NCBI RefSeq assembly: GCF_004361835.1
Contig: NZ_SNWD01000002.1
Location: forward strand, 1 to 64,000
Source of the DNA: Stakelama pacifica
Lineage (GTDB): Bacteria; Pseudomonadota; Alphaproteobacteria; Sphingomonadales; Sphingomonadaceae
DNA length: 64,000 nucleotides
Direction of reading: 5' to 3'
In this document: piece by piece, positions 1 through 64,000 of the stretch
Position numbering within the stretch: position 1 is the first letter of the stretch
How the letters are laid out: each line of letters starts with the position of its first letter
Program-made: the position numbers and the translations under genes
Notes under the pieces: model-generated
The model's input: only the letters and a program-made list of their open reading frames with translations
Told to the model about the DNA's origin: nothing
Database searches by the model: none

Positions 1-29
1 TGCTCCTCGCTGAACCTCGATCGCTTCAT
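1..29 (-). mobile_element. 5' end of an IS3-family transposase OrfA (cut by window edge)
   Basis: On the minus strand an ATG at 29 opens MKRSRFSEEQ and runs off the left edge. This opening decapeptide is typical of OrfA of IS3-family elements (IS407/IS51-like groups). An AGGAG lies 8 bases upstream of the ATG, as expected for a real start. The outer end of the IS should lie within about 50 bases to the right, but no terminal inverted repeat can be fixed because the other end is not visible. Only ten codons are seen, so the subgroup is uncertain. Confidence 0.6.
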
Positions 30-213
30 TCGTCCGTCTCCTTGTCGAAGGCCGGACTCTACCTATCAATGGAGGAAATCTAGGGGCTCAGACCACGCGC
101 CGAGAAGGCTGGCACAATGCGTCACCAACCTGTTCGATCGCGAAGCCATCGCGTTTACCGCAATTCACGCGACCCGCAGGCAGTTGGGAATCTCCGCTAG
201 ATTTTGGGTCCGA

Positions 214-245
214 TTATCGCATGGTTGGGTTCGCTTATGGGATAA
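214..245. repeat. Imperfect inverted repeat upstream of the GNAT gene
   Basis: TTATCGCAT at 214-222 and ATGGGATAA at 237-245 form an inverted repeat with one mismatch and a 14-base centre, ending just before the GNAT start at 250. It could be an operator, a hairpin in the leader, or part of a mobile-element end. The remaining sequence between the IS start and this repeat (30-213) shows no recognisable gene. Confidence 0.3.
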
Positions 246-249
246 CAGC

Positions 250-780
250 ATGACGATATTTGGCGACAGTCGCATTCGCGCGGTGCGGCACATCGACCTC
301 GATAGCTTGCATCCGCTGATTGAACGTGCCTTTCGAGGCGAGACCTCCCGGGCGAGTTGGTCGTATGAAGTCGCTCTAGCCGAGGGAGAGCGAATTTCTC
401 GCGCTGCGCTCCTGGCTATTCTCGCTGACCCGCGGCAGTGCTTGCTCGGTGCCTTTGCCGATGATGCGCCCATTGGCTGCGTGCGGATTGCCTATGAGCC
501 TGAAACCGTATGCGAACTAAGTCTGTTGACGGTCGAACCAGATCGTCAAACGGCGGGACTCGGCAAACGTCTGATCACAGCGGCCGAGAGGGTCGCGATC
601 GAGCGATTTCGTGCTCAGTGGATGGAGATCGCGGTCATCGTTCAACAACCGCGATTGATATCATTCTATCAACGACGCGGCTTTGGCTTCACCGGCCGAA
701 CGAAGCCCTATCCGGTTGCGCTCGATCGTCCGCTTCACTTTGCGATCATGCGAAAGCGACTCCAGGATCGGGCCACCTGA
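250..780 (+). CDS. GNAT-family N-acetyltransferase
   Basis: A 176-residue protein with the GNAT fold signature. The central strand ELSLLTVEPDRQTAGLGKRL carries the Q/RxxGxG/A acetyl-CoA loop (QTAGLG). It is followed by a helix, a beta strand (WMEIAVIV) and the late ISFYQRRGF motif, where the tyrosine is the usual general acid. The ATG at 250 is preferred; an in-frame GTG-type start at 184 would add 22 residues that look non-homologous. The substrate cannot be inferred. It sits alone between an IS3 end and the mercury operon, pointing away from both, and may be an accessory resistance or detoxification enzyme. Family assignment is firm; function is unknown. Confidence 0.75.
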   Translation: MTIFGDSRIRAVRHIDLDSLHPLIERAFRGETSRASWSYEVALAEGERISRAALLAILADPRQCLLGAFADDAPIGCVRIAYEPETVCELSLLTVEPDRQTAGLGKRLITAAERVAIERFRAQWMEIAVIVQQPRLISFYQRRGFGFTGRTKPYPVALDRPLHFAIMRKRLQDRAT

Positions 781-839
781 TCACGATAGCTTCCGCGTGA
801 TAGGGAGGCGGTACCATGTGTTCGGATGATCTATGACGG

Positions 840-2216
840 CTACAAAATTGATCCCAGATCCGACGATATCGTCGGATAGGCGGCGATCATCTTGTTCAAA
901 TCACCGACCTTTAGTCCCGTCCGGATCGCCAGACCTAGATAATTGATCAATTCCGCATATCCCGGTCCCAGCAGATGGGCGCCCAGAATTCGATCGGTTT
1001 TGGCGTCGATAACGATGCGCGTGGCGGCGCAGGATTCGCCTACCCGAAAATTGGAAAACCAGTCGCTCGTGTCGTTGACCGCCATGCGCACATCGTATCC
1101 GGCCTCCCGGGCCTCGCTTTCGAGCATCCCGACCCGTGCGAGCTCGGGAATCGTGAACACGACGCTTGGCACACCGCTATAATCCGCCTTGGCATGATTG
1201 CCCTTGAGCATGTTGGACGCGGCGACCTTGCCTTCGGCCACCGCGACCGGCGTCAACGCGGGTCCCGCCGTACCGGCGGCGTCGCCGGCGGCATAGACAG
1301 CGGGATTGGATACGCTCTGGAGGTGCGCGTTCACGCGAATGCCGGCATCGGTGCGTTCAATATTCGCCGCAGAGAGATTCAGTTGATCGACGGCAGGAAC
1401 CCTTCCTGCACCATGAACGACGAGGTCGACGGTGAATTCGGCGCATTCGTCGCCCGACTTCGTGCGGATCAGAAAGCCGTCTGACACGCGTTCGATTGAT
1501 TGCACCGCCACGTTCAGCCGGATGTCGATACCCAGATCGCGGCTATGCGCCACCAGTCGATCGACGAGATCGGGGTCGAAGGCGCGCAGTGGTCGCGGGC
1601 CGTGATCGGCGATGCAGACGCTGCTCCCCGCCCGAACCGCGATATGAGCAAATTCGAACGAGATATAGCCGCCGCCGATGAACAGGATGCGCTTGGGAAG
1701 CTCATCGAGGTCCATGAACCCGGCATTGTCGATTGCGTGTTCGGACCCCGGCATCGACAGCGGTCGTGCTACGGCACCGGTTGCGATCAGGATATGGCGG
1801 CCCTGGATCCGTGTCCCGCCCCCGATTTCCACTGTGTTTTCATTCAGGAACCGCGCGTGACCGTGCAACGTCACAATGCCCTTTTCATCGAAACCGCTCT
1901 CGATCCGGCCGGGCATCTTGTCGGTGAAGCTGCGCTTGAACGCGACCAGTTCGCCCCAGTCGATCCGCAGGTCGTCGTCCTTGACCCCCTTGCCGCGCAT
2001 CAGCCGCGCATCGTTGATGATCTCCGCACCCCGGCGAAGCAGCTTCTTGGGATCGCAACCCCGCAGCGCGCAGGTTCCGCCATAAGGGAGTTCGTCGACG
2101 ACGGCGACCGACCAGCCGGCCGCCGCGCATTTATTCGCCGCACTCACCGCCGCCATCCCGACGCCGAGCACGACCAGGTCGAACGATTGCGTCAGGATAC
2201 CGTATTCCCCTGACAA
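840..2216 (-). CDS. Mercuric-reductase-like FAD/NAD(P) disulfide oxidoreductase
   Basis: A class I pyridine nucleotide-disulfide oxidoreductase of about 450 residues, last gene of the mer operon. Visible features are the FAD-binding LGVGMAAVSAA, the redox disulfide GTCALRGCDPKK, the second nucleotide site IGGGYISFEFA, the FAD motif YAAGDAAG, and a C-terminal dimerisation domain. It differs from Tn501/Tn21 MerA: there is no N-terminal HMA domain, the active site is GTCALRGC rather than GTCVNVGC, and the C-terminal vicinal Cys-Cys pair that hands Hg(II) to the active site is missing (it ends SSDLGSIL). The usual catalytic His of the HPT motif is Tyr (AYPT); MerA also has Tyr there. No ATG lies near the fold start. 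A CTG at 2195 overlapping the upstream TGA, or a TTG at 2216, is the likely start. Confidence 0.75.
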   Translation of the reverse strand: MSGEYGILTQSFDLVVLGVGMAAVSAANKCAAAGWSVAVVDELPYGGTCALRGCDPKKLLRRGAEIINDARLMRGKGVKDDDLRIDWGELVAFKRSFTDKMPGRIESGFDEKGIVTLHGHARFLNENTVEIGGGTRIQGRHILIATGAVARPLSMPGSEHAIDNAGFMDLDELPKRILFIGGGYISFEFAHIAVRAGSSVCIADHGPRPLRAFDPDLVDRLVAHSRDLGIDIRLNVAVQSIERVSDGFLIRTKSGDECAEFTVDLVVHGAGRVPAVDQLNLSAANIERTDAGIRVNAHLQSVSNPAVYAAGDAAGTAGPALTPVAVAEGKVAASNMLKGNHAKADYSGVPSVVFTIPELARVGMLESEAREAGYDVRMAVNDTSDWFSNFRVGESCAATRIVIDAKTDRILGAHLLGPGYAELINYLGLAIRTGLKVGDLNKMIAAYPTISSDLGSIL

Positions 2217-2440
2217 CAGGCCGTCGTTCCGGTGGCGCGCGCTTCCTGGATCGGGGGGCAGGGTACGCTGCCGAACGAACAGAAAACACAACAATCGCCC
2301 GCATTGGGGCGTAGCACCGCGCCACAACCTTTGCAGTCGTAGAAAAACTGACACGCATTGGTCGGCATCGTCTCGATTTCGGATCGCCCGCACACCGGAC
2401 ACGTCAAGGTTGATTGCAATTCCATAACCATACTCTGCAT
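2192..2440 (-). CDS. GDCCVxC-domain small cysteine-rich protein of mer operons
   Basis: An 82-residue protein with two CxxC zinc-ribbon-like pairs (CPVCG and CKGCG), then GDCCVFCSFGSVPCPP and a final TACC. The GDCCVFCS stretch identifies a small family found beside mercury and other metal resistance genes; some members carry selenocysteine. The role is unknown; eleven cysteines suggest Hg(II) or thiol chemistry in the cytosol. It lies 23 bases after merP, and its TGA overlaps the probable start of the downstream reductase, implying translational coupling. ATGs at 2440, 2431 and 2425 are all possible starts; none has a strong ribosome-binding site. Confidence 0.75.
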   Translation of the reverse strand: MQSMVMELQSTLTCPVCGRSEIETMPTNACQFFYDCKGCGAVLRPNAGDCCVFCSFGSVPCPPIQEARATGTTACCQGNTVS

Positions 2441-2463
2441 TTGCGAATCTGGAGCTGACCGGT

Positions 2464-2787
2464 TCAGTGCTCGCGAACCTTCGCCGGGTAGCCGGCATTG
2501 GTCGATGCGGCGGCGATCTTCGCCGGTGTCGCGACCTTCGCATCATAGGTGACTGTGGCAGTCTTCGCGCCGAAGTCGATCTTGACCGACCTGACGCCTG
2601 CGACACGGCCCATCGCGGTCTTCACGGTGATCGGGCATGTCGGGCACGTCATGTGGCCGATCGCAAATGTCCGGGTCCGCTCGCTTGCCGGTGCGGCGAT
2701 CGCCGCGCGGCCGGGCGCGACGCCGATGGCAGTGCCGCCGGCAACGGCGGCAAGTCCTGAAAGGACGATCGACAGGCGGTGCTTCAT
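2464..2787 (-). CDS. merP: MerP-like periplasmic mercuric-ion-binding protein
   Basis: A 107-residue exported protein. A hydrophobic signal peptide with cleavage near AIAAPA is followed by one HMA domain with the metal motif GHMTCPTCPITV. In MerP proteins the two cysteines bind Hg(II) in the periplasm and pass it to MerT. The typical later residues (VRSVKIDFGAKTATVTYD) are present, as is the terminal NAGYPAKV. An AGGAGAC ribosome-binding site overlaps the merT stop codon, so merT and merP are tightly coupled. Length and motif fit MerP fully. Confidence 0.9.
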   Translation of the reverse strand: MKHRLSIVLSGLAAVAGGTAIGVAPGRAAIAAPASERTRTFAIGHMTCPTCPITVKTAMGRVAGVRSVKIDFGAKTATVTYDAKVATPAKIAAASTNAGYPAKVREH

Positions 2788-2797
2788 TTTAGGTCTC

Positions 2798-3193
2798 CTA
2801 ATAGAACAGAGGTGCCCACCATTGCAGGGTCATGGTGAGCGCGACGATGAGCGTCGCTACCCACAGCACTGCCTTGGTCAGCAAGTCGGATCGGGGACGG
2901 GCGCAATAGCTGTCTTCGTCGCAGTGGGGCTTCGGACGAAAATAGACGTGCCAGAAGCCGCCGGCGAGAAATGCCAGCGTCATTGCGAGGAAATAGGGCT
3001 TGTAAGGTTCGAGCGCGGTAAGATTGGCGATCCATGCACCCGAAATCCCCAGCATGACGAGAAGGAGCGGGACGATGCAGCACGACGACGCCAGCACGGC
3101 GCCGACGATCCCGCCCGTGGCCAACCACCCGCCGCGCCTGCCGCCCTGACGCGTGGACGTCGATCCTTCGCTTTCCGGTCGCGTGGCCGCCAT
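2798..3193 (-). CDS. merT: MerT mercuric transport protein
   Basis: A 131-residue inner-membrane protein with three predicted helices. The first helix holds the vicinal pair in ASSCCIVPLLL, and the cytoplasmic loop holds a second pair (HCDEDSYC, spaced six residues), both diagnostic of MerT, which moves Hg(II) from MerP to the cytoplasm. The N-terminus has a charged extension of about 25 residues. It is the first gene of the minus-strand mer operon, about 30 bases below the MerR-type promoter, with a purine-rich AAGGGCGA before the ATG. Confidence 0.92.
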   Translation of the reverse strand: MAATRPESEGSTSTRQGGRRGGWLATGGIVGAVLASSCCIVPLLLVMLGISGAWIANLTALEPYKPYFLAMTLAFLAGGFWHVYFRPKPHCDEDSYCARPRSDLLTKAVLWVATLIVALTMTLQWWAPLFY

Positions 3194-3228
3194 TCGCCCT
3201 TAACTCTCGATTCCTGTCCGACCGAACT

Positions 3229-3259
3229 TATGTAGTCCCTGTAGTAGATACAGGTTCAA
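3229..3259 (-). promoter_or_regulatory. MerR-type mer promoter/operator with 19-bp spacer
   Basis: Read on the minus strand, -35 TTGAAC (3259-3254) and -10 TACATA (3234-3229) are separated by exactly 19 bases. The spacer region contains the dyad CCTGTA-TCTAC-TACAGG. An overlong spacer with a centred dyad is the hallmark of MerR-family activated promoters. It lies in the 79-base gap between divergent merT and merR, so one site can serve both. Confidence 0.85.
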
Positions 3260-3272
3260 GAGGTGATTTTCG

Positions 3273-3692
3273 ATGGCATTCGCGGCGACCGACCGTCCGT
3301 TAAAACGCGGCGCGCTGGCCAGGCGTTTCGGATGCAACATTGAGACGATCCGATATTATGAGAATATCGCGCTGCTCCCGGCGCCCGAACGGACCCGAAG
3401 CGGACACCGGATCTATTCCCCAGCAGATCAAACGCGGTTGGGATTTATCCTGCGCGCCCGCGAACTTGGCTTCTCGGTGGAAGAGCTTCGCAGTCTGCTC
3501 AGCCTCGCGGACTCACACGAATATACCTGCGGAGAGGTGCTCACGCTCACCAGGGGCCATCTCACGGATATCCGGACGAGAATAAAGGATCTGGCACGCC
3601 TCGAACACACGCTCGCCGATATATCAGCCCAGTGCGAAGGCGGCGATGTGCCGCACTGCCCTGTGATGGATGCGTTGCTCAAAGACGGATAA
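3273..3692 (+). CDS. merR: MerR mercury-responsive transcriptional regulator
   Basis: A 139-residue MerR-family activator with an N-terminal winged HTH (LARRFGCNIETIRYYE), a dimerisation helix and a C-terminal metal loop. Cys86, Cys121 and Cys129 occupy the three mercury-ligand positions; the last two lie in the segment CEGGDVPHCPVMDAL. The 35- and 8-residue spacings are close to the 35 and 9 of Tn501 MerR. A good ribosome-binding site (AGAGGTGA) precedes the ATG. It is divergent from merT and should act on the promoter at 3229-3259. Confidence 0.9.
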   Translation: MAFAATDRPLKRGALARRFGCNIETIRYYENIALLPAPERTRSGHRIYSPADQTRLGFILRARELGFSVEELRSLLSLADSHEYTCGEVLTLTRGHLTDIRTRIKDLARLEHTLADISAQCEGGDVPHCPVMDALLKDG

Positions 3693-3997
3693 AATTATCG
3701 ATGACCTATGCAGAGGGTCGATCGATGCACCAAGAAAAGTGCCCGAAGGTCCGCTGACCGCAAAACGCGTGTCACGAAGGATTAATTGGTTTCCGATCGT
3801 TCCCGATGTCCAGTCAGACACAGGAATATAGATATCCAATCGAAACAAACCTCTAGCGCTTAAGCCGCGATTGCGGTGACCATTCAGGATGATTATCGAT
3901 CATATGCAATAATATATAATGCAGCAAGATTATGCTATATAGGCTTGCCACTCAGGGGGCGGGTTATATATTCAAGCATATGGATTGATAAAAACAT
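3693..3997. other. AT-rich intergenic region upstream of hipB
   Basis: A gap of 305 bases with no convincing gene. The right half (about 3890-3990) is strikingly AT-rich for this genome. It contains a near-palindrome around 3904-3922 and a GCAAG/CTTGC inverted repeat (3924-3928 and 3944-3948). This is the likely promoter-operator region of hipBA, since HipB proteins autorepress through inverted repeats, but no HipB consensus (TATCC-N8-GGATA) was found. Confidence 0.4.
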
Positions 3998-4624
3998 ATG
4001 TCAGAGCAGCTTAAAACTGAATTGCTGGTTACATTCGGCCATCGGCTGAGGCACGCGAGGCGGGAAAAGAGCCTGTCCCAGCGTGCACTTGGCGAACGCG
4101 TAGGACTTCCCCAGAGTCACATTTCGAAGATCGAACAGGGCGCGGTGGACCTTCAATTCTCGAGTCTCGCCGAACTTGCGCGTGCGCTTGATCTCGAACT
4201 CACCCTCGTCCCGCGCGCCGCGGTCGCCGCGCTTGAGGGGACGATCCAGGCAGCGACCGGACGCAACGCCGATCCAAGTGCCAGTCGGGCCAGGACGATC
4301 TTGGATGAACAAGCGCAGCTCTTGGCGGACCTCGAAAGCGCCTTTCCTGCGACCGACAAACTGTCGCGTTATGGACAGGCGATCGACGAGCTTCGGCAGC
4401 TGCATTTCGATACCCCGGCACTGAAGGCATTGCAGGAGGCTGTAGAACCCTCGCGTAAGCTCGCGCGGCTGCTGCATTCAAATGACAGCAGAGCGGACAT
4501 CATGAAGGCGCTCGATCAGGCGACCGCAAGTCTGCGCGCGTTGCGAAACCACCGCGTTCACGCGCCTGTTCTCCCGTCGCCGCGCCAGCGTCCCGCCCAC
4601 AGGCTGGAGGAGGACGATGACTGA
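3998..4624 (+). CDS. hipB: HipB-like XRE-family antitoxin/repressor
   Basis: A 208-residue protein with an N-terminal XRE-type HTH (about residues 10-65), including SQRALGERVGLPQSHISKIEQG, followed by about 140 residues of helical and then basic, disordered sequence. It overlaps the downstream hipA gene by 8 bases, the classic HipBA arrangement in which HipB neutralises HipA and represses the operon. It is much longer than E. coli HipB (88 residues); such C-terminal extensions exist in other proteobacterial HipB proteins. The role is inferred from the HTH and from the hipA neighbour. Confidence 0.8.
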   Translation: MSEQLKTELLVTFGHRLRHARREKSLSQRALGERVGLPQSHISKIEQGAVDLQFSSLAELARALDLELTLVPRAAVAALEGTIQAATGRNADPSASRARTILDEQAQLLADLESAFPATDKLSRYGQAIDELRQLHFDTPALKALQEAVEPSRKLARLLHSNDSRADIMKALDQATASLRALRNHRVHAPVLPSPRQRPAHRLEEDDD

Positions 4625-5834
4625 CGCCCGTGCCCTCGACATCTTCCTTTACGATCGCAGGATCGGAACGATCACGCTGCTCGACGGTGATCACAGTATC
4701 TTCACGTTCGACGAAGGCTATGTCGCGGACGAGGCGCGCGAAACGCTAAGCCTCTCCGTTCGAGACGAATATGGCGCGCTGATCACCGATACCCGTGCCT
4801 ATCGGACGCGCGTCGCGCCGTTCTTTTCCAACCTGCTGCCCGAAGGTACGTTGCGCGACTATCTCGCTAAGCGGGCTGGCGTGAAGGCAAGCCGCGAATT
4901 CCAGTTGCTCGCCGAGCTCGGCACCGATCTTCCCGGCGCCATTCGCGCAGTGCCCGTCCAGCAGACCACAGCAGCCGGCGGAGGCGAATTCGCTGACAAC
5001 GAAAGCCATGTCGCCGCGCCGCCCATATTTCGCTTCTCGCTGGCGGGGGTGCAGCTCAAATTCTCGGCATTGAAAAATCGCGGCAAGAATGGTGGCCTGA
5101 CGATTCCGGCGCATGGCAATGGCGGTGACTGGATCGTCAAACTACCCTCCACGCGCTTTTCCGACGTTCCCGAGAATGAGTTCGCGTCGATGAGCCTGGC
5201 CCGGCACGTCGGCATCGAGGTGCCGGATATCGATCTCGTACCCGTCGCAAAAATCGAGGGGCTGCCCGAAGGGATCGGCGAGTTCGGCGACAATGCCTAT
5301 GCCATCCGGCGCTTCGACCGGACCCCGCACGGTCCCGTCCATATCGAGGATTTCGCGCAGGTCTTTGGCGTCTACCCCGACGATAAATATGAAAATGCCA
5401 GCTACCGAAATATCCTGTCGGTGCTGGCGATCGAGACCGACGAAGCGAGCATTGAGCAGTTCGTGCGCCGTCTCACATTTAGCGTGCTCATCGGCAATGG
5501 CGACATGCATCTGAAGAATTGGTCGCTGGTATATCCCGACCGGCGAGCGCCGATCCTGTCGCCGGCTTATGACCTCTTATCGACCGTTCCCTATCTGGGC
5601 GACGAGGAAGCGGCGCTCAAGTTTCGCCGGTCCAAGGCGTGGGGATCCTACACCTATGACGAACTCGGCGCGATGGCCGACAAGGCGCGTCTCGCCACTC
5701 GCCCCGTCATCCGGGCCGCAAAAGACACGGTCGAACGGTTCGACGCGGCGTGGGCGTCGGAAAGGGACCATCTGCCACTATCGAGCAAGGTCATAGCAGC
5801 GATCGACCGCCATCGCGGACACCTCGTGATATGA
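4617..5834 (+). CDS. hipA: HipA-family serine/threonine kinase toxin
   Basis: A 405-residue HipA kinase. The N-terminal couple-HipA domain (to about 110) includes NLLPEGTLRDYL. The kinase core has the LAGVQLKFSA nucleotide loop, the WIVKLPS lysine, the catalytic loop IGNGDMHLKNWSL and the metal-binding segment LSPAYDLLST. In E. coli HipA phosphorylates glutamyl-tRNA synthetase and induces persistence. All key residues seen are intact, so an active toxin is expected. On a mobile element the pair probably stabilises inheritance. It is translationally coupled to hipB. Confidence 0.9.
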   Translation: MTDARALDIFLYDRRIGTITLLDGDHSIFTFDEGYVADEARETLSLSVRDEYGALITDTRAYRTRVAPFFSNLLPEGTLRDYLAKRAGVKASREFQLLAELGTDLPGAIRAVPVQQTTAAGGGEFADNESHVAAPPIFRFSLAGVQLKFSALKNRGKNGGLTIPAHGNGGDWIVKLPSTRFSDVPENEFASMSLARHVGIEVPDIDLVPVAKIEGLPEGIGEFGDNAYAIRRFDRTPHGPVHIEDFAQVFGVYPDDKYENASYRNILSVLAIETDEASIEQFVRRLTFSVLIGNGDMHLKNWSLVYPDRRAPILSPAYDLLSTVPYLGDEEAALKFRRSKAWGSYTYDELGAMADKARLATRPVIRAAKDTVERFDAAWASERDHLPLSSKVIAAIDRHRGHLVI

Positions 5835-5879
5835 ATGACTCATCCGCTTTCCTTGTAGAAATCGCCGTCGCGCGCGAAG

Positions 5880-6809
5880 ATGTCCGCGATGCGCACTAAT
5901 CTCGACCATTTGCCGCCGACACAGCAAGGCGAGCTGGAACGCGTCACGCGGCATTTGATGGCCGAGTTCGCGACCGCGATCGCGCGCGCGACCCAGCCCT
6001 GGAAAAAGAACGGGAAGATTCTCAAGATCATCCTGTTCGGCAGCTATGCGCGCAGCGACTGGGTTGACGATCCGGACAGGGGCTATCAGTCGGACTTCGA
6101 TCTGCTCGTGATCGTCAGCCATCCCGATCTGACCGACATCGCGGACTATTGGTATATCGCCGAGGATCTGATCCAGCGCGATTCCGCAATCGACCGTCCG
6201 GTCAATATCATCGTCCATACCCTCAACGAAGTGAACCAGGCACTCAGTCGCGGCGAGTATTTCTGGGTCGATATCGCGCGCGACGGCATCGTGCTCTACG
6301 AGCTGCCCGGCAGCACGCTCGCGACACCCAAACCACTTACGCCTGCAGATGCGTACGAAATGGCGGCTTCCTACTTCAACGAGTGGCTACCCAGCATTGA
6401 TCGGGCGCTATCGACTGCAAATGACCAACTGGCAAAAGGGAGCGACGACCTGGGGTGGCGCAAGGATGCCGCATTCTCGCTTCACCAAGCGACCGAGCGC
6501 GCTTTCATCTGCTTCCTGCTCGTCCGCACGCTCTATTTCCCCCGGTCGCATAACATCAAGTTCCTGCGGTCGCTGGCCGAAGATAGCGAACCCCGGCTCG
6601 TCGCTGCCTGGCCCCGTGCGACCCGTCTCGAGCGGCGCCGGTTCGAACTCCTCAAGCGCGCTTATGTCGAAGCGCGTTATTCGGCGAATTTCACCATCGG
6701 CACCGAGGACCTCGAAATGTTGACGCGCTCGGTCCGCGATTTGCGCAATTTAGTCGCTGGCGTCTCACAGCAACGAATAGACGAACTTCGAACCGCCGCG
6801 GGCCTCTAA
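5880..6809 (+). CDS. Nucleotidyltransferase-HEPN domain fusion protein
   Basis: A 309-residue protein. The N-terminal half is a pol-beta/MNT-type nucleotidyltransferase with LFGSYARSDW and the metal-binding DFDLLVI, and a third acidic residue near DRPVNII. The C-terminal half (about 150-300) is a HEPN domain with helices such as DAAFSLHQATERAFICFL and KRAYVEARYSANF. Separate MNT and HEPN proteins form toxin-antitoxin pairs in which the MNT protein AMPylates the HEPN RNase; fused forms are widespread but little studied. It lies 45 bases after hipA in the same direction and may share its transcript. The substrate is unknown. Confidence 0.8.
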   Translation: MSAMRTNLDHLPPTQQGELERVTRHLMAEFATAIARATQPWKKNGKILKIILFGSYARSDWVDDPDRGYQSDFDLLVIVSHPDLTDIADYWYIAEDLIQRDSAIDRPVNIIVHTLNEVNQALSRGEYFWVDIARDGIVLYELPGSTLATPKPLTPADAYEMAASYFNEWLPSIDRALSTANDQLAKGSDDLGWRKDAAFSLHQATERAFICFLLVRTLYFPRSHNIKFLRSLAEDSEPRLVAAWPRATRLERRRFELLKRAYVEARYSANFTIGTEDLEMLTRSVRDLRNLVAGVSQQRIDELRTAAGL

Positions 6810-6954
6810 CGCCTCTGACGGTGGCCGTTCCAATCAGCGCAACGAGCCATAGCGAGCTCTTCAAGGCCATTCGGCACCGTTCCGTTTCCATCGTCTCTGA
6901 TCGAGTCTGAGGCCATCCGGTTCGACCGTCGTCGTTCCGTATGGGAGCTTCGAC

Positions 6955-8970
6955 GTGACGCCCACCAAACTTCTTCTCGGTCAGATTCTCGTCGTTTTCG
7001 GGATCGTCCTCCTCGGTCTCTGGGCTTCGACCCAGTGGGTCGCAGCGGCGCTCGCCTATCAACCGGAATTGGGCGGCGCGTGGTTTCGCTTCGCTGGCAC
7101 GCCGATCTACCGTCCCTGGGCGCTATTTCCGTGGTGGTATCATTTCAATGCCTATGCCCCGCGGATTTTCGATCGCGCCGGCATGTTCGCGGGTGCCAGC
7201 GGCTTTGCCGGCTGCGGTGCCGCCATTTTCGGGTCGTTGTGGCGCGCACGCCAGTCTCGCAATGTCACCACTTATGGCTCGGCACGTTGGGCGACAACGC
7301 GCGAAATCAAACGGGCGGGCCTGCTACGCGATCAAGGCGTCATGCTTGGCCGTCTCGACGACCGCTATCTGCGTCATGACGGTCCCGAACATGTCATGGC
7401 CTTCGCCCCGACCCGTTCGGGCAAGGGCGTCGGCCTTGTCGTGCCCACCTTGCTGTCCTGGACCGGTTCGGCGGTCATTCACGATATCAAGGGCGAAAAC
7501 TGGCAGCTGACGGCGGGTTGGCGGTCGCGCTTTTCGCATTGCCTGTTGTTCAACCCGACCGATCGCCGCTCGGCGCATTATAATCCGCTGCTCGAAGTGC
7601 GTCGCGGCGCCCAAGAAGTGCGCGACGTCCAGAACATCGCCGACATCCTCGTCGACCCCGAAGGCGCGCTCGAACGCCGCAGTCATTGGGAGAAGACCAG
7701 CCACGCGCTGCTCGTCGGCGCCATCCTCCACATTCTCTATGCCGAGGAAGAAAAGACGCTCGCCCGCGTCGCAACCTTTCTATCCGACCCTAAACGTAGC
7801 TTCGTCGCGACGCTTCGACAGATGATGGCAACCAATCATCTCGGCACCGAAAAGACCCCCTGCCCGCATCCGGTCGTCGCCTCGGCCGCGCGCGAACTTC
7901 TCAACAAGAGCGAAAATGAACGTTCGGGCGTGCTCTCGACCGCCATGTCGTTTCTCGGCCTGTACCGCGATCCGACCGTGGCCGCGGTGACCTCGCGTTG
8001 CGATTGGCGGATCGCCGATCTCGTCGAGGGCAAGCAGCCGCTTTCGCTCTACCTCGTCATCCCGCCCTCGGACATCAGCCGCACCAAGCCGCTGGTGCGC
8101 CTGGTGCTCAATCAGATCGGCAGGCGGCTAACCGAACGCCTCGATCAACCGACCGTCGCCGAACATCGACACAAGCTACTGATGATGTTGGATGAGTTTC
8201 CAGCACTCGGTCGGCTCGACTTCTTCGAGACCAGTCTCGCCTTCATGGCCGGTTACGGCATCCGCGCGTTCCTGATCGCGCAGAGCCTCAATCAGATTGA
8301 AAAAGCCTATGGCGAGCACAATTCGATCCTCGACAATTGTCATGTCCGGGTGGCGTTTGCGACCAATGACGAGCGCACGGCAAAACGCATTTCGGATGCG
8401 CTCGGCACGGCGACCGAGCAGCGCGCGATGCGTAATTATGCTGGTCACCGCCTCGCGCCGTGGCTCGCGCATGTCATGGTCAGCCGCCAGGAAACCGCGC
8501 GCCAGCTTCTGACCCCCGGCGAAATCATGCAGCTCCCGTCCGACGAGCAGCTTGTGCTCGTCGCCGGTCTCGCGCCGATTCGGGCGACCAAGCTGCGCTA
8601 TTTCGCCGACGGCAATTTTGCCGCGCGCGTCACCGCACCACCCGTCCTGGCCAAGGGCCGCTATGGTGACCGTCCGGCTGACCGCCCGAATGTTTGGGCA
8701 GACGCAGTCCGCCTCGACGATCGCGATCGACCGGATGCCGAAGACGAGGCCTGCACTCGAGATGGCGGACGCGAGCAGCAGCGTCAGCCTGGGCTGCCCG
8801 AACACGCGCCTCGCGCGACAGAACCGCAAGAGCCGACCCTTGTGGCCGCTGAGGACGACGATCCCGCGCAGGACAAGCGCGCCATGGATCAGGCGCGCAG
8901 CCTGAGCGCGGTCGCGCGGGGCTACGGGCTCAATCAGTCAAGCGACCACGATCTGGTGCCGGGGATCTGA
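6955..8970 (+). CDS. traG: TraG/VirD4-type conjugative coupling protein
   Basis: A 671-residue T4SS coupling ATPase. Two N-terminal transmembrane segments (about 5-28 and 70-95) are followed by Walker A at about 151-158 (APTRSGKG) and Walker B at about 410-415 (MMLDEF). The conserved AFLIAQSLNQI and TKLRYF segments are present; the C-terminal tail is charged. It links the relaxosome to the Trb channel and energises DNA export. The start is GTG at 6955. It heads a compact operon of thirteen genes to 18890 with gaps or overlaps of only a few bases except before trbL. Confidence 0.92.
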   Translation: MTPTKLLLGQILVVFGIVLLGLWASTQWVAAALAYQPELGGAWFRFAGTPIYRPWALFPWWYHFNAYAPRIFDRAGMFAGASGFAGCGAAIFGSLWRARQSRNVTTYGSARWATTREIKRAGLLRDQGVMLGRLDDRYLRHDGPEHVMAFAPTRSGKGVGLVVPTLLSWTGSAVIHDIKGENWQLTAGWRSRFSHCLLFNPTDRRSAHYNPLLEVRRGAQEVRDVQNIADILVDPEGALERRSHWEKTSHALLVGAILHILYAEEEKTLARVATFLSDPKRSFVATLRQMMATNHLGTEKTPCPHPVVASAARELLNKSENERSGVLSTAMSFLGLYRDPTVAAVTSRCDWRIADLVEGKQPLSLYLVIPPSDISRTKPLVRLVLNQIGRRLTERLDQPTVAEHRHKLLMMLDEFPALGRLDFFETSLAFMAGYGIRAFLIAQSLNQIEKAYGEHNSILDNCHVRVAFATNDERTAKRISDALGTATEQRAMRNYAGHRLAPWLAHVMVSRQETARQLLTPGEIMQLPSDEQLVLVAGLAPIRATKLRYFADGNFAARVTAPPVLAKGRYGDRPADRPNVWADAVRLDDRDRPDAEDEACTRDGGREQQRQPGLPEHAPRATEPQEPTLVAAEDDDPAQDKRAMDQARSLSAVARGYGLNQSSDHDLVPGI

Positions 8971-8973
8971 GCG

Positions 8974-9378
8974 ATGAAAATACGCCAGAACCTCTATATC
9001 GATCGAGAACTCGCCGAGGCGCTCCAGGCGCTCGCCGCGGGCGAGGCCGGCAACAAGTCACGGCTCGTCAATGACGCGATTCGTGATTGGCTTGAACGGC
9101 GCGGCGCAAAGGAGATTGACGATCTTCTGAAGCGCCGGCTCGACCGACTCGGTCGCGAGATCGGCCATACCCGCCGCGACATCGAAGTGCTGCTCGAAAG
9201 CCTGTCGCTGTTCATCCGCTACCAGCTGATGGTGACCGCGCCGCTTCCCGAAGGGGACGCCGCCGCGATCGCGGTCGGCCAGGCACGGTTCGACAAGTTC
9301 GTGTCCCAGGTGGCGCGCCAAATCGCCTCGGAGCATCGTACGCTCGGTGAAACATCCGATACCGGAAAAATCTCGTGA
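8974..9378 (+). CDS. CopG-like ribbon-helix-helix protein of the transfer operon
   Basis: A 134-residue protein with a ribbon-helix-helix start (KIRQNLYIDRELAEALQALA then SRLVNDAIRDWLERR) and a long charged, probably coiled-coil region (DDLLKRRLDRLGREIGHTRRD). Genes of this type sit between traG and trbB in many alphaproteobacterial Trb-type elements. It may be an auxiliary relaxosome or regulatory protein. It starts 3 bases after traG and overlaps trbB by 4 bases. Confidence 0.75.
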   Translation: MKIRQNLYIDRELAEALQALAAGEAGNKSRLVNDAIRDWLERRGAKEIDDLLKRRLDRLGREIGHTRRDIEVLLESLSLFIRYQLMVTAPLPEGDAAAIAVGQARFDKFVSQVARQIASEHRTLGETSDTGKIS

Positions 9379-10376
9379 GCGGCGACACCTTCGATGCCGG
9401 TAGCGATGGCCGCCGCCGAACCATGCTGCGCACCGCGATGGGGCCGACAATCACCGCCGCCCTCACCGATCCGCTTGTCCTCGAAGTCATGGTCAACCCC
9501 GATGGAGAGCTGCGCCTCGATCGGCTTGGCGAAGGCCGCATCGGTACCGGCGTGCGCTACGATCCCGCTCAAATCGAACGAATCGTCCGATTGGTCGCCA
9601 GCCATGCTCGTACCGAGGTGAATGCTACGGCACCGATCGTATCGGCGGAACTTCCGCCGCTCGGTGACGGCGCCGGCGAGCGGTTCGAAGGCGTGTTGCC
9701 GCCGGTCAGTCTCGCGCCCTGCTTTTCGATCCGTAAGCCCGCGACCCGGCTCTATACGCTGATGGACTATGTGACCGATGGGATCATGTCGGCCGAAGTC
9801 GCGCGGTTGCTGAGCCTGGCTGTCGTCGATCGGCGTAATATCCTTGTCGCGGGCGGCACCAGTTCGGGCAAGACCACGCTCGCCAATGCGCTGCTTGCCG
9901 AAATGGCCCATCTCGACGAGCGCGTGATCCTGATCGAGGATACGCGCGAGCTCCAATCGCCCGCGGCCGATACCGTCGCGCTCAGGACTCGCGCTGGTGC
10001 GGTGTCGATGGCCGATCTTGTCCGCTCGACACTGAGGCTGCGGCCCGACCGCATCATCGTCGGCGAAGTGCGGGGCCCCGAAGCGCTCGATATGCTCAAG
10101 GCTTGGAATACCGGCCATCCCGGCGGCATCGCGACGGTTCATGCGAACGGCGCCGGTGCAGCGCTTTTCCGGCTCGAGCAGCTCGTCCAGGAAGCCGTGG
10201 TCACCGTGCCCCAGCGACTGATCGCTGATGCGATCGATCTGATCGTGTTCATTTCCGGCCGGGGAACCGCGCGCCGGGTCGAGACGCTCGCGCGCGTCGC
10301 CGGTCTCGATCCGGACGGCGGCTACGCCGTGCTCGACATCACCCCCCTCACACCCCCCGACAGTCAAGGAGACTGA
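9375..10376 (+). CDS. trbB: TrbB conjugation ATPase (VirB11 family)
   Basis: A 333-residue hexameric traffic ATPase with Walker A at 160-167 (GGTSSGKT), the Asp box LIEDTRELQ, Walker B region DRIIVGEVRG and the His box HPGGIATVHAN. It is a peripheral inner-membrane protein powering pilus assembly and transfer. The GTG start at 9375 overlaps the upstream stop, coupling the two genes. Confidence 0.95.
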   Translation: MSGDTFDAGSDGRRRTMLRTAMGPTITAALTDPLVLEVMVNPDGELRLDRLGEGRIGTGVRYDPAQIERIVRLVASHARTEVNATAPIVSAELPPLGDGAGERFEGVLPPVSLAPCFSIRKPATRLYTLMDYVTDGIMSAEVARLLSLAVVDRRNILVAGGTSSGKTTLANALLAEMAHLDERVILIEDTRELQSPAADTVALRTRAGAVSMADLVRSTLRLRPDRIIVGEVRGPEALDMLKAWNTGHPGGIATVHANGAGAALFRLEQLVQEAVVTVPQRLIADAIDLIVFISGRGTARRVETLARVAGLDPDGGYAVLDITPLTPPDSQGD

Positions 10377-10378
10377 CC

Positions 10379-10708
10379 ATGTACCCAATGCGCCTTCGTC
10401 GCCGCGCGGCTTGCTTTATCGCCGCCGCGTTTCTCTCAGCCACGACCTCGACCACCGCCTGGGCGAGCGGTTCGGGCATGCCTTGGGAACAGCCGCTTCA
10501 GCAGGTGCTGGAATCGGTGCAGGGGCCGGTCGCGAAGATTGTCGCGGTGATCATCATCATCGTCACCGGATTGACGCTTGCGTTCGGCGAGACGGCGGGT
10601 GGATTTCGCCGTCTCATCCAAATCATCTTCGGCCTGTCGATCGCCTTTGCCGCGTCGAGCTTCTTTCTTTCCTTCTTCAGCTTTGGCGGCGGGGCGCTGG
10701 TCGCATGA
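10379..10708 (+). CDS. trbC: TrbC pilin (VirB2-like)
   Basis: A 109-residue prepilin with a long signal sequence (RRRAACFIAAAFLSA, cleavage near AWASG) and two hydrophobic segments (VAVIIIIVTGLTLAFG and IAFAASSFFLSFF) joined by a short polar loop, the normal TrbC/VirB2 layout. In the Trb system it is processed and often cyclised to form the mating pilus. It starts 2 bases after trbB and overlaps trbD by 4. Confidence 0.9.
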   Translation: MYPMRLRRRAACFIAAAFLSATTSTTAWASGSGMPWEQPLQQVLESVQGPVAKIVAVIIIIVTGLTLAFGETAGGFRRLIQIIFGLSIAFAASSFFLSFFSFGGGALVA

Positions 10709-10980
10709 CCTCGATTTCGTCCCACCATATCGAGGGTTTCGAAGTGCCCATCCATGGCAGTCTCGGCTCGCCGATCCTGCTCGGCGGTGCGCCGCGCGGG
10801 CTTGCGATCGTCAACGGAACGCTGGCCGCCGCTGTCGGTCTTGGCCTCCAGCAATGGATCGCCGGCCTCGCACTATGGGCCGTCGGGCACAGCCTTGCGG
10901 TGTTCGCTGCGCGCCACGATCCCGACTTCGCGCCCGTGCTGATCCGCCATCTGCGCCAGAAGGGCTATCTGGCATGTTAG
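10705..10980 (+). CDS. trbD: TrbD (VirB3-like) inner-membrane protein
   Basis: A 91-residue protein with the characteristic start EGFEVPIHGSLGSPILLGGAPR and two adjacent membrane segments (residues about 35-70), as in VirB3/TrbD. It works with the TrbE ATPase in assembling the channel. The ATG at 10705 overlaps the trbC stop (ATGA), and its end overlaps trbE by 7 bases. Confidence 0.9.
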   Translation: MTSISSHHIEGFEVPIHGSLGSPILLGGAPRGLAIVNGTLAAAVGLGLQQWIAGLALWAVGHSLAVFAARHDPDFAPVLIRHLRQKGYLAC

Positions 10981-13421
10981 CGCTCCATGAATATCGCCAG
11001 CGCGCTGACCGGCTGTCCGACCACTTGCCATGGGCAGCGTTGGTCGCGCCGGGCATCGTCCTCAACAAGGACGGCAGCTTTCAGCGAAGCTTTGCGTTTC
11101 GCGGTCCCGATCTCGAAAGCGCGACCGAGGCTGAACTTGTGTCCGCATCCGCGCGCGCCAATAACGTGCTCAAGCGGTTCGGGACGGGCTGGGCGCTGTT
11201 CTTCGAAGCAGTCCGCCGTGAAGCACTAGATTATCCGGTCAGCCGCTTCCCCGATCCTGTCTCCTGGCTCGTCGATGCCGAACGTCGCGCCGCCTTCGAA
11301 GCCGAGGGTCGGCACTTCGAGAGCCGGTATTTTGGAACCCTGGTCTGGATGCCGCCCGCCGACAGCAGCGATGCCGCCGGACGCGCGCTGGTGGAGCGCG
11401 ATAGTCGGCAGGAGGGCCGCGACTGGCACGCCAGCCTTGCAAGCTTTGCAGCGAAAACCGATCGTGCGCTCGATCTGCTCACGGGCTTCATGCCCGATGT
11501 TCATCCGCTCGATGACACCGAGACCCTGACCTATCTCCATGCGACCATATCGACGCGCCCGCACGTCGTGCGCGCGCCAGACACGCCGGTTTACCTCGAT
11601 GCGATCCTCGCCGATACTCCGCTGACCGGGGGTCTCGAGCCGATGCTCGGGACCGCGCATCTGCGCACCCTGACGATCCTCGGCTTCCCAAATACCAGCC
11701 GGCCCGGCCTTCTCGACGCGCTCAATGCCACCGATTTCTCCTATCGTTGGATGACGCGCTTCATCGCGCTCGACAAGGCCGATGCGACCAAGGTCCTCAC
11801 CCGCCTTCGTCGCCAGTGGTTCAACAAGCGCAAGTCGATCACCGCGCTCCTGCGTGAAGTGCTCTACAGTCAGCCGGCGCAATTGCTCGACAGCGACGCC
11901 GACAACAAGGTGGCTGACGCCGACCTGGCACTCCAATCGCTTGGCGGCGACCATGTCGCGTTCGGGTATCTGACCACCACGATCACGGTTACCGACACGG
12001 ACCGCGTCCGGGTCGAAGACAAGCTCCGCGCCGTCGAGCGGATCGTCAACGGGCTGGGCTTTACCAGCATGCGCGAGGGCGTGAACGCGGTCGAGGCATG
12101 GCTTTCATCACTGCCTGGGCAAAGTTACGCCAATGTACGTCAGCCGCTGATCCACACGCTCAATCTCGCTCACCTGATGCCGCTCTCGTCCGTTTGGGCC
12201 GGCCCGGTGAAGAACGATCATCTTGACGGTGCGCCGCTACTGTACGCCCAAACCAGCGGCACGACGCCGTTTCGGCTTTCGACCCATGTCGGCGATGTCG
12301 GCCATATGCTCGTCGTCGGTCCGACCGGCGCGGGCAAATCCGTACTGCTCGCAATGATCGCGCTGCAATTCCGTCGCTACGCCAATGCCCGGATCATTGT
12401 CTTCGACATGGGGTTTTCGGCGCGCGCCGCGGTGCTGGCGATGGGAGGGAGTCACCATTCCCTTGGTCCTCGGCCGGAGCATGGCGATGGCGGAGGGCTC
12501 AGCTTCCAGCCGCTGCGCGATATCGATGACGTCGATGAACGCAGCTGGGCGGCGGAGTGGGTCGCGGCCCTGGTGACGCACGAACAGGTCAATCTTACCC
12601 CCGATATCAAGGAGCTGATCTGGTCGGCGCTCGGCAACCTTGCGAGCGCGCCACGCGAAGAACGCACCCTTACCGGGCTTAGTCTGTTGCTCCAGTCGAA
12701 CGCGCTCAGGACCGCGCTTGCGCCCTATACGCTCGATGGGGCTTATGGCGGGCTGCTCGACGCCGACGACGAGCGGCTCGCCTTTGCCGATGTGCAATGC
12801 TTCGAGACCGAGGCGCTTATGCTGCGCAAAGGCGTCGTCGCGCCCGTCCTCACCTATCTGTTCCACCGCATCGAAAAGCGCTTCGATGGTCGCCCGACCC
12901 TGTTGCTGCTCGACGAAGCCTGGAGTCTGCTCGACGATCCCCTGTTCGCCGCGCGAATTCGTGAATGGCTCAAGACGCTCAGAAAGAAAAACGTCTCGGT
13001 TCTGTTCGCGACGCAGAGTCTCGCCGACATTACCCACAGCGCGATCGCACCGGCCATTATCGAAAGCTGTCCGCAGCGCATCTTCCTGCCGAATGATCGT
13101 GCGATCGAGCCACAAAGCCGCGCTACCTATGAACGTTTTGGCCTCAACGAGCGCCAGGTCGAACTGATCAGCCGATCGACGCCCAAGCGGCATTATTATC
13201 TGCAATCAGCGCGCGGCAACCGCCTGTTCGAACTCGGTCTCGGCCCCATCGCGCTCGCGCTGTGTGGCGCGGCCGATCCCGCGACGCAGGCGCAGATCGA
13301 CGCGCTCATCGCCAATGGCGGGCAGGACGGCTTGGCCGCCCGCTTCCTCACCGCCTCCGGTCTGTCCTGGGCGGCAGATCTGCTCGCGGAATTTCCCGAC
13401 ACCTCATCAGCACAGGAGTAA
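10974..13421 (+). CDS. trbE: TrbE conjugation ATPase (VirB4 family)
   Basis: An 815-residue VirB4/CagE-type ATPase. The N-terminal half is the VirB4 membrane-associated domain. Walker A is at about 449-456 (GPTGAGKS) and Walker B at about 645 (LLLLDEAWSLL), followed by the VLFATQSLADI motif. The largest motor of the T4SS. An ATG at 10974 inside the end of trbD is preferred; it gives the normal MLALHEYR start of the family. Confidence 0.95.
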   Translation: MLALHEYRQRADRLSDHLPWAALVAPGIVLNKDGSFQRSFAFRGPDLESATEAELVSASARANNVLKRFGTGWALFFEAVRREALDYPVSRFPDPVSWLVDAERRAAFEAEGRHFESRYFGTLVWMPPADSSDAAGRALVERDSRQEGRDWHASLASFAAKTDRALDLLTGFMPDVHPLDDTETLTYLHATISTRPHVVRAPDTPVYLDAILADTPLTGGLEPMLGTAHLRTLTILGFPNTSRPGLLDALNATDFSYRWMTRFIALDKADATKVLTRLRRQWFNKRKSITALLREVLYSQPAQLLDSDADNKVADADLALQSLGGDHVAFGYLTTTITVTDTDRVRVEDKLRAVERIVNGLGFTSMREGVNAVEAWLSSLPGQSYANVRQPLIHTLNLAHLMPLSSVWAGPVKNDHLDGAPLLYAQTSGTTPFRLSTHVGDVGHMLVVGPTGAGKSVLLAMIALQFRRYANARIIVFDMGFSARAAVLAMGGSHHSLGPRPEHGDGGGLSFQPLRDIDDVDERSWAAEWVAALVTHEQVNLTPDIKELIWSALGNLASAPREERTLTGLSLLLQSNALRTALAPYTLDGAYGGLLDADDERLAFADVQCFETEALMLRKGVVAPVLTYLFHRIEKRFDGRPTLLLLDEAWSLLDDPLFAARIREWLKTLRKKNVSVLFATQSLADITHSAIAPAIIESCPQRIFLPNDRAIEPQSRATYERFGLNERQVELISRSTPKRHYYLQSARGNRLFELGLGPIALALCGAADPATQAQIDALIANGGQDGLAARFLTASGLSWAADLLAEFPDTSSAQE

Positions 13422-13425
13422 GACA

Positions 13426-14172
13426 ATGTCCTTCGACGCCCGCAAATATTTCGTTTCGTCTGCCCTCACGCTCGGCACTTTGGTGTCGTTCGGCGTCGCG
13501 CTCACTCTCCCCGCGACGCCCGCCGCGGCGCAATTTACCGTGTTCGATCCGAGCAACTACAGTCAAAATTTGCTTACGGCGGCACGCACCCTCCAGCAAA
13601 TCAACAACCAGATCCAGTCGCTGCAAAATGAAGCGTCGATGCTCCTCAATCAGGCGAAGAATCTTCGCCGCGTTGATTTTCCCGAGGTAGAGACGCTCAA
13701 CCGGACGCTCCAGCAAATCGACCAATTGATGGGCGAGGCAAAGGGCGTTGGATTTCGGGTTGATGGCCTCGACCGGCAATTTCGTCGGCTCTTTCCAAGA
13801 GACTTTGATCAGGCGCTGTCGAGCGATGAGCGTGTGATCGCGGCGCGCACCCGGCTCGGCACCGCGATGGACGCCTATCACGAGACGATGACGGTTCAGG
13901 CGCAGGTCGTCGAAAACGTCGCCTCGGACGCCGCGACCCTGCGCACGCTTATCGCGCGTAGCCAAGGCGCCGAAGGCGCGCTTCAGGTTCAACAGGCGAC
14001 CAATCAGCTGCTTGCGCTCACCGCCAAGCAACAGCTTCAGCTCCAGAATATGATGGCGGCACAATATCGCGCTCAAGCGGTCGAGGCGGCGCGACGCGCG
14101 CAAGCCGAAAGCGACGCCCGCGCGACCACGAAACGCTTTCTCGGCTCCGGCTCGGCCTACACGCCCCAATAG
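13426..14172 (+). CDS. trbJ: TrbJ (VirB5-like) pilus-tip protein
   Basis: A 248-residue exported protein with a signal peptide cleaved near AAAQFTVFDP. The mature part is nearly all helical and coiled-coil, starting DPSNYSQNLLTAARTLQQINNQIQSLQ in pattern and rich in Gln, as in TrbJ/VirB5. It is a minor pilus component and, in RP4, contributes to entry exclusion with TrbK. It starts 4 bases after trbE with AGGAG overlapping the trbE stop. Confidence 0.9.
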   Translation: MSFDARKYFVSSALTLGTLVSFGVALTLPATPAAAQFTVFDPSNYSQNLLTAARTLQQINNQIQSLQNEASMLLNQAKNLRRVDFPEVETLNRTLQQIDQLMGEAKGVGFRVDGLDRQFRRLFPRDFDQALSSDERVIAARTRLGTAMDAYHETMTVQAQVVENVASDAATLRTLIARSQGAEGALQVQQATNQLLALTAKQQLQLQNMMAAQYRAQAVEAARRAQAESDARATTKRFLGSGSAYTPQ

Positions 14173-14187
14173 GCTTGAGTCCGAGAG

Positions 14188-14256
14188 GTGACGGCGGATT
14201 CGCCCTCCGTCCGTCACCGTCGCGGGGCGCGTACGCTCCCCCGCGCGCCCCGCGAC
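14188..14256. terminator. Two hairpins in the trbJ-trbL spacer
   Basis: Within the 118-base trbJ-trbL gap, GTGACGG (14188-14194) pairs with CCGTCAC (14211-14217). GTCGCGGGGCGCG (14219-14231) pairs perfectly with CGCGCCCCGCGAC (14244-14256), a 13-bp GC stem with a 12-base loop. No U-tract follows, so this may be an attenuator, an RNA-stability element or a processing site rather than a full terminator. trbK would normally be in this position, and no trbK ORF is present. Confidence 0.55.
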
Positions 14257-14290
14257 CTTCTCTTCTCCACGGCCACCAGGATCATCATCC

Positions 14291-15592
14291 GTGAACGACC
14301 TGAACGTCCTCGACCGCTTCATGAATGCCTTTATCCGCTACATCGACAGCGGATTCGGCCTGCTGGGTCCGGACATCGGCTTTCTGACCACGACGCTGAT
14401 CGCGATCGACATCACGCTTGCAGGATTGTTCTGGGCGATGGGCGGCGAGCAGGACGTCATCGGCCGGTTCCTGCGCAAGATCCTCTATATCGGCGCTTTC
14501 GCCTTCATCCTGAACCGTTTCGCGACGCTGGCCGACATCATTTTCAGGTCGTTCGCGCAAGCGGGGCTGACGGCCGGTGGCGGGACGCTCTCCGCTGACG
14601 ACCTGCTCAAACCGGGGCGCCTCGCGGCAACCGGCTTTTCAGCGGCGTGGCCGTTGCTCGACCAGGCCGCAAAGTTGATGGGCTTCACCAGCTTTTTCGA
14701 CAATTTTCTGACGATCGCGGTGCTGCTGTTCGCCTGGATCATCGTCATCATCGCCTTCTTCATCCTCTCGGTGCAGATGTTCGTCACCATCATCGAGTTC
14801 AAACTGACGAGTCTCGCCGGTTTCATCCTCGTGCCATTCGCACTTTGGGGGCGGACCAGTTTCCTCGCCGAGCGTGTGCTGGGAAATGTCGTCTCGTCGG
14901 GGATCAAGGTGATGGTGCTCGCCGTGATCGTCGGCATCGGCTCGAACTTTTTCAGCGAGTTCACCGGCGCGCTTCAGGGCCAGGAACCCGATATCGGTCA
15001 AGCGATGAGCCTCGTGCTCGCCAGCTTGTCGCTCTTCGGTCTCGGCATCTTCGGCCCCGGCATCGCTTCGGGCCTCGTCGCGGGAGCGCCGCAACTTGGC
15101 GCTGGCGCGGCCCTCGGTTCGACAATTGGCGCCGCCGGCGTGGTAGCGCTTGGCGGTGGTGCCGCCATCGGCGCGGCACGGCTTGCAGGTGGTGCGGCGG
15201 TCGGCGCGGTTCGGGCCGGGACGGCAATGGGTTCGGCCGCTTCGACGGCTTATACGCTCGGTCAGGAAGGTTCAGGTTCATCGAGCATCGCTTCGGGCAT
15301 GGGTGGCGTCGCCCGTGCCGCCGGGGGCGCGGCGCGGCAGCGTGCCGGCCAAGCCTTCGGACTCCGGCAAGCCTCCGAGTCGGGTCGCGCCGCTGCCTGG
15401 TCAGCCCTCAACGCTGGTGGGTCAGGCCAGCCAACGACAAGTGGCGCGACTGGCGGCGCGCCCGGCTGGGCACGCGACCTTCGCCGCCAGCAGAACGCCC
15501 GTCATCACCGCCATGTCGCGCTCCAGACGCTGCGTGAAGGCGACCGCGGCGGCAGCGGCGCCACCCCGGACATCAAGGAAAAGGAGGATTGA
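14291..15592 (+). CDS. trbL: TrbL (VirB6-like) polytopic channel protein
   Basis: A 433-residue inner-membrane protein. About six hydrophobic segments lie between residues 20 and 250, including the conserved FFILSVQMFVTIIEFKLT region. The tail from about 260 is rich in Gly and Ala and then basic, as is normal for TrbL. It forms part of the inner-membrane platform of the T4SS. The start is GTG at 14291; the spacing from trbJ is unusually long for this operon. Confidence 0.92.
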   Translation: MNDLNVLDRFMNAFIRYIDSGFGLLGPDIGFLTTTLIAIDITLAGLFWAMGGEQDVIGRFLRKILYIGAFAFILNRFATLADIIFRSFAQAGLTAGGGTLSADDLLKPGRLAATGFSAAWPLLDQAAKLMGFTSFFDNFLTIAVLLFAWIIVIIAFFILSVQMFVTIIEFKLTSLAGFILVPFALWGRTSFLAERVLGNVVSSGIKVMVLAVIVGIGSNFFSEFTGALQGQEPDIGQAMSLVLASLSLFGLGIFGPGIASGLVAGAPQLGAGAALGSTIGAAGVVALGGGAAIGAARLAGGAAVGAVRAGTAMGSAASTAYTLGQEGSGSSSIASGMGGVARAAGGAARQRAGQAFGLRQASESGRAAAWSALNAGGSGQPTTSGATGGAPGWARDLRRQQNARHHRHVALQTLREGDRGGSGATPDIKEKED

Positions 15593-15595
15593 ACG

Positions 15596-16360
15596 ATGCG
15601 CTTTAAACGCAGTGTCCAGCGCTACGGACATACACCCGAGCCCGCAACGCCCTATCAACGTGCTGGCCAAATTTGGGATGAGCGGATCGGCTCGGCCCGT
15701 CTTCAGGCAAGAAACTGGCGGATCATGGCGTTCGGCGGCTTGCTGCTGACGGCCGGCATGTCGAGCGCGCTCGTCTGGCAGTCGCTTCAAAGCCACATCG
15801 TTCCCTATGTCGTGGAAGTCGATCATCTCGGCGAAGCGCGATCGGTCAGTCCAGCCAACCGCGACTATCGTCCGGACGATCCCGAAATCGCCTGGCACCT
15901 TTCGCGGTTCATCGAACAGATACGCTCGGTCTCGCTCGATCCCGTGCTCATGCGTCAGAACTGGCTTTCGGCCTATGCGTTCGTCACCAAACGCGGCGCG
16001 CGCTATCTCGATTCCTATGCGCGTGCCAGCGATCCGTTCGCGTCGATTGGCGAGCGGACGATCTCGGTTCAGGTGACCAGCGTGGTGCGCGCATCGGACC
16101 AGTCATTCCAGATCAAATGGACACAGACCGCGTTTGAGCGGGGTACGCAAGTCGGCGTCTCGCATTGGACCGGCATCGTGAGCGTGGTCCACCACGCTCC
16201 CGCTTCTGCCGAGATACTGCGTCGCAACCCGCTCGGCATTTACATCGATAGCATCGACTGGAGTCGCGAGCTCGATCCCGCTGTCACCGCGCCTGCCGCA
16301 GCCACCGTGAATGGCGGCGACACTGTCCTTCCCTCTTCTTCTCCGGAGATCCAGCCATGA
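15596..16360 (+). CDS. trbF: TrbF (VirB8-like) core protein
   Basis: A 254-residue bitopic protein. A cytoplasmic head with the TrbF motif NPYQRAGQ-like TPYQRAGQIWDERIGSAR is followed by one membrane helix (about residues 43-62) and a periplasmic VirB8 domain. The C-terminal conserved NPLGIYIDSIDWSREL is present. It nucleates assembly of the transenvelope complex. It lies 3 bases after trbL and overlaps trbG by 4. Confidence 0.93.
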   Translation: MRFKRSVQRYGHTPEPATPYQRAGQIWDERIGSARLQARNWRIMAFGGLLLTAGMSSALVWQSLQSHIVPYVVEVDHLGEARSVSPANRDYRPDDPEIAWHLSRFIEQIRSVSLDPVLMRQNWLSAYAFVTKRGARYLDSYARASDPFASIGERTISVQVTSVVRASDQSFQIKWTQTAFERGTQVGVSHWTGIVSVVHHAPASAEILRRNPLGIYIDSIDWSRELDPAVTAPAAATVNGGDTVLPSSSPEIQP

Positions 16361-17226
16361 CCGCGTATCGCTATACGACAATTTTGCCGATCCTCCTCGC
16401 TCCAACGCTTGCCGTCCCTGTATCGGCGGCGCCAATCCAGGCCCTTGGCCGGCACCAGACCGAAGCGAGTCCGCCCGACGCGGTTCGAATAGCGACAACG
16501 GCGGCGACGGTCGAACCGGTCAGTGGCGACTTCGTCAATGCGGGCGCGGTTTACGCCTATAGTGATGACGCCGTGTATCGGCTCTATGCCGCCCCCGAGC
16601 ATGTCACCGACATCGCCCTGCAGGCGGGCGAGGCGCTTGTCGCGGTCGCGAGCGGGGACACGGTCAGATGGGTGATCGGCGACACAAGCAGCGGCGCGGG
16701 ACCTGATCGGCGCGTTCATGTTCTCGTAAAGCCAATCGCCCCGAAATTATCGACCAATTTGGTTATCACGACCGATCGGCGGACCTATCATCTTGCGCTT
16801 ACCAGCAGCGATGGCGCGGCGATGTCCGCGCTCTCCTGGCGCTACCCGCAAGACGCGCTGCTGGCCGTCAAGCGCGCTCGCGAGACCGCCGAAGCGGCGG
16901 CGCCAGTCGCAACCGGTCTCGATGTCGAACAGCTTCATTTCGGGTATCGCATCAGCGGCGATCATCCGGCGTGGCGTCCAGTACGTGCCTTTGACGATGG
17001 ACGGCAGACCTTCATCGAATTTCCGGCATCGATCGGCGTCGGCGAAGCGCCACCGCTGTTTCTCGTTGACGGCGACAAGACCATCAGCCTTGTCAATTAT
17101 CGCGTCAAAGGGCGGTTTTACATCGTCGATCGGCTGTTTGATATCGCCGAGCTGCGGCTCGGCACGAAACATCAAAAGACCGTTCAAATTGCGCGAACCG
17201 CCCCAGTGGCGCGGAGCGGATTATGA
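16357..17226 (+). CDS. trbG: TrbG (VirB9-like) outer-membrane core protein
   Basis: A 289-residue exported protein with a signal peptide (cleaved near VSAAP) and the VirB9/TrbG fold. Its typical DIALQAGE, RWVIGDTSSG and RPVRAFDDG-type motif (PVRAFDDGRQTFIEFP) and terminal FDIAELRLG are visible. It forms the periplasmic/outer-membrane ring with TrbI. ATGA overlaps link it to trbF and trbI. Confidence 0.93.
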   Translation: MTAYRYTTILPILLAPTLAVPVSAAPIQALGRHQTEASPPDAVRIATTAATVEPVSGDFVNAGAVYAYSDDAVYRLYAAPEHVTDIALQAGEALVAVASGDTVRWVIGDTSSGAGPDRRVHVLVKPIAPKLSTNLVITTDRRTYHLALTSSDGAAMSALSWRYPQDALLAVKRARETAEAAAPVATGLDVEQLHFGYRISGDHPAWRPVRAFDDGRQTFIEFPASIGVGEAPPLFLVDGDKTISLVNYRVKGRFYIVDRLFDIAELRLGTKHQKTVQIARTAPVARSGL

Positions 17227-18455
17227 CCGAACCCGCCGCACATGTTCAATCTGAGTCAACTCAGGGGCCGAAGACATCCGCCCAGACGAAGGAGAATCCC
17301 GAAACGCTCGTTCTGCGAGCACAGCCTAGCCGCGCGATCCGTTTTCGGCGCAGCATCGTCATCCTGATCGCAGCCACCGCCATCGTCGGCGTCGTCGCAG
17401 CGGCCTGGTACTCGCTCAAGCCCCAGGCATTGCATCTTATCTCAACGCCGAGCGATGGCAGCGAGCCCGCCAGGCTTCCCGCCGGAAGCTTCGGCAACCT
17501 GCCGACCAGCTACGCTGACGCGCCCAAACTCGGGCCGCCGCTTCCGGGAGACCTCGGTCAGCCCATTCTCGATCATCAGCGTGCTCAGAATATGCTTCCT
17601 GCGAACGGGCAAAGCGGACCGGCCGATACGCGGAATTCCAAGCACGAGCGGGTCTTGGCCGAGATTGATAGCGCGCGAAGGTCTGCCTTGATGATTCGAT
17701 CCGCAAACGAAGGACACGATCAATCACCCAAGCCGGCGACGGCGTCCGATATGTCCACGCCATCCCCACAAATTCCCACAGGCTCGAGTGCCGGGCGCTT
17801 TCCGAATGCGTCGCCGCACAAGGTCGAATTCATGGCCTCACTCGACACCAAGGGTGACGTGAACCCGCATGAGATCGAGCCAGCGGCATCGCCCTACATA
17901 TTATCGGCCGGAAGCGTCATTCCAGCCAGCCTCATCACCGGATTGCGATCCGATCTTCCCGGGGTTGTGATCGCCCAGGTCACCGAGCGCGTCTACGACA
18001 GCCCGACGGGACGCATTCTTCTAATCCCACAAGGCGCGCGCCTCATCGGCAGCTATGACAGTGTTGTCGCCTTTGGTCAGCGGCGCGCATTGATCGTCTG
18101 GCAACGCATCATCTTTCCCGATGGACGGTCGCTTCGCATGGATAATGTGCCGGCAACCGATCCCGCAGGCTATGCCGGCCTTGCCGACAAAGTCGATTTC
18201 CACACCTGGACGCTGCTCAAGGGCGCTGCCGTATCGACACTCCTGGGTATCGGTTCCAATCTGACATTTACGGGCGAAAGTGACCTCGTCCAGGCAATAC
18301 GTGAGTCGACGCAGCAAAACGCATCGCGCGCCGGCGATCAACTCATTTCGCGCGATCTTCGCATTCAACCGACCATCACGATCCGTCCGGGAACACCCGT
18401 TCGACTGGTCGTGCATCACGATCTGATCCTGCCACCACGATCCAAGGAGAATTGA
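17223..18455 (+). CDS. trbI: TrbI (VirB10-like) core protein
   Basis: A 410-residue VirB10 homologue: a cytoplasmic N-terminus, one membrane helix (about residues 42-63), a proline-rich periplasmic linker (about 65-210), then the conserved beta-barrel domain with AGSVIPASLITGLRSDLPG, VYDSPTGRILLIPQGARLIG and the terminal RPGTPVRLVVHHDLIL. It spans both membranes and senses ATPase activity to gate the channel. Confidence 0.94.
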   Translation: MTEPAAHVQSESTQGPKTSAQTKENPETLVLRAQPSRAIRFRRSIVILIAATAIVGVVAAAWYSLKPQALHLISTPSDGSEPARLPAGSFGNLPTSYADAPKLGPPLPGDLGQPILDHQRAQNMLPANGQSGPADTRNSKHERVLAEIDSARRSALMIRSANEGHDQSPKPATASDMSTPSPQIPTGSSAGRFPNASPHKVEFMASLDTKGDVNPHEIEPAASPYILSAGSVIPASLITGLRSDLPGVVIAQVTERVYDSPTGRILLIPQGARLIGSYDSVVAFGQRRALIVWQRIIFPDGRSLRMDNVPATDPAGYAGLADKVDFHTWTLLKGAAVSTLLGIGSNLTFTGESDLVQAIRESTQQNASRAGDQLISRDLRIQPTITIRPGTPVRLVVHHDLILPPRSKEN

Positions 18456-18456
18456 G

Positions 18457-18675
18457 ATGCCCGACCTGAAACTTGCAAAATTGCCTGAGCGAAAGCCGGT
18501 CAAGATGACCATCAACCTGGCCCCGGATCTACATCAGGCGCTAACCGAATACGCCGCCGTCTACGAGGCAGTCTATGGCCGGGCCGAGCCGGTCGGTAAC
18601 CTCGTTCCCTATATGCTCACCAGTTTTCTCGAGAGCGATCGAGGCTTCGCAAAAGCGCGGCGGGCAAAATCATGA
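18457..18675 (+). CDS. DUF2274-domain protein of Trb operons
   Basis: A 72-residue protein matching DUF2274: KLAKLPERKPVKMTINLAPD then HQALTEYAAVYEAVYG and LVPYMLTSFLESDR. The sequence looks like a degenerate ribbon-helix-helix domain. It is almost invariably the gene after trbI in alphaproteobacterial Trb clusters; its function is unknown. AAGGAGAA precedes the ATG and it starts one base after the trbI stop. Confidence 0.88.
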   Translation: MPDLKLAKLPERKPVKMTINLAPDLHQALTEYAAVYEAVYGRAEPVGNLVPYMLTSFLESDRGFAKARRAKS

Positions 18676-18890
18676 GTGGATCAATTGATTCAAGCTGCGT
18701 GCCTGACCGAGACCGGCTCGATACGCCCATTTGCGTCCGCGCCGATCGAGCGGCACAGATGCTGGGTATCGGCAAAACAAAACTATACGAGCTGATTGGC
18801 TCGGGTGAGCTGGAACTGGTTCATATCGGCCGTCGCAGCTTGATCCTAAAGTCAAGTATTGATGACTTTGTTGCTCGCCTGCGCGCCTAA
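18672..18890 (+). CDS. Excisionase-type helix-turn-helix protein
   Basis: A 72-residue protein with a MerR-like HTH_17/AlpA-Xis domain: RADRAAQMLGIGKTKLYELI then ELELVHIGRRSLI and DDFVARLR. Such proteins act as excisionases (recombination directionality factors) or as small regulators. It overlaps DUF2274 by 4 bases and closes the transfer operon. Its place at the end of the trb genes, far from the integrase, leaves open whether it controls excision of this element. Confidence 0.75.
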   Translation: MSGSIDSSCVPDRDRLDTPICVRADRAAQMLGIGKTKLYELIGSGELELVHIGRRSLILKSSIDDFVARLRA

Positions 18891-19178
18891 TAGCACGGAC
18901 TAACGCAAGCCATTCCGCACCTGCATCCTCGCGAAGCGATTGCGCTCGCGCATGGCAATTCATCCGCTATTCTGACTGCGGGCTCTGAGGTAGTAACCGC
19001 CACGACGCGCGCCGTAGAAGCCCGCTTGCGGCCCCACTACGTCGTCCGCCGGACGTCGAGGACTTTGTCGGAATCGGTCCGTATCGGTTGGACATTGCCC
19101 AGACGGCGCTGGGCATCGCGTAGACTTTCGCGTTGGGCGGACACGCGATGCGCAAAGGTCTCTGGTCGCTGAACTCAA
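18891..19178. other. Non-coding or decayed stretch after the transfer operon
   Basis: Nothing convincing is coded here on either strand. Short open stretches have no recognisable motif. It joins the conserved transfer module to the metal-resistance cargo and is followed by a CDF remnant, consistent with an insertion or deletion junction. Confidence 0.4.
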
Positions 19179-19355
19179 ATGGCCGAGACCGATCTTGCTA
19201 TTGCGGTTGCCGGTACCGACGTCTTCGCCAATATTCCAATCATCGTCGCGGGCTTGGTCACCATCGTGTGGCGGTCTGTCTATCCCGATCTCATCATCGG
19301 CGTCATAAATGCCGACGCCGCCAAAGGAATCTGGCAGGCGCCGATGGCGGAATAG
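19179..19355 (+). pseudogene. C-terminal remnant of a CDF cation transporter
   Basis: A 58-codon open stretch whose second half reads FANIPIIVAGLVTIVWRSVY, then PDLIIGVINADAAKGIWQAP. This matches the end of small CDF-family cation transporters (last helix, PDLIVG and NADAAREVW motifs as recalled). The rest of the gene is absent. It is therefore best read as a fragment left by recombination, related to but distinct from the intact CDF gene at 21496-22134. No database comparison was possible. Confidence 0.5.
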
Positions 19356-19416
19356 CCAGACCGCGCTGCGATACCCTGAACTTGTGGTCGCGCGGTTCGC
19401 ACGTGGCAGCCACCAT

Positions 19417-21426
19417 TTACGCGGCGGTTTGCGGCCGCTTTTGCCGGTCGTTCAGGACGAATCCAATCACGATCGCGACCAGCGCGACAATCTGCGCCAG
19501 CACCGATTGCCACGTTGGAAACACTCCGAGCATTGAGATTCGCGGCATTTCGGCGAGCGGCGCGATATCAATCCAACCGGCCTCCTGAAGCGCGGCGACA
19601 CCCTTGCCGGCCAGCACCACCGTAAGGATCGCCATCAGCCATGCGCTGTAGCGGAAGAAGGTGCCGATCGGCAGCGAGCGACTGTAGCGCAGCATCGCCC
19701 AAGCGATCAGCGCAAGCACGCCGATGGCGGCGCCCGCGCCGAGCAGCATCACCGCGCCGTTACCCTGCGCCCAAAGAGCCGCATAGAAGAGGATCGTCTC
19801 GAACACCTCGCGGTAGACAACGACAAAAGCCAGCGCGAACAGAAACCAGCCGGATTGGCGATTGAGCGCACCTGAAAGTTTTTTGCGGATATAGCGCTGC
19901 CACTGGTCGGCGTGGCTCTTGCCGTGCATCCAGATCCCGACGGACAGCAGAACCACCGCAGCCAGGAGCGAGCCCAGCCCTTCGGTCAGCTCGCGGCTCG
20001 CGCCGCTGATGCCGATCGCGTAGGTGGCCACCGCCCAGGTCGCGCCGCCGGCGGCGAGAGCGGATATCCAGCCGCCATGCACATAACGAAGGGCATCGAC
20101 CCGCTCCGCCTTGCGAAGAAAGGCAAGCATGGCGACAACGATGAGCAGAGCTTCCAGGCCTTCGCGCAGGAGAATGGTGAACGCTCCGAGAAAGGTCGAA
20201 ACGGCGCTTGACGCTTGCGGGGACAGTGCAGCCGACGCATCGTCGAGCAGCGTTTCGATCGCCGCGGCCCGTGACGCCAGCTCGCCGGACGAGATTCCGT
20301 CGCCGATGCCGGCGCGGAACGCCCCCATGCGGGTCTCGATATTCGCCATCAGGCCGGCGTCCTTGGCGCTCAAAAGCGGCTCGATGGGTTCGAACCCGTC
20401 AAGATACGCGGAAAGCGCCAGCGCCTTCGCCTTTTTCGCGTCACCGGCGCGATATGCTGCCAAACTCGCATCGAGCTTCGTCCGAGTGACCGCGATGGAG
20501 TCGCCGGCTCCCCCTGTCGAGGCGCGCGCCACCGCCTCCGGGTGCATGCGCAGATAGGCCATCACGACGTCGGCTTTTTGCTGGCCGATCGCCTCGCCCA
20601 GCGCGGCGGGCGTCGTCGTAACCAGCGCTTTCAGGTCGGGAATGCGCGATCGGATGGCAGCCTCGTTTCGCCAGAGCGCCTTGCCGCGCTGAACATCGGC
20701 TTCGGAAAAAGCGAATTCACCCGCCCGAAACGCCAGCGCCCAGCGATCGCCGGGCGGCAAATCGCGAAAGCTCTGCATCGCCGTTCCGTCGATGCCTTGT
20801 GTGATCACCTGCTCGAGCGCGGCAAGGCTTCGTTTGCGAGCGCGGCCGGCATCGGTAAAGGCGATCGGCGGCGTATCCAGAGCAGCGGCGTTGGGTCCCT
20901 TGCCATTGCCGCTGGCGCCGTGACAGGCGGCGCAGTTGTCGGCGAACAACCGGTCGCCACGCGCGACATCCGGTGGCGTCTCGGGCGCGATCGCGACCGG
21001 GTATGCGGCGAGAAGCGCCTTTGACAGCGCATGGGCAGTCGCGGCGATCCGGTCGCCACCTTCCTTCGCCTTGACCTGACGCTGTAGGGCCCCCGCCTGC
21101 TGCACAAGCGCGCTACGGCCGGGTCGGCTGGGTAAATCGCCGATCGTGCTCACGATGGTGGCCGCGAATTCGGTCATTTCGGCATATTCGCCGCGGCTAA
21201 CGATCTTGCCGTTGCGCACCGCCCCGTCATAGTCGACCGCCATATAGTCGAGCAGCTTCCAGGTCGTTGTCACCTTACCGGCAGTTCCGGCGTCTACCGT
21301 CTGCGCCGAGGCAGCGCCGCCAACCATCACCAGCATCATCGCCGTCAGAAGCGCCAGCAAGAGCCGTTGCGTCGCTGTGCTGCGGTAGGCGAGACGCGAT
21401 GTCGGATGCGATTCCCGGAAGTTCAT
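19417..21426 (-). CDS. Cytochrome c/FTR1-family metal permease (PbrT-like)
   Basis: A 669-residue protein. A signal peptide and periplasmic domain include a class I cytochrome c with NCAACHGASGNG (about residue 165). Seven membrane helices then carry the two FTR1 motifs, LLREGLEALLIV and VVYREVFETILFY, with acidic metal ligands. FTR1 permeases import Fe(III); the cytochrome-fused form next to a CadR/PbrR-type regulator resembles PbrT, the lead-uptake protein of Cupriavidus. Its promoter has the MerR-type 19-base spacer and nearly the same operator as the neighbouring CDF gene, supporting metal control. The ATG at 21426 is only about 8 bases beyond the -10 box, so the mRNA may be leaderless. 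Confidence 0.87.
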   Translation of the reverse strand: MNFRESHPTSRLAYRSTATQRLLLALLTAMMLVMVGGAASAQTVDAGTAGKVTTTWKLLDYMAVDYDGAVRNGKIVSRGEYAEMTEFAATIVSTIGDLPSRPGRSALVQQAGALQRQVKAKEGGDRIAATAHALSKALLAAYPVAIAPETPPDVARGDRLFADNCAACHGASGNGKGPNAAALDTPPIAFTDAGRARKRSLAALEQVITQGIDGTAMQSFRDLPPGDRWALAFRAGEFAFSEADVQRGKALWRNEAAIRSRIPDLKALVTTTPAALGEAIGQQKADVVMAYLRMHPEAVARASTGGAGDSIAVTRTKLDASLAAYRAGDAKKAKALALSAYLDGFEPIEPLLSAKDAGLMANIETRMGAFRAGIGDGISSGELASRAAAIETLLDDASAALSPQASSAVSTFLGAFTILLREGLEALLIVVAMLAFLRKAERVDALRYVHGGWISALAAGGATWAVATYAIGISGASRELTEGLGSLLAAVVLLSVGIWMHGKSHADQWQRYIRKKLSGALNRQSGWFLFALAFVVVYREVFETILFYAALWAQGNGAVMLLGAGAAIGVLALIAWAMLRYSRSLPIGTFFRYSAWLMAILTVVLAGKGVAALQEAGWIDIAPLAEMPRISMLGVFPTWQSVLAQIVALVAIVIGFVLNDRQKRPQTAA

Positions 21427-21433
21427 AGCGCGC

Positions 21434-21464
21434 GCAATAATCCCTGAAGCCGCTATAGGGTCAA
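21434..21464 (-). promoter_or_regulatory. MerR-type promoter of the FTR1/PbrT-like gene
   Basis: On the minus strand, -35 TTGACC (21464-21459), a 19-base spacer CTATAGCGGCTTCAGGGAT and -10 TATTGC (21439-21434). The dyad ACCCTATAGC...GCTTCAGGG closely resembles the CDF promoter at 22175-22205 and the known pbr/cad operators. Both are presumably targets of the regulator encoded at 22217. Confidence 0.8.
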
Positions 21465-21495
21465 GGCTATTGCAACGCATTCTTACTTTCAGATT

Positions 21496-22134
21496 TCAGA
21501 TCGAGACGGATTCCCGTGCCGATCGCGCCTCGGACAGGTCGCGCATCGCGTGGCGCAGAATCTGCCATCCGCCCGATATGCCGAGTGCTGCCATGATCGC
21601 GGCGACGATGAGATCGGGCCATGCCGTGCCGGTCCCGAACACGCCGGCTGCGGCTGCCACAACCGCGATGTTGCCGATGGCGTCGTTGCGCGAGCAAATC
21701 CAAACCGATCGCCGGTTGGCATCGCCGTCGCGATAGCGGAACAGCATGACTGCCACGCCACCATTCGCGACAAGGGCGATGATCCCGACCACGCCCATCA
21801 TATCGGCGTGCGGCACCGATCCATGCCATGCCGCGATCGCTGTCGAAACCAGGACAGACATTCCCAGGAGCGCAAGCGTTGCACCCTTGGCGACCGCCGC
21901 TCGCGCTCTCCAGGCAAGTGCCGAACCTGCGACGCCCAGACTGATCGCGTAATTGGCCGAATCGCCGAGAAAATCGAGCGCGTCGGCGCGTAGCGCCTGA
22001 GATCCCGAAACAAGGCCGACGACAATCTCGCCTGCAAACATTGCCGCGTTGACCGCGAGCGCGATCCACAGCGCGCGCCGCCAATGGGGATCATTGGCCG
22101 GCGCCTCCTCGGACGAGCAATCACAACATGGCAT
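21496..22134 (-). CDS. CDF-type cation transporter (short form)
   Basis: A 212-residue membrane protein with six predicted helices and no C-terminal cytosolic domain. It keeps the CDF metal-site patterns ADALDFLGDSANY and SRNDAIGNIAV, and starts with a cysteine cluster (MPCCDCSS). It probably exports Zn, Cd or Pb. The ATG at 22134 is chosen for the upstream GGAGACC and the position about 34 bases below its promoter. The gene is divergent from the MerR-family regulator. Confidence 0.82.
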   Translation of the reverse strand: MPCCDCSSEEAPANDPHWRRALWIALAVNAAMFAGEIVVGLVSGSQALRADALDFLGDSANYAISLGVAGSALAWRARAAVAKGATLALLGMSVLVSTAIAAWHGSVPHADMMGVVGIIALVANGGVAVMLFRYRDGDANRRSVWICSRNDAIGNIAVVAAAAGVFGTGTAWPDLIVAAIMAALGISGGWQILRHAMRDLSEARSARESVSI

Positions 22135-22174
22135 CGCGGTCTCCGTGCGGAGTGGAAAAATCAAACATGAACGC

Positions 22175-22205
22175 CATATGCTCCCTGAAGTCGCTACAGG
22201 GTCAA
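22175..22205 (-). promoter_or_regulatory. MerR-type promoter between CDF and regulator genes
   Basis: On the minus strand, -35 TTGACC (22205-22200), a 19-base spacer and -10 CATATG (22180-22175). The inverted repeat CCCTG...CAGGG is centred in the spacer. It is very like the lead/cadmium (pbr/cad) operators and the second site at 21434-21464. Confidence 0.82.
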
Positions 22206-22216
22206 GGGATCGGCAC

Positions 22217-22630
22217 ATGCGCATTGGCGAACTCGCGCGCCGCACCGGCGTTCGCGTTGAAACCATCCGCTGGTATGAGAAGAGCGGGCTGCTCGAGAAG
22301 CCGGCGCGGAACGCCGGCAACTACCGCGACTATGACGCGGCCGCGCTCGCTCGGCTGAGCTTTATCAAGCGCGGGCGCGATCTCGGCTTTTCGCTGGAGC
22401 AGATCACCGAATTGATGGCGCTGACACGCAACGCCCGCGCCGATTGCGAACGCGTCGACGCCATCGCGCGTCAGCACCTTGCGGAAGTCGAGCGTAAGAT
22501 CGTCGACCTTTCGTCGCTGCGGCGCGAACTGAGCGGGTTGGTGAATTCCTGCACAGGCGGGGCAATCGGCGAATGCGACATCCTGCAGGCTTTGGCGCCC
22601 GAAGGTCCGCCGTCCCGGAGCGAAGGGTGA
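22217..22630 (+). CDS. CadR/PbrR-type MerR-family regulator (Cd/Pb/Zn)
   Basis: A 137-residue MerR-family activator: MRIGELARRTGVRVETIRWY HTH, then the metal-site cysteines Cys77 (RADCERVD), Cys112 (VNSCTGG) and Cys120 (GECDIL). The C-x34-C-x7-C layout and the ECDIL motif fit the CadR/PbrR branch rather than MerR or CueR. ATG 22217 gives the family-standard start; it is divergent from the CDF gene and probably controls that gene and the FTR1 gene. Exact metal preference (Pb, Cd or Zn) cannot be read from sequence. Confidence 0.88.
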   Translation: MRIGELARRTGVRVETIRWYEKSGLLEKPARNAGNYRDYDAAALARLSFIKRGRDLGFSLEQITELMALTRNARADCERVDAIARQHLAEVERKIVDLSSLRRELSGLVNSCTGGAIGECDILQALAPEGPPSRSEG

Positions 22631-22652
22631 AGATGGCATCGCGGCAAGAGGC

Positions 22653-22877
22653 GTGAGACGTCCCCTCATCATTGTTCTGCTCGCCGCCAGCATCGGCGCA
22701 CTGGGGTGCTTGCTGCCGATGTCAGAGATGCTCCGCGCGCAGTTACAGCGGCTCGGTTTGACCGCCACGCTTTCTTCGACCACCGTTTGGCTGTTGTGGA
22801 CGACGGGCTGGTGGCGCGGCCTGCGGATGATAGCCGCTTTGCGCGATCAGCGAAGAAGGGCGTCCGGTCGCCTATAA
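22653..22877 (+). CDS. Small hydrophobic protein (doubtful)
   Basis: A 74-codon frame with a GTG start, 22 bases after the regulator stop. It has a hydrophobic N-terminal segment ([19 protein letters not shown]) and a second Trp-rich segment ([13 protein letters not shown]). It has no recognised family and no clear ribosome-binding site. In related operons an lspA-like gene can follow the regulator, but no LspA motif is visible. It could be a true small membrane protein or chance. Confidence 0.3.
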
Positions 22878-22896
22878 GCCATTTCGGTCATTCCGC

Positions 22897-23218
22897 TCAG
22901 GCCGACCGCGGGGCGAAGAGGATGACGGCCGAGTCCGCGAGGCACACCGCGGCGGGATATCCCAGCGGTCGGGGGGCGTCTTCTCGACAATCCACATCCA
23001 GCCGATCGCCGCCATGATATAGACACCACCATAGGCTGCAAAAGCGCGCCCGGCCTGTCCGTGTCGACGAGTGTCAACAACCATGCAAAAAGCGCGAGCG
23101 ACGCAATGCCGGGCAGAACCCAGAGCGAAGACCAGTCGAGCCGAAGCCACGCCCAGAAGGCGAAGCAGCCGGCGATTTCCGCGAAAGCCGCACCGACATA
23201 AGCGAGATAGCTGGCCAT
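22897..23218 (-). pseudogene. ynfA: YnfA/UPF0060 membrane protein gene with two frameshifts
   Basis: Three consecutive minus-strand frames together rebuild a normal YnfA (about 107 residues). Frame one gives [20 protein letters not shown] to LTLVDTDR. Frame two gives [20 protein letters not shown] to DRWDIP. Frame three gives [16 protein letters not shown] and a stop at 22897. The first shift is near 23055 and the second near 22945. YnfA is a four-helix SMR-like membrane protein often carried with metal or biocide resistance genes. Two separate shifts suggest a true pseudogene, though sequencing error is not excluded. Confidence 0.75.
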
Positions 23219-23237
23219 GCTCCTTTTTGGCAAAGCC

Positions 23238-23924
23238 TTACCCGCGCATCAATTCCTCGATGACCAGAATGGCAAGAAATCCGAGGAAAAACATGCCCGT
23301 CGCGACCGGCGTCTCGGGCTTTTCATGCGCCTCGACCAGCAGTTCCTCGGTGACGAGATAGAGAAGCGCCATCAGACCGAAGGCATAGCAGCCGGTGCGA
23401 AATGCTTCGGGTAGCGCAGCAATCGGCTGGCCGAGCAGCGCGCCAATGGGAAGCGCCAGGCCGACAAGCATGGTCATCAACACCGCGCGTCCACGCGAAA
23501 GCGTCTCGGCGAATGCCCCGACCAGCGTCAAGCCGAGGAACAGCACCTCCAGCGTCAATGCGATGGTGAGCAGCATGCCCTGCCGCGCCCCCACGACGAA
23601 GCCCAGTCCGAGCACCAATCCGTCGATGGCGAGGTCGAGGCCGGTGGCCACAGCGAGCCCGGTCGCCCCCTCGGTGCGGCTGCTATATGCCTTGAGCAGC
23701 AGCATCGCCGCGATACCCGTAAGTGCGCCGACGATGACCGCGAGCAGCGAGCCGCCATGTTTGACGTCGGGCAAAATCTCACCCGCGGCCGCCGCGAATA
23801 CCACGCCCGCTGCGAGATGCTGGACGGCGCTGCGAAGCAGGGGTCCGGCATTGAAGCGAAGCGTCGTCAGGGCGCCGATCGCAAGCGCGGCAAGGGGAAT
23901 GAGCGTGTAGGTGAGCGCCTGCAC
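23238..23924 (-). CDS. ZIP-family divalent metal transporter
   Basis: A 228-residue membrane protein with about eight helices. ZIP-like features are the [18 protein letters not shown] helix, [15 protein letters not shown] (helix IV metal-site position) and a late [13 protein letters not shown] helix. It begins at GTG 23924, four bases after the CzcD-like stop, so the two genes are a pair. ZIP proteins usually import Zn or Fe. Its place beside CDF exporters suggests zinc balance, but the direction is not proven. Confidence 0.78.
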
Positions 23925-23928
23925 GATG

Positions 23929-24864
23929 CTACACCACGTCCGCCGGCTCGAGCGCGCACGCCTTGGGATCGCGCTCGATCTGGAGCGTGGTGTGGTCGAT
24001 ACCGAAATGCTCGTGCAGGTCGGCGGCAACGTCGTGGAGAAACGCATCGCGGTCGTGTTCGGCGGGCACGACCAGATGTGCGGTCAATGCGGTGTCGGTG
24101 GTGCTCATCGCCCAGATGTGCAGGTCGTGTACCGCCGTCACGCAGTCGATCTGCGCCAGATGCTCCTCCACCGCCTTCGCATCGATCCCCGACGGCACGG
24201 CGTTGAGCGACATGGCGAATGCCTCCCGCAACAGCCCCCAAGTGCTCCAGACGATAACCGCGACGATCAAGAGGCTGGTGACCGGGTCGAGCCAATTCCA
24301 CCCGGTATAGCGGATGGCGAGCCCGGCGAGCACCACGCCCGCCGACACGGCCGCATCGGCCGCCATGTGCAGGAACGCGCCCTGGATGTTAATGTCGCCC
24401 TTGCGGCCGCGCATGAACATCAGCGCGGTGCCGGTGTTGATCGCGATGCCGATCGCGGCGACGATCATCACCGTATTACCGGCGACCGGCTCGGGATCGG
24501 AAAAGCGCAGCACCGCCTGCCAGGCGATCGCGCCCGCTGCCAGCATCAGGAACACGCCATTGGCGAGCGCTGCGAGAATCGAGCTGCCCTGCAGGCCGTA
24601 AGTATAGCGCCAGGTCGGCGCCTTCTTCGCGACGAGCACGGCCACCCAGGCGATGACGAGCCCGAAAACGTCGCTCAGATTGTGACCGGCGTCTGCGAGA
24701 AGCGCCAGTGAATTGGATAGAATGCCATAGGCGGCCTCGATCACCACGAATATGACGTTCAGGCCGATGCCGACCGCGAACGCCGTGCCGAAACTCGCCG
24801 GAGCATGGCCGTGCCCGGCGTGCGAATGGCCGTGATCATGTCCGTGGTGGTGATGACCGCCCAT
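23929..24864 (-). CDS. czcD: CzcD-like CDF zinc/cobalt/cadmium exporter
   Basis: A 311-residue CDF antiporter. The N-terminus is His-rich (MGGHHHHGHDHGHSHAGHGH). Six helices carry the zinc site HD/DD pattern: LLADAGHNLSDVFG in helix II and FLHMAADAAVSAGV in helix V. A C-terminal metallochaperone-like cytosolic domain includes VHDLHIWAMS. It exports Zn, Co or Cd against protons and in Cupriavidus modulates the czc system. It follows the DUF190 gene in the same direction. Confidence 0.92.
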   Translation of the reverse strand: MGGHHHHGHDHGHSHAGHGHAPASFGTAFAVGIGLNVIFVVIEAAYGILSNSLALLADAGHNLSDVFGLVIAWVAVLVAKKAPTWRYTYGLQGSSILAALANGVFLMLAAGAIAWQAVLRFSDPEPVAGNTVMIVAAIGIAINTGTALMFMRGRKGDINIQGAFLHMAADAAVSAGVVLAGLAIRYTGWNWLDPVTSLLIVAVIVWSTWGLLREAFAMSLNAVPSGIDAKAVEEHLAQIDCVTAVHDLHIWAMSTTDTALTAHLVVPAEHDRDAFLHDVAADLHEHFGIDHTTLQIERDPKACALEPADVV

Positions 24865-24881
24865 GGTCCTTTCCCTTTCTG

Positions 24882-25214
24882 TCAGTCGCGCCGAAGCGGC
24901 ATCAGCGTTTCGACGCGCTCGAGCGTCATCAGGCCGATATGATGAAGATCGGCGACCGTATGGGCGAACGCACGGAGCGCAGCCTCTTGGTCGACCATTT
25001 CAATCACCACCGGCAGATTGTCCGCGATACCGAACGCGTGATGCTCATGGATCGGCGCCGTTCGGGCACCGAAACCCGCCCGGCCACGCAGGACGGTCGC
25101 GCCGGCCAGCCCGGCGCGCCTCGCGCGCCGGACGACCAAATCCATTACCGCCTCATCGCCGTGGCGGGCATTCTCATCGGTATAAAGCCGAAGCAACATT
25201 GCTTCTTCGCTCAT
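24882..25214 (-). CDS. DUF190 (PII-like) protein of the czc block
   Basis: A 110-residue DUF190 protein with a ferredoxin-like, PII-related fold: EAMLLRLYTDENARHGDEAV, AGLAGATVLRGRAGFG and NLPVVIEMVDQEAALR. The ATG at 25214 is preferred because of a strong GGAGAGGTGAG just upstream; it begins 16 bases after the czcA stop. DUF190 proteins recur next to metal efflux and CrcB fluoride channels and may bind metals or nucleotides. Function is unproven. Confidence 0.82.
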   Translation of the reverse strand: MSEEAMLLRLYTDENARHGDEAVMDLVVRRARRAGLAGATVLRGRAGFGARTAPIHEHHAFGIADNLPVVIEMVDQEAALRAFAHTVADLHHIGLMTLERVETLMPLRRD

Positions 25215-25230
25215 CTCACCTCTCCTCTCG

Positions 25231-28200
25231 TCAAGCGTTCGCCGGTTCATGGTGAAGCTCGGTTGCTGCTTCCTTGCGCCGTCGTCCGAGCACCAGCTTC
25301 GAGATCGCCGGCAGCACGAACAGCGTCAGGATGGTCGCGGTAATGAGCCCGCCGATCACCGTAATCGCCAGCGGCTTCTGCACTTCGGCCCCGGTGCCGT
25401 GCGCGATCGCCATCGGCACGAAGCCGAGCGACGGCACGATCGCCGTCATCAGCACCGAGCGGAAGCGCTCCATCGCGCCGCCCTCGATCGCCTCGCCGAC
25501 TTCCATGCCCGATTTGAGCCTGGCCTGGATGCTGGTCATCATTACCAGACCGTTCAGCACGGAGACGCCGAACAGCACGATGAAGCCGACCGCCGCCGAG
25601 ATCGAGAAGAGCTGCCCGGTCAGGAACAGCGCGAAGATGCCGCCCGAAATCGCCAGCGGAACCGCGGCGAAGATCGCCGCCGCCATCCCGATGCTTTCCA
25701 GCGCCATCAAGAGCAGAACGAAGATCAGCACCGCCGCGATGGGAATGACGATCATCAGCCGCTGCGACGCCGCCTGCAGGCTCTGGAACTGCCCGCCCCA
25801 TTCGAGATACATGCCCGCTGGCAGATCGACCTGGCTTCGGACCTTCGCCTGCGCTTCGGCGACGAAGGTGCCGACATCACGCCCGCGCACATTCGACTGG
25901 ATGACGACACGCCGCTTACCGTTGACGCGGCTGATCTGGTTGATCCCCTCGACCTCCTTGAAGTCGACGAGCTGTCGCAGCGGCACCGAATGGCGTCCTG
26001 CGCTCGCTTCTTGCGGCAACATGACCGGAATCGCACCGATCGCGTCGATATTGTCGCGGGTGGCGTCTGGCATGCGCACGACAACGTCGAACCGGCGATC
26101 ACCCTCGAACACCACGCCTGCTTCGCGGCCGCCGAGTGCGGCCGAAACCGTCTTGGCGACATCTTCGACCTGCAGCCCCAATCCGGAGATTGCCGCTCTG
26201 TCGAAGCGGAAGTCGAGAGTCGGGAAGCCCCCGGTCTGGTCGGCCTGGACGTCGGCCGCGCCGTCGATCGATTGCAGGACGCGTGCGATCTGTTCCGACG
26301 TCGTCGCCATTTGGTCGAGATCGTCGCCGTAAAGCGAGATCGCGACCGTGCCACGCACGCCCGAGATCAGTTCGTTGAACCGCATCTCGATCGGCTGAGT
26401 GAAGCTGAATGCGTTGCCGACCAGCGGTTGCAGCTTCGCATCGAGCTTCTTCGCAAGTTCCGCCTTGCTGAGGTCCGGATCGGGCCATTCCTCCTCCGGC
26501 TTGAGCATCACGAAGCTGTCCGACCGGTTCGGCGGCATCGGATCGGACGCCACCTCGGCGGTGCCGGTTTTGGAAAATACGTAGTCGACCTCTGGCACGC
26601 TCATCAGCGCGCGTTCGACGTCGCGCTGCATCTTCGCCGATTGTTCGAGCGAGGTGGAGGGGATGCGAATCGCCGAGACGGCAAAGTCCTTTTCATCAAG
26701 CTGCGGGATGAACTCGCGCCCGACGAACTGGAACACGACGAGCGACAGCGCGAACACCGCGACGCCCGTTCCGATCGTGACCCAGGGGCGCGCCAGCGCG
26801 CGCGGCAGGCCGCGGGCATAGCGATCCTTGAGCCAGGCAATCGCCCGCACCTCCTTTTCGGCGACCCGTCCGCGGATGACCACCGCCAGTAGCGCGGGCA
26901 CCAACGTCATCGACAGGATGAACGCGGCGACCAGTGCGAGCATCACCGTGATCGCCATCGGCGAGAAGGTCTTGCCCTCGACGCCGGTAAAGGTCAGCAG
27001 CGGCGCGAACACCATCAGGATGATCGCCTGTCCGAACAACGAAGGCCGGATCATCTCCTTGACCGAGCCCGCAACCTCCTCGAGCCGCTCGCCGACGTTC
27101 AGCAGCCGGCCTTCATGTTCCTGCCGTTCCGCCATGCGGCGCAGGAAATTCTCGACGATGATCACCGTGCCATCGACGATCAGCCCGAAATCAAGCGCGC
27201 CGAGGCTCATCAGATTGCCCGGCACTTTCAGCCAGTTCATCCCGATCGCCATCATCAGAAACGAAAACGGGATGACGAGCGCGGAAATGATCGCCGCGCG
27301 GAAATTGCCGAGAAGCAGGAACAGCGACACGATGACGAGCAGCGCACCTTCGGTCAGGTTCTTCTGGATCGTCTCGATCGTCGCGTTGACCAGTTTCGAG
27401 CGGTCGAGCACGACCTGCAATTCTACCCCCGGCGGAAGCGACGGCCTGATCTGTTCCAACCTTTCGCCAGCGTCCTGCGCGACTGCCCGGCTGTTTTCGC
27501 CGAGCAGCATCAGCGCGGTTCCGATCACCGCCTGATTGCCGTTTTCCGATGCCGCGCCGGTGCGCAGCTCGCCGCCGATCGAAACCGAGGCGACGTCGGA
27601 CAGGCGGATGGGAACGCCGGCACGGTCGGCGATCACCGCATTCTCGATCTGGTCGATCGAGGTGATGCGCGCATCGACCCGAGCGAGGAACGCCTCGCCC
27701 CCGCGATTGACATAGTTCGCGCCGACCGAGAGGTTGTTGCGTTCGAGCGCGTCGGCGACATCCATGAACGACAGACCGTAGGAGGAAAGCTTCGCGGGGT
27801 CGGGTTGGACCAGATACTTCTTCTGGTAGCCGCCGATCGAGTCGACGCCGGCAATGCCGGGAACGGTTCGCATCTGAAGCGCGACGATCCAGTCCTGAAC
27901 GGTGCGCAGATAAGCGGCCTTGGCAGTCTCGGTCGTCAGCCGCTGACCTTCGGGCGTGATATAGGACCCGTCGCTCTGCGGCCCCGGCTTGCCGTCGCGC
28001 ACCTTGGCATCCTTGGTCCCCGGCTCGGCATAGCGGATCGACCACATCAGCACTTCGCCGAGACCGGTCGAGATCGGGCCCATGGTCGGCTGCACACCCT
28101 GCGGCAGCGCGTCGCCGATCTGGTTAAGCCGCTCGCCGACCTGCTGGCGGGCGAAATAGATGTCGGTATCGTCGCTGAAGATCGCGACGACCTGGCTGAA

Positions 28201-28467
28201 CCCGTTGCGGGTGATCGAGCGTGTCGTCTCCAGCCCCGGGATGCCCGCAAGCGACGTTTCCACCGGAAACGTCACCAGCTTTTCCATGTTGACGGGGGAT
28301 AGCTCGGGCGCGACCGAATTGATCTGCACCTGATTGTTGGTGATGTCGGGAACCGCGTCGATCGGCAGCTTCTTGAGCTGGAACAACCCGAAGGCCGCGA
28401 TCGCCGCGATGATGAAGAGGACCAGATACCGGTGTCGGACCGATCCGTCGATTAGCTTGGCTAGCAT
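25231..28467 (-). CDS. czcA: CzcA-type RND heavy-metal efflux pump (HME1)
   Basis: A 1078-residue RND transporter with twelve membrane helices and two large periplasmic loops. The helix IV motif LDFGLIVDGTVIIVENF and the IRIPSTSLEQSAKMQ segment indicate the Zn/Co/Cd (HME1) group rather than the Cu/Ag group. It exports divalent cations driven by protons as the inner part of CzcCBA. ATG 28467 is chosen for its AGGAG site; the longer frame adds 26 residues without homology. Operon order is czcC-czcB-czcA on the minus strand. Confidence 0.94.
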   Translation of the reverse strand: MLAKLIDGSVRHRYLVLFIIAAIAAFGLFQLKKLPIDAVPDITNNQVQINSVAPELSPVNMEKLVTFPVETSLAGIPGLETTRSITRNGFSQVVAIFSDDTDIYFARQQVGERLNQIGDALPQGVQPTMGPISTGLGEVLMWSIRYAEPGTKDAKVRDGKPGPQSDGSYITPEGQRLTTETAKAAYLRTVQDWIVALQMRTVPGIAGVDSIGGYQKKYLVQPDPAKLSSYGLSFMDVADALERNNLSVGANYVNRGGEAFLARVDARITSIDQIENAVIADRAGVPIRLSDVASVSIGGELRTGAASENGNQAVIGTALMLLGENSRAVAQDAGERLEQIRPSLPPGVELQVVLDRSKLVNATIETIQKNLTEGALLVIVSLFLLLGNFRAAIISALVIPFSFLMMAIGMNWLKVPGNLMSLGALDFGLIVDGTVIIVENFLRRMAERQEHEGRLLNVGERLEEVAGSVKEMIRPSLFGQAIILMVFAPLLTFTGVEGKTFSPMAITVMLALVAAFILSMTLVPALLAVVIRGRVAEKEVRAIAWLKDRYARGLPRALARPWVTIGTGVAVFALSLVVFQFVGREFIPQLDEKDFAVSAIRIPSTSLEQSAKMQRDVERALMSVPEVDYVFSKTGTAEVASDPMPPNRSDSFVMLKPEEEWPDPDLSKAELAKKLDAKLQPLVGNAFSFTQPIEMRFNELISGVRGTVAISLYGDDLDQMATTSEQIARVLQSIDGAADVQADQTGGFPTLDFRFDRAAISGLGLQVEDVAKTVSAALGGREAGVVFEGDRRFDVVVRMPDATRDNIDAIGAIPVMLPQEASAGRHSVPLRQLVDFKEVEGINQISRVNGKRRVVIQSNVRGRDVGTFVAEAQAKVRSQVDLPAGMYLEWGGQFQSLQAASQRLMIVIPIAAVLIFVLLLMALESIGMAAAIFAAVPLAISGGIFALFLTGQLFSISAAVGFIVLFGVSVLNGLVMMTSIQARLKSGMEVGEAIEGGAMERFRSVLMTAIVPSLGFVPMAIAHGTGAEVQKPLAITVIGGLITATILTLFVLPAISKLVLGRRRKEAATELHHEPANA

Positions 28468-28492
28468 GTCGCGTATCTCCTGATCGGTCCGG

Positions 28493-29632
28493 TCACTCTT
28501 CCTCGCCCGAACCCTTTTCGAGTTCGGCCTTGAGGAGGAAGGCATTGGCGCCGGCGATCGTCTCGCCGGGCTTCAGCCCGTTCAGGATCTGCGCCGCCGC
28601 GCTGGTGCGCGCGCCGAGTTGCACGGGGCGCGGGGCGAAGCCCTTGTCCGTCCGCACGAAGACGACGTCGCGCCCGCCGACCGACTGCACCGCTTCGGCG
28701 GGGACCGACAGGCCGGCTTCACCACCCTTTGCGGCGGTGATGCGAGCGCGGATGTAATCACCCGGCGTCAACATGCTACGGCCGGCGGTTGGCGTCAGGA
28801 TCACCGTCAGCGTGCGACTTTCGGGATTGGCGGACGGCGTGACCGAGCGAACCCGCGCCGGGATCTCCTGCCCGCCCGCCTCGATCACGGCACGCGCGCC
28901 GCGCTCGATCCGGCGGCCATCGGCGACCGGCACCGAGACCTGCGCCTGGACGAGATTGGGGTTGGCGATGCGGAACAGCTCGGTTTCCGGGCTGACATAA
29001 TTGCCGAGCTTGGCCGGCGCCGCGGTGACGCTTCCCGAAATCGGCGATCGGACGAGCACATAGCGCCCGGTCACGCCCGCCGCGGCAGCGGAACCCTGCG
29101 CCGCATCGACTGCGGCGACCGCGGCCTGATAGTCGGCGCGGGCCTTTTGCAGATCGGCCTCGGCGGTGACCTTCGCATCGAACAGGCGCTGCTCGCGCTC
29201 ATATTCGGCCCTTGCCTGGGCGGCACGCGCTTGCGCCGCACGCAAGTCGCCGGAAATATCGGCTGCGTCGCGACTCTCGATGCGGGCGACCGTCTGGCCG
29301 CGCGAGACGGCGTCGCCGATCTGCTTGGTGATCCGGGTGATGCGCCCCTCGGCACCGGCGGTGAGGACGGCGACGCCGCTGGGCGGCGCCTCGATCGAGC
29401 CCTGGGCGACGATTTCGGACCCGAACGCACCCGGGCCGACCTCGACCAGCGCGATGTCGGCGGCCTTGATCCGCTCGGGCGTCATCGCGACGCTGTCGGG
29501 AGTAGTGGCGGTTTCCGGCGCGGTCGCCGGCGCCTGGTCGGGCGATGCGTCCTCGCTTCCGCTGAGCAGATATCCGGTGCCGCCGGATATGATGGCGATT
29601 GCCGCGAACGCGGCGATGATGTTGCGATTCAT
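28493..29632 (-). CDS. czcB: CzcB-type periplasmic adaptor (membrane fusion protein)
   Basis: A 379-residue RND adaptor: an N-terminal membrane anchor (NIIAAFAAIAIISGGTGYLL), beta-barrel, lipoyl (GRITRITKQIGDAVSRGQTV; SPISGSVTAAPAKLGNYV) and helical hairpin (about 135-200) domains. It bridges CzcA and CzcC. The ATG lies immediately after the czcC stop (TGACATG). The C-terminal GEEE tail is acidic; no heavy-metal-binding N-terminal domain is visible, unlike the CusB protein at 34368. Confidence 0.92.
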   Translation of the reverse strand: MNRNIIAAFAAIAIISGGTGYLLSGSEDASPDQAPATAPETATTPDSVAMTPERIKAADIALVEVGPGAFGSEIVAQGSIEAPPSGVAVLTAGAEGRITRITKQIGDAVSRGQTVARIESRDAADISGDLRAAQARAAQARAEYEREQRLFDAKVTAEADLQKARADYQAAVAAVDAAQGSAAAAGVTGRYVLVRSPISGSVTAAPAKLGNYVSPETELFRIANPNLVQAQVSVPVADGRRIERGARAVIEAGGQEIPARVRSVTPSANPESRTLTVILTPTAGRSMLTPGDYIRARITAAKGGEAGLSVPAEAVQSVGGRDVVFVRTDKGFAPRPVQLGARTSAAAQILNGLKPGETIAGANAFLLKAELEKGSGEEE

Positions 29633-29633
29633 G

Positions 29634-30941
29634 TCAGTTGGTCCCCTGGGTGAAGGGCGCGGCAAGGCGCGCAAGCGCCGCCGCTGCCTCCGCGCGGGCG
29701 CGCCGCGCATCGATCAGATCGGTTTGGAGAAGCGCGAGGCTTCGCTGGGCATCGAGCAATTCGATCAGCGACGACTTGCCGGCGCGATAGGACAGGTCGG
29801 CAAGGCGCAGCGCTTCCTTTGCCTCGCCGATCCCGCTGTCGCGCAGGGCGGTCAGGCGCGCGTCAGCGGCGCGCAGCTCGGCACGCGCGGTGTCGATTTC
29901 CGCCCGGGTCCGGTTCTCGACATCGACCAGCCTCGCTTCCGCAGCGACGCGTTCGGCACCGGCGGCAGCGATATTGCCCTGATTGCGGTCGAAGACCGGC
30001 AGCGGCAGCGATATGCCCGCCACCAGTCCGACATCGCCCGTTTCGCGCACCGTCTTCACACCCAGACCGATCGACGGATCGACCCGACCCTCGGCCCGCG
30101 CGTTGCTCACCTGCGCTTCGGCAATCGCCGTTTCCGCGCGGGCGAGTAGCACATCGAGCGCTTCCGGAGCACTGATGCTGGCCGGCATCGGCACCTCGAC
30201 AGCGCCGACCACCTGTGCCGGCGGCGTTTTGCTGCCAAGCAAGGTGCCGAGCGCGGCGCGCGCGGCCTGCTCTTCTGCCTGTGCCGACTCGACCGCCGCC
30301 CGCTCGCGGGCAAGTGCGGCGCGGGCGCGTAGCGCACGCAGCGGCGGCTCGCGTCCGGCATCGACCAGTTCCCCCGCGATGCGGGCGAGTTCGCGAGACC
30401 GATCGGCATTGTCGCGTGCGACCGTAAGCTGCTCTCGCGCCGCCACCGCCCGGGCAAAGCGCTGCCGGACGTCCTGGATGAGGTCGGCGCGCGCGATCGC
30501 CAGCCGCAGGGTTTCGGCAAATAGCTGAGCTTCGGCTACCGACACGCGCGCCTTGCGGTGGCCGGCAAGGTCGATCTGCTGGTTGATCGAGGCGGTCAGC
30601 TCGGTGCTTCGAAACCCTTCGAAAGCGCCGGAGCCCAGGAAATTCTCAGCCTCGACGCTGAGCGTGGGGTTTACCCGAAAGCCTGCCTGGCGAACGCGTG
30701 CACGCGCAGCGTCGACCTGGCTCTGCGCGTCCACGATGCGCGGCGAGCGAGCCGCCGCTAGGGCGAGCGCTTCCGCAAGGCTGAGCCGCTCCGGCAGCTT
30801 TGCCGTGGACGATACTGGCGGCGCGCCTTGCGCGACAGGCCCCATCGTGGCCGGCGGTCCGGCCACGGTTTGCGCCGACAAGGGCGATGTGCCCCAGCCG
30901 GTCGCGGCCACGGCGAAGGCCGCGGCGACGATACGATACAT
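29634..30941 (-). CDS. czcC: CzcC-type outer-membrane efflux channel
   Basis: A 435-residue TolC/OEP-family protein with a signal peptide (cleavage near LSAQT) and two OEP repeats of long coiled-coil helices (about 50-220 and 240-430). Segments such as LSLAEALALAAARSPRI and SYRAGKSSLIELLDAQR are family-typical. It forms the outer-membrane exit of the Czc pump. It is the first intact gene of the czcCBA operon; a small hairpin and a broken His/Cys-rich gene lie upstream. Confidence 0.92.
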   Translation of the reverse strand: MYRIVAAAFAVAATGWGTSPLSAQTVAGPPATMGPVAQGAPPVSSTAKLPERLSLAEALALAAARSPRIVDAQSQVDAARARVRQAGFRVNPTLSVEAENFLGSGAFEGFRSTELTASINQQIDLAGHRKARVSVAEAQLFAETLRLAIARADLIQDVRQRFARAVAAREQLTVARDNADRSRELARIAGELVDAGREPPLRALRARAALARERAAVESAQAEEQAARAALGTLLGSKTPPAQVVGAVEVPMPASISAPEALDVLLARAETAIAEAQVSNARAEGRVDPSIGLGVKTVRETGDVGLVAGISLPLPVFDRNQGNIAAAGAERVAAEARLVDVENRTRAEIDTARAELRAADARLTALRDSGIGEAKEALRLADLSYRAGKSSLIELLDAQRSLALLQTDLIDARRARAEAAAALARLAAPFTQGTN

Positions 30942-30965
30942 GAATTATCTCCTGACGAACGGACA

Positions 30966-30981
30966 TCCCCCGTGAGGGGGA
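30966..30981 (-). repeat. Short perfect hairpin upstream of czcC
   Basis: TCCCCC (30966-30971) and GGGGGA (30976-30981) form a six-bp stem with a four-base loop, in the gap between the broken czcI-like gene and czcC. It may stabilise the czcCBA mRNA or weaken read-through. There is no U-tract, so terminator activity is uncertain. Confidence 0.4.
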
Positions 30982-30992
30982 GGACGCATTTG

Positions 30993-31333
30993 TCAGGCGC
31001 GCGGAGGCCTCAGCATGCCGTCGGACGGTGCCGGATCCAGCGGCCGTGACGGAAGCGCAAGACCGATATCCCGCAGCGATACCGGGACCTCGGACGCGAC
31101 CGCATCCACGGGCGCAATCAGGTGATGGCAATGCGAGGCATGAGCGTGCGGTGCGGACTTCTCACCGTCGCTATCGCCGGTCTTGCCGTCGTTATCGGCG
31201 GTGCACTCGACCGCGCCGGCAAGATGCGAAACCGGCGCTCCATGACATGCGCGACCGCACTTGCCGCCAATGACAGCGACAGCAGCGTTCCCAGAACAAG
31301 AGCGATCAATCCTCGCATGCGGCGTGCATCCAT
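30993..31333 (-). pseudogene. Frameshifted small His/Cys-rich exported protein (CzcI-like position)
   Basis: One frame from 31333 gives a clear signal peptide (MRGLIALVLGTLLSLSLAAS AVA) but then a non-homologous tail. A second frame, entered near 31235, gives CHGAPVSHLAGAVECTADND, later PHAHASHCHHLIAP and a terminal LRPPRA stop at 30993. Joined, they make an exported protein of about 110 residues with His/Cys clusters, like the small metal-binding proteins that precede czcCBA (CzcI position) in other bacteria. A single indel would break it here. A programmed shift or sequencing error is possible. Confidence 0.5.
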
Positions 31334-31472
31334 AGTGCCACCGCGTGCTTAGTCAAACTCAAAAATGTATCCTGACGCCGCACGGGCTATGTATTGATAT
31401 AGCATGAATTGGCGAGGATGGCTTCAATACTCCTCTTCAGCAAGAGCAGTCGACATGCTACCGTGACGAGTG

Positions 31473-32150
31473 ATGGTTCTCGAGAATGACCAAGTTAAGA
31501 AGGTCTATGGCAGGACCGCGAAATTCTATGACGCCGCTCTGGTCATTTACCGGCTCGCGGGAATTGGCCGACAGCGCGCGACTTCGATCGATGCGCTGAA
31601 CCTTCGGCCCGGCGCAACGGTCGTCGATCTTGGCTGCGGGACCGGCGCGAACCTCGCGATGTTGGTCCGGAGGGTCGGACCGACCGGCCGGGTCGTCGGC
31701 ATCGATCTTTCTCCGGAAATGCTGGCCAAGGCCCGTGAACGGGTCGCCGATAACGGTTGGGACAATGTGGAGCTACGATGCGGTGACCTCAGAACCGCCG
31801 ACTTGCCAGACGCACTTGACGGCGCGGTGGCAACATTCGCACTCGAAATGCTGCCCGATCACGCCGAGGTGGTAGCGCGCGTAGCAGATCGACTGCAACC
31901 GGGGGCACGCTTCGCTTGTCTCGGGCTGAAGGAACCCGAGCACTGGCCGAAATGGCTCATCGACCTGGCAATCTTCATCAACCGCCCGTTCGGCGTCAGC
32001 CGCGACTATGCCGCCATCAAGCCCTGGCACGCGATCGAGGAGTTGCTTTCACCCGTCAGCCACAAGGAATTCCTCGCCGGTGCGGCATATCGCTGCGTCG
32101 CGGAAGCGATAGGACCTATCCGACGTACGACAAGCTCCCAGACGCGTTGA
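31473..32150 (+). CDS. Class I SAM-dependent methyltransferase
   Basis: A 225-residue Rossmann methyltransferase. Motif I is VVDLGCGTGANLAML, the acidic motif II is GIDLSPEMLAKARE, then RCGDLRTADLP and the motif IV-like region GAVATFALEMLPD. The closest general resemblance is to UbiE/COQ5-type enzymes. It lacks the conserved cysteines of the arsenite methyltransferase ArsM. GTG 31470 or ATG 31473 may start it. It stands alone between the divergent czc and cus blocks; the substrate is unknown. Confidence 0.75.
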   Translation: MVLENDQVKKVYGRTAKFYDAALVIYRLAGIGRQRATSIDALNLRPGATVVDLGCGTGANLAMLVRRVGPTGRVVGIDLSPEMLAKARERVADNGWDNVELRCGDLRTADLPDALDGAVATFALEMLPDHAEVVARVADRLQPGARFACLGLKEPEHWPKWLIDLAIFINRPFGVSRDYAAIKPWHAIEELLSPVSHKEFLAGAAYRCVAEAIGPIRRTTSSQTR

Positions 32151-32173
32151 GCGACGTTTGGGGTCTCTCGCCG

Positions 32174-32302
32174 CTAGGCCCATATGTGTTGATGGAGCAT
32201 CGATACGTCGATCACGATCAGCGCCACGCGGCCCAGCACCTCCGCGCTTTTCCCCATATACTCATCGGCCTTGCGTCCGAGCAGGACGCCGATTGTCGCC
32301 AT
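32174..32302 (-). pseudogene. C-terminal remnant of an MntP-type manganese exporter
   Basis: The minus-strand stretch MATIGVLLGRKADEYMGKSA then EVLGRVALIVIDVSMLHQH matches the last helices of MntP/YebN-family Mn efflux proteins (pattern GVLLGR...A.VLGG..LI.IG..IL..H). The frame stays open a few codons upstream (LTTLM), but the N-terminal four helices are missing. It is read as a truncated relic, reinforcing that cargo modules have been cut and joined here. Confidence 0.5.
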
Positions 32303-32587
32303 TAGCGTGGTTAGACAGGGTTTGCCATTGATCGGATCTCGTCACGGGCGAACCCCGCTCGGCAAATCCGAGGCGGCATAACTGTGATCTGTTGGAAGCA
32401 TTTACCACAAGTATTATTCGGGTAAACTTTAGTCGAATACTTGAAATTCAGCAACTGCACCGCAGAAGCGAAAACACTACTACGCAAAGTACCCGTCAGA
32501 GATTTGGTCCCTTTCGCAGGCCACCACATTCCGCCACTGATGCTTTCGGTGTTGACAATTCGGCCAGATGCATGGAAGGGATCGCGC
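32303..32587. other. Intergenic region upstream of the cus-type operon
   Basis: A gap of 285 bases. Apart from the end of the mntP relic it holds no convincing gene. An AT-richer patch at about 32385-32450 may hold the promoter for the plus-strand Cu/Ag operon; no MerR-type 19-base-spacer promoter or CsoR palindrome was found in it. Confidence 0.35.
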
Positions 32588-32947
32588 GTGTTGCGAACCG
32601 TGCTCTACTCGATCCTGTTATCGCTGCTTGCACTGACCGTGAGCGGGCAGGGCTTGGCGCACGCCCGTTCAACCGATGCGACCGTGACTGCGAGTACGTC
32701 GTCTTCCGCCGACTGCATGCGGATGATGAACGACACCAACAAGAGCGGCTCGGACAAGCAAGGCTGCAATTTCGCGACCTGTCTTGTCAGCATGGCCGGG
32801 TGCAGCGGCGTCATGGCGCCATCGGCCGACCCGGCGATCGCGCGTCGCGTTGCACTGTCGGACGACATTGCGTTCGCCCCGTCCTCCGCGCGCTTGACCG
32901 GCTTGACGGTCGCACCCCCACTCGCGCCTCCGCGCCCATCTATCTGA
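32588..32947 (+). CDS. Small exported Cys/Met-containing protein heading the cus-type operon
   Basis: Starting at GTG 32588, behind a GGAAGGGA ribosome-binding site, the protein has a signal peptide (LRTVLYSILLSLLALTVSGQ, cleavage after GLA). A mature part of about 90 residues holds DCMRMMND, GCNFATCLVSMAGCSG and a terminal LAPPRPSI. Its layout (exported, few cysteines, C-terminal PPRP) is that of the uncharacterised metal-responsive small proteins found before copper efflux genes. An upstream ATG (32540) would spoil the signal peptide. It probably binds copper in the periplasm; this is inferred. Confidence 0.6.
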   Translation: MLRTVLYSILLSLLALTVSGQGLAHARSTDATVTASTSSSADCMRMMNDTNKSGSDKQGCNFATCLVSMAGCSGVMAPSADPAIARRVALSDDIAFAPSSARLTGLTVAPPLAPPRPSI

Positions 32948-33117
32948 TCCTTTAGGCAACGGCGCCGCGACCACGCGGCGGACGTCTCGGCTGCCCGGTT
33001 ACATGGGGGCCTTTGCGTCGCCGCGGCGTGCGCCTCTTCCCGCGACATCACCGCGAGCGCGGCAGATTCGCGACGTGCCCGTACCCGCTTGGTACGCGGC
33101 GACACGAAGGCTCACGA

Positions 33118-34371
33118 ATGAAGAACTCTATGCAAGGCGCCGCCGCGCGCCTGGCGATCACCGTTGGGATGGCGGCGATCGTGCAAGCCACACCCGCATC
33201 AGCGCAATCGTTGACGTTCGGACAGGCGGTCGAACGCGCCGAAGGCGACGCACCGTCGGTCGAGGCACGTTCGGAGCAAGCCACGGCGGCGCGACGTTCC
33301 GCCGTTGCCGCCGATCAGCTCCCCGATCCGACGATCGATCTCGATTTCAACGACTTCCGGTTGACGCAGGCTCCGCCGGTGACGCCCAACGGCTACGTCC
33401 GGCAAACCATCGGTGTCCGTCAGGAATTTCCCAATCTCAAGAAGCGCCATGCTCGCGCCGACCGGGCGGCGGCGGACATCACCGCCGCCGACGCGCGCGA
33501 GGCGGTCGCGGTTCGCGAGGCCAGGCTCGGCGCGGCGCTGGCCTGGGTCGATCTCTATTTCGCTCAAAAGCGCCTCGACATCCTCGCGAAACTGGAGAGC
33601 GATATCGGCGACCTGCAAAAGACGATGGGCGCGCGGCTCGCCTCGGGCAGCGCCACCGGCGCCGAGGCGTTCGATCCCGACATTCTTGCCGCCAAACTTG
33701 CCGACCGCCGGAGCGAGCGCGAGGCGGCGATCTCTAAGGCGCGCGCCGAACTGCGCCGCTGGACCGGTATCGCCGCGCCCCAGGTCGCCGGCCCGCCGCC
33801 TGCCACGGAGATCGACTCGACAGCGCTGGCTGCGCGGATCGATACGCTTCCCAAACTCCGCGTGCGCGATGCCGCCATCGGTCAGGCGCAAGCCGATGTC
33901 CGCCTCGCCCGCGCCGAGAAGCATCCCGACTGGGCGCTGAAGGCGTCGTTCGCGCATCGCCAGCCGCAGTTCGGCAATTTCGTGTCGATCGGCGTTTCGA
34001 TCGACCTTCCGCTCTTCGCCGGCAAGCGGCAGGATCCCGTGATCGACGCACGGCTCGGCGATGAACAGGCGGCGCGGCTCGAACGGATCGATGCCGAGCG
34101 TCAGGCCCGTGCCGCGTTGAGCACCGATCTCGCCGACTATCGCATGCGGCGCGAACAATATGATCGCGCGCGCGACCAGCTGGTGCCCCTGTCGAAGAAG
34201 CGCGCCGTCGTCGCGCAGGAAAGCTACGCCGCCGGCCGGCTCGATCTGGGCGCCGCACTCAACCAGACGATCGCGTTAGCCGACGCCGAAATCGACCTTC
34301 TCGAACGCGAAGCGGCGCTCAAGCGCGCCGCCGTCCAAATCCTGTTCGCCTATACCGGAGACGCCAAGTGA
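33118..34371 (+). CDS. cusC: CusC-type outer-membrane efflux channel
   Basis: A 417-residue TolC-family protein: a signal peptide cleaved near ASAQS, then two OEP repeats with long helices (SLTFGQAVERAEGDAPSVEA in the first; SYAAGRLDLGAALNQ in the second). It is the outer-membrane component of the plus-strand tripartite pump. The ATG at 33118 follows GAAGG; the gene overlaps cusB by 4 bases (ATG/GTGA). Confidence 0.9.
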   Translation: MKNSMQGAAARLAITVGMAAIVQATPASAQSLTFGQAVERAEGDAPSVEARSEQATAARRSAVAADQLPDPTIDLDFNDFRLTQAPPVTPNGYVRQTIGVRQEFPNLKKRHARADRAAADITAADAREAVAVREARLGAALAWVDLYFAQKRLDILAKLESDIGDLQKTMGARLASGSATGAEAFDPDILAAKLADRRSEREAAISKARAELRRWTGIAAPQVAGPPPATEIDSTALAARIDTLPKLRVRDAAIGQAQADVRLARAEKHPDWALKASFAHRQPQFGNFVSIGVSIDLPLFAGKRQDPVIDARLGDEQAARLERIDAERQARAALSTDLADYRMRREQYDRARDQLVPLSKKRAVVAQESYAAGRLDLGAALNQTIALADAEIDLLEREAALKRAAVQILFAYTGDAK

Positions 34372-35867
34372 CCCTCGACAAATCTCTGAAGCTGCGGATT
34401 GCCGCGGCAATCGGCGTCGCCTCGCTGGCCGCCGGCGCCGGCGGCTATTTTTTGGCCGAACAGACAAGCGCCGCGCCGTCGGGCGCGGCGGCCAAGGACG
34501 GCCGCAAGATCCTCTATTGGTACGATCCGATGGTGCCGACCGAGCATTACGACAATCCTGACACGCTGTCGTCGATGGGCATGAAGACCATCCCCAAATA
34601 TGCCGACGAGGACGGCAATTCGGCGCCCGGCGTCAAGATCGATCCGCGCGTCATGCAAAATCTCGGCATCCGCACCGCGACCGCACAGATGGGCACGCTG
34701 CGGTCGAGCATCGATGTCACCGGCACGATCGATTTCAACCAGCGCGACGTCGCGGTCATTCAGGCACGGTCCGGCGGATTCGTCCAGCGCACCTATGGTC
34801 GGGCGCCGAGCGACCTGGTCCGGCGCGGCGCTCCGATCGCCGACCTCCTGGTGCCCGAATGGGGCGGTGCGCAGGCGGAATATCTCGCGCTCCGGCGTGC
34901 GGGCAATCAGAGCCTCGCCGCGGCGGCGCGCGAGCGGCTGAAACTGCTCGGGATGCCGGAGGGCCTGATCGCGCGCGTCGACCGGACCGGGAGCGAACAG
35001 AATGTGGTGACGATCTCGACTCCTGTCAGCGGCGTCATCCAGACGCTCGACGTGCGCTCGGGCATGACGCTCGCCGCCGGTCAGACGCTGGCGCAAGTCA
35101 ACGGGCTGGGGACGGTATGGCTCAATGCCGCCGTTCCCGAGGCGCAGGCCGGGCAGATCAGGGTCGGCGAAACCGCCGCCGCCGATGTCGCGAGCTATCC
35201 CGGCGAACGCTTCACCGGCCGCGTCATCGCGGTTCTGCCGACCGCCGCCGAGGCCAGCCGCACGCTGACCGTGCGCATCGAGCTTGCCAATCGCGGCGGC
35301 CGCCTGAAACCCGGCATGTTCGCGACCGTGCATCTCGGCCAAAGCGGCGAACCGCATCTCCTCGTTCCGAGCGAAGCGGTGATCCGCACCGGAAAGCGCG
35401 ACATCGTGATGCTGGCGACGGGCAATGGCCGCTTCCAGCCGGCCGAGGTGAAGCTGGGCCGCGAGGGCGGAGGCCAGACCGAAATCCTCGACGGTCTCGC
35501 CGCCGGCGAGAAGGTCGTCGCCTCGGGCCAGTTCCTCGTCGATTCCGAAGCCAGCCTCTCGAACCTTCAGGTCCGACCGCTCGACGCGTCGCGCCCGGCG
35601 CCCGCCGATAGCGCGAAAAAGGCGCAAGACGCCAGCGCGGACCATTCCGCCACCGGCAAGATCGAAGCCATCAAGCCCAACGCGATCACCATCTCGCACG
35701 AGCCGGTGCCGGCACTGCAATGGCCGGCGATGACGATGACCTTCGCGCTCGCCAAACCTGAACTGGCGCGGGGATTCAAGACGGGGGACCGCATCACCTT
35801 CCACTTCCGCAAACAGGGCCGCTCGCAAACCGTGACGAGCATCGCGCGCGCGGGAGGCGGCCAATGA
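34368..35867 (+). CDS. cusB: CusB-type adaptor with N-terminal metal-binding and C-terminal CusF domains
   Basis: A 499-residue RND adaptor with extra domains. After the membrane anchor comes a heavy-metal-binding segment, [11 protein letters not shown]...[14 protein letters not shown], very like the Met site of E. coli CusB. Then come the barrel, lipoyl and hairpin domains (about 80-410). The last 70 residues form a CusF-like Cu(I)/Ag(I) chaperone domain in which His, Trp, Met and Met are spaced as in CusF ([16 protein letters not shown]). CusF is a separate protein in E. coli; here it is fused to the adaptor. It overlaps both cusC and cusA by 4 bases. Confidence 0.94.
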
Positions 35868-38800
35868 TCGGGTCGCTCGTCCGTGCCTGCGTCCGCGGGC
35901 GCTTCCTCGTCCTGCTGCTGGTTGGAGCTTTGCTCGCAGTCGGCATCTGGGCAACGAAAACCACGCCTGTCGACGCGCTTCCCGATCTGTCCGACGTGCA
36001 GGTCATCATCCGCACGAGCTATCCGGGACAGGCGCCGCAGCTCGTCGAGGACCAGGTCACCTATCCGCTCGCGACGACGATGCTGTCGGTGCCGGGCGCA
36101 CGATCGGTGCGCGGCTATTCGTTCAATGGCGACAGCTATGTCTACATTCTGTTCGACGACGGCACCGATCTCTATTGGGCGCGCTCGCGCGTCCTCGAAT
36201 ATCTCAGCCAGGTGCAAAGCCAGCTGCCCGAGGGCGCCAAGGCATCGCTCGGACCCGATGCGACCGGCGTCGGCTGGATCTATGAATATGCGCTGGTTGA
36301 CAGGACCGGGCAGCACGACCTCGCGCAGCTGAGGAGCATCCAGGACTGGTTCCTGCGCTACGAGCTCAAGACCGTCCCCGACGTCGCCGAGGTGGCAAGC
36401 ATCGGCGGGATGGTGCGCCAGTATCAGATCGTGCTCGATCCCGAACGCATGGCCTCCTACGGCATCACCCAGGATGCCGTGATCAGCGCCGTTCGCAACG
36501 CCAACCAGGAAAAGGGCGGCTCGGTCGTCGAGATGGCGGAAAGCGAATATATCGTGCGCGCCAGCGGCTATCTCGAAAATCTCGATGATTTCCGGGCGAT
36601 CCCCGTCGACACGGTGTCGGGCGGCATTCCGATCACGCTCGGCGACGTCGCCACGATCCAGACCGGCCCCGCTATCCGGCGCGGCGTCGCCGAACTGAAC
36701 GGCCAAGGTGAGGTCGCGGGCGGCATCATCGTGCTGCGGTCGGGCAAGAACGCGCGGCAGGCGATCACCAACGTCAAGGCCAAGCTCGACGACCTCAAGA
36801 AGAGCCTCCCGCCCGGCGTTGAGATTGTGCCGACCTATGACCGGTCGTCGCTGATCGATCGCGGCGTCGACAACCTCAAGGAAAAACTGTTCGAGGAATT
36901 CATCGTCGTCGCGCTCGTCTGCGCGCTGTTCCTGTGGCACGCGCGCTCGGCGCTGGTCGCGATCCTCACCTTGCCGCTCGGCGTGCTGATCGCACTGATC
37001 GTCATGCGCATCCAGGGCGTCAACGCGAACATCATGTCGCTCGGCGGCATCGCCATCGCGGTGGGCGCGATGACCGACGCCGCGATCGTGATGATCGAGA
37101 ACGCGCACAAGCATATCGAGCGGTGGAACCACCTTCACCCCGACGATACGCTGAGGGGCGAGGCGCGCTGGCGTCTCGTCACGGCGTCCGCCGTCGAGGT
37201 CGCGCCGGCGCTGTTCCTCAGCCTGCTCATCATCGCCCTGTCGTTCGTGCCGGTATTCACGCTGCAGGGACAGGAAGGACGGCTGTTCGCGCCGCTTGCG
37301 TTCACCAAGACCTATGCGATGGCGGGCGCGGCGATCCTGTCGGTCACGCTCATTCCGATCCTGATGGGATATCTGATCCGCGGGCGGATACCGGAAGAGC
37401 AGGCCAATCCGATCAATCGCTGGCTGACGCGGATTTACCGTCCCGCGATCGACTGGGTCATGGTCCGCCCGAAGACGACGATCCTGATCGCGGGTCTCGT
37501 CTTCGCCTCGAGCCTGTGGCCCATCAGTCAGCTCGGCGGCGAATTCCTGCCGCAGATGGACGAGGGCGATCTGCTCTACATGCCGTCGACGCTGCCGGGG
37601 GTTTCGCCCGCCAAGGCGGCCGAGCTGCTCCAGCAGACCGACCGGATGATCAAGACCGTTCCCGAAGTGGAAACCGTCTTCGGCAAGGCGGGGCGCGCCG
37701 ATACCGCGACCGATCCCGCGCCGCTGACGATGTTCGAAAGCGTCGTTCATTTCAAACCACGCGATCAGTGGCGCGAAGGCATGACGCCTGACAAGCTCGT
37801 CGACGCACTCGACGCGGCGGTGAAGGTTCCCGGCATCGCCAACTTCTGGATCCCGCCGATCCGCAATCGGATTGAGATGCTGTCGACCGGCATCAAGAGC
37901 CCGATCGGGGTCAAGGTCTCGGGCGCCGAGCTGTCGACGATCGACGGCGTCGCGCAAAAGATCGAAGGCGTCGCGAAATCGGTCCCCGGCGTCACCTCGG
38001 CGCTCGCCGATCGGCTGTCCGGCGGACATTATATCGATGTCGATATCGACCGGGCGCGGGCCGGCCGTTACGGGCTTAACATCTCCGACGTGCAATCGAT
38101 CGTCGCGAGCGCGATCGGCGGGCAGACGATCGGCGAGACGGTCGAAGGGCTGGCCCGCTATCCGATCAGCGTGCGCTATCCGCGCGAAATTCGCGACAGC
38201 CTGGAAGAGCTGCGCGCGCTGCCGATCCTCACTCCGTCGCGACAGCAAATCACGCTCGGCAGCGTCGCCGATGTGACGGTAAGTTCGGGGCCGCCGATGC
38301 TCCGGAGCGAGAATGGCAGGCCATCGACCTGGATCTATATCGACAGCCGCGGGCGCGACATCGCCTCGGTCGTCGAGGATCTTCAGGACGCGGTTCGTAG
38401 CCAGGTGAAGCTGCCGCCGGGCGTCAGCGTGTCCTACACCGGCCAGTTCGAATATCTGAAGCGCGCCGAGCAGCGGATGATGATCGTCGTTCCGGCGACG
38501 CTGCTCATCATCTTCGTCCTGCTCTATCTGATCTTCAAGCGGTTCGACGAGGCGCTGCTCGTCATGGCGACGCTGCCGTTCGCGCTGACCGGCGGGCTGT
38601 GGCTGCTCTATCTGCTCGGCTACAACCAGTCGGTCGCGACCGCGGTCGGTTTCATAGCGCTTGCCGGCGTCGCGGCCGAGTTCGGCGTGGTGATGCTTGT
38701 CTATCTCAAGCAGGCGCTCGCCGACCGTGGCCCCAATCCGAGCATTGCCGAAATTACGACCGCGGTACGCGAAGGGGCGCTGCTGCGGGTGCGGCCCAAG

Positions 38801-39004
38801 GCAATGACCGTCGCGGTGATTTTGACGGGCCTGCTGCCGATCCTGATAAGCGCGGGAACAGGGTCGGAAGTGATGCGCCGCATCGCGGCGCCCATGATCG
38901 GCGGCATGTTCACCGCACCGCTGATCTCAATGCTGGTTATTCCCGCCGGCTATCTGCTGTTGCGCCGCCGGTCAGCCAAGAAAGAACAAGGAGAAACACC
39001 ATGA
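35864..39004 (+). CDS. cusA: CusA-type Cu(I)/Ag(I) RND efflux pump
   Basis: A 1046-residue HME-RND transporter. Group markers for monovalent metals are [20 protein letters not shown] in helix IV (with the proton-relay Asp) and the periplasmic [16 protein letters not shown], whose Met corresponds to a CusA copper ligand. Twelve helices and two large loops are present. It expels Cu(I)/Ag(I) from cytosol and periplasm through CusB and CusC. It is translationally coupled to cusB and ends overlapping a 41-codon gene. Confidence 0.95.
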
Positions 39005-39126
39005 TGAACTGCGCGAGTGACATGCCGACCGGCATGATGGTGGGAATGGGCATCGTCTGGATCCTCATTCTTGCATGGCTCGTCCTCAGCCTGCTGGCGC
39101 TCGTCAAATATCTGCGATCCGGATGA
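39001..39126 (+). CDS. 41-residue Met-rich single-helix membrane protein
   Basis: ATG 39001 overlaps the last codons of cusA and follows GGAGAAACACC. The protein has a Cys/Met-rich start ([17 protein letters not shown]) and one membrane helix ([20 protein letters not shown]), ending YLRSG. Small one-helix proteins can act as subunits of RND pumps (AcrZ is one example). Met and Cys near the membrane face would suit Cu(I)/Ag(I). It has no named family; the coupling to cusA and the strong ribosome-binding site make it probably real. Confidence 0.65.
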
Positions 39127-39177
39127 CGCCACCGGTTGCGTGCCGGATTGCCGATCCCAAGCCACGAAAGGAACAGC

Positions 39178-40671
39178 ATGATTGGCCGAAGGCAACTGGT
39201 CGCGGGAGCGGCGCTGGGCGGGGGCATGATCGTCGCCGGCGTCACGCTGCCCGGTCTGTTCGACGAGTCTCGAACGGCAGTGTCGGGCGGCACCGGCGAC
39301 CGTAAACCGCTCAACATTCCACCGCTGCTCCCGGGAGTTCAAGCCGGCGGCGCGCGCCAATTCTCGCTACGGCTGCAAAAGGGCGTCAGCGAATTTATCG
39401 AGAGGCGGACGACGCCAACCATCGGCATCAACAGCGCCTATCTCGGTCCCACGCTGGAAATGCATGCGGGCGAGCGGGTTCGCATGTCCGTGGTCAACGC
39501 GCTCGACGAGCCGGCGACGCTGCACTGGCATGGCTTCAACCTGCCGGCGGCAGCGGACGGCGGACCGCATCAGCCGATCGCACCGGGCGAGACGTGGTCG
39601 CCATCGTTTGAAATACGCGAACGCGGCGCGATGTTCTGGTATCATTCGCATATGCACCGCCGAGCGGGACCGCAGGTCTATCACGGGCTGGCGGGTGCGA
39701 TTTACGTTCGCGACCGCGAAAGCGAGCGCCTCGCGCTTCCAGGCGAGTACGGCGTCGACGACGTTCCCCTCATCCTGCAGGACCGGTCGTTCGGCAGCGC
39801 TGGGGAGCTGATCTATTCGCCGTCGATGATGAACAGGATGATGGGCGTCACCGGCGATACGCTACTCGTGAACGGCGGCATCGGCCGGACATTCGATGCC
39901 GGCTCGGACCGGTTGCGTCTTCGCCTTCTCAACGGTTCGAACGCGCGCTTCTATCGCCTGTCGTTCAGCGATGGCCGGTCATTCCACCTGATCGGCACCG
40001 ATGGCGGGCTGCTCGCCGCCGCCTTGCGAACCGACCATGTGATCCTGGCCCCTGCCGAACGCGCTCAGATCATCGTCGATCTTCAGGACGGTTTAGCGGT
40101 CAAGCTCCTGGCCGCCGATGCCCGGCGTACAATGATGCGCGGGGGAATGATGGCGCGCGGCGCGGACCGCGGCGAGCGCTTCGTCGCGCTCGACATCCGC
40201 CCGGGCGAAGCGAGGAGACGCTGGGGTCCGCTGCCGCGTCGTCTCGTCGATCTCGCACCTCCGGATGCGAGCAAGGCGGTGCGGAAGCGGCGTTTCGTGC
40301 TCGACATGCCGATGGGAATGATGAGCGGCGGCGGCTTCACGATCAACGGACGGTCGATGGACATGCAGCGGATCGACGAAGCGGTAACGGTCGGAACCGA
40401 TGAAATCTGGGAAATCGAGAACGCGTCGATGATGGCGCACCCCTTCCACGTCCACAATGTGCAGTTCCGTGTCCTCGATCGCGACGGCCGGCCCGCATCG
40501 GCCGCCGAACTGGGGCTCAAGGATGTCGTCGTTGTTCGCCCCCGCGAGCGCGTGCGCATCCTGGTGCGGTTCGAGGAATACACCGATCGCGATCTGCCCT
40601 ATATGTATCATTGCCATATCCTCGAGCACGAGGATGCGGGCATGATGGGCCAGTTCGTCGTTAGGGCCTGA
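39178..40671 (+). CDS. CueO/CotA-like multicopper oxidase, Tat-exported
   Basis: A 497-residue three-domain multicopper oxidase. A twin-arginine start (MIGRRQLVAGAALGGG) is followed by all four copper motifs: LHWHGFNLP, WYHSHMH, HPFHVHNVQF and HCHILEHEDAGMM. Intact T1, T2 and T3 ligands imply a working periplasmic cuprous oxidase. A Met-rich stretch (about residues 315-330 and MPMGMMSGG near 385) resembles the CueO copper-sensing region. ATG 39178 is chosen for the AAAGGAAC site and the Tat motif. Confidence 0.92.
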   Translation: MIGRRQLVAGAALGGGMIVAGVTLPGLFDESRTAVSGGTGDRKPLNIPPLLPGVQAGGARQFSLRLQKGVSEFIERRTTPTIGINSAYLGPTLEMHAGERVRMSVVNALDEPATLHWHGFNLPAAADGGPHQPIAPGETWSPSFEIRERGAMFWYHSHMHRRAGPQVYHGLAGAIYVRDRESERLALPGEYGVDDVPLILQDRSFGSAGELIYSPSMMNRMMGVTGDTLLVNGGIGRTFDAGSDRLRLRLLNGSNARFYRLSFSDGRSFHLIGTDGGLLAAALRTDHVILAPAERAQIIVDLQDGLAVKLLAADARRTMMRGGMMARGADRGERFVALDIRPGEARRRWGPLPRRLVDLAPPDASKAVRKRRFVLDMPMGMMSGGGFTINGRSMDMQRIDEAVTVGTDEIWEIENASMMAHPFHVHNVQFRVLDRDGRPASAAELGLKDVVVVRPRERVRILVRFEEYTDRDLPYMYHCHILEHEDAGMMGQFVVRA

Positions 40672-40722
40672 CAGCCTGCTTGGGTTTGGCCGCCGTCAAA
40701 TATGCTAAGCCAAGAACCACCG

Positions 40723-41004
40723 TCAGCAGGCATTCCAAATCCCGATGCCGCTTGCGATAGAGCAGATGAGCGGAAGATCGAACGGTAGAGCAGACCCGAG
40801 CAGGCGCTGCCAACTCGCTCCAATGTTCTGGCTGAAGAGGCGAATAGAAACCCAGGCAATGCCCAAGGCGACAGTATTTAGGAGCGTCGCCAAACCTAGC
40901 GTCAAAAAAGCTGTTTCCACTGATCTGCAATGCCAAGCGACGACACCGGGAATAGTGAGCGCGATCCCCAAGGGTACAATCTGGCGAAGAAATCCGCTAC
41001 CCAT
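40723..41004 (-). CDS. Small three-helix membrane protein of unknown function
   Basis: A 93-residue protein with about three hydrophobic segments (IVPLGIALTIPGVVAW, AFLTLGLATLLNTVALGIAWVS, and FDLPLICSIASGIGI). GGAGG is placed 8 bases before the ATG, so it is probably expressed. No family is recognised. It lies convergent to the multicopper oxidase and just downstream of the ion-channel gene in the same direction. Confidence 0.5.
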   Translation of the reverse strand: MGSGFLRQIVPLGIALTIPGVVAWHCRSVETAFLTLGLATLLNTVALGIAWVSIRLFSQNIGASWQRLLGSALPFDLPLICSIASGIGIWNAC

Positions 41005-41113
41005 CGCGACAACCTCCGAACCGGAATGCTACCGAAGCACAGTGCGAATATCTGGACGAAAATATTGTCCGGAGCGGGTGATCTCTTCGGCCCTCGATGA
41101 CCCGATCAACTTC

Positions 41114-41533
41114 TCACCTCTCCTCAACACCGTGATGCATCGACTGAAAGACATAGGACGCCGAGCAACTGAGAAGTAGAAACCCCGTCAGCGATTCGAC
41201 GCCAGCCAGAAACCGTAAATGGCCCACCGGGTATACGTCGCCGAGACCAAGCGTCGTCATGTTGATCAGCGAGAAGTAGAATTGATCCATCGCATCCGGT
41301 GGCGAGGATCCAGATAGCGCGCCGAGGCCCAAAAGCCCCCCAAAATAAAACCCTATGGCGAACAACGCCGCGCCGGCCAGATGCAATGCGAGCAACAACG
41401 GCAGTAAGCACGCCGTCCTCCGACCATGACCGGAGATGCGCCTGATATGGCGTGCCGTTCCGGCAATCCCCCCGATATGTACAGCGCAAACTATCGCGAA
41501 AATCGCGAATGTCAGAATGATAGTGCTCAGCAT
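41114..41533 (-). CDS. Two-TM ion channel (Ion_trans_2, K+-channel-like)
   Basis: A 139-residue protein: an N-terminal helix (TIILTFAIFAIVCAVHI), then a pore unit with outer helix, pore helix and the selectivity-filter sequence MTTLGLGDVYP, then an inner helix (VESLTGFLLLSCSASYVF). The filter LGLGD, instead of the K+ channel TVGYGD, and the lack of a regulatory domain place it in the small unassigned ion-channel group. ATG 41533 is used; the longer frame upstream is not homologous. Ion specificity is unknown. Confidence 0.75.
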   Translation of the reverse strand: MLSTIILTFAIFAIVCAVHIGGIAGTARHIRRISGHGRRTACLLPLLLALHLAGAALFAIGFYFGGLLGLGALSGSSPPDAMDQFYFSLINMTTLGLGDVYPVGHLRFLAGVESLTGFLLLSCSASYVFQSMHHGVEER

Positions 41534-41615
41534 GTTTCGGCCATGCGAATGCAGATTCCCCAGGTTTCCACCTGCGCTTACGCTCGCCAGGTGTCTTATC
41601 CCTCGGCCCGCGAGG

Positions 41616-41640
41616 GGAACCGGTTGGACAATACGTATTA
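41616..41640 (+). promoter_or_regulatory. Possible ECF-type promoter of the cnrYXH-like operon
   Basis: GGAACC (41616-41621) matches the common ECF -35 core and lies just before the anti-sigma gene; CGTATTA (41634-41640) could be a -10. The spacing is shorter than the usual 15-17 bases, so this is only a candidate autoregulatory site. Confidence 0.3.
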
Positions 41641-41659
41641 GAGGTGAAAGCAGGAAGTG

Positions 41660-41914
41660 ATGACAATGAAGCCAATGCAATCCGACGTTGCAGCGCCCCT
41701 CGATGCAGCATTCATAAGTGGGGTATGGCAGCGGATCGGCACGATTACCGAACGACAAAGACGGTTGCGCCAAACGGCGTTGAGCGCGCTGTTCCTCGCC
41801 ATCGCGACGGTTTCTGGGATGGGCATCGCCGGAAGCGATCCCGCCCGGGCACACCCCAGTGCTATCTGGGTAACCGACCATGCCCCCGCTGCGCTACTCG
41901 ATCTGGAAGGCTGA
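41660..41914 (+). CDS. cnrY: CnrY-like membrane anti-sigma factor
   Basis: An 84-residue protein (or 85 from GTG 41657). A cytosolic helical N-terminus (DAAFISGVWQRIGTITERQ) is followed by one membrane segment (ALFLAIATVSGMGIAG) and a short periplasmic tail. Its size, topology and place before a CnrX-like sensor and an ECF sigma gene match CnrY of Cupriavidus, which holds CnrH at the membrane. Sequence similarity alone would be weak; the gene order carries the assignment. Confidence 0.75.
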   Translation: MTMKPMQSDVAAPLDAAFISGVWQRIGTITERQRRLRQTALSALFLAIATVSGMGIAGSDPARAHPSAIWVTDHAPAALLDLEG

Positions 41915-41916
41915 AG

Positions 41917-42360
41917 GTGCGGCGCATTGGCCTCGTTCTACTCGTGCTTCTCGCCGTGGCACTCGGCGCACTCGGCGCACTCGGCGCGCTCGCGGTCGAT
42001 CGGTGGGCGCCGACTCACAGCACAGCGACCGGTCTCCACAGTTTTGTCCATGAGCGGTTGCGGCTATCGCCCGACCAAGAGGCCGCGCTCGAAACGCTCG
42101 AGGCACGGTTCGGCGCGCGGCAGCGCGCGCTCGATCTGCAATTGCAGCAGGCCAATGTCGATCTCGCCCGTGCGATCGAGATCGAAGGGCGCAACGGCCC
42201 GCGAGTGAAAGCGGCCGTGGAAATCGTCCATGCCCGTATGGGCGCGCTCCAGGACGCCACGATCGATCACCTGTTCGCGATGCGCGCGATCCTTACGCCG
42301 GCGCAGCGCGAGCGGTTCGATGCCCGGGTCACGCAATCGCTCACCAGCCAGCCGGAATGA
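41917..42360 (+). CDS. cnrX: CnrX-like periplasmic metal sensor
   Basis: A 147-residue membrane-anchored, four-helix-hook protein. The ligand pattern of CnrX is retained: a His-x3-His pair (LHSFVHERL), a Glu in the next helix (TLEARFGARQ), and a His-x3-Met pair (DHLFAMRAILTPAQRE), equivalent to His42, His46, Glu63, His119 and Met123. In CnrX these bind Ni(II) or Co(II) and release CnrY-bound sigma. It starts at GTG 41917 behind GGAAGG and overlaps the sigma gene by 4 bases. Confidence 0.85.
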   Translation: MRRIGLVLLVLLAVALGALGALGALAVDRWAPTHSTATGLHSFVHERLRLSPDQEAALETLEARFGARQRALDLQLQQANVDLARAIEIEGRNGPRVKAAVEIVHARMGALQDATIDHLFAMRAILTPAQRERFDARVTQSLTSQPE

Positions 42361-42935
42361 CCCCCGGGGGCGGCGAGACGGAAGCACAAGAGCAGGAGCT
42401 TGTTCGACGCGCGAGGGCCGGTGACCGCGCTGCCTATGACCGCCTGATCGCGCGCCATGCGCCGCGCTTGTTGGCCATCGCTCAAGCGACGATGGGCAAT
42501 CGCGCTGAAGCCGAGGACGCCGCGCAGGAAGCGCTTGCGCAGGCGTGGCTGAAGCTCGACCGTTTCGACGAAACGCGCGCACTAGCTCCCTGGCTGGCAC
42601 GCGTAACCCTGAACAAGTGCCGCGATCTCCTGCGGCGTCGGCATTGGCGCTTCTTCACCGAAAACCCATTCGATCGGCTCGATCCGGCGAACGAACATGA
42701 TCGTCCCGATCCCGAGGATCCCGTCGAGTCGATCGAGCGGCGCGACGAGCTCCGCCGTGTACAGGCGCAGATCGCGCGCCTCCCTACGTCCCTTCGCGAG
42801 CCATTGATCCTTGTGGCTCACGAGGGTTATTCGCAAGGCGAGGCAGCTGCTATTCTCGGCATTTCGGAAAAGGCGGTGGAGACGCGCATTTACCGGGCGC
42901 GTGCCCGGCTTCGCGGCGGCGCACAAAATGTTTGA
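42357..42935 (+). CDS. cnrH: CnrH-like ECF sigma factor
   Basis: A 192-residue ECF sigma factor. Region 2 (about 15-90) contains AEDAAQEALAQAWLKLDRFD; region 4 (about 130-190) contains LREPLILVAHEGYSQGEAAAILGISEKAVETRIYRARARLR. Coupled to the cnrX- and cnrY-like genes by overlap, it should be freed when the sensor binds metal. No cnrCBA pump follows directly; the copABC genes are next, so the target genes must be found experimentally or by promoter search. Confidence 0.88.
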   Translation: MTPGGGETEAQEQELVRRARAGDRAAYDRLIARHAPRLLAIAQATMGNRAEAEDAAQEALAQAWLKLDRFDETRALAPWLARVTLNKCRDLLRRRHWRFFTENPFDRLDPANEHDRPDPEDPVESIERRDELRRVQAQIARLPTSLREPLILVAHEGYSQGEAAAILGISEKAVETRIYRARARLRGGAQNV

Positions 42936-42968
42936 GGGTTGTCACACCGAGCTCGCGTAGTAGGCGAT

Positions 42969-44825
42969 ATGAGCACCGAGACATTCCAGACGCCGTTTGG
43001 CCGGCGAGATTTCCTTCGCGCATCGGCACTCGCCGGCAGCGCCTTGCTTTCGTGTCCAGCTTGGGCGCGCGGGGGTGACCTGTCGCAGCCGCTGATCCGT
43101 CAGGGTTTCGACGAGGTGAGCGGCGAGACCATCGAACTTCGCGTTGGCCGAGGCCCGCGCCGCGTAGAGGGCCGCGCCGGACGCGGCATCGCAGTCAATG
43201 GCAGTGTTCCCGGACCGCTCATTCGGTTGCGCGAAGGTGATCCGGTGACACTCAACATCCATAATGACCTCGACGTCGATACCTCAATTCACTGGCATGG
43301 CCTGCTGGTGCCGTTCCAGATGGACGGCGTGCCCGGCGTGAGCTTTCCCGGCATTCCCGCAGGCGGCACATTCAGCGCGGTCTTTCCGGTCCGGCAGTCG
43401 GGCACCTATTGGTGGCACAGCCATGCGGGCCTGCAGGAACAGTCGGGCCATTACGGACCCATCGTAGTCGATCCCGCTAGTCCCGATCCAGTCCAAGCGG
43501 ACCGCGATTATGTTCTCCTGTTGAGCGAATTCTCTTCGCTCGATCCGCATGCGATCATGGCCAAGCTCAAAAAGGGCGAGGATTATTTCAACTACCAGCA
43601 GACGAGCTGGACCGACGATTATCCGCTATCGGGCAAGGACCGCCGCATGTGGGCGAAGATGCGGATGATGGCGACCGACATCCTTGACGTGACGGGATCC
43701 ACCTACACCTATCTCGCCAACGGACACGGCCCGACCGAAGGGATGGAATTCGCGTTCCGGCCCGGCGAGCGCGTGCGAATCCGGATCATCAACGGCTCGG
43801 CGATGACGTTCTTCAACGTCAGGCTTCCCGGCCTGCCGATGACGGTGGTCGCCGCCGATGGACAGAATGTGCGGCCCGTCGAGGTGGACGAGCTGCAGAT
43901 CGGCGTTGCCGAGACCTATGACGTGGTCGTCGAACCCGGTTCGGCGCCCGCCTATACGATCGTCGGCGAAGCGATGGACCGATCGGGCATGGCGGTCGCC
44001 ACGCTCGCTTCGGCTCCCGGCGCGCGCGCGGCGGTACCGGCGCTTCGCGATCCGCCGCTCCTGACGATGGCCGATATGGGCATGAGCGGCATGGGCGGTA
44101 TGGACGGCATGAAGATGGGCGATGGCGCCTCTTCGGACATGACCGGAATGGATCACGGCGCGATGGGCCATGCCGGTCAGACGGACCATGGCGACATGGC
44201 CGGCACGAGCGGTATGGCGATGGGCGCGTCGCAGGGCGGCGGGGGCATGTCGATGTCGGGCATGTCGATGCGTGACACATCGCTGCTGCCGCCCGACGTC
44301 AAAGTCGGGCCCGGCATCGACATGGTCGCGATGAATCCGATCGACCGGATGGGCGATCCCGGCCTCGGGCTCGATAACGTCGATCACCGCGTGCTCGATT
44401 ACAGGCAGCTCGTCGCGCTCGAACCCGGCGCCGACGACCGCGTGCCGTCGCGCTTCATGGAGATCCATCTGACCGGCAACATGGAACGCTATATGTGGTC
44501 GTTCGACGGCGAAAAATTCTCCGCCGTCAGCGATCATCCGATCCGCTTCGCGAACGACGAACGCGTCCGCGTGAAGCTCGTCAACGACACGATGATGGCG
44601 CATCCGATTCACCTGCACGGCCATTTCTTCGAGCTGGTGAACGGTGCCGGACATCTGCACCAGCCGCGCAAGCACACGGTGATCGTACAGCCCGGCGGCA
44701 GCGCGCAGTTCGACCTGACCGCCAACGAATATGGCGACTGGGCGTTTCACTGCCATCTGCTCTACCACATGCATGCGGGCATGTTTCAGGTCGTCTCGGT
44801 CGCCGCACCGGGAGAGCGGGCATGA
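42969..44825 (+). CDS. copA: CopA copper-resistance multicopper oxidase
   Basis: A 618-residue, Tat-exported (FGRRDFLRASALAG) CopA/PcoA-type oxidase. Copper motifs are IHWHGLLVP, WWHSHAGLQ, HPIHLHGHFFEL and HCHLLYHMHAGMFQ. A long Met-rich region at about residues 370-440 (repeats such as MGMSGMGGMDGMKMG) binds Cu(I). It oxidises or sequesters periplasmic copper. ATG 42969, 33 bases after the sigma stop, is preferred over an upstream ATG at 42939. Confidence 0.94.
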   Translation: MSTETFQTPFGRRDFLRASALAGSALLSCPAWARGGDLSQPLIRQGFDEVSGETIELRVGRGPRRVEGRAGRGIAVNGSVPGPLIRLREGDPVTLNIHNDLDVDTSIHWHGLLVPFQMDGVPGVSFPGIPAGGTFSAVFPVRQSGTYWWHSHAGLQEQSGHYGPIVVDPASPDPVQADRDYVLLLSEFSSLDPHAIMAKLKKGEDYFNYQQTSWTDDYPLSGKDRRMWAKMRMMATDILDVTGSTYTYLANGHGPTEGMEFAFRPGERVRIRIINGSAMTFFNVRLPGLPMTVVAADGQNVRPVEVDELQIGVAETYDVVVEPGSAPAYTIVGEAMDRSGMAVATLASAPGARAAVPALRDPPLLTMADMGMSGMGGMDGMKMGDGASSDMTGMDHGAMGHAGQTDHGDMAGTSGMAMGASQGGGGMSMSGMSMRDTSLLPPDVKVGPGIDMVAMNPIDRMGDPGLGLDNVDHRVLDYRQLVALEPGADDRVPSRFMEIHLTGNMERYMWSFDGEKFSAVSDHPIRFANDERVRVKLVNDTMMAHPIHLHGHFFELVNGAGHLHQPRKHTVIVQPGGSAQFDLTANEYGDWAFHCHLLYHMHAGMFQVVSVAAPGERA

Positions 44826-45862
44826 CGCGCGCCTTGCTCCTCCTTCCGCTGCTGTTCGCCGCGACGCCCGCTGCTGCACAGCATATGCACATGGACATGC
44901 CGATGCCGGCAAAGCCCAAGGCGGCGACCGGGCAGAAGGCCGCGCCGAAGCCCGCACCGATGCCGCCCGCAAAGCGCCGCACGCAGACGACGCCGGCGGC
45001 GAAGGCAAAGGCTCCTGCCGCGCCGGTTTCGATGGACATGCCGTCGGTCGCACCGCAGTCGTCCGCGCCCATGCAAATGCAGGATCACGGCGCGATGGAC
45101 ATGCCCGTTGCACCGACGACGGAAACACCGCCACCCGCCGCGGCGGGATCGGGTCCGCCGACCGCGGCCGATGCGATCTACGGCGCCGATGCGATGGCGC
45201 CGTCGCGCGAGACGCTTCGCCGCGAACAGGGCGCTCAGAAATATTTCTGGTTTATGGCCGATCGGCTCGAATACCGCGCGCACAAGGGCAAGGACGGATA
45301 TCTGTGGGACGTCCAGGGCTATTATGGCGGCGACGTCGACAAGCTGTGGTTCAAGAGCGAGGGCGAAGGCGCGTTCGGCGGCGAGAACGAACAGGCCGAG
45401 GTTCAGGCGCTCTACAGCCATGCGATCGGGCCGTGGTTCGATCTCCAGACCGGCGTGCGCCATGATTTCGCCGGCCCCGACCGTACCGACGCGGTGATCG
45501 GCGTTCAGGGTCTCGCGCCCTATATGTTCGAAATCGACGCTGCGGCGTTCCTGTCGACCAAGGGCGAGCTGCGCGGGCGTATCGAGGCCGAACTCGACCA
45601 GCGCATCACGCAGCGCCTGCGGTTGCAGCCGCGCGCCGAGATCAACCTGTCGGCGCAGGATATTCGCGAACGCGGCGTCGGTGCCGGGATCGACACCGCC
45701 GAGATCGGCGTGCGGCTGCGCTACGAAATCGCCCGCGAGTTCGCGCCCTATATCGGCGTCGAGCAGGAATGGCGGGTCGGCAACAGCGCCGATTTCGCCC
45801 GGGCACGCGGCGACGATCCCAGCGTCACGAATTTCGTGGCGGGCATCAGGCTGTGGTTCTGA
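44822..45862 (+). CDS. copB: CopB outer-membrane copper-resistance protein
   Basis: A 346-residue protein with a signal peptide (AAAQH), a Met/His/Pro/Ala-rich unstructured N-terminal part (about 20-115, with HMHMDMPMP and MQMQDHGAMDMP), and a C-terminal CopB beta-barrel ending in GIRLWF, a typical outer-membrane terminal Phe. It is encoded with a 4-base overlap to copA, as in cop operons generally. It takes part in copper binding or export at the outer membrane. Confidence 0.93.
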   Translation: MTRALLLLPLLFAATPAAAQHMHMDMPMPAKPKAATGQKAAPKPAPMPPAKRRTQTTPAAKAKAPAAPVSMDMPSVAPQSSAPMQMQDHGAMDMPVAPTTETPPPAAAGSGPPTAADAIYGADAMAPSRETLRREQGAQKYFWFMADRLEYRAHKGKDGYLWDVQGYYGGDVDKLWFKSEGEGAFGGENEQAEVQALYSHAIGPWFDLQTGVRHDFAGPDRTDAVIGVQGLAPYMFEIDAAAFLSTKGELRGRIEAELDQRITQRLRLQPRAEINLSAQDIRERGVGAGIDTAEIGVRLRYEIAREFAPYIGVEQEWRVGNSADFARARGDDPSVTNFVAGIRLWF

Positions 45863-45902
45863 TCCAACACCAACAAGTTGCTTGCCGAAGGAAGATACTG
45901 CG

Positions 45903-46292
45903 ATGACCGGAATAAAATGGGCGGGTTTTGCGCTATTGAGCATGACGTTTGCGGCTTCGCAATCCGCACTTGCGCATACGAAATTGGTGAAGTCCACACC
46001 GGCAGAGGGAACCACCACTACCGGCGTATCGGTCGTCACCTTGACCTTCGATGCCGCGATCACGCCTGACAGCGGCAGCGCGGAAATCGTGATGACCGGT
46101 ATGCCGGGAATGAACAACCATTCGCCAATGGCGATCAAGGCGTTCGTCGCCGCCACCGACCCGACCACGAGAACGGTGACCTTGAAGCTTCGCAATCGGC
46201 TAAAGCCTGGAACCTATGCGCTGCGCTGGGCGGTGGAAGCGGCGGACGGGCACCCTATGCGTGGCGAACTCGACTTCGAGGTCACGAGATAG
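45903..46292 (+). CDS. copC: CopC periplasmic copper-binding protein
   Basis: A 129-residue exported protein. Cleavage at ALA/HTK leaves the His1 that is a Cu(II) ligand in CopC. The cupredoxin-like barrel contains VTLTFDAAITPDSG, a Met/His loop (MTGMPGMNNHSPM) for Cu(I), and the terminal EAADGHPMRGELDFEV with the second His. No copD gene follows, so import through CopCD is not expected; it may act as a copper store or carrier for CopA. Confidence 0.92.
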   Translation: MTGIKWAGFALLSMTFAASQSALAHTKLVKSTPAEGTTTTGVSVVTLTFDAAITPDSGSAEIVMTGMPGMNNHSPMAIKAFVAATDPTTRTVTLKLRNRLKPGTYALRWAVEAADGHPMRGELDFEVTR

Positions 46293-46500
46293 GCTCGGAT
46301 TCTTCGCAAATCCTGAGTGCCGGCAAACCGATGTTCGCGGGAACATGTCGTGGACAGCGGTCAAGCGTACATTAAGCATCACGCACTCGGTGCGCAGGTT
46401 ATTCTCTTCCAATTTCCTAACCTCATTCCGGATCTCGGCGAGGGGATCGGGGGTGCACACACGTATCATAGACAAAGAGGAATGCGGGGGTCCGTTTCTC

Positions 46501-47709
46501 ATGTCTATTATGTCGGGTCCGACCCGAGAAACAGCGACCGGTCGCCACCGTGACAGCGTAGATCGGGGTATCGGCCTGAGCGATGCCGGCGCCGTCGTGC
46601 ACGAAGCTGCGGGCGTCAAACCGTACATCCACTCGCACACCGCATTGCGCGGCATGGCTGCATTGTTCGTATTCTTCTACCATTTCGAGCTCATACGCGC
46701 ATTCCGGATACCGCTTGGATCCGCAGCACCGGTCATCGCACGCGGCTATGCCTGGGTGGACCTGTTCTTCATTCTGAGCGGATTCGTCATTGCGCTTACC
46801 TATCAAGGCTTTCTCGCGTCACCGTCAAAGACATCGGTCACCGCCTTTGCCGTCGCCCGAATCGCACGGATACTTCCATTTCACATTTTGGCGCTCACCT
46901 ATCTGGCGGTGCTCATGATCGGCACCTCGTTTCTAGGACCGTTGCTGGGGGGCGGACGCTTCTGGAAGCCGCTGACGACGTTCGATTTTCGCCATTTTCT
47001 TGAACAGCTTTCTCTTCTCCAGATCTGGGACGCGAAGGCAGCGCTCAGCTGGAACATTCCATCCTGGTCGATCAGCGCGGAAATGCATGTGTATCTGATC
47101 TTCCCGCTTCTGGCCTTCGCGCTCGCGCGTGCCCCGGTGCGCAGCATCGTAGTTTTGTGTGTCACATCGGTGTCGATCTACCTTGCGATCCTTCACGCAA
47201 AGCCCTCGCTCGATATCCTGACACCCTTTGCGCTTCTTCGCTGCTTTGCCGGCTTCGCGCTTGGCGTCGTTCTCTACCGGGCGCATGAGCGACGACCGCT
47301 GCGCGCTAGACCGTGGATGGGATTAACCCAGTGCGGCGCGCTGATCCTGATCGCAGCCATTTTCTTGTCCGGTTTTCATGATGTTTTTCTCATCCCAGCT
47401 TTCGCGACACTGATCTACGCCAGCGCCTCGGACGCCGGGCCGATTGGAGCAATAGCGAGGACGCGTGCGGCACAGCGCTTGGGCACCATGTCCTATGCTC
47501 TCTATCTGCTCAATTTCCCCGTGCTGATGACCGCCGAGCTTCTATGGCCTCAGCTATCGGGCCTGACCGGTAGCCATCCCGCGAACACCGCGAAGCTTGT
47601 ATGGGCGGTCGTCCTGACGGCGATTATCCTTGCGCTTGCAGCATTGAGCCACGATTATGTCGAGCAACCAATGCGCCGGATGATCGTGCGAAAATTCACG
47701 CCGAGCTAG
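46501..47709 (+). CDS. Acyltransferase-3 family membrane protein
   Basis: A 402-residue protein with about ten membrane helices. The AT3 signature starts with the TALRGMAALFVFFYHF helix (His catalytic position) and includes WVDLFFILSGFVI, the loop ARIARILPFHIL, NIPSWSISAEMHVYLIFPL and a late MSYALYLLNFPV. Such proteins acylate exported polysaccharides or lipids. ATG 46501 is chosen because the conserved fold begins about 40 residues later; the long upstream frame is not homologous. It is not obviously a metal gene and may be a hitchhiker. Confidence 0.82.
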   Translation: MSIMSGPTRETATGRHRDSVDRGIGLSDAGAVVHEAAGVKPYIHSHTALRGMAALFVFFYHFELIRAFRIPLGSAAPVIARGYAWVDLFFILSGFVIALTYQGFLASPSKTSVTAFAVARIARILPFHILALTYLAVLMIGTSFLGPLLGGGRFWKPLTTFDFRHFLEQLSLLQIWDAKAALSWNIPSWSISAEMHVYLIFPLLAFALARAPVRSIVVLCVTSVSIYLAILHAKPSLDILTPFALLRCFAGFALGVVLYRAHERRPLRARPWMGLTQCGALILIAAIFLSGFHDVFLIPAFATLIYASASDAGPIGAIARTRAAQRLGTMSYALYLLNFPVLMTAELLWPQLSGLTGSHPANTAKLVWAVVLTAIILALAALSHDYVEQPMRRMIVRKFTPS

Positions 47710-47721
47710 ACGGGCTTGAGA

Positions 47722-47904
47722 TCACGATTTGCGTCGACCCCCGAGCTTTGCTGTCGACCACCACCCCAGCGCGACAAAGCCGCCAAGGAAAATATCGCTC
47801 CACGGGGAGGGCAATAGGAAGAAACTCAGGCCTGCCGCGATCACGCATACCAATTCGGCGGCGATCCCAACCCACCAGCGCACCACTGCCTGCTTTGGTC
47901 GCAC
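47722..47904 (-). CDS. Small two-helix membrane protein downstream of the cytochrome gene
   Basis: A 60-residue minus-strand protein (GTG start) with two helices (VRWWVGIAAELVCVIAAGLS and PSPWSDIFLGGFVALGWW) and a basic tail. It lies 26 bases below the cytochrome c stop in the same direction, so it may be the last gene of the complex I-like operon. No family is recognised and the start is weak. Confidence 0.4.
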   Translation of the reverse strand: MRPKQAVVRWWVGIAAELVCVIAAGLSFFLLPSPWSDIFLGGFVALGWWSTAKLGGRRKS

Positions 47905-47930
47905 GGCACCGGTTCCCCATCGCGTCCCGC

Positions 47931-48566
47931 TCAGTGCTGATGATCGTGACCATCCCCGCCATGCGCTTCGCCCGCCGGTTTGGTGTTCGCGCCTTCGTCT
48001 TCCTTCATCATTTCATCATGATCGGCCGGCGCATTGGCCACGATCGCTTTATACTGTGCAGGGGTCATGCTCGGCAGACGATCGACAAACGCGACCATGT
48101 CCCAGATCAGCTCGTCGCTATGCGTCTTGCCCCAGGCCGGCATCGCCGTCAGCTTGACGCCGTGCTTGATCATCCAGAATTTCTGTGCATTCGAGTGATG
48201 CGCATGTTCTGCCAGCTCGGGCGCCTCAGGATATAAGCCCTGGCTCAGTTCGGTCGGCGCCATGCCCGGCCCCAAGTGACAGCCGGTGCACATTTCGTCA
48301 TAGAGCCCCGCGCCACGCGACACGCGTTCGGCGCTGGCGAGGTTGGCGGGCGGTTTGATTCCGCGCGCATGGACCGCGATCGACCGGTCACGGACCGTGT
48401 CGAGCAGCGAATAGACGGCGCGGGTATGCGGGGCGTCGGCGCCGATATTGTACACGCCGGTATAGATCAGCACGGCCGCGAAGACCGCAATGACGATCGC
48501 GGCTACGACAATGAACGAGACGCTAGGTAGATGTTTGCGATGGTCGAAATTTCGGATTGCGGCCAC
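47931..48566 (-). CDS. Membrane-anchored monohaem cytochrome c
   Basis: A 211-residue protein: an N-terminal membrane helix (VSFIVVAAIVIAVFAAVLIY), then a periplasmic class I cytochrome c domain with haem motif CTGCH (YDEMCTGCHLGPGM) and a distal Met probably in KLTAMPAWGKTH. The C-terminal tail is rich in His, Asp and Glu (HGGDGHDHQH), perhaps metal-binding. GTG 48566 behind AAGGGGAGA is the likely start. It lies about 115 bases after the NuoN-like gene in the same direction, suggesting that it exchanges electrons with, or is controlled with, the complex I-like assembly. Confidence 0.82.
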   Translation of the reverse strand: MAAIRNFDHRKHLPSVSFIVVAAIVIAVFAAVLIYTGVYNIGADAPHTRAVYSLLDTVRDRSIAVHARGIKPPANLASAERVSRGAGLYDEMCTGCHLGPGMAPTELSQGLYPEAPELAEHAHHSNAQKFWMIKHGVKLTAMPAWGKTHSDELIWDMVAFVDRLPSMTPAQYKAIVANAPADHDEMMKEDEGANTKPAGEAHGGDGHDHQH

Positions 48567-48681
48567 GGATTCGGTCTCCCCTTCTTGTCGCGCCTCACGC
48601 AAGGCCTCAATTCCATTACGTCACCTTGCGGCCTTTCCCCTCACCCGAGAGAGTATTTCCGTGACGGCGGGTGGGCGTGGA

Positions 48682-50070
48682 TCAAAATGCTGCCAGCACC
48701 AATCCGGCAAAAATTCCTATACCGGTCACCCCGACCGCGCCTATCGCCAACGCGGCACCGCTCCATCCGCCGAGTATCCGGGCATTGCCTCCCCGCTCGC
48801 CGAAATACATTCGGGCGAGAACACGCAGATAGTAGAAGAGCGATATCACGGTATTCGCGACCGCGATCGCGGCGAGCCAGGCATAGCCGGCCGCGATGGT
48901 CGTCTTGAACAGCAACAACTTGCCGACGAAACCAGCGAGCGGCGGAACACCGACCAGGGAGAGCAGCGCCAGCGCCAGCGCGGCCGCGGTAAAAGGTCGC
49001 CGTCCAGCAAAACCGGCATAATCCTCGATCGCGGTGCGTCCGCGCAGGTGGATCACCGCGCCGAACGCGGTCAGGTTCGCCGCCGCATACCCTGCCAGGA
49101 ATAGCAGCAGCGCCGCCGTGGCATCGGGCACGAGCCCGACGATCGTCACCGCCATCAGCGCATAGCCAGATTGCGACACCGAAGACCAGCCGAGCAATCG
49201 CCGCACGTCCGATTGCCATAGCGCGGCGAGATTGCCGAGCGTCATCGTCGCTACCGCCAGCGCGGCGACCAACGGCCGGACGCCGGCGTCGATGCCGCCG
49301 AACAGCGTCACCAGCCGCGCGAGCGCGATGGCGCCGCCGATCTTGGGCGCGATCGTCAGGAACGCCGCGACCGGCGCCGGCGCACCCTCGGCGACATCGG
49401 GCATCCAGCTATGCACGGGCACCGCCCCGAGTTTGAACGCCACGCCGACGACTGTCAGCGCGAAACCGACCAGCAGCAGCGGCGATGGCGCCGTTGTGCC
49501 TAGCGCCGCCGCCATGGCGGCATAGCTCGAATCGCCGAGCAGGCCGAACAGCAACGCCACGCCCACCATCAGCACGGCATTGGCGAGCGCGCCGATCAGG
49601 AAATATTTCATTCCCGCCTCGACCGACAGCGCCCAGTCGCGGTGATAGGCGGCGAGCGTATAGCCGGTCACCGAGGACAGCAGGATTCCCATGACGAGCT
49701 GCAACAGGTCGGTCGCACCGGCGAGGATCATCGCGCCCAGCGCCGACAGCAGGAGCAGCGCATAATATTCGCCCTCGCGTTGATCGGCGCGGAACCAGCC
49801 GATGCTCATCATGGTGACCGCGAGCGTAACGGCGAGGATCAGAAGTCGCGCCCAGATCGACGCCGGATCAATCACCCACAGGCCCGAAAACGTCTCGCGT
49901 ACCGGCGTGCGGAGTTGGATGGCGACCAACGCCAGCGCCACCAACCCGCCCGCCAGCGCGACAAAGGCGCACAGCCGCTGCTGCGCGCGCGGCAGGAACG
50001 TAGCGAGCAGGACGATCGCGACGGCGCTCAGGACGAGCGCGATTTCGGGGGCGATGTCGCCTATCGGCAC
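48682..50070 (-). CDS. NuoN-like antiporter-type subunit of the complex I-like operon
   Basis: A 462-residue protein with about 14 helices, of the NuoN branch: VEAGMKYFLIGALANAVLMVG, then FKLGAVPVHSWMPDVAEGAP and APKIGGAIALARL. The helix 7 Lys (FKLGAVP) is kept. The helix 5 region reads GILLSSVTGYTLAAY where canonical NuoN has a conserved Glu (LELQSL-type), so a key proton-path acid appears lost. It starts at GTG 50070 two bases after the NuoM-like stop. It belongs to a unit without NADH-dehydrogenase subunits. Confidence 0.88.
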   Translation of the reverse strand: MPIGDIAPEIALVLSAVAIVLLATFLPRAQQRLCAFVALAGGLVALALVAIQLRTPVRETFSGLWVIDPASIWARLLILAVTLAVTMMSIGWFRADQREGEYYALLLLSALGAMILAGATDLLQLVMGILLSSVTGYTLAAYHRDWALSVEAGMKYFLIGALANAVLMVGVALLFGLLGDSSYAAMAAALGTTAPSPLLLVGFALTVVGVAFKLGAVPVHSWMPDVAEGAPAPVAAFLTIAPKIGGAIALARLVTLFGGIDAGVRPLVAALAVATMTLGNLAALWQSDVRRLLGWSSVSQSGYALMAVTIVGLVPDATAALLLFLAGYAAANLTAFGAVIHLRGRTAIEDYAGFAGRRPFTAAALALALLSLVGVPPLAGFVGKLLLFKTTIAAGYAWLAAIAVANTVISLFYYLRVLARMYFGERGGNARILGGWSGAALAIGAVGVTGIGIFAGLVLAAF

Positions 50071-50071
50071 C

Positions 50072-51565
50072 TCAGCGCTCCGCGACGATCGGGACAGTGC
50101 CGAAACCGATCAGCGCGAGCAGTGGTCGCGGATAGACGCCGATCGCCAGCACGAGCCCGAGCAGAACGGAGAGGATCGCGGTTTCGATGCGGCCGAGATC
50201 GACAAATCCCTGACGCTCTTTTGGCAGGTCACCGAAAAAGAGCCGGCGAAGCATGTTCAGGAACAAGGCGGCCGTAATGAGCACGCCCAGCAGGCCGATC
50301 GCCGCGATCCACGGCCAAGTGGCGAAGGTTCCGGCAAAAATCTGGAACTCGGCGACGAAGCCGGCAAGCGCGGGCAGGCCCAGACTGGCGAAAGCGGCGA
50401 CGATGGTCAGCGCCGTCAGGCGCGGCGCCACGTCGGCCAAGCCGCCATAATGGTCGAGATCATAGTCGCGCGTGCGCTGCCAGAACGCGCCCGCGATCAG
50501 GAACAAAGAGCCGGTGATGAGGCCGTGTGCGACCATCTCGACCACCGCGCCGTCGAGCGCGAGGCGGTGCGCGGCGGCATCGCCGCTCGCCAACGCACCG
50601 GCAACCGCGATCCCGAGCACGGTGTAGCCCATGTGATTGACCGAGGTGTAGGCGATCCGGCGCTTCAGATCGCTCTGCGCCAAGGCGACGAACGCCCCCC
50701 ACAGGATGGAGACGAGCGCGAGGATCGCCAGCGGCAGCGCATAGGCGGCAACGGTCTCGCGCATCATCGACAGCGGAATGCGCACCAGGCCGTAGGTGCC
50801 CATTTTGAGGAGCACGCCGGCGAGGATCGCCGAGACCGGCCCCGGCGCGTTGACATGCGCGGGCGGAAGCCAAGTATGGACGGGAAAGAGCGGCGTCTTG
50901 ATCGCGAAGCCGAGCACGAAACCGAACAGGATCAGCGAACTCCGCGGATCGACGCCGCCGAGCGGCTGGCGCACGATCAACGTGCGCATGTCGAAGGTCA
51001 GCGGCCCCCCGCCCGAGAGCGCTAGCCCGATGATCGCCAGCAGGATCGCGAGCGAGCCGAGCAGCGTATAGATGAAGAATTTGGTCGCGGCGGCCTGCGC
51101 GTCGCCATGGCCCCACCGCCCGATCAGGAAATACATGCCGACCAGGCTCAGGTCGAAGAACACGTAGAACAGGATCAGGTCAAGAACGAGGAATACGCCG
51201 AGCGAGACGCCGAGCAGGAAGAGCATCCAGGCGTAATAATGCCTTGGCTCGCGATCGAGACGGATCGGCCAGGCGATCGCCGCGACGAACAAGAGCGCGC
51301 TCATCAGGGCGATCGCGATGGCAACGCCGTCGACGCCCACCCGCCAGGCGATGCCGAGCGCCGGAATCCACGGCCATTCGGCGGTCGCGACGAACGCCGG
51401 CTGCGCACCGCCGCCGAAGAACCGCGCCGCGACAACCGCCAGCAATATGAGCGGCACGGCCGCTACTCCAATGGCGATGCCGCGCGATGCCCGCGCGCCA
51501 AGCGAGGGAATCATGAACAGCGCGAGCGCGGCGGCAAGCGGCAGCAGGATCGCGATCGTCAGCAT
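50072..51565 (-). CDS. NuoM-like antiporter-type subunit of the complex I-like operon
   Basis: A 497-residue, about 14-helix protein of the NuoM family. Visible motifs are FFDLSLVGMYFLIGRWG (Asp where NuoM usually has the helix 5 Glu), FAIKTPLFPVHTWLPPAHV (helix 7 Lys and the VHTWLP signature), and LLKMGTYGLVR. It probably forms one proton half-channel. ATG 51565 directly follows the NuoL-like stop and uses GGAGGTGA inside the end of that gene. Confidence 0.9.
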   Translation of the reverse strand: MLTIAILLPLAAALALFMIPSLGARASRGIAIGVAAVPLILLAVVAARFFGGGAQPAFVATAEWPWIPALGIAWRVGVDGVAIAIALMSALLFVAAIAWPIRLDREPRHYYAWMLFLLGVSLGVFLVLDLILFYVFFDLSLVGMYFLIGRWGHGDAQAAATKFFIYTLLGSLAILLAIIGLALSGGGPLTFDMRTLIVRQPLGGVDPRSSLILFGFVLGFAIKTPLFPVHTWLPPAHVNAPGPVSAILAGVLLKMGTYGLVRIPLSMMRETVAAYALPLAILALVSILWGAFVALAQSDLKRRIAYTSVNHMGYTVLGIAVAGALASGDAAAHRLALDGAVVEMVAHGLITGSLFLIAGAFWQRTRDYDLDHYGGLADVAPRLTALTIVAAFASLGLPALAGFVAEFQIFAGTFATWPWIAAIGLLGVLITAALFLNMLRRLFFGDLPKERQGFVDLGRIETAILSVLLGLVLAIGVYPRPLLALIGFGTVPIVAER

Positions 51566-51566
51566 G

Positions 51567-53372
51567 TCACCTCCACAAGAACAGCAACAGGAGCATCCCT
51601 GCTCCTCCACCCGCGATGAGCAGATAATAATGGTGCGAGAGTCCGGTCTGGAGCTTCATCGATTTCAGGCCGGTCATCGACACCGCGCGCGCGCTGCCGT
51701 GCGGCAGCAGGTCGGCAAGCCGCTCGCCGACATTGTCGCCGAGGCGCGCGATGACGCCCGCCAGACGAGACGTCCAGGCGACGCCCCAATCGATCAGACG
51801 GTCGTCGACGCCCGCGAGGCTTTCGGCGAAGCGAACGGCCGGGCGTACAACAAGCCGGTCGATCAGTAACGGCAGCCCGAACCATTCGGCGATCCATCCC
51901 GGAAACTCGATCCGTACCCCCCGGACGCCGACCACCAGTCCTGTCACCACGAATGCGAGCGACAACAGCAAGCCGGTGCCGCTCCGTTCGGGAAAATCCG
52001 CCGCCAGCAGCCGCGCCGTCGCCGCTTCGACGCCCGGCAGCCACAACAGCGACAATGCCAGCGTTGCCACCGCGAACAGCCCAAGCCCAACGCGCTCGGC
52101 GGCCCGCGGCGAGGTGAGCTGGTGTTTTTCCCCCAAACCAAAGCCGAGCGTAACAAAGCGTGCCGCATAGGCCGCGCTCAACCCGCCGGCGAGGATGACG
52201 GCAAGCGCAAGGGGCAATCCTTGCCGGGCCTCGGCGGCGCTGACGATCGCATCCTTCGTCCAGCCCCCGCCGAGCGGCGGCAATCCGGCCAGCGCCAGTC
52301 CGGCGACGAGCGCGACCGCCGCGGTCCAGGGCACGACGCGTCCGAGGCGCATCCGGCGCAAATCGTAGCTGCCGACCGCATGTTCGGCCACACCGGCGGA
52401 CAGGAACAGCGGTGCCTTGAATGCGGCATGGGCGACGAGGTGGAGAACGGCGACACCCGGAAATCCCGCGCCGACCGCGACGAACATCAGCCCGAAATGC
52501 GCCGAGGTCGACGCCGCCAGGAGCTTCTTGGCGTGGAACTGCGCGAACCCGACGATCCCTCCGGCGAGCGCGGTGGCGAGGCCGATCGCGATCGTCGCCG
52601 GGCCGAACCAGTCGACCGCGTGAAGCGGTTCCCACAGCCGCGCGAGCAGGAACGCGCCTGCCGCCACCATCGTCGCGGCATGAAGCAGGGCCGACACCGA
52701 GGTCGGGCCGGCCATCGCCCGGAACAGCCAGGGCGCGAAGGGCACCTGCCCCGATTTCGCGGCTGCAGACAAGAGCAGGCCCGCCGCGACCACGCCAAGC
52801 GCCGGGCCATGCATGACCGCGAGCGAGGAGAAGGCAAAACGCCCGGTCGCGGCGAAACATGCCATCCCGGCCAGGAACAGGCCGAGATCGCCGAATCGCG
52901 TCACGACAAAGGCGTAGTTCGCCGACGCGGGCACGTCCGCGTCGCGCCAGCGATGCCCGATCAGCGCCCAGGAACAGGCGCCGACCAGTTCCCAGCCGAG
53001 GAGCAGCGTGACGAAATCCCCGGCGATCACGAGCAACTCCATCGCGCCGGCAAAAGCGACCATAAGCGCCAATAACCGCCGCAATCCGCGCTCCGCCTCA
53101 TGCGCGGCGGCATAAAGCACGACTGCCAGCGCAACCCCCGGCACGAGGATTGCGACAATGGACGAAAGCGGCGTCAGCACCGCGATCAGGCGCAGCGGCC
53201 CGCCCCATTCGAGCGCCTCGCTCCAGCCTTGCGTCGCAGCGAGAACCGCGAGGGCGAGGGTCGCCGTGAGTACCAAGACACCCGCTGCGCCGAGCCCCAT
53301 CCGCCGTTCGGAAGGCCAGGCGAAGATCGCGGCAGCGCCGATGATCGGCACGAGGGCGGGTAGCCACAACAT
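51567..53372 (-). CDS. NuoL-like antiporter-type subunit of the complex I-like operon
   Basis: A 601-residue NuoL-type protein. The helix 5 Glu is kept (LLGWELVGACSWALIGHRW), as are the helix 7 Lys and the following motif (AAAKSGQVPFAPWLFRAMAG, then SALLHAATMV). The C-terminus has additional helices corresponding to the lateral-helix region. NuoL subunits pump protons or, in Mrp-like complexes, exchange Na+/K+ for H+. Start ATG 53372 overlaps the NuoK-like stop. Key charged residues suggest that ion transport ability is retained. Confidence 0.9.
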   Translation of the reverse strand: MLWLPALVPIIGAAAIFAWPSERRMGLGAAGVLVLTATLALAVLAATQGWSEALEWGGPLRLIAVLTPLSSIVAILVPGVALAVVLYAAAHEAERGLRRLLALMVAFAGAMELLVIAGDFVTLLLGWELVGACSWALIGHRWRDADVPASANYAFVVTRFGDLGLFLAGMACFAATGRFAFSSLAVMHGPALGVVAAGLLLSAAAKSGQVPFAPWLFRAMAGPTSVSALLHAATMVAAGAFLLARLWEPLHAVDWFGPATIAIGLATALAGGIVGFAQFHAKKLLAASTSAHFGLMFVAVGAGFPGVAVLHLVAHAAFKAPLFLSAGVAEHAVGSYDLRRMRLGRVVPWTAAVALVAGLALAGLPPLGGGWTKDAIVSAAEARQGLPLALAVILAGGLSAAYAARFVTLGFGLGEKHQLTSPRAAERVGLGLFAVATLALSLLWLPGVEAATARLLAADFPERSGTGLLLSLAFVVTGLVVGVRGVRIEFPGWIAEWFGLPLLIDRLVVRPAVRFAESLAGVDDRLIDWGVAWTSRLAGVIARLGDNVGERLADLLPHGSARAVSMTGLKSMKLQTGLSHHYYLLIAGGGAGMLLLLFLWR

Positions 53373-53677
53373 CAGTGCTTCATCGTCTCCAGTCCCTCGG
53401 TCGTGTCGGCTTGGCGCTTCCGGTAGACGGCGGTGACGAGTGCGAAACCGACCGCCATCTCGATCGCCATCACCGCCATCACCACGATCGCGAGCAATTG
53501 CCCGCGCGGCGGGCCGCCAAGACCCAGCGACCAGAATCCGACCGCGATCAGCAGCACCCCGTTGAGGATCAGTTCGAGCCCCATCATCAGCATGACGAAC
53601 GATTGCTGCGACAACGCGCCGTACAGCCCGATGCCGATCAGCGCGGCGGCCACGAGCAGGATCGCGGTCAAAGTCAT
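53372..53677 (-). CDS. NuoK-like subunit of the complex I-like operon
   Basis: A 101-residue, three-helix protein of normal NuoK/MrpC length. The two conserved membrane Glu residues are kept: LMMGLELILNGVLLIAV (Glu36 equivalent) and VMAVMAIEMAVGFALV (Glu72 equivalent). NuoK relays protons between NuoH and the antiporter subunits. It overlaps its neighbours on both sides by 3-4 bases. Confidence 0.92.
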   Translation of the reverse strand: MTLTAILLVAAALIGIGLYGALSQQSFVMLMMGLELILNGVLLIAVGFWSLGLGGPPRGQLLAIVVMAVMAIEMAVGFALVTAVYRKRQADTTEGLETMKH

Positions 53678-54285
53678 CCGCCATGCTCCGCATGGTGCGA
53701 ATGATCGCTATCTCGCTCCGGCGCCCGGCCGGCGGGCTTGCCGCCGGGTTCGAGGCCCGGCGGGCGTGATCCCTCATCGGCGGCACCAAACCGCCCCGAC
53801 CGGCTCGACAGCACCACCGTCGCCACCATCGTCGCCAGGAGCGTGATCCCCGCGGTCTCGAAAATCAGCATCGACCCGCCGAGCAGTTCGGTTCCGAGGT
53901 CGCGAATCACCGGCTTGCCGGCGGCGACCGCGTGATGGGGCAGATCGGTCAGGAGAGCCGCCGCGCCCAACCCGGCAAAGGCCGCCACGCCGGCACCGAT
54001 CGATACCTTATGCTGATGCACCATCATCATCGGGTTGAGGCCGGCCGGGTTCATCATGAACATGACCATGAACAGCGCCATGACCATCATCTCGACGGCC
54101 ATCATGAAGATCGTCGCGATGCCGAGATAGGGCGCGGACAGGAGCAGCAGGATCGCCGCGACGCAGAAGAAGGAGAGCATCAGCGCGAATGAGGCGCGGA
54201 CCATCGAATCGGTGCGAAACACACGCCACGCGGTCCAAACGGCGCCTGCCGAAAACAGCCAAAAGGCGATATCGCTGAGGGTCAT
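53674..54285 (-). CDS. NuoJ-like subunit of the complex I-like operon
   Basis: A 203-residue, five-helix protein with the NuoJ pattern: FWLFSAGAVWTAWRVFRTDS, FALMLSFFCVAAILLLLSAP, and YLGIATIFMMAVEMMVMALFMVM (the helix 3 segment that forms a pi-bulge in complex I). The C-terminal tail is Gly/Pro- and His-rich, with no homology. It overlaps the NuoH- and NuoK-like genes by 4 bases (ATGA). Confidence 0.88.
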   Translation of the reverse strand: MTLSDIAFWLFSAGAVWTAWRVFRTDSMVRASFALMLSFFCVAAILLLLSAPYLGIATIFMMAVEMMVMALFMVMFMMNPAGLNPMMMVHQHKVSIGAGVAAFAGLGAAALLTDLPHHAVAAGKPVIRDLGTELLGGSMLIFETAGITLLATMVATVVLSSRSGRFGAADEGSRPPGLEPGGKPAGRAPERDSDHSHHAEHGG

Positions 54286-55190
54286 CGCATTGCCTCCAGT
54301 CCCGCCCAGACAAGATCGACGAAGGACAGCGGCAACAACACCGTCCACAGCCAGGTGAGCATCCGCGCCGGCGGCACGCGCGCCACCAGATGCGTGATCG
54401 CGACCAGAACGAGCATGACGAGAGCGGTCTTCAGCACGAGCCACGCCGGGCCGGGCAGCACGGTTCCGAGATACCCGCCGAGAAACACCGTCGCCGCCAT
54501 CGCGGAAAAGGCGGTCAGCATCGCGAGCTTGGCAGCGCGCCACAACAGCCGATGTGCACCTGAGGCCTCGGCATGCGTGCCGCCGGCGAGGTCCGCCGAG
54601 TCGCCATAGTCGAACGGCCCGCGCAACGTGATCGACAGGCCGAGCAGCAGAAACAGAGGCAATCCGAGCGGCTGCCGGACGGCGTTGATGAGCACCCGCT
54701 GCGATTCGACGACGGCGCCGACTCCCAGCGATTGTGCAGGTAGCGCCGCGCCGATCAGAACGAACATGCTGATCAGCATCGCCGGCAGGCCGATCGCGAC
54801 ATAACGGTATCCGCCGATAAGCGGCAATGGCGCATTGGCCGACCAGCCATTCAGAAAGACCACCACAACCACCAACGCCTCGCAAGCGCCCCACAGCACG
54901 AGACCCGTGGCGATATCGGTAACCGCCATCCCGGGCGCGAACGGTATGACCGAAAGGCCGGCGGCGGCCAGCACGAGATAACAGGCTGGCGCGAGCAAAC
55001 GATTGAGCCTGTCGGGATGTTCGGTCGCGATCGCCTGGCGCGAAAGCATCAGTGCGGCGCGACGGAACGGTGACGTCAGAGCGGCCCGTACCGGATGGCC
55101 AGCCACAGCGGCCTCGGCAACAGCGTCGGCCGTCGCACCGAACCAGATGCCGGCGGCAAGCAGCAGAAGCACGGCGATGAGCGCGGTCAC
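54282..55190 (-). CDS. NuoH-like subunit of the complex I-like operon, quinone-chamber loops altered
   Basis: A 302-residue, about eight-helix NuoH relative (NuoH is usually about 325-345). Recognisable parts are RLNRLLAPACYLVLAAAGLS then VIPFAP, FLNGWSANAPLPLIGGYRYV, and LRGPFDYGDSADLAGGTHAE, corresponding to ETNRAPFDLPEGESELVAG. The usual GPNRVGPFGLLQ quinone-chamber loop is not present, and the ETNRAPFDLPEGE acids are mostly changed. GTG 55190 overlaps the upstream stop (GTGA). It probably still anchors the membrane arm, but a normal quinone site is unlikely. Confidence 0.82.
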   Translation of the reverse strand: MTALIAVLLLLAAGIWFGATADAVAEAAVAGHPVRAALTSPFRRAALMLSRQAIATEHPDRLNRLLAPACYLVLAAAGLSVIPFAPGMAVTDIATGLVLWGACEALVVVVVFLNGWSANAPLPLIGGYRYVAIGLPAMLISMFVLIGAALPAQSLGVGAVVESQRVLINAVRQPLGLPLFLLLGLSITLRGPFDYGDSADLAGGTHAEASGAHRLLWRAAKLAMLTAFSAMAATVFLGGYLGTVLPGPAWLVLKTALVMLVLVAITHLVARVPPARMLTWLWTVLLPLSFVDLVWAGLEAMR

Positions 55191-56224
55191 GTCCCATGCC
55201 CTTCGCGGTGCTCTTCCGGCTCCACTTCGCGCGGCGCGAGCGCCACGAGATCGCGATGCGAGAAGCTGTTGATGACAAGCATCGCCTCGCTCCATTCGAG
55301 CCCCGGCAGGAGGTCGACGAGTCGACCGCCGGGACCGGCAAACGATGACGCTTCTGCATCGCCCAACGCCGCGACCATTCGCGTGAACCGGGTGCGTGCA
55401 TCAGCACCCGCGATCCTGCCGAGCCCGTCCGGAATGGCACGCATGGCGCCGCTCGCGCCGATCCGTCGTCGCAAAGCGGCGACCGCGTCCCGATCGTCGA
55501 CCGGCACCGCTTCGCATCGGCGCGCCAAGGCGTCGAGCTCCAGAAGGTGCAGCATGCGCCCCACGATCATCGACCGGCACGCGTCCGCGGCGCCCTTGCC
55601 CGGATCGAGCGGAGGGCGCACGATACGCGCCGACTGAATGATATCGCCCTGCAGCACCAGCTCGAGCGCGAGACCAGGCGGAAGGCTTGGATAGAAGGGG
55701 CCGACCGTGAAGCTGAAGCTGTCGAGCGCCAGCCCGTCGCGTAAGTCGTCGGCGGTCATCGCCATGGGACGGCCATAGGGGGTTCCGCCCATCATGCCCT
55801 TGCCGCCCTGACCATGATCCCCCTCGCCTCGCCACGGATTGGGAGGGTCATCGGGCAACCAATCCGGCTCGCTCTCTCGGACGCGCGCCAGAAGTGCGGC
55901 GAATGCCCTGCGGAGCAACGGCCCCGGATCGTCGGTCGCGGAGACCTCGAGTGCAGAATCGGCCTCGGCGAACGGGCGCGTGCCCCACCACGCGGTCGCG
56001 CGCGGATGCGGCATCTGGTCGTGCAATCGCCGAAGCGCATCGCGATCCTCGTCGCGCGGTTCGCCGGCGACGATGAGGATCGCAGCTTGGCGGATGTTCG
56101 CGACGACCGCGATGTCCGCGCTCGCGGCAAGTTTCCGGCACGGGCCAAGCCAACCCCGCCCTGTCGCCACGAACACGGGGATCGGCGCGCGCATCGCGAT
56201 CCGTGCGAGCGCCTTCATTGCCAC
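55187..56224 (-). CDS. NuoB/NuoD-derived fusion protein lacking catalytic residues
   Basis: A 345-residue protein. Residues about 28-90 resemble NuoB (IAVVANIRQAAILIVAGEP then ALRRLHDQMPHPRATAWWG), but the four cysteines that hold cluster N2 are absent. Residues about 165-205 resemble the start of NuoD (FSFTVGPFYPSLPPGLALEL then VLQGDIIQSARI), with GPFYPSLPPG replacing GPQHPSTHG, so the quinone-site His is gone. The rest is helical with only faint NuoD similarity. It may be a structural cap or regulator on the membrane arm rather than an oxidoreductase. It overlaps the NuoA- and NuoH-like genes. Confidence 0.75.
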   Translation of the reverse strand: MAMKALARIAMRAPIPVFVATGRGWLGPCRKLAASADIAVVANIRQAAILIVAGEPRDEDRDALRRLHDQMPHPRATAWWGTRPFAEADSALEVSATDDPGPLLRRAFAALLARVRESEPDWLPDDPPNPWRGEGDHGQGGKGMMGGTPYGRPMAMTADDLRDGLALDSFSFTVGPFYPSLPPGLALELVLQGDIIQSARIVRPPLDPGKGAADACRSMIVGRMLHLLELDALARRCEAVPVDDRDAVAALRRRIGASGAMRAIPDGLGRIAGADARTRFTRMVAALGDAEASSFAGPGGRLVDLLPGLEWSEAMLVINSFSHRDLVALAPREVEPEEHREGHGT

Positions 56225-56535
56225 CGAAATACCCCCTCGCGCCAGCCATAGACGATACCGACCGACAGGATGGCGAGAAACATACCCATCTCGACCATCG
56301 CCTTCATCCCCTCGGCGACGAAGACGACCGCCCAGGGATACATGAACATCATCTCCATCTCGAAGGCGATGAACAACAGCGTCATCGAATAATAGCGGAT
56401 GTGATAGCGCTGCCAGGCGTGCGCGCCCTGATCACCACCGCCGAGAAACGGCATCGCCTGCGGCCACGATGTCGGCCAAGAACTAGGTGAGGCCAACTGG
56501 CCAAGCAGCGCCAGCGCGAAAATCAGGGCCACCAA
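56215..56535 (-). CDS. NuoA-like subunit heading the complex I-like operon
   Basis: A NuoA relative of about 106 residues with three helices. The central part is close to NuoA: RYHIRYYSMTLLFIAFEMEM then MFMYPWAVVF, followed by FLAILSVGIVYGWREGVFRW. The loop that in NuoA carries the CGxxP motif reads PFLGGGDQGAHAW. The frame is open only from 56550, so the start is CTG, TTG (56535) or GTG near GGAGATAG; no ATG is available. It is the first gene of the minus-strand operon and is divergent from the DUF4396 gene. Confidence 0.82.
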   Translation of the reverse strand: MVALIFALALLGQLASPSSWPTSWPQAMPFLGGGDQGAHAWQRYHIRYYSMTLLFIAFEMEMMFMYPWAVVFVAEGMKAMVEMGMFLAILSVGIVYGWREGVFRWQ

Positions 56536-56706
56536 GGAAGCGAAATAGAGCAGCTTCTATCTCCGACATCGATACCTGCAACCTCAAACGTCACGCAGGC
56601 TAGATGTTCCCCGGAATCAAGCGATTCCGAGGGGTTGTCCTATTTGTTACGCGCCGGACCCCCTGCGCCCCTCGATCTTTTTTCAGTCGCAAAACAGGGA
56701 GAAAGA

Positions 56707-57504
56707 ATGATGGGATTTCTCGACTGGGTGGCGCATGTCTTGCCATTCATGGCGTCGCCGGCCTTTGCGATCAGCTGGTACGCGATCGGAGTTATCGGCG
56801 CGGTTGCGATCGCGATAGACGCGAACACTGCCAACAGCGCACTCAATCCACCGCTGAAGGTCGCCTGGCCGATCATCGTCTTTTTCTTCTCGCTGGTTGG
56901 TGTCGCCCTCTATCTCGTGACGTCGCGGCCTGGCGACATCGGACGCGTCCAAGGACGCAAGGCAAAGACGGAGCGCTTCACGCAATATTCGAAACCGACG
57001 TGGCGCAAGGTGGTCGCGTCCGCCACGCATTGCGTCGGCGGCGACGGCATGGGGATCATGACGGCAATGGTCTTTGCCCGCGTCGAAGGCTTCAGCTTCT
57101 GGGGTGAGTTCTGGTTCGAATATCTCATCGGCTATCTGCTTGGCTGGTTCATCTTCCAGACCTGGGCGATGCGCATGCACGACAATGGCTGGTTCGAGTC
57201 GATTTGGAAGGGCGGCCGTGCGGAATTCTTCTCCATGATCACCGTGATGCTGGGGATGGGGCTGGTCATGCGCTTTGTCACGCCAGCAACGGTCGGTGCT
57301 CAGCCGCTGCCCGATACCTACGCCTTCTGGACCTTCGGCGCCTTGGGGCTGATGGTTGGCTTCATCTTCACGTACCCGATGAACTATTGGCTGGTCGCGA
57401 TCGGCTGGAAACACGGCCAGGGACATGAAGACATGCTGAAAAAGATGAACAAGGACGAACGCGACGGGCGCCGCGGGCAAGAAGCTCGCACCAGCGAACA
57501 ATAA
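56707..57504 (+). CDS. DUF4396 integral membrane protein
   Basis: A 265-residue protein with about six helices. The DUF4396 core is seen in SATHCVGGDGMGIMTAMVFA, WFEYLIGYLLGWFIFQ and RAEFFSMITVMLGMGLVM, followed by FIFTYPMNYWLV. His, Cys and Met residues in and near the helices would suit copper or another soft metal, but the function of the family is unknown. ATG 56707 has AGGGAGAAAG just upstream. It is divergent from the complex I-like operon with a 171-base shared control region. Confidence 0.82.
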   Translation: MMGFLDWVAHVLPFMASPAFAISWYAIGVIGAVAIAIDANTANSALNPPLKVAWPIIVFFFSLVGVALYLVTSRPGDIGRVQGRKAKTERFTQYSKPTWRKVVASATHCVGGDGMGIMTAMVFARVEGFSFWGEFWFEYLIGYLLGWFIFQTWAMRMHDNGWFESIWKGGRAEFFSMITVMLGMGLVMRFVTPATVGAQPLPDTYAFWTFGALGLMVGFIFTYPMNYWLVAIGWKHGQGHEDMLKKMNKDERDGRRGQEARTSEQ

Positions 57505-57521
57505 TATTGAGGAATTCCACC

Positions 57522-58151
57522 ATGATCCGCATTGCGCCCCACACAATTCTTGCGTTGTCGGTTCTATCGGCAGGTGCCTTGCCGACCTCACTTCCGGCTG
57601 CTTCGCAAGTCGCGCAGCTGGCAGATGCACGCTCTCCTCGTCCTTTGGTCAAGGGCCTTGCAAAGGACTTTCAAAAGGCAGCAACGGCGCTGCGGAGCCC
57701 GTCACGCCGGCACGAGGCAATGAAGACGCTTGACGACGCCCGCAGGCTCGGACGCGTCATGCGCGACGAACTGGGACCTGCGGGTGAGGCTGCCTATAAA
57801 TTCGTGGAATCGGCGCGTCATGCGGTCCAGACAGGGCGTCCGGACGAGGCAGCTCGAATTCTCGAGACCGGCGCTGGACGCTTGACGACGCTGCCCTTCC
57901 CCAACCGGTTCGACTCCGTCGATCGCACCAATGTCGGAACGCGTGTTATTGATGCCGAGGGACGGAAACTTGGCCGGATTTCGGCAATCGACGCGGCTGC
58001 AGGCAAAGCGACCCTGAAGATCGGCGGCGTGGTGGACCTGTTCGGATTTCTCGATGCCGGCAACCGAACCGTTACCGTGTCAAACTCCGACCTTGCCGCC
58101 GGCAAAATGTACGCCGCCTATCTTGGGTCAGAAAGCTCGCTTCCTCGCTGA
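57522..58151 (+). CDS. Exported protein with a PRC-barrel-like C-terminal domain
   Basis: A 209-residue protein. A signal peptide (IAPHTILALSVLSAGALP) is followed by a helical middle (about 45-130, like a four-helix domain: PRPLVKGLAKDFQKAATALR, AYKFVESARHAVQ). A C-terminal PRC-barrel-like segment reads VGTRVIDAEGRKLGRISAID, KATLKIGGVVDLFG. It starts 17 bases after DUF4396 with TTGAGGAA before the ATG, so the two form an operon. Role unknown; possibly a periplasmic partner of DUF4396. Confidence 0.65.
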   Translation: MIRIAPHTILALSVLSAGALPTSLPAASQVAQLADARSPRPLVKGLAKDFQKAATALRSPSRRHEAMKTLDDARRLGRVMRDELGPAGEAAYKFVESARHAVQTGRPDEAARILETGAGRLTTLPFPNRFDSVDRTNVGTRVIDAEGRKLGRISAIDAAAGKATLKIGGVVDLFGFLDAGNRTVTVSNSDLAAGKMYAAYLGSESSLPR

Positions 58152-58220
58152 CGACGTCGAATGTCCACGATCGTCGACCAATATTGCTCGAGGTTGAAAC
58201 CCACTCGGCCAATTCCGATT

Positions 58221-58237
58221 ATACCCTACAGGGGTAT
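58221..58237 (+). promoter_or_regulatory. CsoR-type operator palindrome
   Basis: ATACCCTACAGGGGTAT at 58221-58237 is a palindrome (ATACCC and GGGTAT arms) matching the CsoR/RcnR-family GC-tract operator TACCC...GGGTA. It lies 15 bases before the csoR ATG, so the CsoR protein should repress its own operon and the glutaredoxin-MauE gene. Confidence 0.85.
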
Positions 58238-58252
58238 CTTGAGGACCACACT

Positions 58253-58516
58253 ATGCGCAGTGCCGTTGTGAACCGCTTGCGGCGAATAGAAGGACAGGTC
58301 CGCGGCCTCGCGCAGATGGTCGAGGACGATCGCTACTGCCTCGACATTCTCTATCAGGTGCAGGCGGTGAAAGCCGCGCTCGCCAAGGTCGAAAACGCGG
58401 TCTTGAAGGATCATGCCGCACACTGCGTCGCCGATGCCATCCGGTCGGGCGATCCGGCGGAGCAGCAGGTTAAGTTCGGCGAACTGGTCGAACTGTTCGA
58501 AAAGGTGAAACGATGA
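58253..58516 (+). CDS. csoR: CsoR-family metal-sensing repressor
   Basis: An 87-residue all-helical CsoR protein. Metal ligands Cys29, His54 and Cys58 have exactly the spacing of CsoR (Cys36, His61, Cys65 in M. tuberculosis), predicting Cu(I) sensing. The family core RLRRIEGQVRGLAQMVEDD and the ILYQVQAVKAAL helix are intact. ATG 58253 is preceded by TTGAGGA. Its stop overlaps the next gene (ATGA). RcnR or FrmR types are less likely given the Cys-His-Cys set. Confidence 0.9.
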   Translation: MRSAVVNRLRRIEGQVRGLAQMVEDDRYCLDILYQVQAVKAALAKVENAVLKDHAAHCVADAIRSGDPAEQQVKFGELVELFEKVKR

Positions 58517-59277
58517 ACGACATGAGCACCGCGCCGAACACGCGCGACAGGGCCGCCACCGTATACCGGATGGTGATGGACAAGCATGTCTGTCCCTTCG
58601 GGTTGAAGACGCTGCATCTGCTCAAAAGCCAGGGGTACAAGGTCGAAGATCATCCCCTGACCACGCGCGAGGAAACCGACGCGTTCAAGGAAAAGAACGG
58701 CGTGAAGACGACACCGCAGACATTTATCGGCGGTGAACGCGTCGGCGGCTATGACGATCTGCGGCGCTTCTTCGGCAAGCCGGTGAAGGACCCGAGCGCG
58801 ACCAGCTACAAGCCGGTGATCGCGATCTTCGGCATGGGCGCGGCGATGGCGCTGGCGGTCAATTGGCTGCTGACGGGTGCGCTACTGAGCGTGATGACGG
58901 CCGAGCTGTTCATCGCCATCTCGATGTGTCTGCTCGCGATGCAGAAGCTGCAGGATGTTGACGGCTTCGCGACCATGTTTCTTGGCTACGACCTGCTCGC
59001 CAAACGCTGGGTGCCCTATGCCTATCTCTACCCGTTCGGCGAGGGGCTGGCCGGCGCGCTGATGATCGCGCACGCGCTGAACTGGCTGTCGGTGCCGATC
59101 GCCTTGTTCATCGGCGGCGTGGGCGCGATTTCGGTGTTTTACGCCGTCTACATCCAGAAGCGCGAGCTAAAGTGCGCTTGCGTAGGCGGTGGATCGAACG
59201 TGCCGCTCGGCTTCGTCTCACTGACCGAAAATGTGATGATGTTCGCGATGGGACTGTGGATGCTTGTCGTTGGTTGA
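58513..59277 (+). CDS. Glutaredoxin-MauE/DoxX-like membrane fusion protein
   Basis: A 254-residue protein. The first about 95 residues form a glutaredoxin domain, with active site HVCPFGLKTLHLL (CPFG, one catalytic Cys) and the cis-Pro loop VKTTPQTFIGGERVGGYDDL. The remaining 150 residues are a four-helix MauE-type membrane domain (LFIAISMCLLAMQKLQDVD, YLYPFGEGLAGALMIAHAL) with a CACVGGG motif before the last helix. MauE-type proteins help disulfide formation in the periplasm. Control by CsoR suggests a thiol-redox role in copper stress. The two Cys of CACV may be the electron exit. Confidence 0.85.
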   Translation: MNDMSTAPNTRDRAATVYRMVMDKHVCPFGLKTLHLLKSQGYKVEDHPLTTREETDAFKEKNGVKTTPQTFIGGERVGGYDDLRRFFGKPVKDPSATSYKPVIAIFGMGAAMALAVNWLLTGALLSVMTAELFIAISMCLLAMQKLQDVDGFATMFLGYDLLAKRWVPYAYLYPFGEGLAGALMIAHALNWLSVPIALFIGGVGAISVFYAVYIQKRELKCACVGGGSNVPLGFVSLTENVMMFAMGLWMLVVG

Positions 59278-59657
59278 TATTGGCCGGTCAGTTCCGACGA
59301 CCGCATCGATCAGCCCGAATGCGCTTGCGCCGAGCACGATCGGCGAGAAACCCGCTGCCGCACTTATCAGGCTATCCCTTTTCACTACGAACATCGCTGT
59401 CCCAAGCCGACCGCGGCCGCCGAGGCAATAACGAGATCCCCAGTTTCCCCCAACTGGGATTAGAGCCCGGCGATTGCCTCGCGCATCAGCGCATCTGAAG
59501 CAATGGGCTGCGTAGCGGAGCCCGAAGAGCGTAAACACCGCCCAAAGTCGCCATGCCAAAGCACCGTGCCAGATCCTAAAATAGAGAACCCTCGCCCGTA
59601 CGCCAGCGGTAGGATTAAAACGTCGTCATCAGGACACCCCTTTGCGCCCAGGTATTT
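59278..59657. other. Gap between the last cargo gene and the integrase
   Basis: A gap of 380 bases. A minus-strand frame (59218-59559) is open, but it overlaps the end of the glutaredoxin gene and has no ribosome-binding site or known motif. Nothing else is seen. It is the space between cargo and the convergent integrase gene and may hold terminators for both, though no strong hairpin was found. Confidence 0.35.
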
Positions 59658-60845
59658 TCATCCACGCCGCAATTGAGCACAATATGACGCCCAATCCTCC
59701 ATAAGGAGGCGTCGCTTCTCCAGCGCGCGCCCGCGTCTGTAAGCTCGCTCAGTCTTTGATTCGATGGCGTGCGCAAGCGCCATTTCGACTACTTCGCGGG
59801 GGAAATCCGTCCGCTCTCCAGCCCAGTCTCGAAACGTCGATCGGAAGCCGTGTACAGTCACGTTTCGACACTTCATCCGACGAAGAACCATCGACATCGC
59901 CATGTTTGACAGTTTGTGGCCATCTGTATTGGTGAAAATCCGATCGCTGGCCGAGCGTGATTCTTTCGCCAAACAGTTCAGCAAGCTTAAGGCCACTTCA
60001 CTCAGAGGCACCTGATGTTCGCGACCCGCTTTCATTCGTTCTCCTGGAACTGTCCAGATAGCGGCACGCAGATCCACTTCACCCCAAGTCGCGTCGAGAA
60101 CCTCGCCAGAGCGTGCAGCGGTCAAAATCGTAAATTCGAGCGCCCGTGCAGCGATCGCGGGCCTCCTCCGCAATTCGCCCATGAAAGCAGCTAGTTCAAT
60201 AAAGGGTAGTGCTGCATGATGCTCAACCGACACCTTAGGCCGTCGCGGCAACAGAAGATCGAGATGCCCACGCCAGCGCGCCGGATTTTCTCCGCTCCGA
60301 TGACCTTTGGCCTTCGCTGCATCGAGCACGCGCTCAATGCGGCCACGAACGCGCGAAGCGGTTTCAGGCAGTTCCAACCAAATCGGTCGCAGAACTTCGA
60401 CGACATCTTCTGTCTGGATCTCATCAACGGGTTTGGAGAACAGTCGCGCCGCATGCGTACGTAGCGTCGACCGCCACTGCTTACGATGCTTTTCGTTTCG
60501 AAAACCGGATTCAATATCGTCAATCAGTGCTTCGGTGAATGGTCCGAACAAAACTGTCGTAGTTGCGGCGATCGACTTCGATTCTCGCCGTTCTTCGATA
60601 GGATCGCGGCCTTCCAGAAAGAGCTGCCGAGCTTCAAGTGCTTTGGCGCGCGCTTGTCCGAGGGAGACATCGAGAAGGGATCCGAGTCCCATTTCCCGGC
60701 GCTTTCCATTGATCATACAGATAAAAAGCCATGACCGACTACCGGTCCTTCTGACCCGCAGATAGAGTCCTCCGCCATCCGAATAGACACCCGGCTTCGT
60801 CAGACCGGCAATCTGGCGAACGTGAAGCTTTCCGCGAGCATGCAT
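59658..60845 (-). CDS. int: Tyrosine integrase (DUF4102/P4-type)
   Basis: A 395-residue site-specific recombinase. The N-terminal DUF4102 arm-binding domain contains KPGVYSDGGGLYLRVRRTGS and GLGSLLDVSLGQARAKA; a SAM-like core-binding domain follows (about 110-200). The catalytic domain carries Arg (TAARSGEVLDATW), His-x-x-Arg (VHGFRSTFRDWAG), His (MALAHAIESKTERAYRRG) and the nucleophile Tyr in AYRR. ATG 60845 with GAGG upstream is used; an ATG ten codons earlier also exists. It points away from the tRNA-Ser gene and should catalyse integration into the tRNA 3' end. Confidence 0.92.
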   Translation of the reverse strand: MHARGKLHVRQIAGLTKPGVYSDGGGLYLRVRRTGSRSWLFICMINGKRREMGLGSLLDVSLGQARAKALEARQLFLEGRDPIEERRESKSIAATTTVLFGPFTEALIDDIESGFRNEKHRKQWRSTLRTHAARLFSKPVDEIQTEDVVEVLRPIWLELPETASRVRGRIERVLDAAKAKGHRSGENPARWRGHLDLLLPRRPKVSVEHHAALPFIELAAFMGELRRRPAIAARALEFTILTAARSGEVLDATWGEVDLRAAIWTVPGERMKAGREHQVPLSEVALSLLNCLAKESRSASDRIFTNTDGHKLSNMAMSMVLRRMKCRNVTVHGFRSTFRDWAGERTDFPREVVEMALAHAIESKTERAYRRGRALEKRRLLMEDWASYCAQLRRG

Positions 60846-60892
60846 CCTGAGAACCTCGAATAAGGTATGCGGCACATATTCGGAAAAAGCTA

Positions 60893-60913
60893 GTCATAAA
60901 AGTGGTCATAAAA
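60893..60913. repeat. Direct repeats upstream of the integrase (candidate arm sites)
   Basis: GTCATAAAA occurs at 60893-60901 and 60905-60913, a 12-base period. The repeats lie between the integrase start and the tRNA 3' end, where arm-type integrase-binding sites or an autoregulatory operator are expected. Confidence 0.5.
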
Positions 60914-61036
60914 ATATCTACGGTCTGGGACGAACGATCGCGACCGACCGCGGATAATTCACCCGCATAAAGCGCCGTTTTTCAGCGGTTTTTGTTAATT
61001 GCGGCGGTTCGTCAAAGCTCGCCGAAGACCGGCGGC

Positions 61037-61060
61037 TGGCGGAGACGGAGGGATTCGAAC
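61037..61060 (-). other. Candidate attachment site (attR) at the tRNA-Ser 3' end
   Basis: The integrase gene and its repeats abut the 3' end of the tRNA (low-coordinate side). P4-type integrases use the T-arm/3' end of tRNA genes as the core site and restore it on integration. The exact core cannot be set because the matching copy at the other end of the element was not found in this window. Confidence 0.45.
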
Positions 61061-61129
61061 CCTCGGTACGGAATTTATCCATACGGCGGTTTAGCAAACC
61101 GCTGGTTTCAGCCACTCACCCACGTCTCC
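61037..61129 (-). tRNA. tRNA-Ser (anticodon GCU)
   Basis: On the minus strand a 93-base tRNA starts GGAGACG and ends CGTCTCC-G-CCA, with the CCA encoded. The anticodon arm is GCGGT-TTGCTAA-ACCGC, giving anticodon GCU. The long variable arm and the GGTTCGAATCC T-arm fit tRNA-Ser. It is complete, so the chromosomal gene was preserved by the inserted element. Confidence 0.93.
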
Positions 61130-61301
61130 GAGTGTATCGGCCAGAGCGAGCGCCTATAGCGGGGGGCGCGGGACAGATCAACCGGTGTTTATCATGGCGT
61201 TCATCGCGAATGTGCAGGCGGTGGCCGCACGGTTCATTGCAGGCTAAGACGCGCCCCGCATAAGGTCGAATCTTCGGCGAAGGACGAGCTCAGGGGACAT
61301 C

Positions 61302-62111
61302 ATGCGTATTGGTTGGATCGTTACATTACTGGCGGTGTTTGCGGTGACATCACCGGCACAGGCGCAGATTCGCACGGTCGACCCTGACACGGTGATCGAC
61401 GGCGATTTGTCCAGCCCGCCCGCACAGCAGCAATATCCGGCCCCCGCGACGAGCCAGTCGCCCGGCTATCCGGCGCAGACTGAAACTCCGTCCGATTCCT
61501 ACGATCCCGGCTATACCCCGCCCGAGCAATCGACCCAGCAGGCGCCGAGCTATAGCACGCCGAACAGCCAGACCTCGGCCCCGGTGTCGACGCAAACCCC
61601 CGCTCCCACCGCGCAACAGGCGAATGCCGCGACCTATGAGCGGGACGATCTGATCGCGGCGGCGGAAGGGGTGTTCGGCAAGGGCGCGCAGGGTCTTGCC
61701 GGCATTATCGAAGATATTCTGGCCGATCAGGGCAAACCCAATGCCTATATCGCCGGGCGCGAGGCATCGGGCGCGTTCGTGCTCGGCCTGCGCTACGGTT
61801 CGGGCACGCTGTTCCACAAGATCGAAGGGCAGCGGCCGGTATATTGGACCGGCCCGTCGGTCGGGTTCGATGTCGGCGGCGATGCCACCAAAGTATTCGT
61901 GCTGGTCTATAATCTCTACGACACGCAGGATCTGTATAAGCGCTTCCCCGCCGCCGAAGGGCGCGCATATTTTGTCGGCGGCTTTTCAGCTACCTATTTG
62001 CGGCGCGGCGATATCGTGCTGATTCCCGTCCGGCTGGGCGTCGGATGGCGGCTGGGCGCCAATGTCGGCTATATGAAGTTCAGCGATCATCAGCGCTGGC
62101 TGCCCTTCTGA
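61302..62111 (+). CDS. eipA: EipA/DUF1134 envelope protein
   Basis: A 269-residue exported protein: a signal peptide (cleaved after AQAQ), a Pro/Gln/Ser/Thr-rich linker (about 35-110), then the DUF1134 domain with DDLIAAAEGVFGKGAQGLAG, QGKPNAYIAGREASGAFVLG and GPSVGFDVGGDATKVFVLVY. EipA in Brucella and Caulobacterales supports envelope integrity. It lies outside the integrated element on the chromosomal side of the tRNA. Confidence 0.87.
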   Translation: MRIGWIVTLLAVFAVTSPAQAQIRTVDPDTVIDGDLSSPPAQQQYPAPATSQSPGYPAQTETPSDSYDPGYTPPEQSTQQAPSYSTPNSQTSAPVSTQTPAPTAQQANAATYERDDLIAAAEGVFGKGAQGLAGIIEDILADQGKPNAYIAGREASGAFVLGLRYGSGTLFHKIEGQRPVYWTGPSVGFDVGGDATKVFVLVYNLYDTQDLYKRFPAAEGRAYFVGGFSATYLRRGDIVLIPVRLGVGWRLGANVGYMKFSDHQRWLPF

Positions 62112-62125
62112 GCGAGGCGCGGGTT

Positions 62126-62157
62126 CGGGGCGCGGCGCGGTTGCTCGCCGCGCCCCG
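62126..62157. terminator. Bidirectional hairpin between convergent eipA and pyrC
   Basis: CGGGGCGCGGCG (62126-62137) pairs perfectly with CGCCGCGCCCCG (62146-62157) around an 8-base loop, a 12-bp stem. It lies in the 60-base gap between the two convergent genes and probably ends both transcripts, though no U-tract is present on either side. Confidence 0.7.
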
Positions 62158-62171
62158 GGACCCATGCGGGA

Positions 62172-63497
62172 TCAGGCGAATGCGGTCGCTTCGAACCGGA
62201 CCGGCTGCCCGATCGCTGTCTCAGCAAGCTCGCCGTCCCACATCACCTGCTGCCCGCGAATGATCGTGCCGATCGGCTTGCCGGTCAGTTCGCGCCCGGT
62301 AAAGGGCGACCATCCGGCGCGTGAGGCGAGCCAGTCCTCGCCCACCATCCAGCGCCGCTTCAGATCGACGATGGTCAGATCGGCATCATAGCCGGGCACG
62401 ATCCGTCCCTTACCGACCAGCCCGAAAATCCGCTGCGGCCCGGCGCTGGTCAGGTCGATCAGCCGTTGCAGCGTCAGTCGCCCATGATGGACGTGATCGA
62501 GCATCAGCGGCAGCAATGTCTGCACACCGGGCATGCCGCTGGGGCTTTGCGGATAGGGCTTTGCCTTTTCCTCCAGCGTGTGCGGCGCATGGTCCGATCC
62601 GAGCACATCGGGAACCCCCTGCCCCAGCCAGTGCCACAGCCCGGCGCGATGCTCGCCCGATCGGATCGGCGGGTTCATCTGGGCATAGGTACCGATCGTC
62701 GGATAGGCCTCCTCCGCCGCAAGGGTCAGATGCTGCGGTGTGACCTCGCAGGTTGCGATATCCTTGTGCTGCGACAGCAACTCCAGCTCGGCGGGCGTGG
62801 TAATGTGCAGCACATGAATGCGCCGTCGTGCCTCGCGCGCCAGCGTCAGGATGCGCCGTGTTGCGCGGATCGCGCTTTCATCGTCGCGCCATTCGGGGTG
62901 GGAGGACGGATCGCCCGCACGGCGCAGATCGGCACGCTCATTCATCCGCGCCTCGTCCTCGGCATGGATAGCCACCCTACGGCTCCCCGATGCCAGAACG
63001 CGCGCAAGCTCTCGATCCTCGGCGACCAGCAGGTCGCCGGTCGAGGCCCCCATGAAAATCTTCACCCCCGCCGTACCCGGCACGCGCTCCAGCTCCTTGA
63101 GCTGTTCGGCATTCGCTGCGGTCGCGCCGACATAAAAGGCATGATCGCACCACATCCGGTTTTTGGCGCGGCGAAGCTTGTCTTCGATCGCCTCGACGCT
63201 GTCGGTATTGGGTTTGGTATTCGGCATTTCGAAAACCGCCGTCACCCCGCCCAGCACCGCCGCCCGGCTGCCGCTTTCCAGATCTTCCTTATGCTCCAGC
63301 CCCGGCTCGCGAAAATGGACCTGCGAATCGATCACGCCGGGCAGGATGTCGAGCCCGGTACAATCGATCACGCGCCCGGCATCGCCGCTGATCCCCAGCC
63401 CGGCGATCCTGCCGTCGCGAATACCGACATCCAGCTTCGCCGGCCCGGACGGCAGGTGCACCGTTCCGCCGGTAAGTTTAAGGTCGAAGCTTTCCAT
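62172..63497 (-). CDS. pyrC: Dihydroorotase, PyrC type
   Basis: A 441-residue amidohydrolase of pyrimidine synthesis (carbamoyl-aspartate to dihydroorotate). Seen are VIDSQVHFREPGLEHKEDLE (metal-site start; Gln replaces the first His of the usual HVH, as I recall for the alphaproteobacterial group), FEMPNTKPNTDS, the IHAEDEARM and HVLHITT metal histidines, and the catalytic Asp in LGSDHAPHTLEEK. A normal-length chromosomal gene. Confidence 0.87.
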   Translation of the reverse strand: MESFDLKLTGGTVHLPSGPAKLDVGIRDGRIAGLGISGDAGRVIDCTGLDILPGVIDSQVHFREPGLEHKEDLESGSRAAVLGGVTAVFEMPNTKPNTDSVEAIEDKLRRAKNRMWCDHAFYVGATAANAEQLKELERVPGTAGVKIFMGASTGDLLVAEDRELARVLASGSRRVAIHAEDEARMNERADLRRAGDPSSHPEWRDDESAIRATRRILTLAREARRRIHVLHITTPAELELLSQHKDIATCEVTPQHLTLAAEEAYPTIGTYAQMNPPIRSGEHRAGLWHWLGQGVPDVLGSDHAPHTLEEKAKPYPQSPSGMPGVQTLLPLMLDHVHHGRLTLQRLIDLTSAGPQRIFGLVGKGRIVPGYDADLTIVDLKRRWMVGEDWLASRAGWSPFTGRELTGKPIGTIIRGQQVMWDGELAETAIGQPVRFEATAFA

Positions 63498-63542
63498 ATA
63501 CGGGCCCTTTCTTAACGCGTCGCCCGTTCCTACCTGTTCGCT

Positions 63543-64000
63543 ATGACCGATACCAGCCCGCCGACCTGGCTCTCCGACCGCGCCCTGATCCGTGTAGCGG
63601 GGGAGGATGTGCGCGGCTTTCTACAGGGGCTGGTGACTCGCGACGTCAATCTTGTCGGGCCCGATGCGCCGCAATGGGCCGGGCTGCTCAGCGCGCAGGG
63701 AAAGGCGCTGTTTGATTTCATTCTGTGGGATGACGGCGATGCGATCCTGATCGATTGCGAAACGGGCGCGCGCGACTCGCTTGTCCGCCGCCTGTCGCTC
63801 TATCGCCTGCGTCGTGCGATCGCGATCGAGCCGGTCGAAGGCGGCGTGCACTGGTCGCGCGATGGCGACAGCGGGACCCCCGACCCGCGACTTGCCGCGC
63901 TGGGGCGGCGCTGGCTTGGCGCCGCCGATGATCGCCCCGTTACCGGCTGGCGCGAGCATCGCCTCCGCCTTGGGGTAACCGAAGGCGCGGCCGAGCTGGG
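63543..64000 (+). CDS. ygfZ: YgfZ/CAF17-like folate-binding protein (3' end beyond window)
   Basis: The first 152 codons of a GcvT-fold protein: LSDRALIRVAGEDVRGFLQG, LVTRDV, and WAGLLSAQGKALFDFILWDD, typical of YgfZ, which supports iron-sulfur cluster assembly using tetrahydrofolate. The diagnostic KGCYxGQE motif would lie beyond the right edge. It is divergent from pyrC with a 45-base gap. Confidence 0.82.
   Translation, partial: MTDTSPPTWLSDRALIRVAGEDVRGFLQGLVTRDVNLVGPDAPQWAGLLSAQGKALFDFILWDDGDAILIDCETGARDSLVRRLSLYRLRRAIAIEPVEGGVHWSRDGDSGTPDPRLAALGRRWLGAADDRPVTGWREHRLRLGVTEGAAEL

Follow-up and report, generated by a model that had tools for sequence, protein, structure and literature searches.

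A mer operon of Stakelama pacifica with a GbsMerA-type reductase and a GDCCVxC protein as its possible Hg(II) relay

Introduction

The question raised by this locus is whether a reductase of a mer operon that lacks thiols at its C-terminus might be supplied with them by a small cysteine-rich protein encoded beside it. MerA requires its C-terminal cysteine pair to deal with thiol-bound Hg(II), while halides can be handled without it; a literature search for support on this point (HgBr2) found none. According to the accessible part of PMC8261052, the vicinal pair has served as a criterion in screening for MerA, and the reductase described here is without it. A mercuric reductase of Gelidibacter salicanalis PAMC21136, GbsMerA (PDB 8K40/8K41), likewise has no C-terminal Cys-Cys and, as far as the accessible text of PMC10587081 goes, needs no helper protein for the HgCl2-dependent oxidation of NADPH in vitro. 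We report herein on the gene content of the locus, the family and conserved residues of its reductase, and a mutually exclusive pairing, in which none of 50 loci carries both the small protein and canonical MerA.

Results

The mer operon and its regulator

The window is the whole stretch of DNA analysed, 64,000 nucleotides of Stakelama pacifica (contig NZ_SNWD01000002.1, GCF_004361835.1, positions 1-64,000). Its mer operon lies at 840-3193 on the - strand in the order merT-merP-GDCCVxC-reductase, and merR diverges from it. The features are:

3273..3692, + strand: merR, divergent MerR-family metal-responsive regulator, 139 aa, Cys 21/86/121/129 (NCBIfam, Pfam MerR-DNA-bind)
3229..3259, - strand: predicted MerR-type promoter/operator of the merT operon (sequence, dyad)
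2798..3193, - strand: merT, inner-membrane Hg(II) transporter, 131 aa (Pfam MerT, Cys pairs)
2464..2787, - strand: merP, HMA-fold Hg(II)-binding protein with an N-terminal signal-like stretch, 107 aa (Pfam HMA, 51.9 bits)
2192..2440, - strand: GDCCVxC protein, 82 aa from the ATG at 2440, 11 Cys, C-terminal Cys-Cys tail (NF041374)
840..2195, - strand: predicted GbsMerA-type mercuric reductase, 451 aa from a CTG (PDB match, tree, conserved residues)

MerR promoters typically have a 19-bp spacer with a dyad. Between merR and merT, TTGAAC (3259-3254) and TACATA (3234-3229) are separated by 19 bp on the - strand, and the dyad CCTGTA-N5-TACAGG at 3238-3254 falls inside this predicted operator; no second copy lies in the window, and 0/100 shuffles contain one. 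A sigma-70 scan, whose range leaves out 19-bp spacers, gave one promoter-like match upstream of merT on the - strand, distinct from the operator (2 found, 1.0 expected).

The transport genes had been called normal. Their cysteine pairs bear this out (C38/C39 and C91/C97 in MerT, C48/C51 in MerP), as does the Pfam score of MerT (97.0 bits, gathering score 32.9), but both proteins fall below the NCBIfam cut-offs (MerT equivalog, 103.9 bits against 150; MerP, TIGR02052, 71.3 against 92.55). The best NCBIfam model for the merR product, TIGR02051 MerR, is also below its cut-off (114.6 bits against 150.85). Thus merT, merP, a divergent MerR-type regulator and an operator are all present, with MerT, MerP and MerR below equivalog level.

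The second model for the regulator, CadR-PbrR, scores 104.5 bits, again below its cut-off and not far from MerR, and GbsMerA is half as active with Ag+ as with Hg(II) in the accessible text of PMC10587081. Both would suit an operon for another thiophilic metal, e.g. Ag(I), Cd(II) or Pb(II). Hg(II) is nevertheless what MerT, MerP and the reductase all indicate, and merB accompanies relatives in three loci (L168, L189, L190), so that we regard another metal as very improbable.

The reductase belongs to the GbsMerA type

The reductase is a flavin disulfide reductase with the redox motif GGTCALRGCDPKK, the redox pair C42/C47 and the key residues D48, Y177, T315 and Y440. As the earlier note had described, it has this active site, no HMA/NmerA domain in a Pfam search, and a C-terminus (..AAYPTISSDLGSIL) without Cys-Cys; no Cys at all lies near the end. 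Its likely start is the CTG at 2195-2193, at the position of ATG in relatives; a TTG at 2216 is an alternative. The reported overlap of the GDCCVxC stop with the reductase start therefore holds for two bases, the CTG running over the TGA at 2194-2192, provided that a non-ATG start is used.

The best PDB match is 8k40 (GbsMerA) at 450 bits, the runner-up reaching 233, and this match ruled out an orphan reductase. In a tree without the five rows that had no recognised active-site motif, rows shorter than 430 aa and identical rows, the reductase falls with GbsMerA on a 100/99 branch of 69 labelled rows plus GbsMerA, separate from canonical MerA and from glutathione reductase; a smaller 100/99 branch holds the CALRGCDP rows, and the program flagged long branches. 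The earlier note had set its proposal against a grouping with proven MerA lacking the cysteine pair, and that is the grouping found. The equivalents of D47, T312 and Y437 of GbsMerA are kept as D48, T315 and Y440, and the only cysteines conserved in the reductase and its relatives are C42 and C47 (65/65). Grouped as it is with a demonstrated Hg(II) reductase, the enzyme is by its sequence a further member of the published GbsMerA type, and it would probably share the Hg(II) activity.

Likeness to GbsMerA extends to the motif GGTCALRGCDPKK, the missing NmerA domain and C-terminal Cys-Cys, the Asp, Thr and Tyr shared by both enzymes close to the redox cysteines, and an operon with MerT/MerP functions; the Gelidibacter operon differs in its ArsR regulator and single MerT/P gene. 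In the accessible text of PMC10587081 its downstream gene is called hypothetical, and no thiol partner is discussed there. Because a Hymenobacter locus (L156) has the same layout, ArsR-merTP-reductase-GDCCVxC, that hypothetical gene may, by analogy, encode a GDCCVxC protein. With canonical MerA (TIGR02053, NF010311; Tn501/RC607 type) the window reductase shares the DSOR fold, the CxxxxC pair, the mer operon and a Tyr where glutathione reductase has its His, but it has no Cys-Cys tail, scores 275.8 bits against the TIGR02053 cut-off of 454.45 and sits on a separate branch. A literature search for pMAB23, with a mercuric reductase and a dihydrolipoamide dehydrogenase, found nothing.

Could the enzyme instead be a thiol reductase of the mer operon, a 'MerK' glutathione reductase that keeps small thiols reduced so that they can deliver Hg(II), instead of reducing the metal itself? 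Overall sequence is alike, and its top NCBIfam model is NF004776, glutathione-disulfide reductase, at 310 bits; that score is under the cut-off of 480, however, and the protein falls below every glutathione reductase cut-off. The type stands beside canonical merA in 15/50 loci and beside egtB/egtD, genes for making ergothioneine, in L155, and GbsMerA turns over GSSG at about one fifth of its Hg(II) rate (accessible text of PMC10587081). In glutathione reductase, His467 of the other monomer is catalytic according to the accessible part of PMC4500099, whereas that position is Tyr in 64/65 relatives and Phe in 1/65, and Tyr440 in the window reductase, which ruled out a plain glutathione reductase. 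Moreover, GbsMerA prefers Hg(II) and its Y437F variant loses activity (PMC10587081, same text), and a search of the window's genome at E <= 1e-120 turned up no canonical MerA, so that little else would reduce the Hg(II) imported by MerT. A thiol reductase thus seems improbable to us, although less so than an operon for another metal.

The GDCCVxC protein

The small protein had been described as having eleven cysteines, and that number was counted; at 101.4 bits against a cut-off of 40 it is a full-length member of NF041374, the GDCCVxC domain-containing (seleno)protein family, whose 58-position model ends before the C-terminal Cys-Cys tail. Judging by relatives, it may start at the third ATG, at 2425. 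In a 111-row alignment that includes near copies, nine core cysteines are invariant, and the two tail cysteines are present in 105/111 and 93/111 rows. At least two tail cysteines occur in 28/28 distinct proteins encoded beside the reductase and in 51/60 without it (p 0.052), and a strict Cys-Cys tail in 27/28 and 49/60, respectively (p 0.094); these Fisher tests ignore relatedness, and some 'without reductase' labels may be wrong, since the flanks of L008-L036 reach only about 1.5 kb and others, e.g. L056, L062, L092 and L095, are also short. A Cys-Cys tail is present in most GDCCVxC proteins, and the idea that it is special to those linked to the reductase was rejected.

The structure model has a mean pLDDT of 73, with the tail under 50-51. 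Foldseek gave no match at E <= 0.001 (best E 0.41), with several zinc ribbons among the matches, and naming the function by fold match was rejected on these values. Gene fusion was considered as proof of contact with the reductase, and none was found among the loci examined. A literature search under the name GDCCVxC found no paper naming the family.

The GDCCVxC protein and canonical MerA exclude each other in the loci examined

That the two genes belong together, as had been claimed, was upheld by a co-occurrence check: across 296 Sphingomonadales genomes, 24/25 GbsMerA-type reductases and 0/29 canonical MerAs have a GDCCVxC gene no more than 3 kb away. Six matches at 35-38% identity, one of them L144 with GGTCALRGCVPKK, were not counted as GbsMerA type, and the limits of 3 kb, 3.5 kb and 4.5 kb used in these counts were each a single fixed value. 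When 50 loci were collected by way of the reductase, 25 proved to have GDCCVxC only, 15 canonical Cys-Cys MerA only, ten neither and none both. The 39 loci with a MerT-type gene always carry exactly one of the two (24 GDCCVxC, 15 canonical MerA), several MerT matches being under the Pfam cut-off or weak in our own profile; there the two replace each other in 39/39. This locus count drew on 20 of 117 plasmid records with this reductase at E <= 1e-90 and on 20/24 of the other Sphingomonadales genomes with it, those with flanks (G207, G124, G077 and G283 were left out); L149, L150 and L159, reached via GDCCVxC, and L179, whose active site has no GTCALRGC, lie outside it. Two sister reductases display the swap, one with merA and no GDCCVxC (L189), the other with GDCCVxC and no merA (L190). 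A tree-aware pair test ran in the expected direction, with a median p of 0.25 and too few pairs for significance. In L166, merA is split across two frames.

Seen from the small protein, 24/61 GDCCVxC genes in Sphingomonadales have a GbsMerA-type reductase within 3 kb and 37/61 do not; therefore, the protein cannot exist for the reductase alone. A MerT-family match lies within 3 kb of 42/61, and 26/57 genomes with GDCCVxC lack both reductases at the thresholds applied. The closeness to MerT in 42/61 against 24/61 for the reductase, together with 33/46 reductase-free GDCCVxC loci that have MerR- and MerT-type matches and no canonical MerA in the flank, and with the helper-free activity of GbsMerA, suit a reductase that acts alone on Hg(II) while GDCCVxC, like a metallothionein, independently buffers or scavenges Hg(II) behind MerT, with no specific contact between the two. 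Such a buffer, however, leaves unexplained the exclusion between GDCCVxC and canonical MerA (0/50 loci, 0/29 MerAs), as well as the merR-GDCCVxC-reductase units without any MerT-type match (L163, L093, L096). We consider it unlikely, while giving it more weight than any other rival.

Discussion

The reading we prefer, to which we give an even chance, is that of a mer operon in which GDCCVxC serves a GbsMerA-type reductase as cytosolic Hg(II) relay and as Cys-Cys arm in trans. MerP would capture Hg(II) and MerT carry it inward. The GDCCVxC protein, pictured as a body resembling a zinc ribbon, with additional thiols and a flexible Cys-Cys arm at its C-terminus, would accept the metal from MerT or small thiols and pass it on to the reductase, a task that in canonical MerA falls to the enzyme's own C-terminal Cys-Cys arm. 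The reductase would then use NADPH, via FAD and C42/C47, to convert Hg(II) to Hg(0), the metal being handled by D48 and the other monomer's Y440. Mercury binding by GDCCVxC, its transfer and the activity of this enzyme are what we infer here.

Several results argue for the relay: the reductase groups with GbsMerA, keeps the MerA-type Tyr and has no conserved Cys besides C42/C47; the pairing is 24/25 against 0/29, with both partners in 0/50 loci and a swap between L189 and L190; merR-led units without a MerT-type match still join GDCCVxC to the reductase; 28/28 distinct GDCCVxC proteins beside the reductase have at least two tail cysteines; and the window's genome is free of canonical MerA (E <= 1e-120). 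Against it stand the activity of GbsMerA on HgCl2 without a partner, the 37/61 GDCCVxC genes without a reductase nearby and the 26/57 genomes with neither, the Cys-Cys tail in 49/60 reductase-free proteins, the lack of fusions among the loci examined, the pair test, which fell short of significance, and the reductases beside canonical merA (15/50). The earlier suggestion that the small protein supplies the missing thiols thus survives in part: the pairing fits terminal thiols in trans, but a helper-free GbsMerA and the many GDCCVxC genes without a reductase nearby speak against it.

What looks new is the GDCCVxC partner, the reductase type having been published already. In its broadest form, the proposal is of a split mercuric reductase, with a catalytic core that has no terminal thiols served in trans by the flexible Cys-Cys arm of GDCCVxC, as a second mer system that excludes canonical MerA, is about as common in Sphingomonadales and is missed by surveys requiring Cys-Cys; for this we would claim somewhat less than an even chance. 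Either reductase is found in 51/296 Sphingomonadales genomes, and 24/51 have only the type without Cys-Cys, which points to an underestimate of Hg(II) reduction in mer surveys. The survey in PMC8261052, in its accessible part, screened MerA for the Cys-Cys pair and reported 906 MerB genomes without MerA. Since one genome (G263, locus L190) has a MerB-type gene between the GbsMerA-type reductase and GDCCVxC, but lacks a canonical MerA match at E <= 1e-120, the pair could explain some of these MerA-less MerB genomes. The GDCCVxC (seleno)protein family, for its part, gains a testable role.

A mercury operon at the start of a contig

The window opens with 3.7 kb that carry merR on the forward strand and, divergently on the reverse strand, merT, merP, a gene for a small GDCCVxC protein (family NF041374) and a class-I pyridine nucleotide-disulfide reductase gene. 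The reductase contains the motif GGTCALRGCDPKK and lacks both an HMA domain and any Cys near its end. The earlier note's description of the sequence was correct. Between merR and merT lies TTGAAC - 19 bp - TACATA containing the dyad CCTGTA-N5-TACAGG, a layout typical of MerR promoters; this dyad occurs once in the 64 kb, and none of 100 shuffles contained one. The features discussed here are:

840-2195, reverse strand: reductase
2192-2440, reverse strand: GDCCVxC protein (82 aa, 11 Cys)
3998-5834: HTH protein and HipA-like protein, beside the mer operon and before the conjugation genes
6955-18455: conjugation genes (coupling protein, T2SSE-type ATPase, TrbE-like, TrbL, VirB8 and TrbI)

The reductase probably starts at a CTG codon (2193-2195, reverse strand), because this codon shares two bases with the stop of the GDCCVxC gene, as CTGA, and because an ATG stands at or adjacent to the aligned position in 12 relatives. 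L037, a locus of Stakelama marina (Sphingomonadales), is identical to the window at this start.

The window is the beginning of contig C2, in a genome of 3.98 Mb and 31 contigs. The operon recurs at 99.86-99.87% over 6272 bp in L037 and in G056, a genome of the same genus. Given the conjugation genes at 6955-18455, a conjugative element probably carries it as cargo. Within an ORF at 5880-6809 (forward strand), about 140 bases (6367-6508) are strongly diverged from L037 and from another locus, L199, with sharp edges and the frame kept, while the surrounding stretch matches both at 99.4-99.9% identity. The ORF encodes a nucleotidyltransferase-HEPN protein and the diverged bases lie in its HEPN part; they represent a swapped block, perhaps of a toxin-antitoxin-like or defence gene.

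A reductase of a published kind

The closest solved structures, 8k40 and 8k41 (450 bits, same motif; next-best structure, 233 bits), are entries for GbsMerA, the Gelidibacter salicanalis enzyme. According to its description (PMC10587081), GbsMerA is encoded in a mer operon and has neither NmerA nor the C-terminal Cys-Cys pair. It oxidizes NADPH at 474.7 umol/min/mg when given Hg(II), at 236.5 with Ag+ and at 97.3 with GSSG; activity is lost in the Y437F variant, and the enzyme makes E. coli less vulnerable to HgCl2. In a maximum-likelihood tree of 82 proteins, with long branches flagged, a 100/99 branch separated 69 reductase rows and GbsMerA from eight canonical MerAs (those with the C-terminal pair), from 6b4o, a glutathione reductase, and from three further reductases encoded in the window's genome. 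The earlier note had proposed such a tree for an atypical reductase; the enzyme stands apart from canonical MerA and glutathione reductase, and judged by sequence it is a further member of the GbsMerA kind, although the note had listed grouping with a proven MerA that lacks the Cys-Cys pair as refuting its idea.

Among the 65 reductases that contain CALRGCDPK, including GbsMerA and that of the window, C42 and C47 are the only conserved cysteines, D48 and T315 are invariant (65/65), Y440 is present in 64 (Phe in one), and Y177 in 43 (Phe in 22). The type has Tyr where glutathione reductase has His, which is the substitution seen in MerA (PMC4500099). Five other reductase-like places in the window's genome are more distant, and no canonical MerA was found there at E <= 1e-120.

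The GDCCVxC protein

The small protein is a clear NF041374 member; its family name was not met in the literature searched. An alignment of 111 rows, near copies among them, has nine invariant Cys, and a C-terminal Cys pair lies beyond the NCBIfam model, its columns filled in 105 and 93 of the 111 rows. This tail is not confined to copies linked to the reductase (p 0.052 and 0.094 for the difference). In the AlphaFold model, made with 62 sequences (mean pLDDT 73), two short helices come after a small beta-rich body. As pLDDT averages 51 over residues 71-80 and 40 over 81-82, disorder is predicted for the tail that bears C75/C76. A Foldseek search with this model returned no match at E <= 0.001; several of its weak matches are zinc ribbons (LysW and ribosomal proteins among them) and, together with the CPxC..CxxC spacing, suggest a zinc-ribbon body.

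Partnership and exclusion

Among 296 Sphingomonadales genomes, the reductase type was found in 25, canonical MerA in 27 (29 places), and GDCCVxC above its cut-off in 57 (61 places); 71 have MerT-family matches at E <= 0.001 (49 above cut-off). Co-occurrence was a check that the earlier note had called for: a GDCCVxC gene lies within 3 kb of 24 of the 25 reductases versus 0 of 29 canonical MerAs, while MerT matches are near 25/25 and 26/29, respectively. In genome G217, the sole exception, the cluster also contains a canonical merA. The Fisher value for GDCCVxC nearness (2e-14) is too strong owing to relatedness, yet the 25 genomes span 12 genera, and the contrast is thus more than one clone. 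Gene order varies: GDCCVxC may immediately precede the reductase, follow it (L156, L164), be separated from it by merB (L190), or lie across merR (L175, L181, L183-L188, L198). No fusion of the two was seen among the loci compared.

A wider sample comprised 50 loci found via the reductase (20 of 117 plasmids and 30 genome loci).

Table. GDCCVxC and canonical MerA at 50 reductase loci
GDCCVxC without canonical MerA: 25
Canonical MerA without GDCCVxC: 15
Neither: 10
Both: 0

All 39 loci with a MerT-type gene carry exactly one of the two, and the 10 with neither have no MerT match. In the flanks covered at 80 loci found via GDCCVxC, the reductase is present at 36 and canonical MerA at none. On the tree of the 50 loci, GDCCVxC changed state six times (at least four on well-supported branches) and MerA nine times (at least seven); in independent pairs, too few for significance, they never changed in the same direction. 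The sister reductases of L189 and L190 differ by exactly this swap, L189 having merA and L190 GDCCVxC. Canonical MerAs of 472-483 aa (L146, L152, L158, L162), short for NmerA, are also without GDCCVxC; exclusion therefore tracks the terminal Cys pair, not NmerA.

Three actinobacterial plasmid loci with neither gene have a small protein of 97-104 aa between merR and the reductase, where GDCCVxC stands at other loci (L147:4690-5004, L148:4705-5019, L160:3641-3934), annotated as hypothetical, thioredoxin family or alkylmercury lyase; that of L147 is near the NCBI DF (seleno)protein family (61.9 bits, under the cut-off of 70).

At the 15 loci where canonical merA is present, the reductase may do something else. 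The mer genes searched for were absent from the flank covered in L151, L155, L171, L172 and L174. In L155 (2770-6341, Exiguobacterium plasmid) the reductase directly follows egtB and egtD of ergothioneine synthesis, an adjacency suggestive of a small-thiol connection. L151 (6004-8789) is on pMR68 of mercury-resistant Pseudomonas K-62, where two adjacent reductases of this type (GTCALRGC) stand away from the plasmid's described mer clusters.

Role of the GDCCVxC protein

A serious rival to a joint function is that GDCCVxC acts as a buffer, independently of the reductase. In Sphingomonadales, 37 of 61 GDCCVxC places have no such reductase within 3 kb, and in 26 of the 57 genomes with GDCCVxC neither reductase turned up at the thresholds applied. 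Of 46 GDCCVxC loci without the reductase, 33 have both MerR- and MerT-type matches, and none has a canonical MerA in the flank covered. Thus, the protein is not for this reductase alone. Clusters of merR and merT-(merP)-GDCCVxC with no reductase in the flank covered include L041, L042, L046, L054, L061, L064-L067 and L159, among others.

The C-terminal pair of canonical MerA is needed for thiol-bound Hg(II) and is dispensable for small halide ligands, a distinction for which no support was met in the literature searched. If it holds, the activity of GbsMerA on HgCl2 is compatible with need of a partner in a glutathione-filled cell. While the reductase kind is already known, its recurring partnership with GDCCVxC, mutually exclusive with canonical MerA, was not met in that literature, which mostly leaves out subscription journals. 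The best reading is that GDCCVxC would serve as a cytosolic Hg(II) relay, its Cys-Cys arm replacing the C-terminal arm missing from the reductase.
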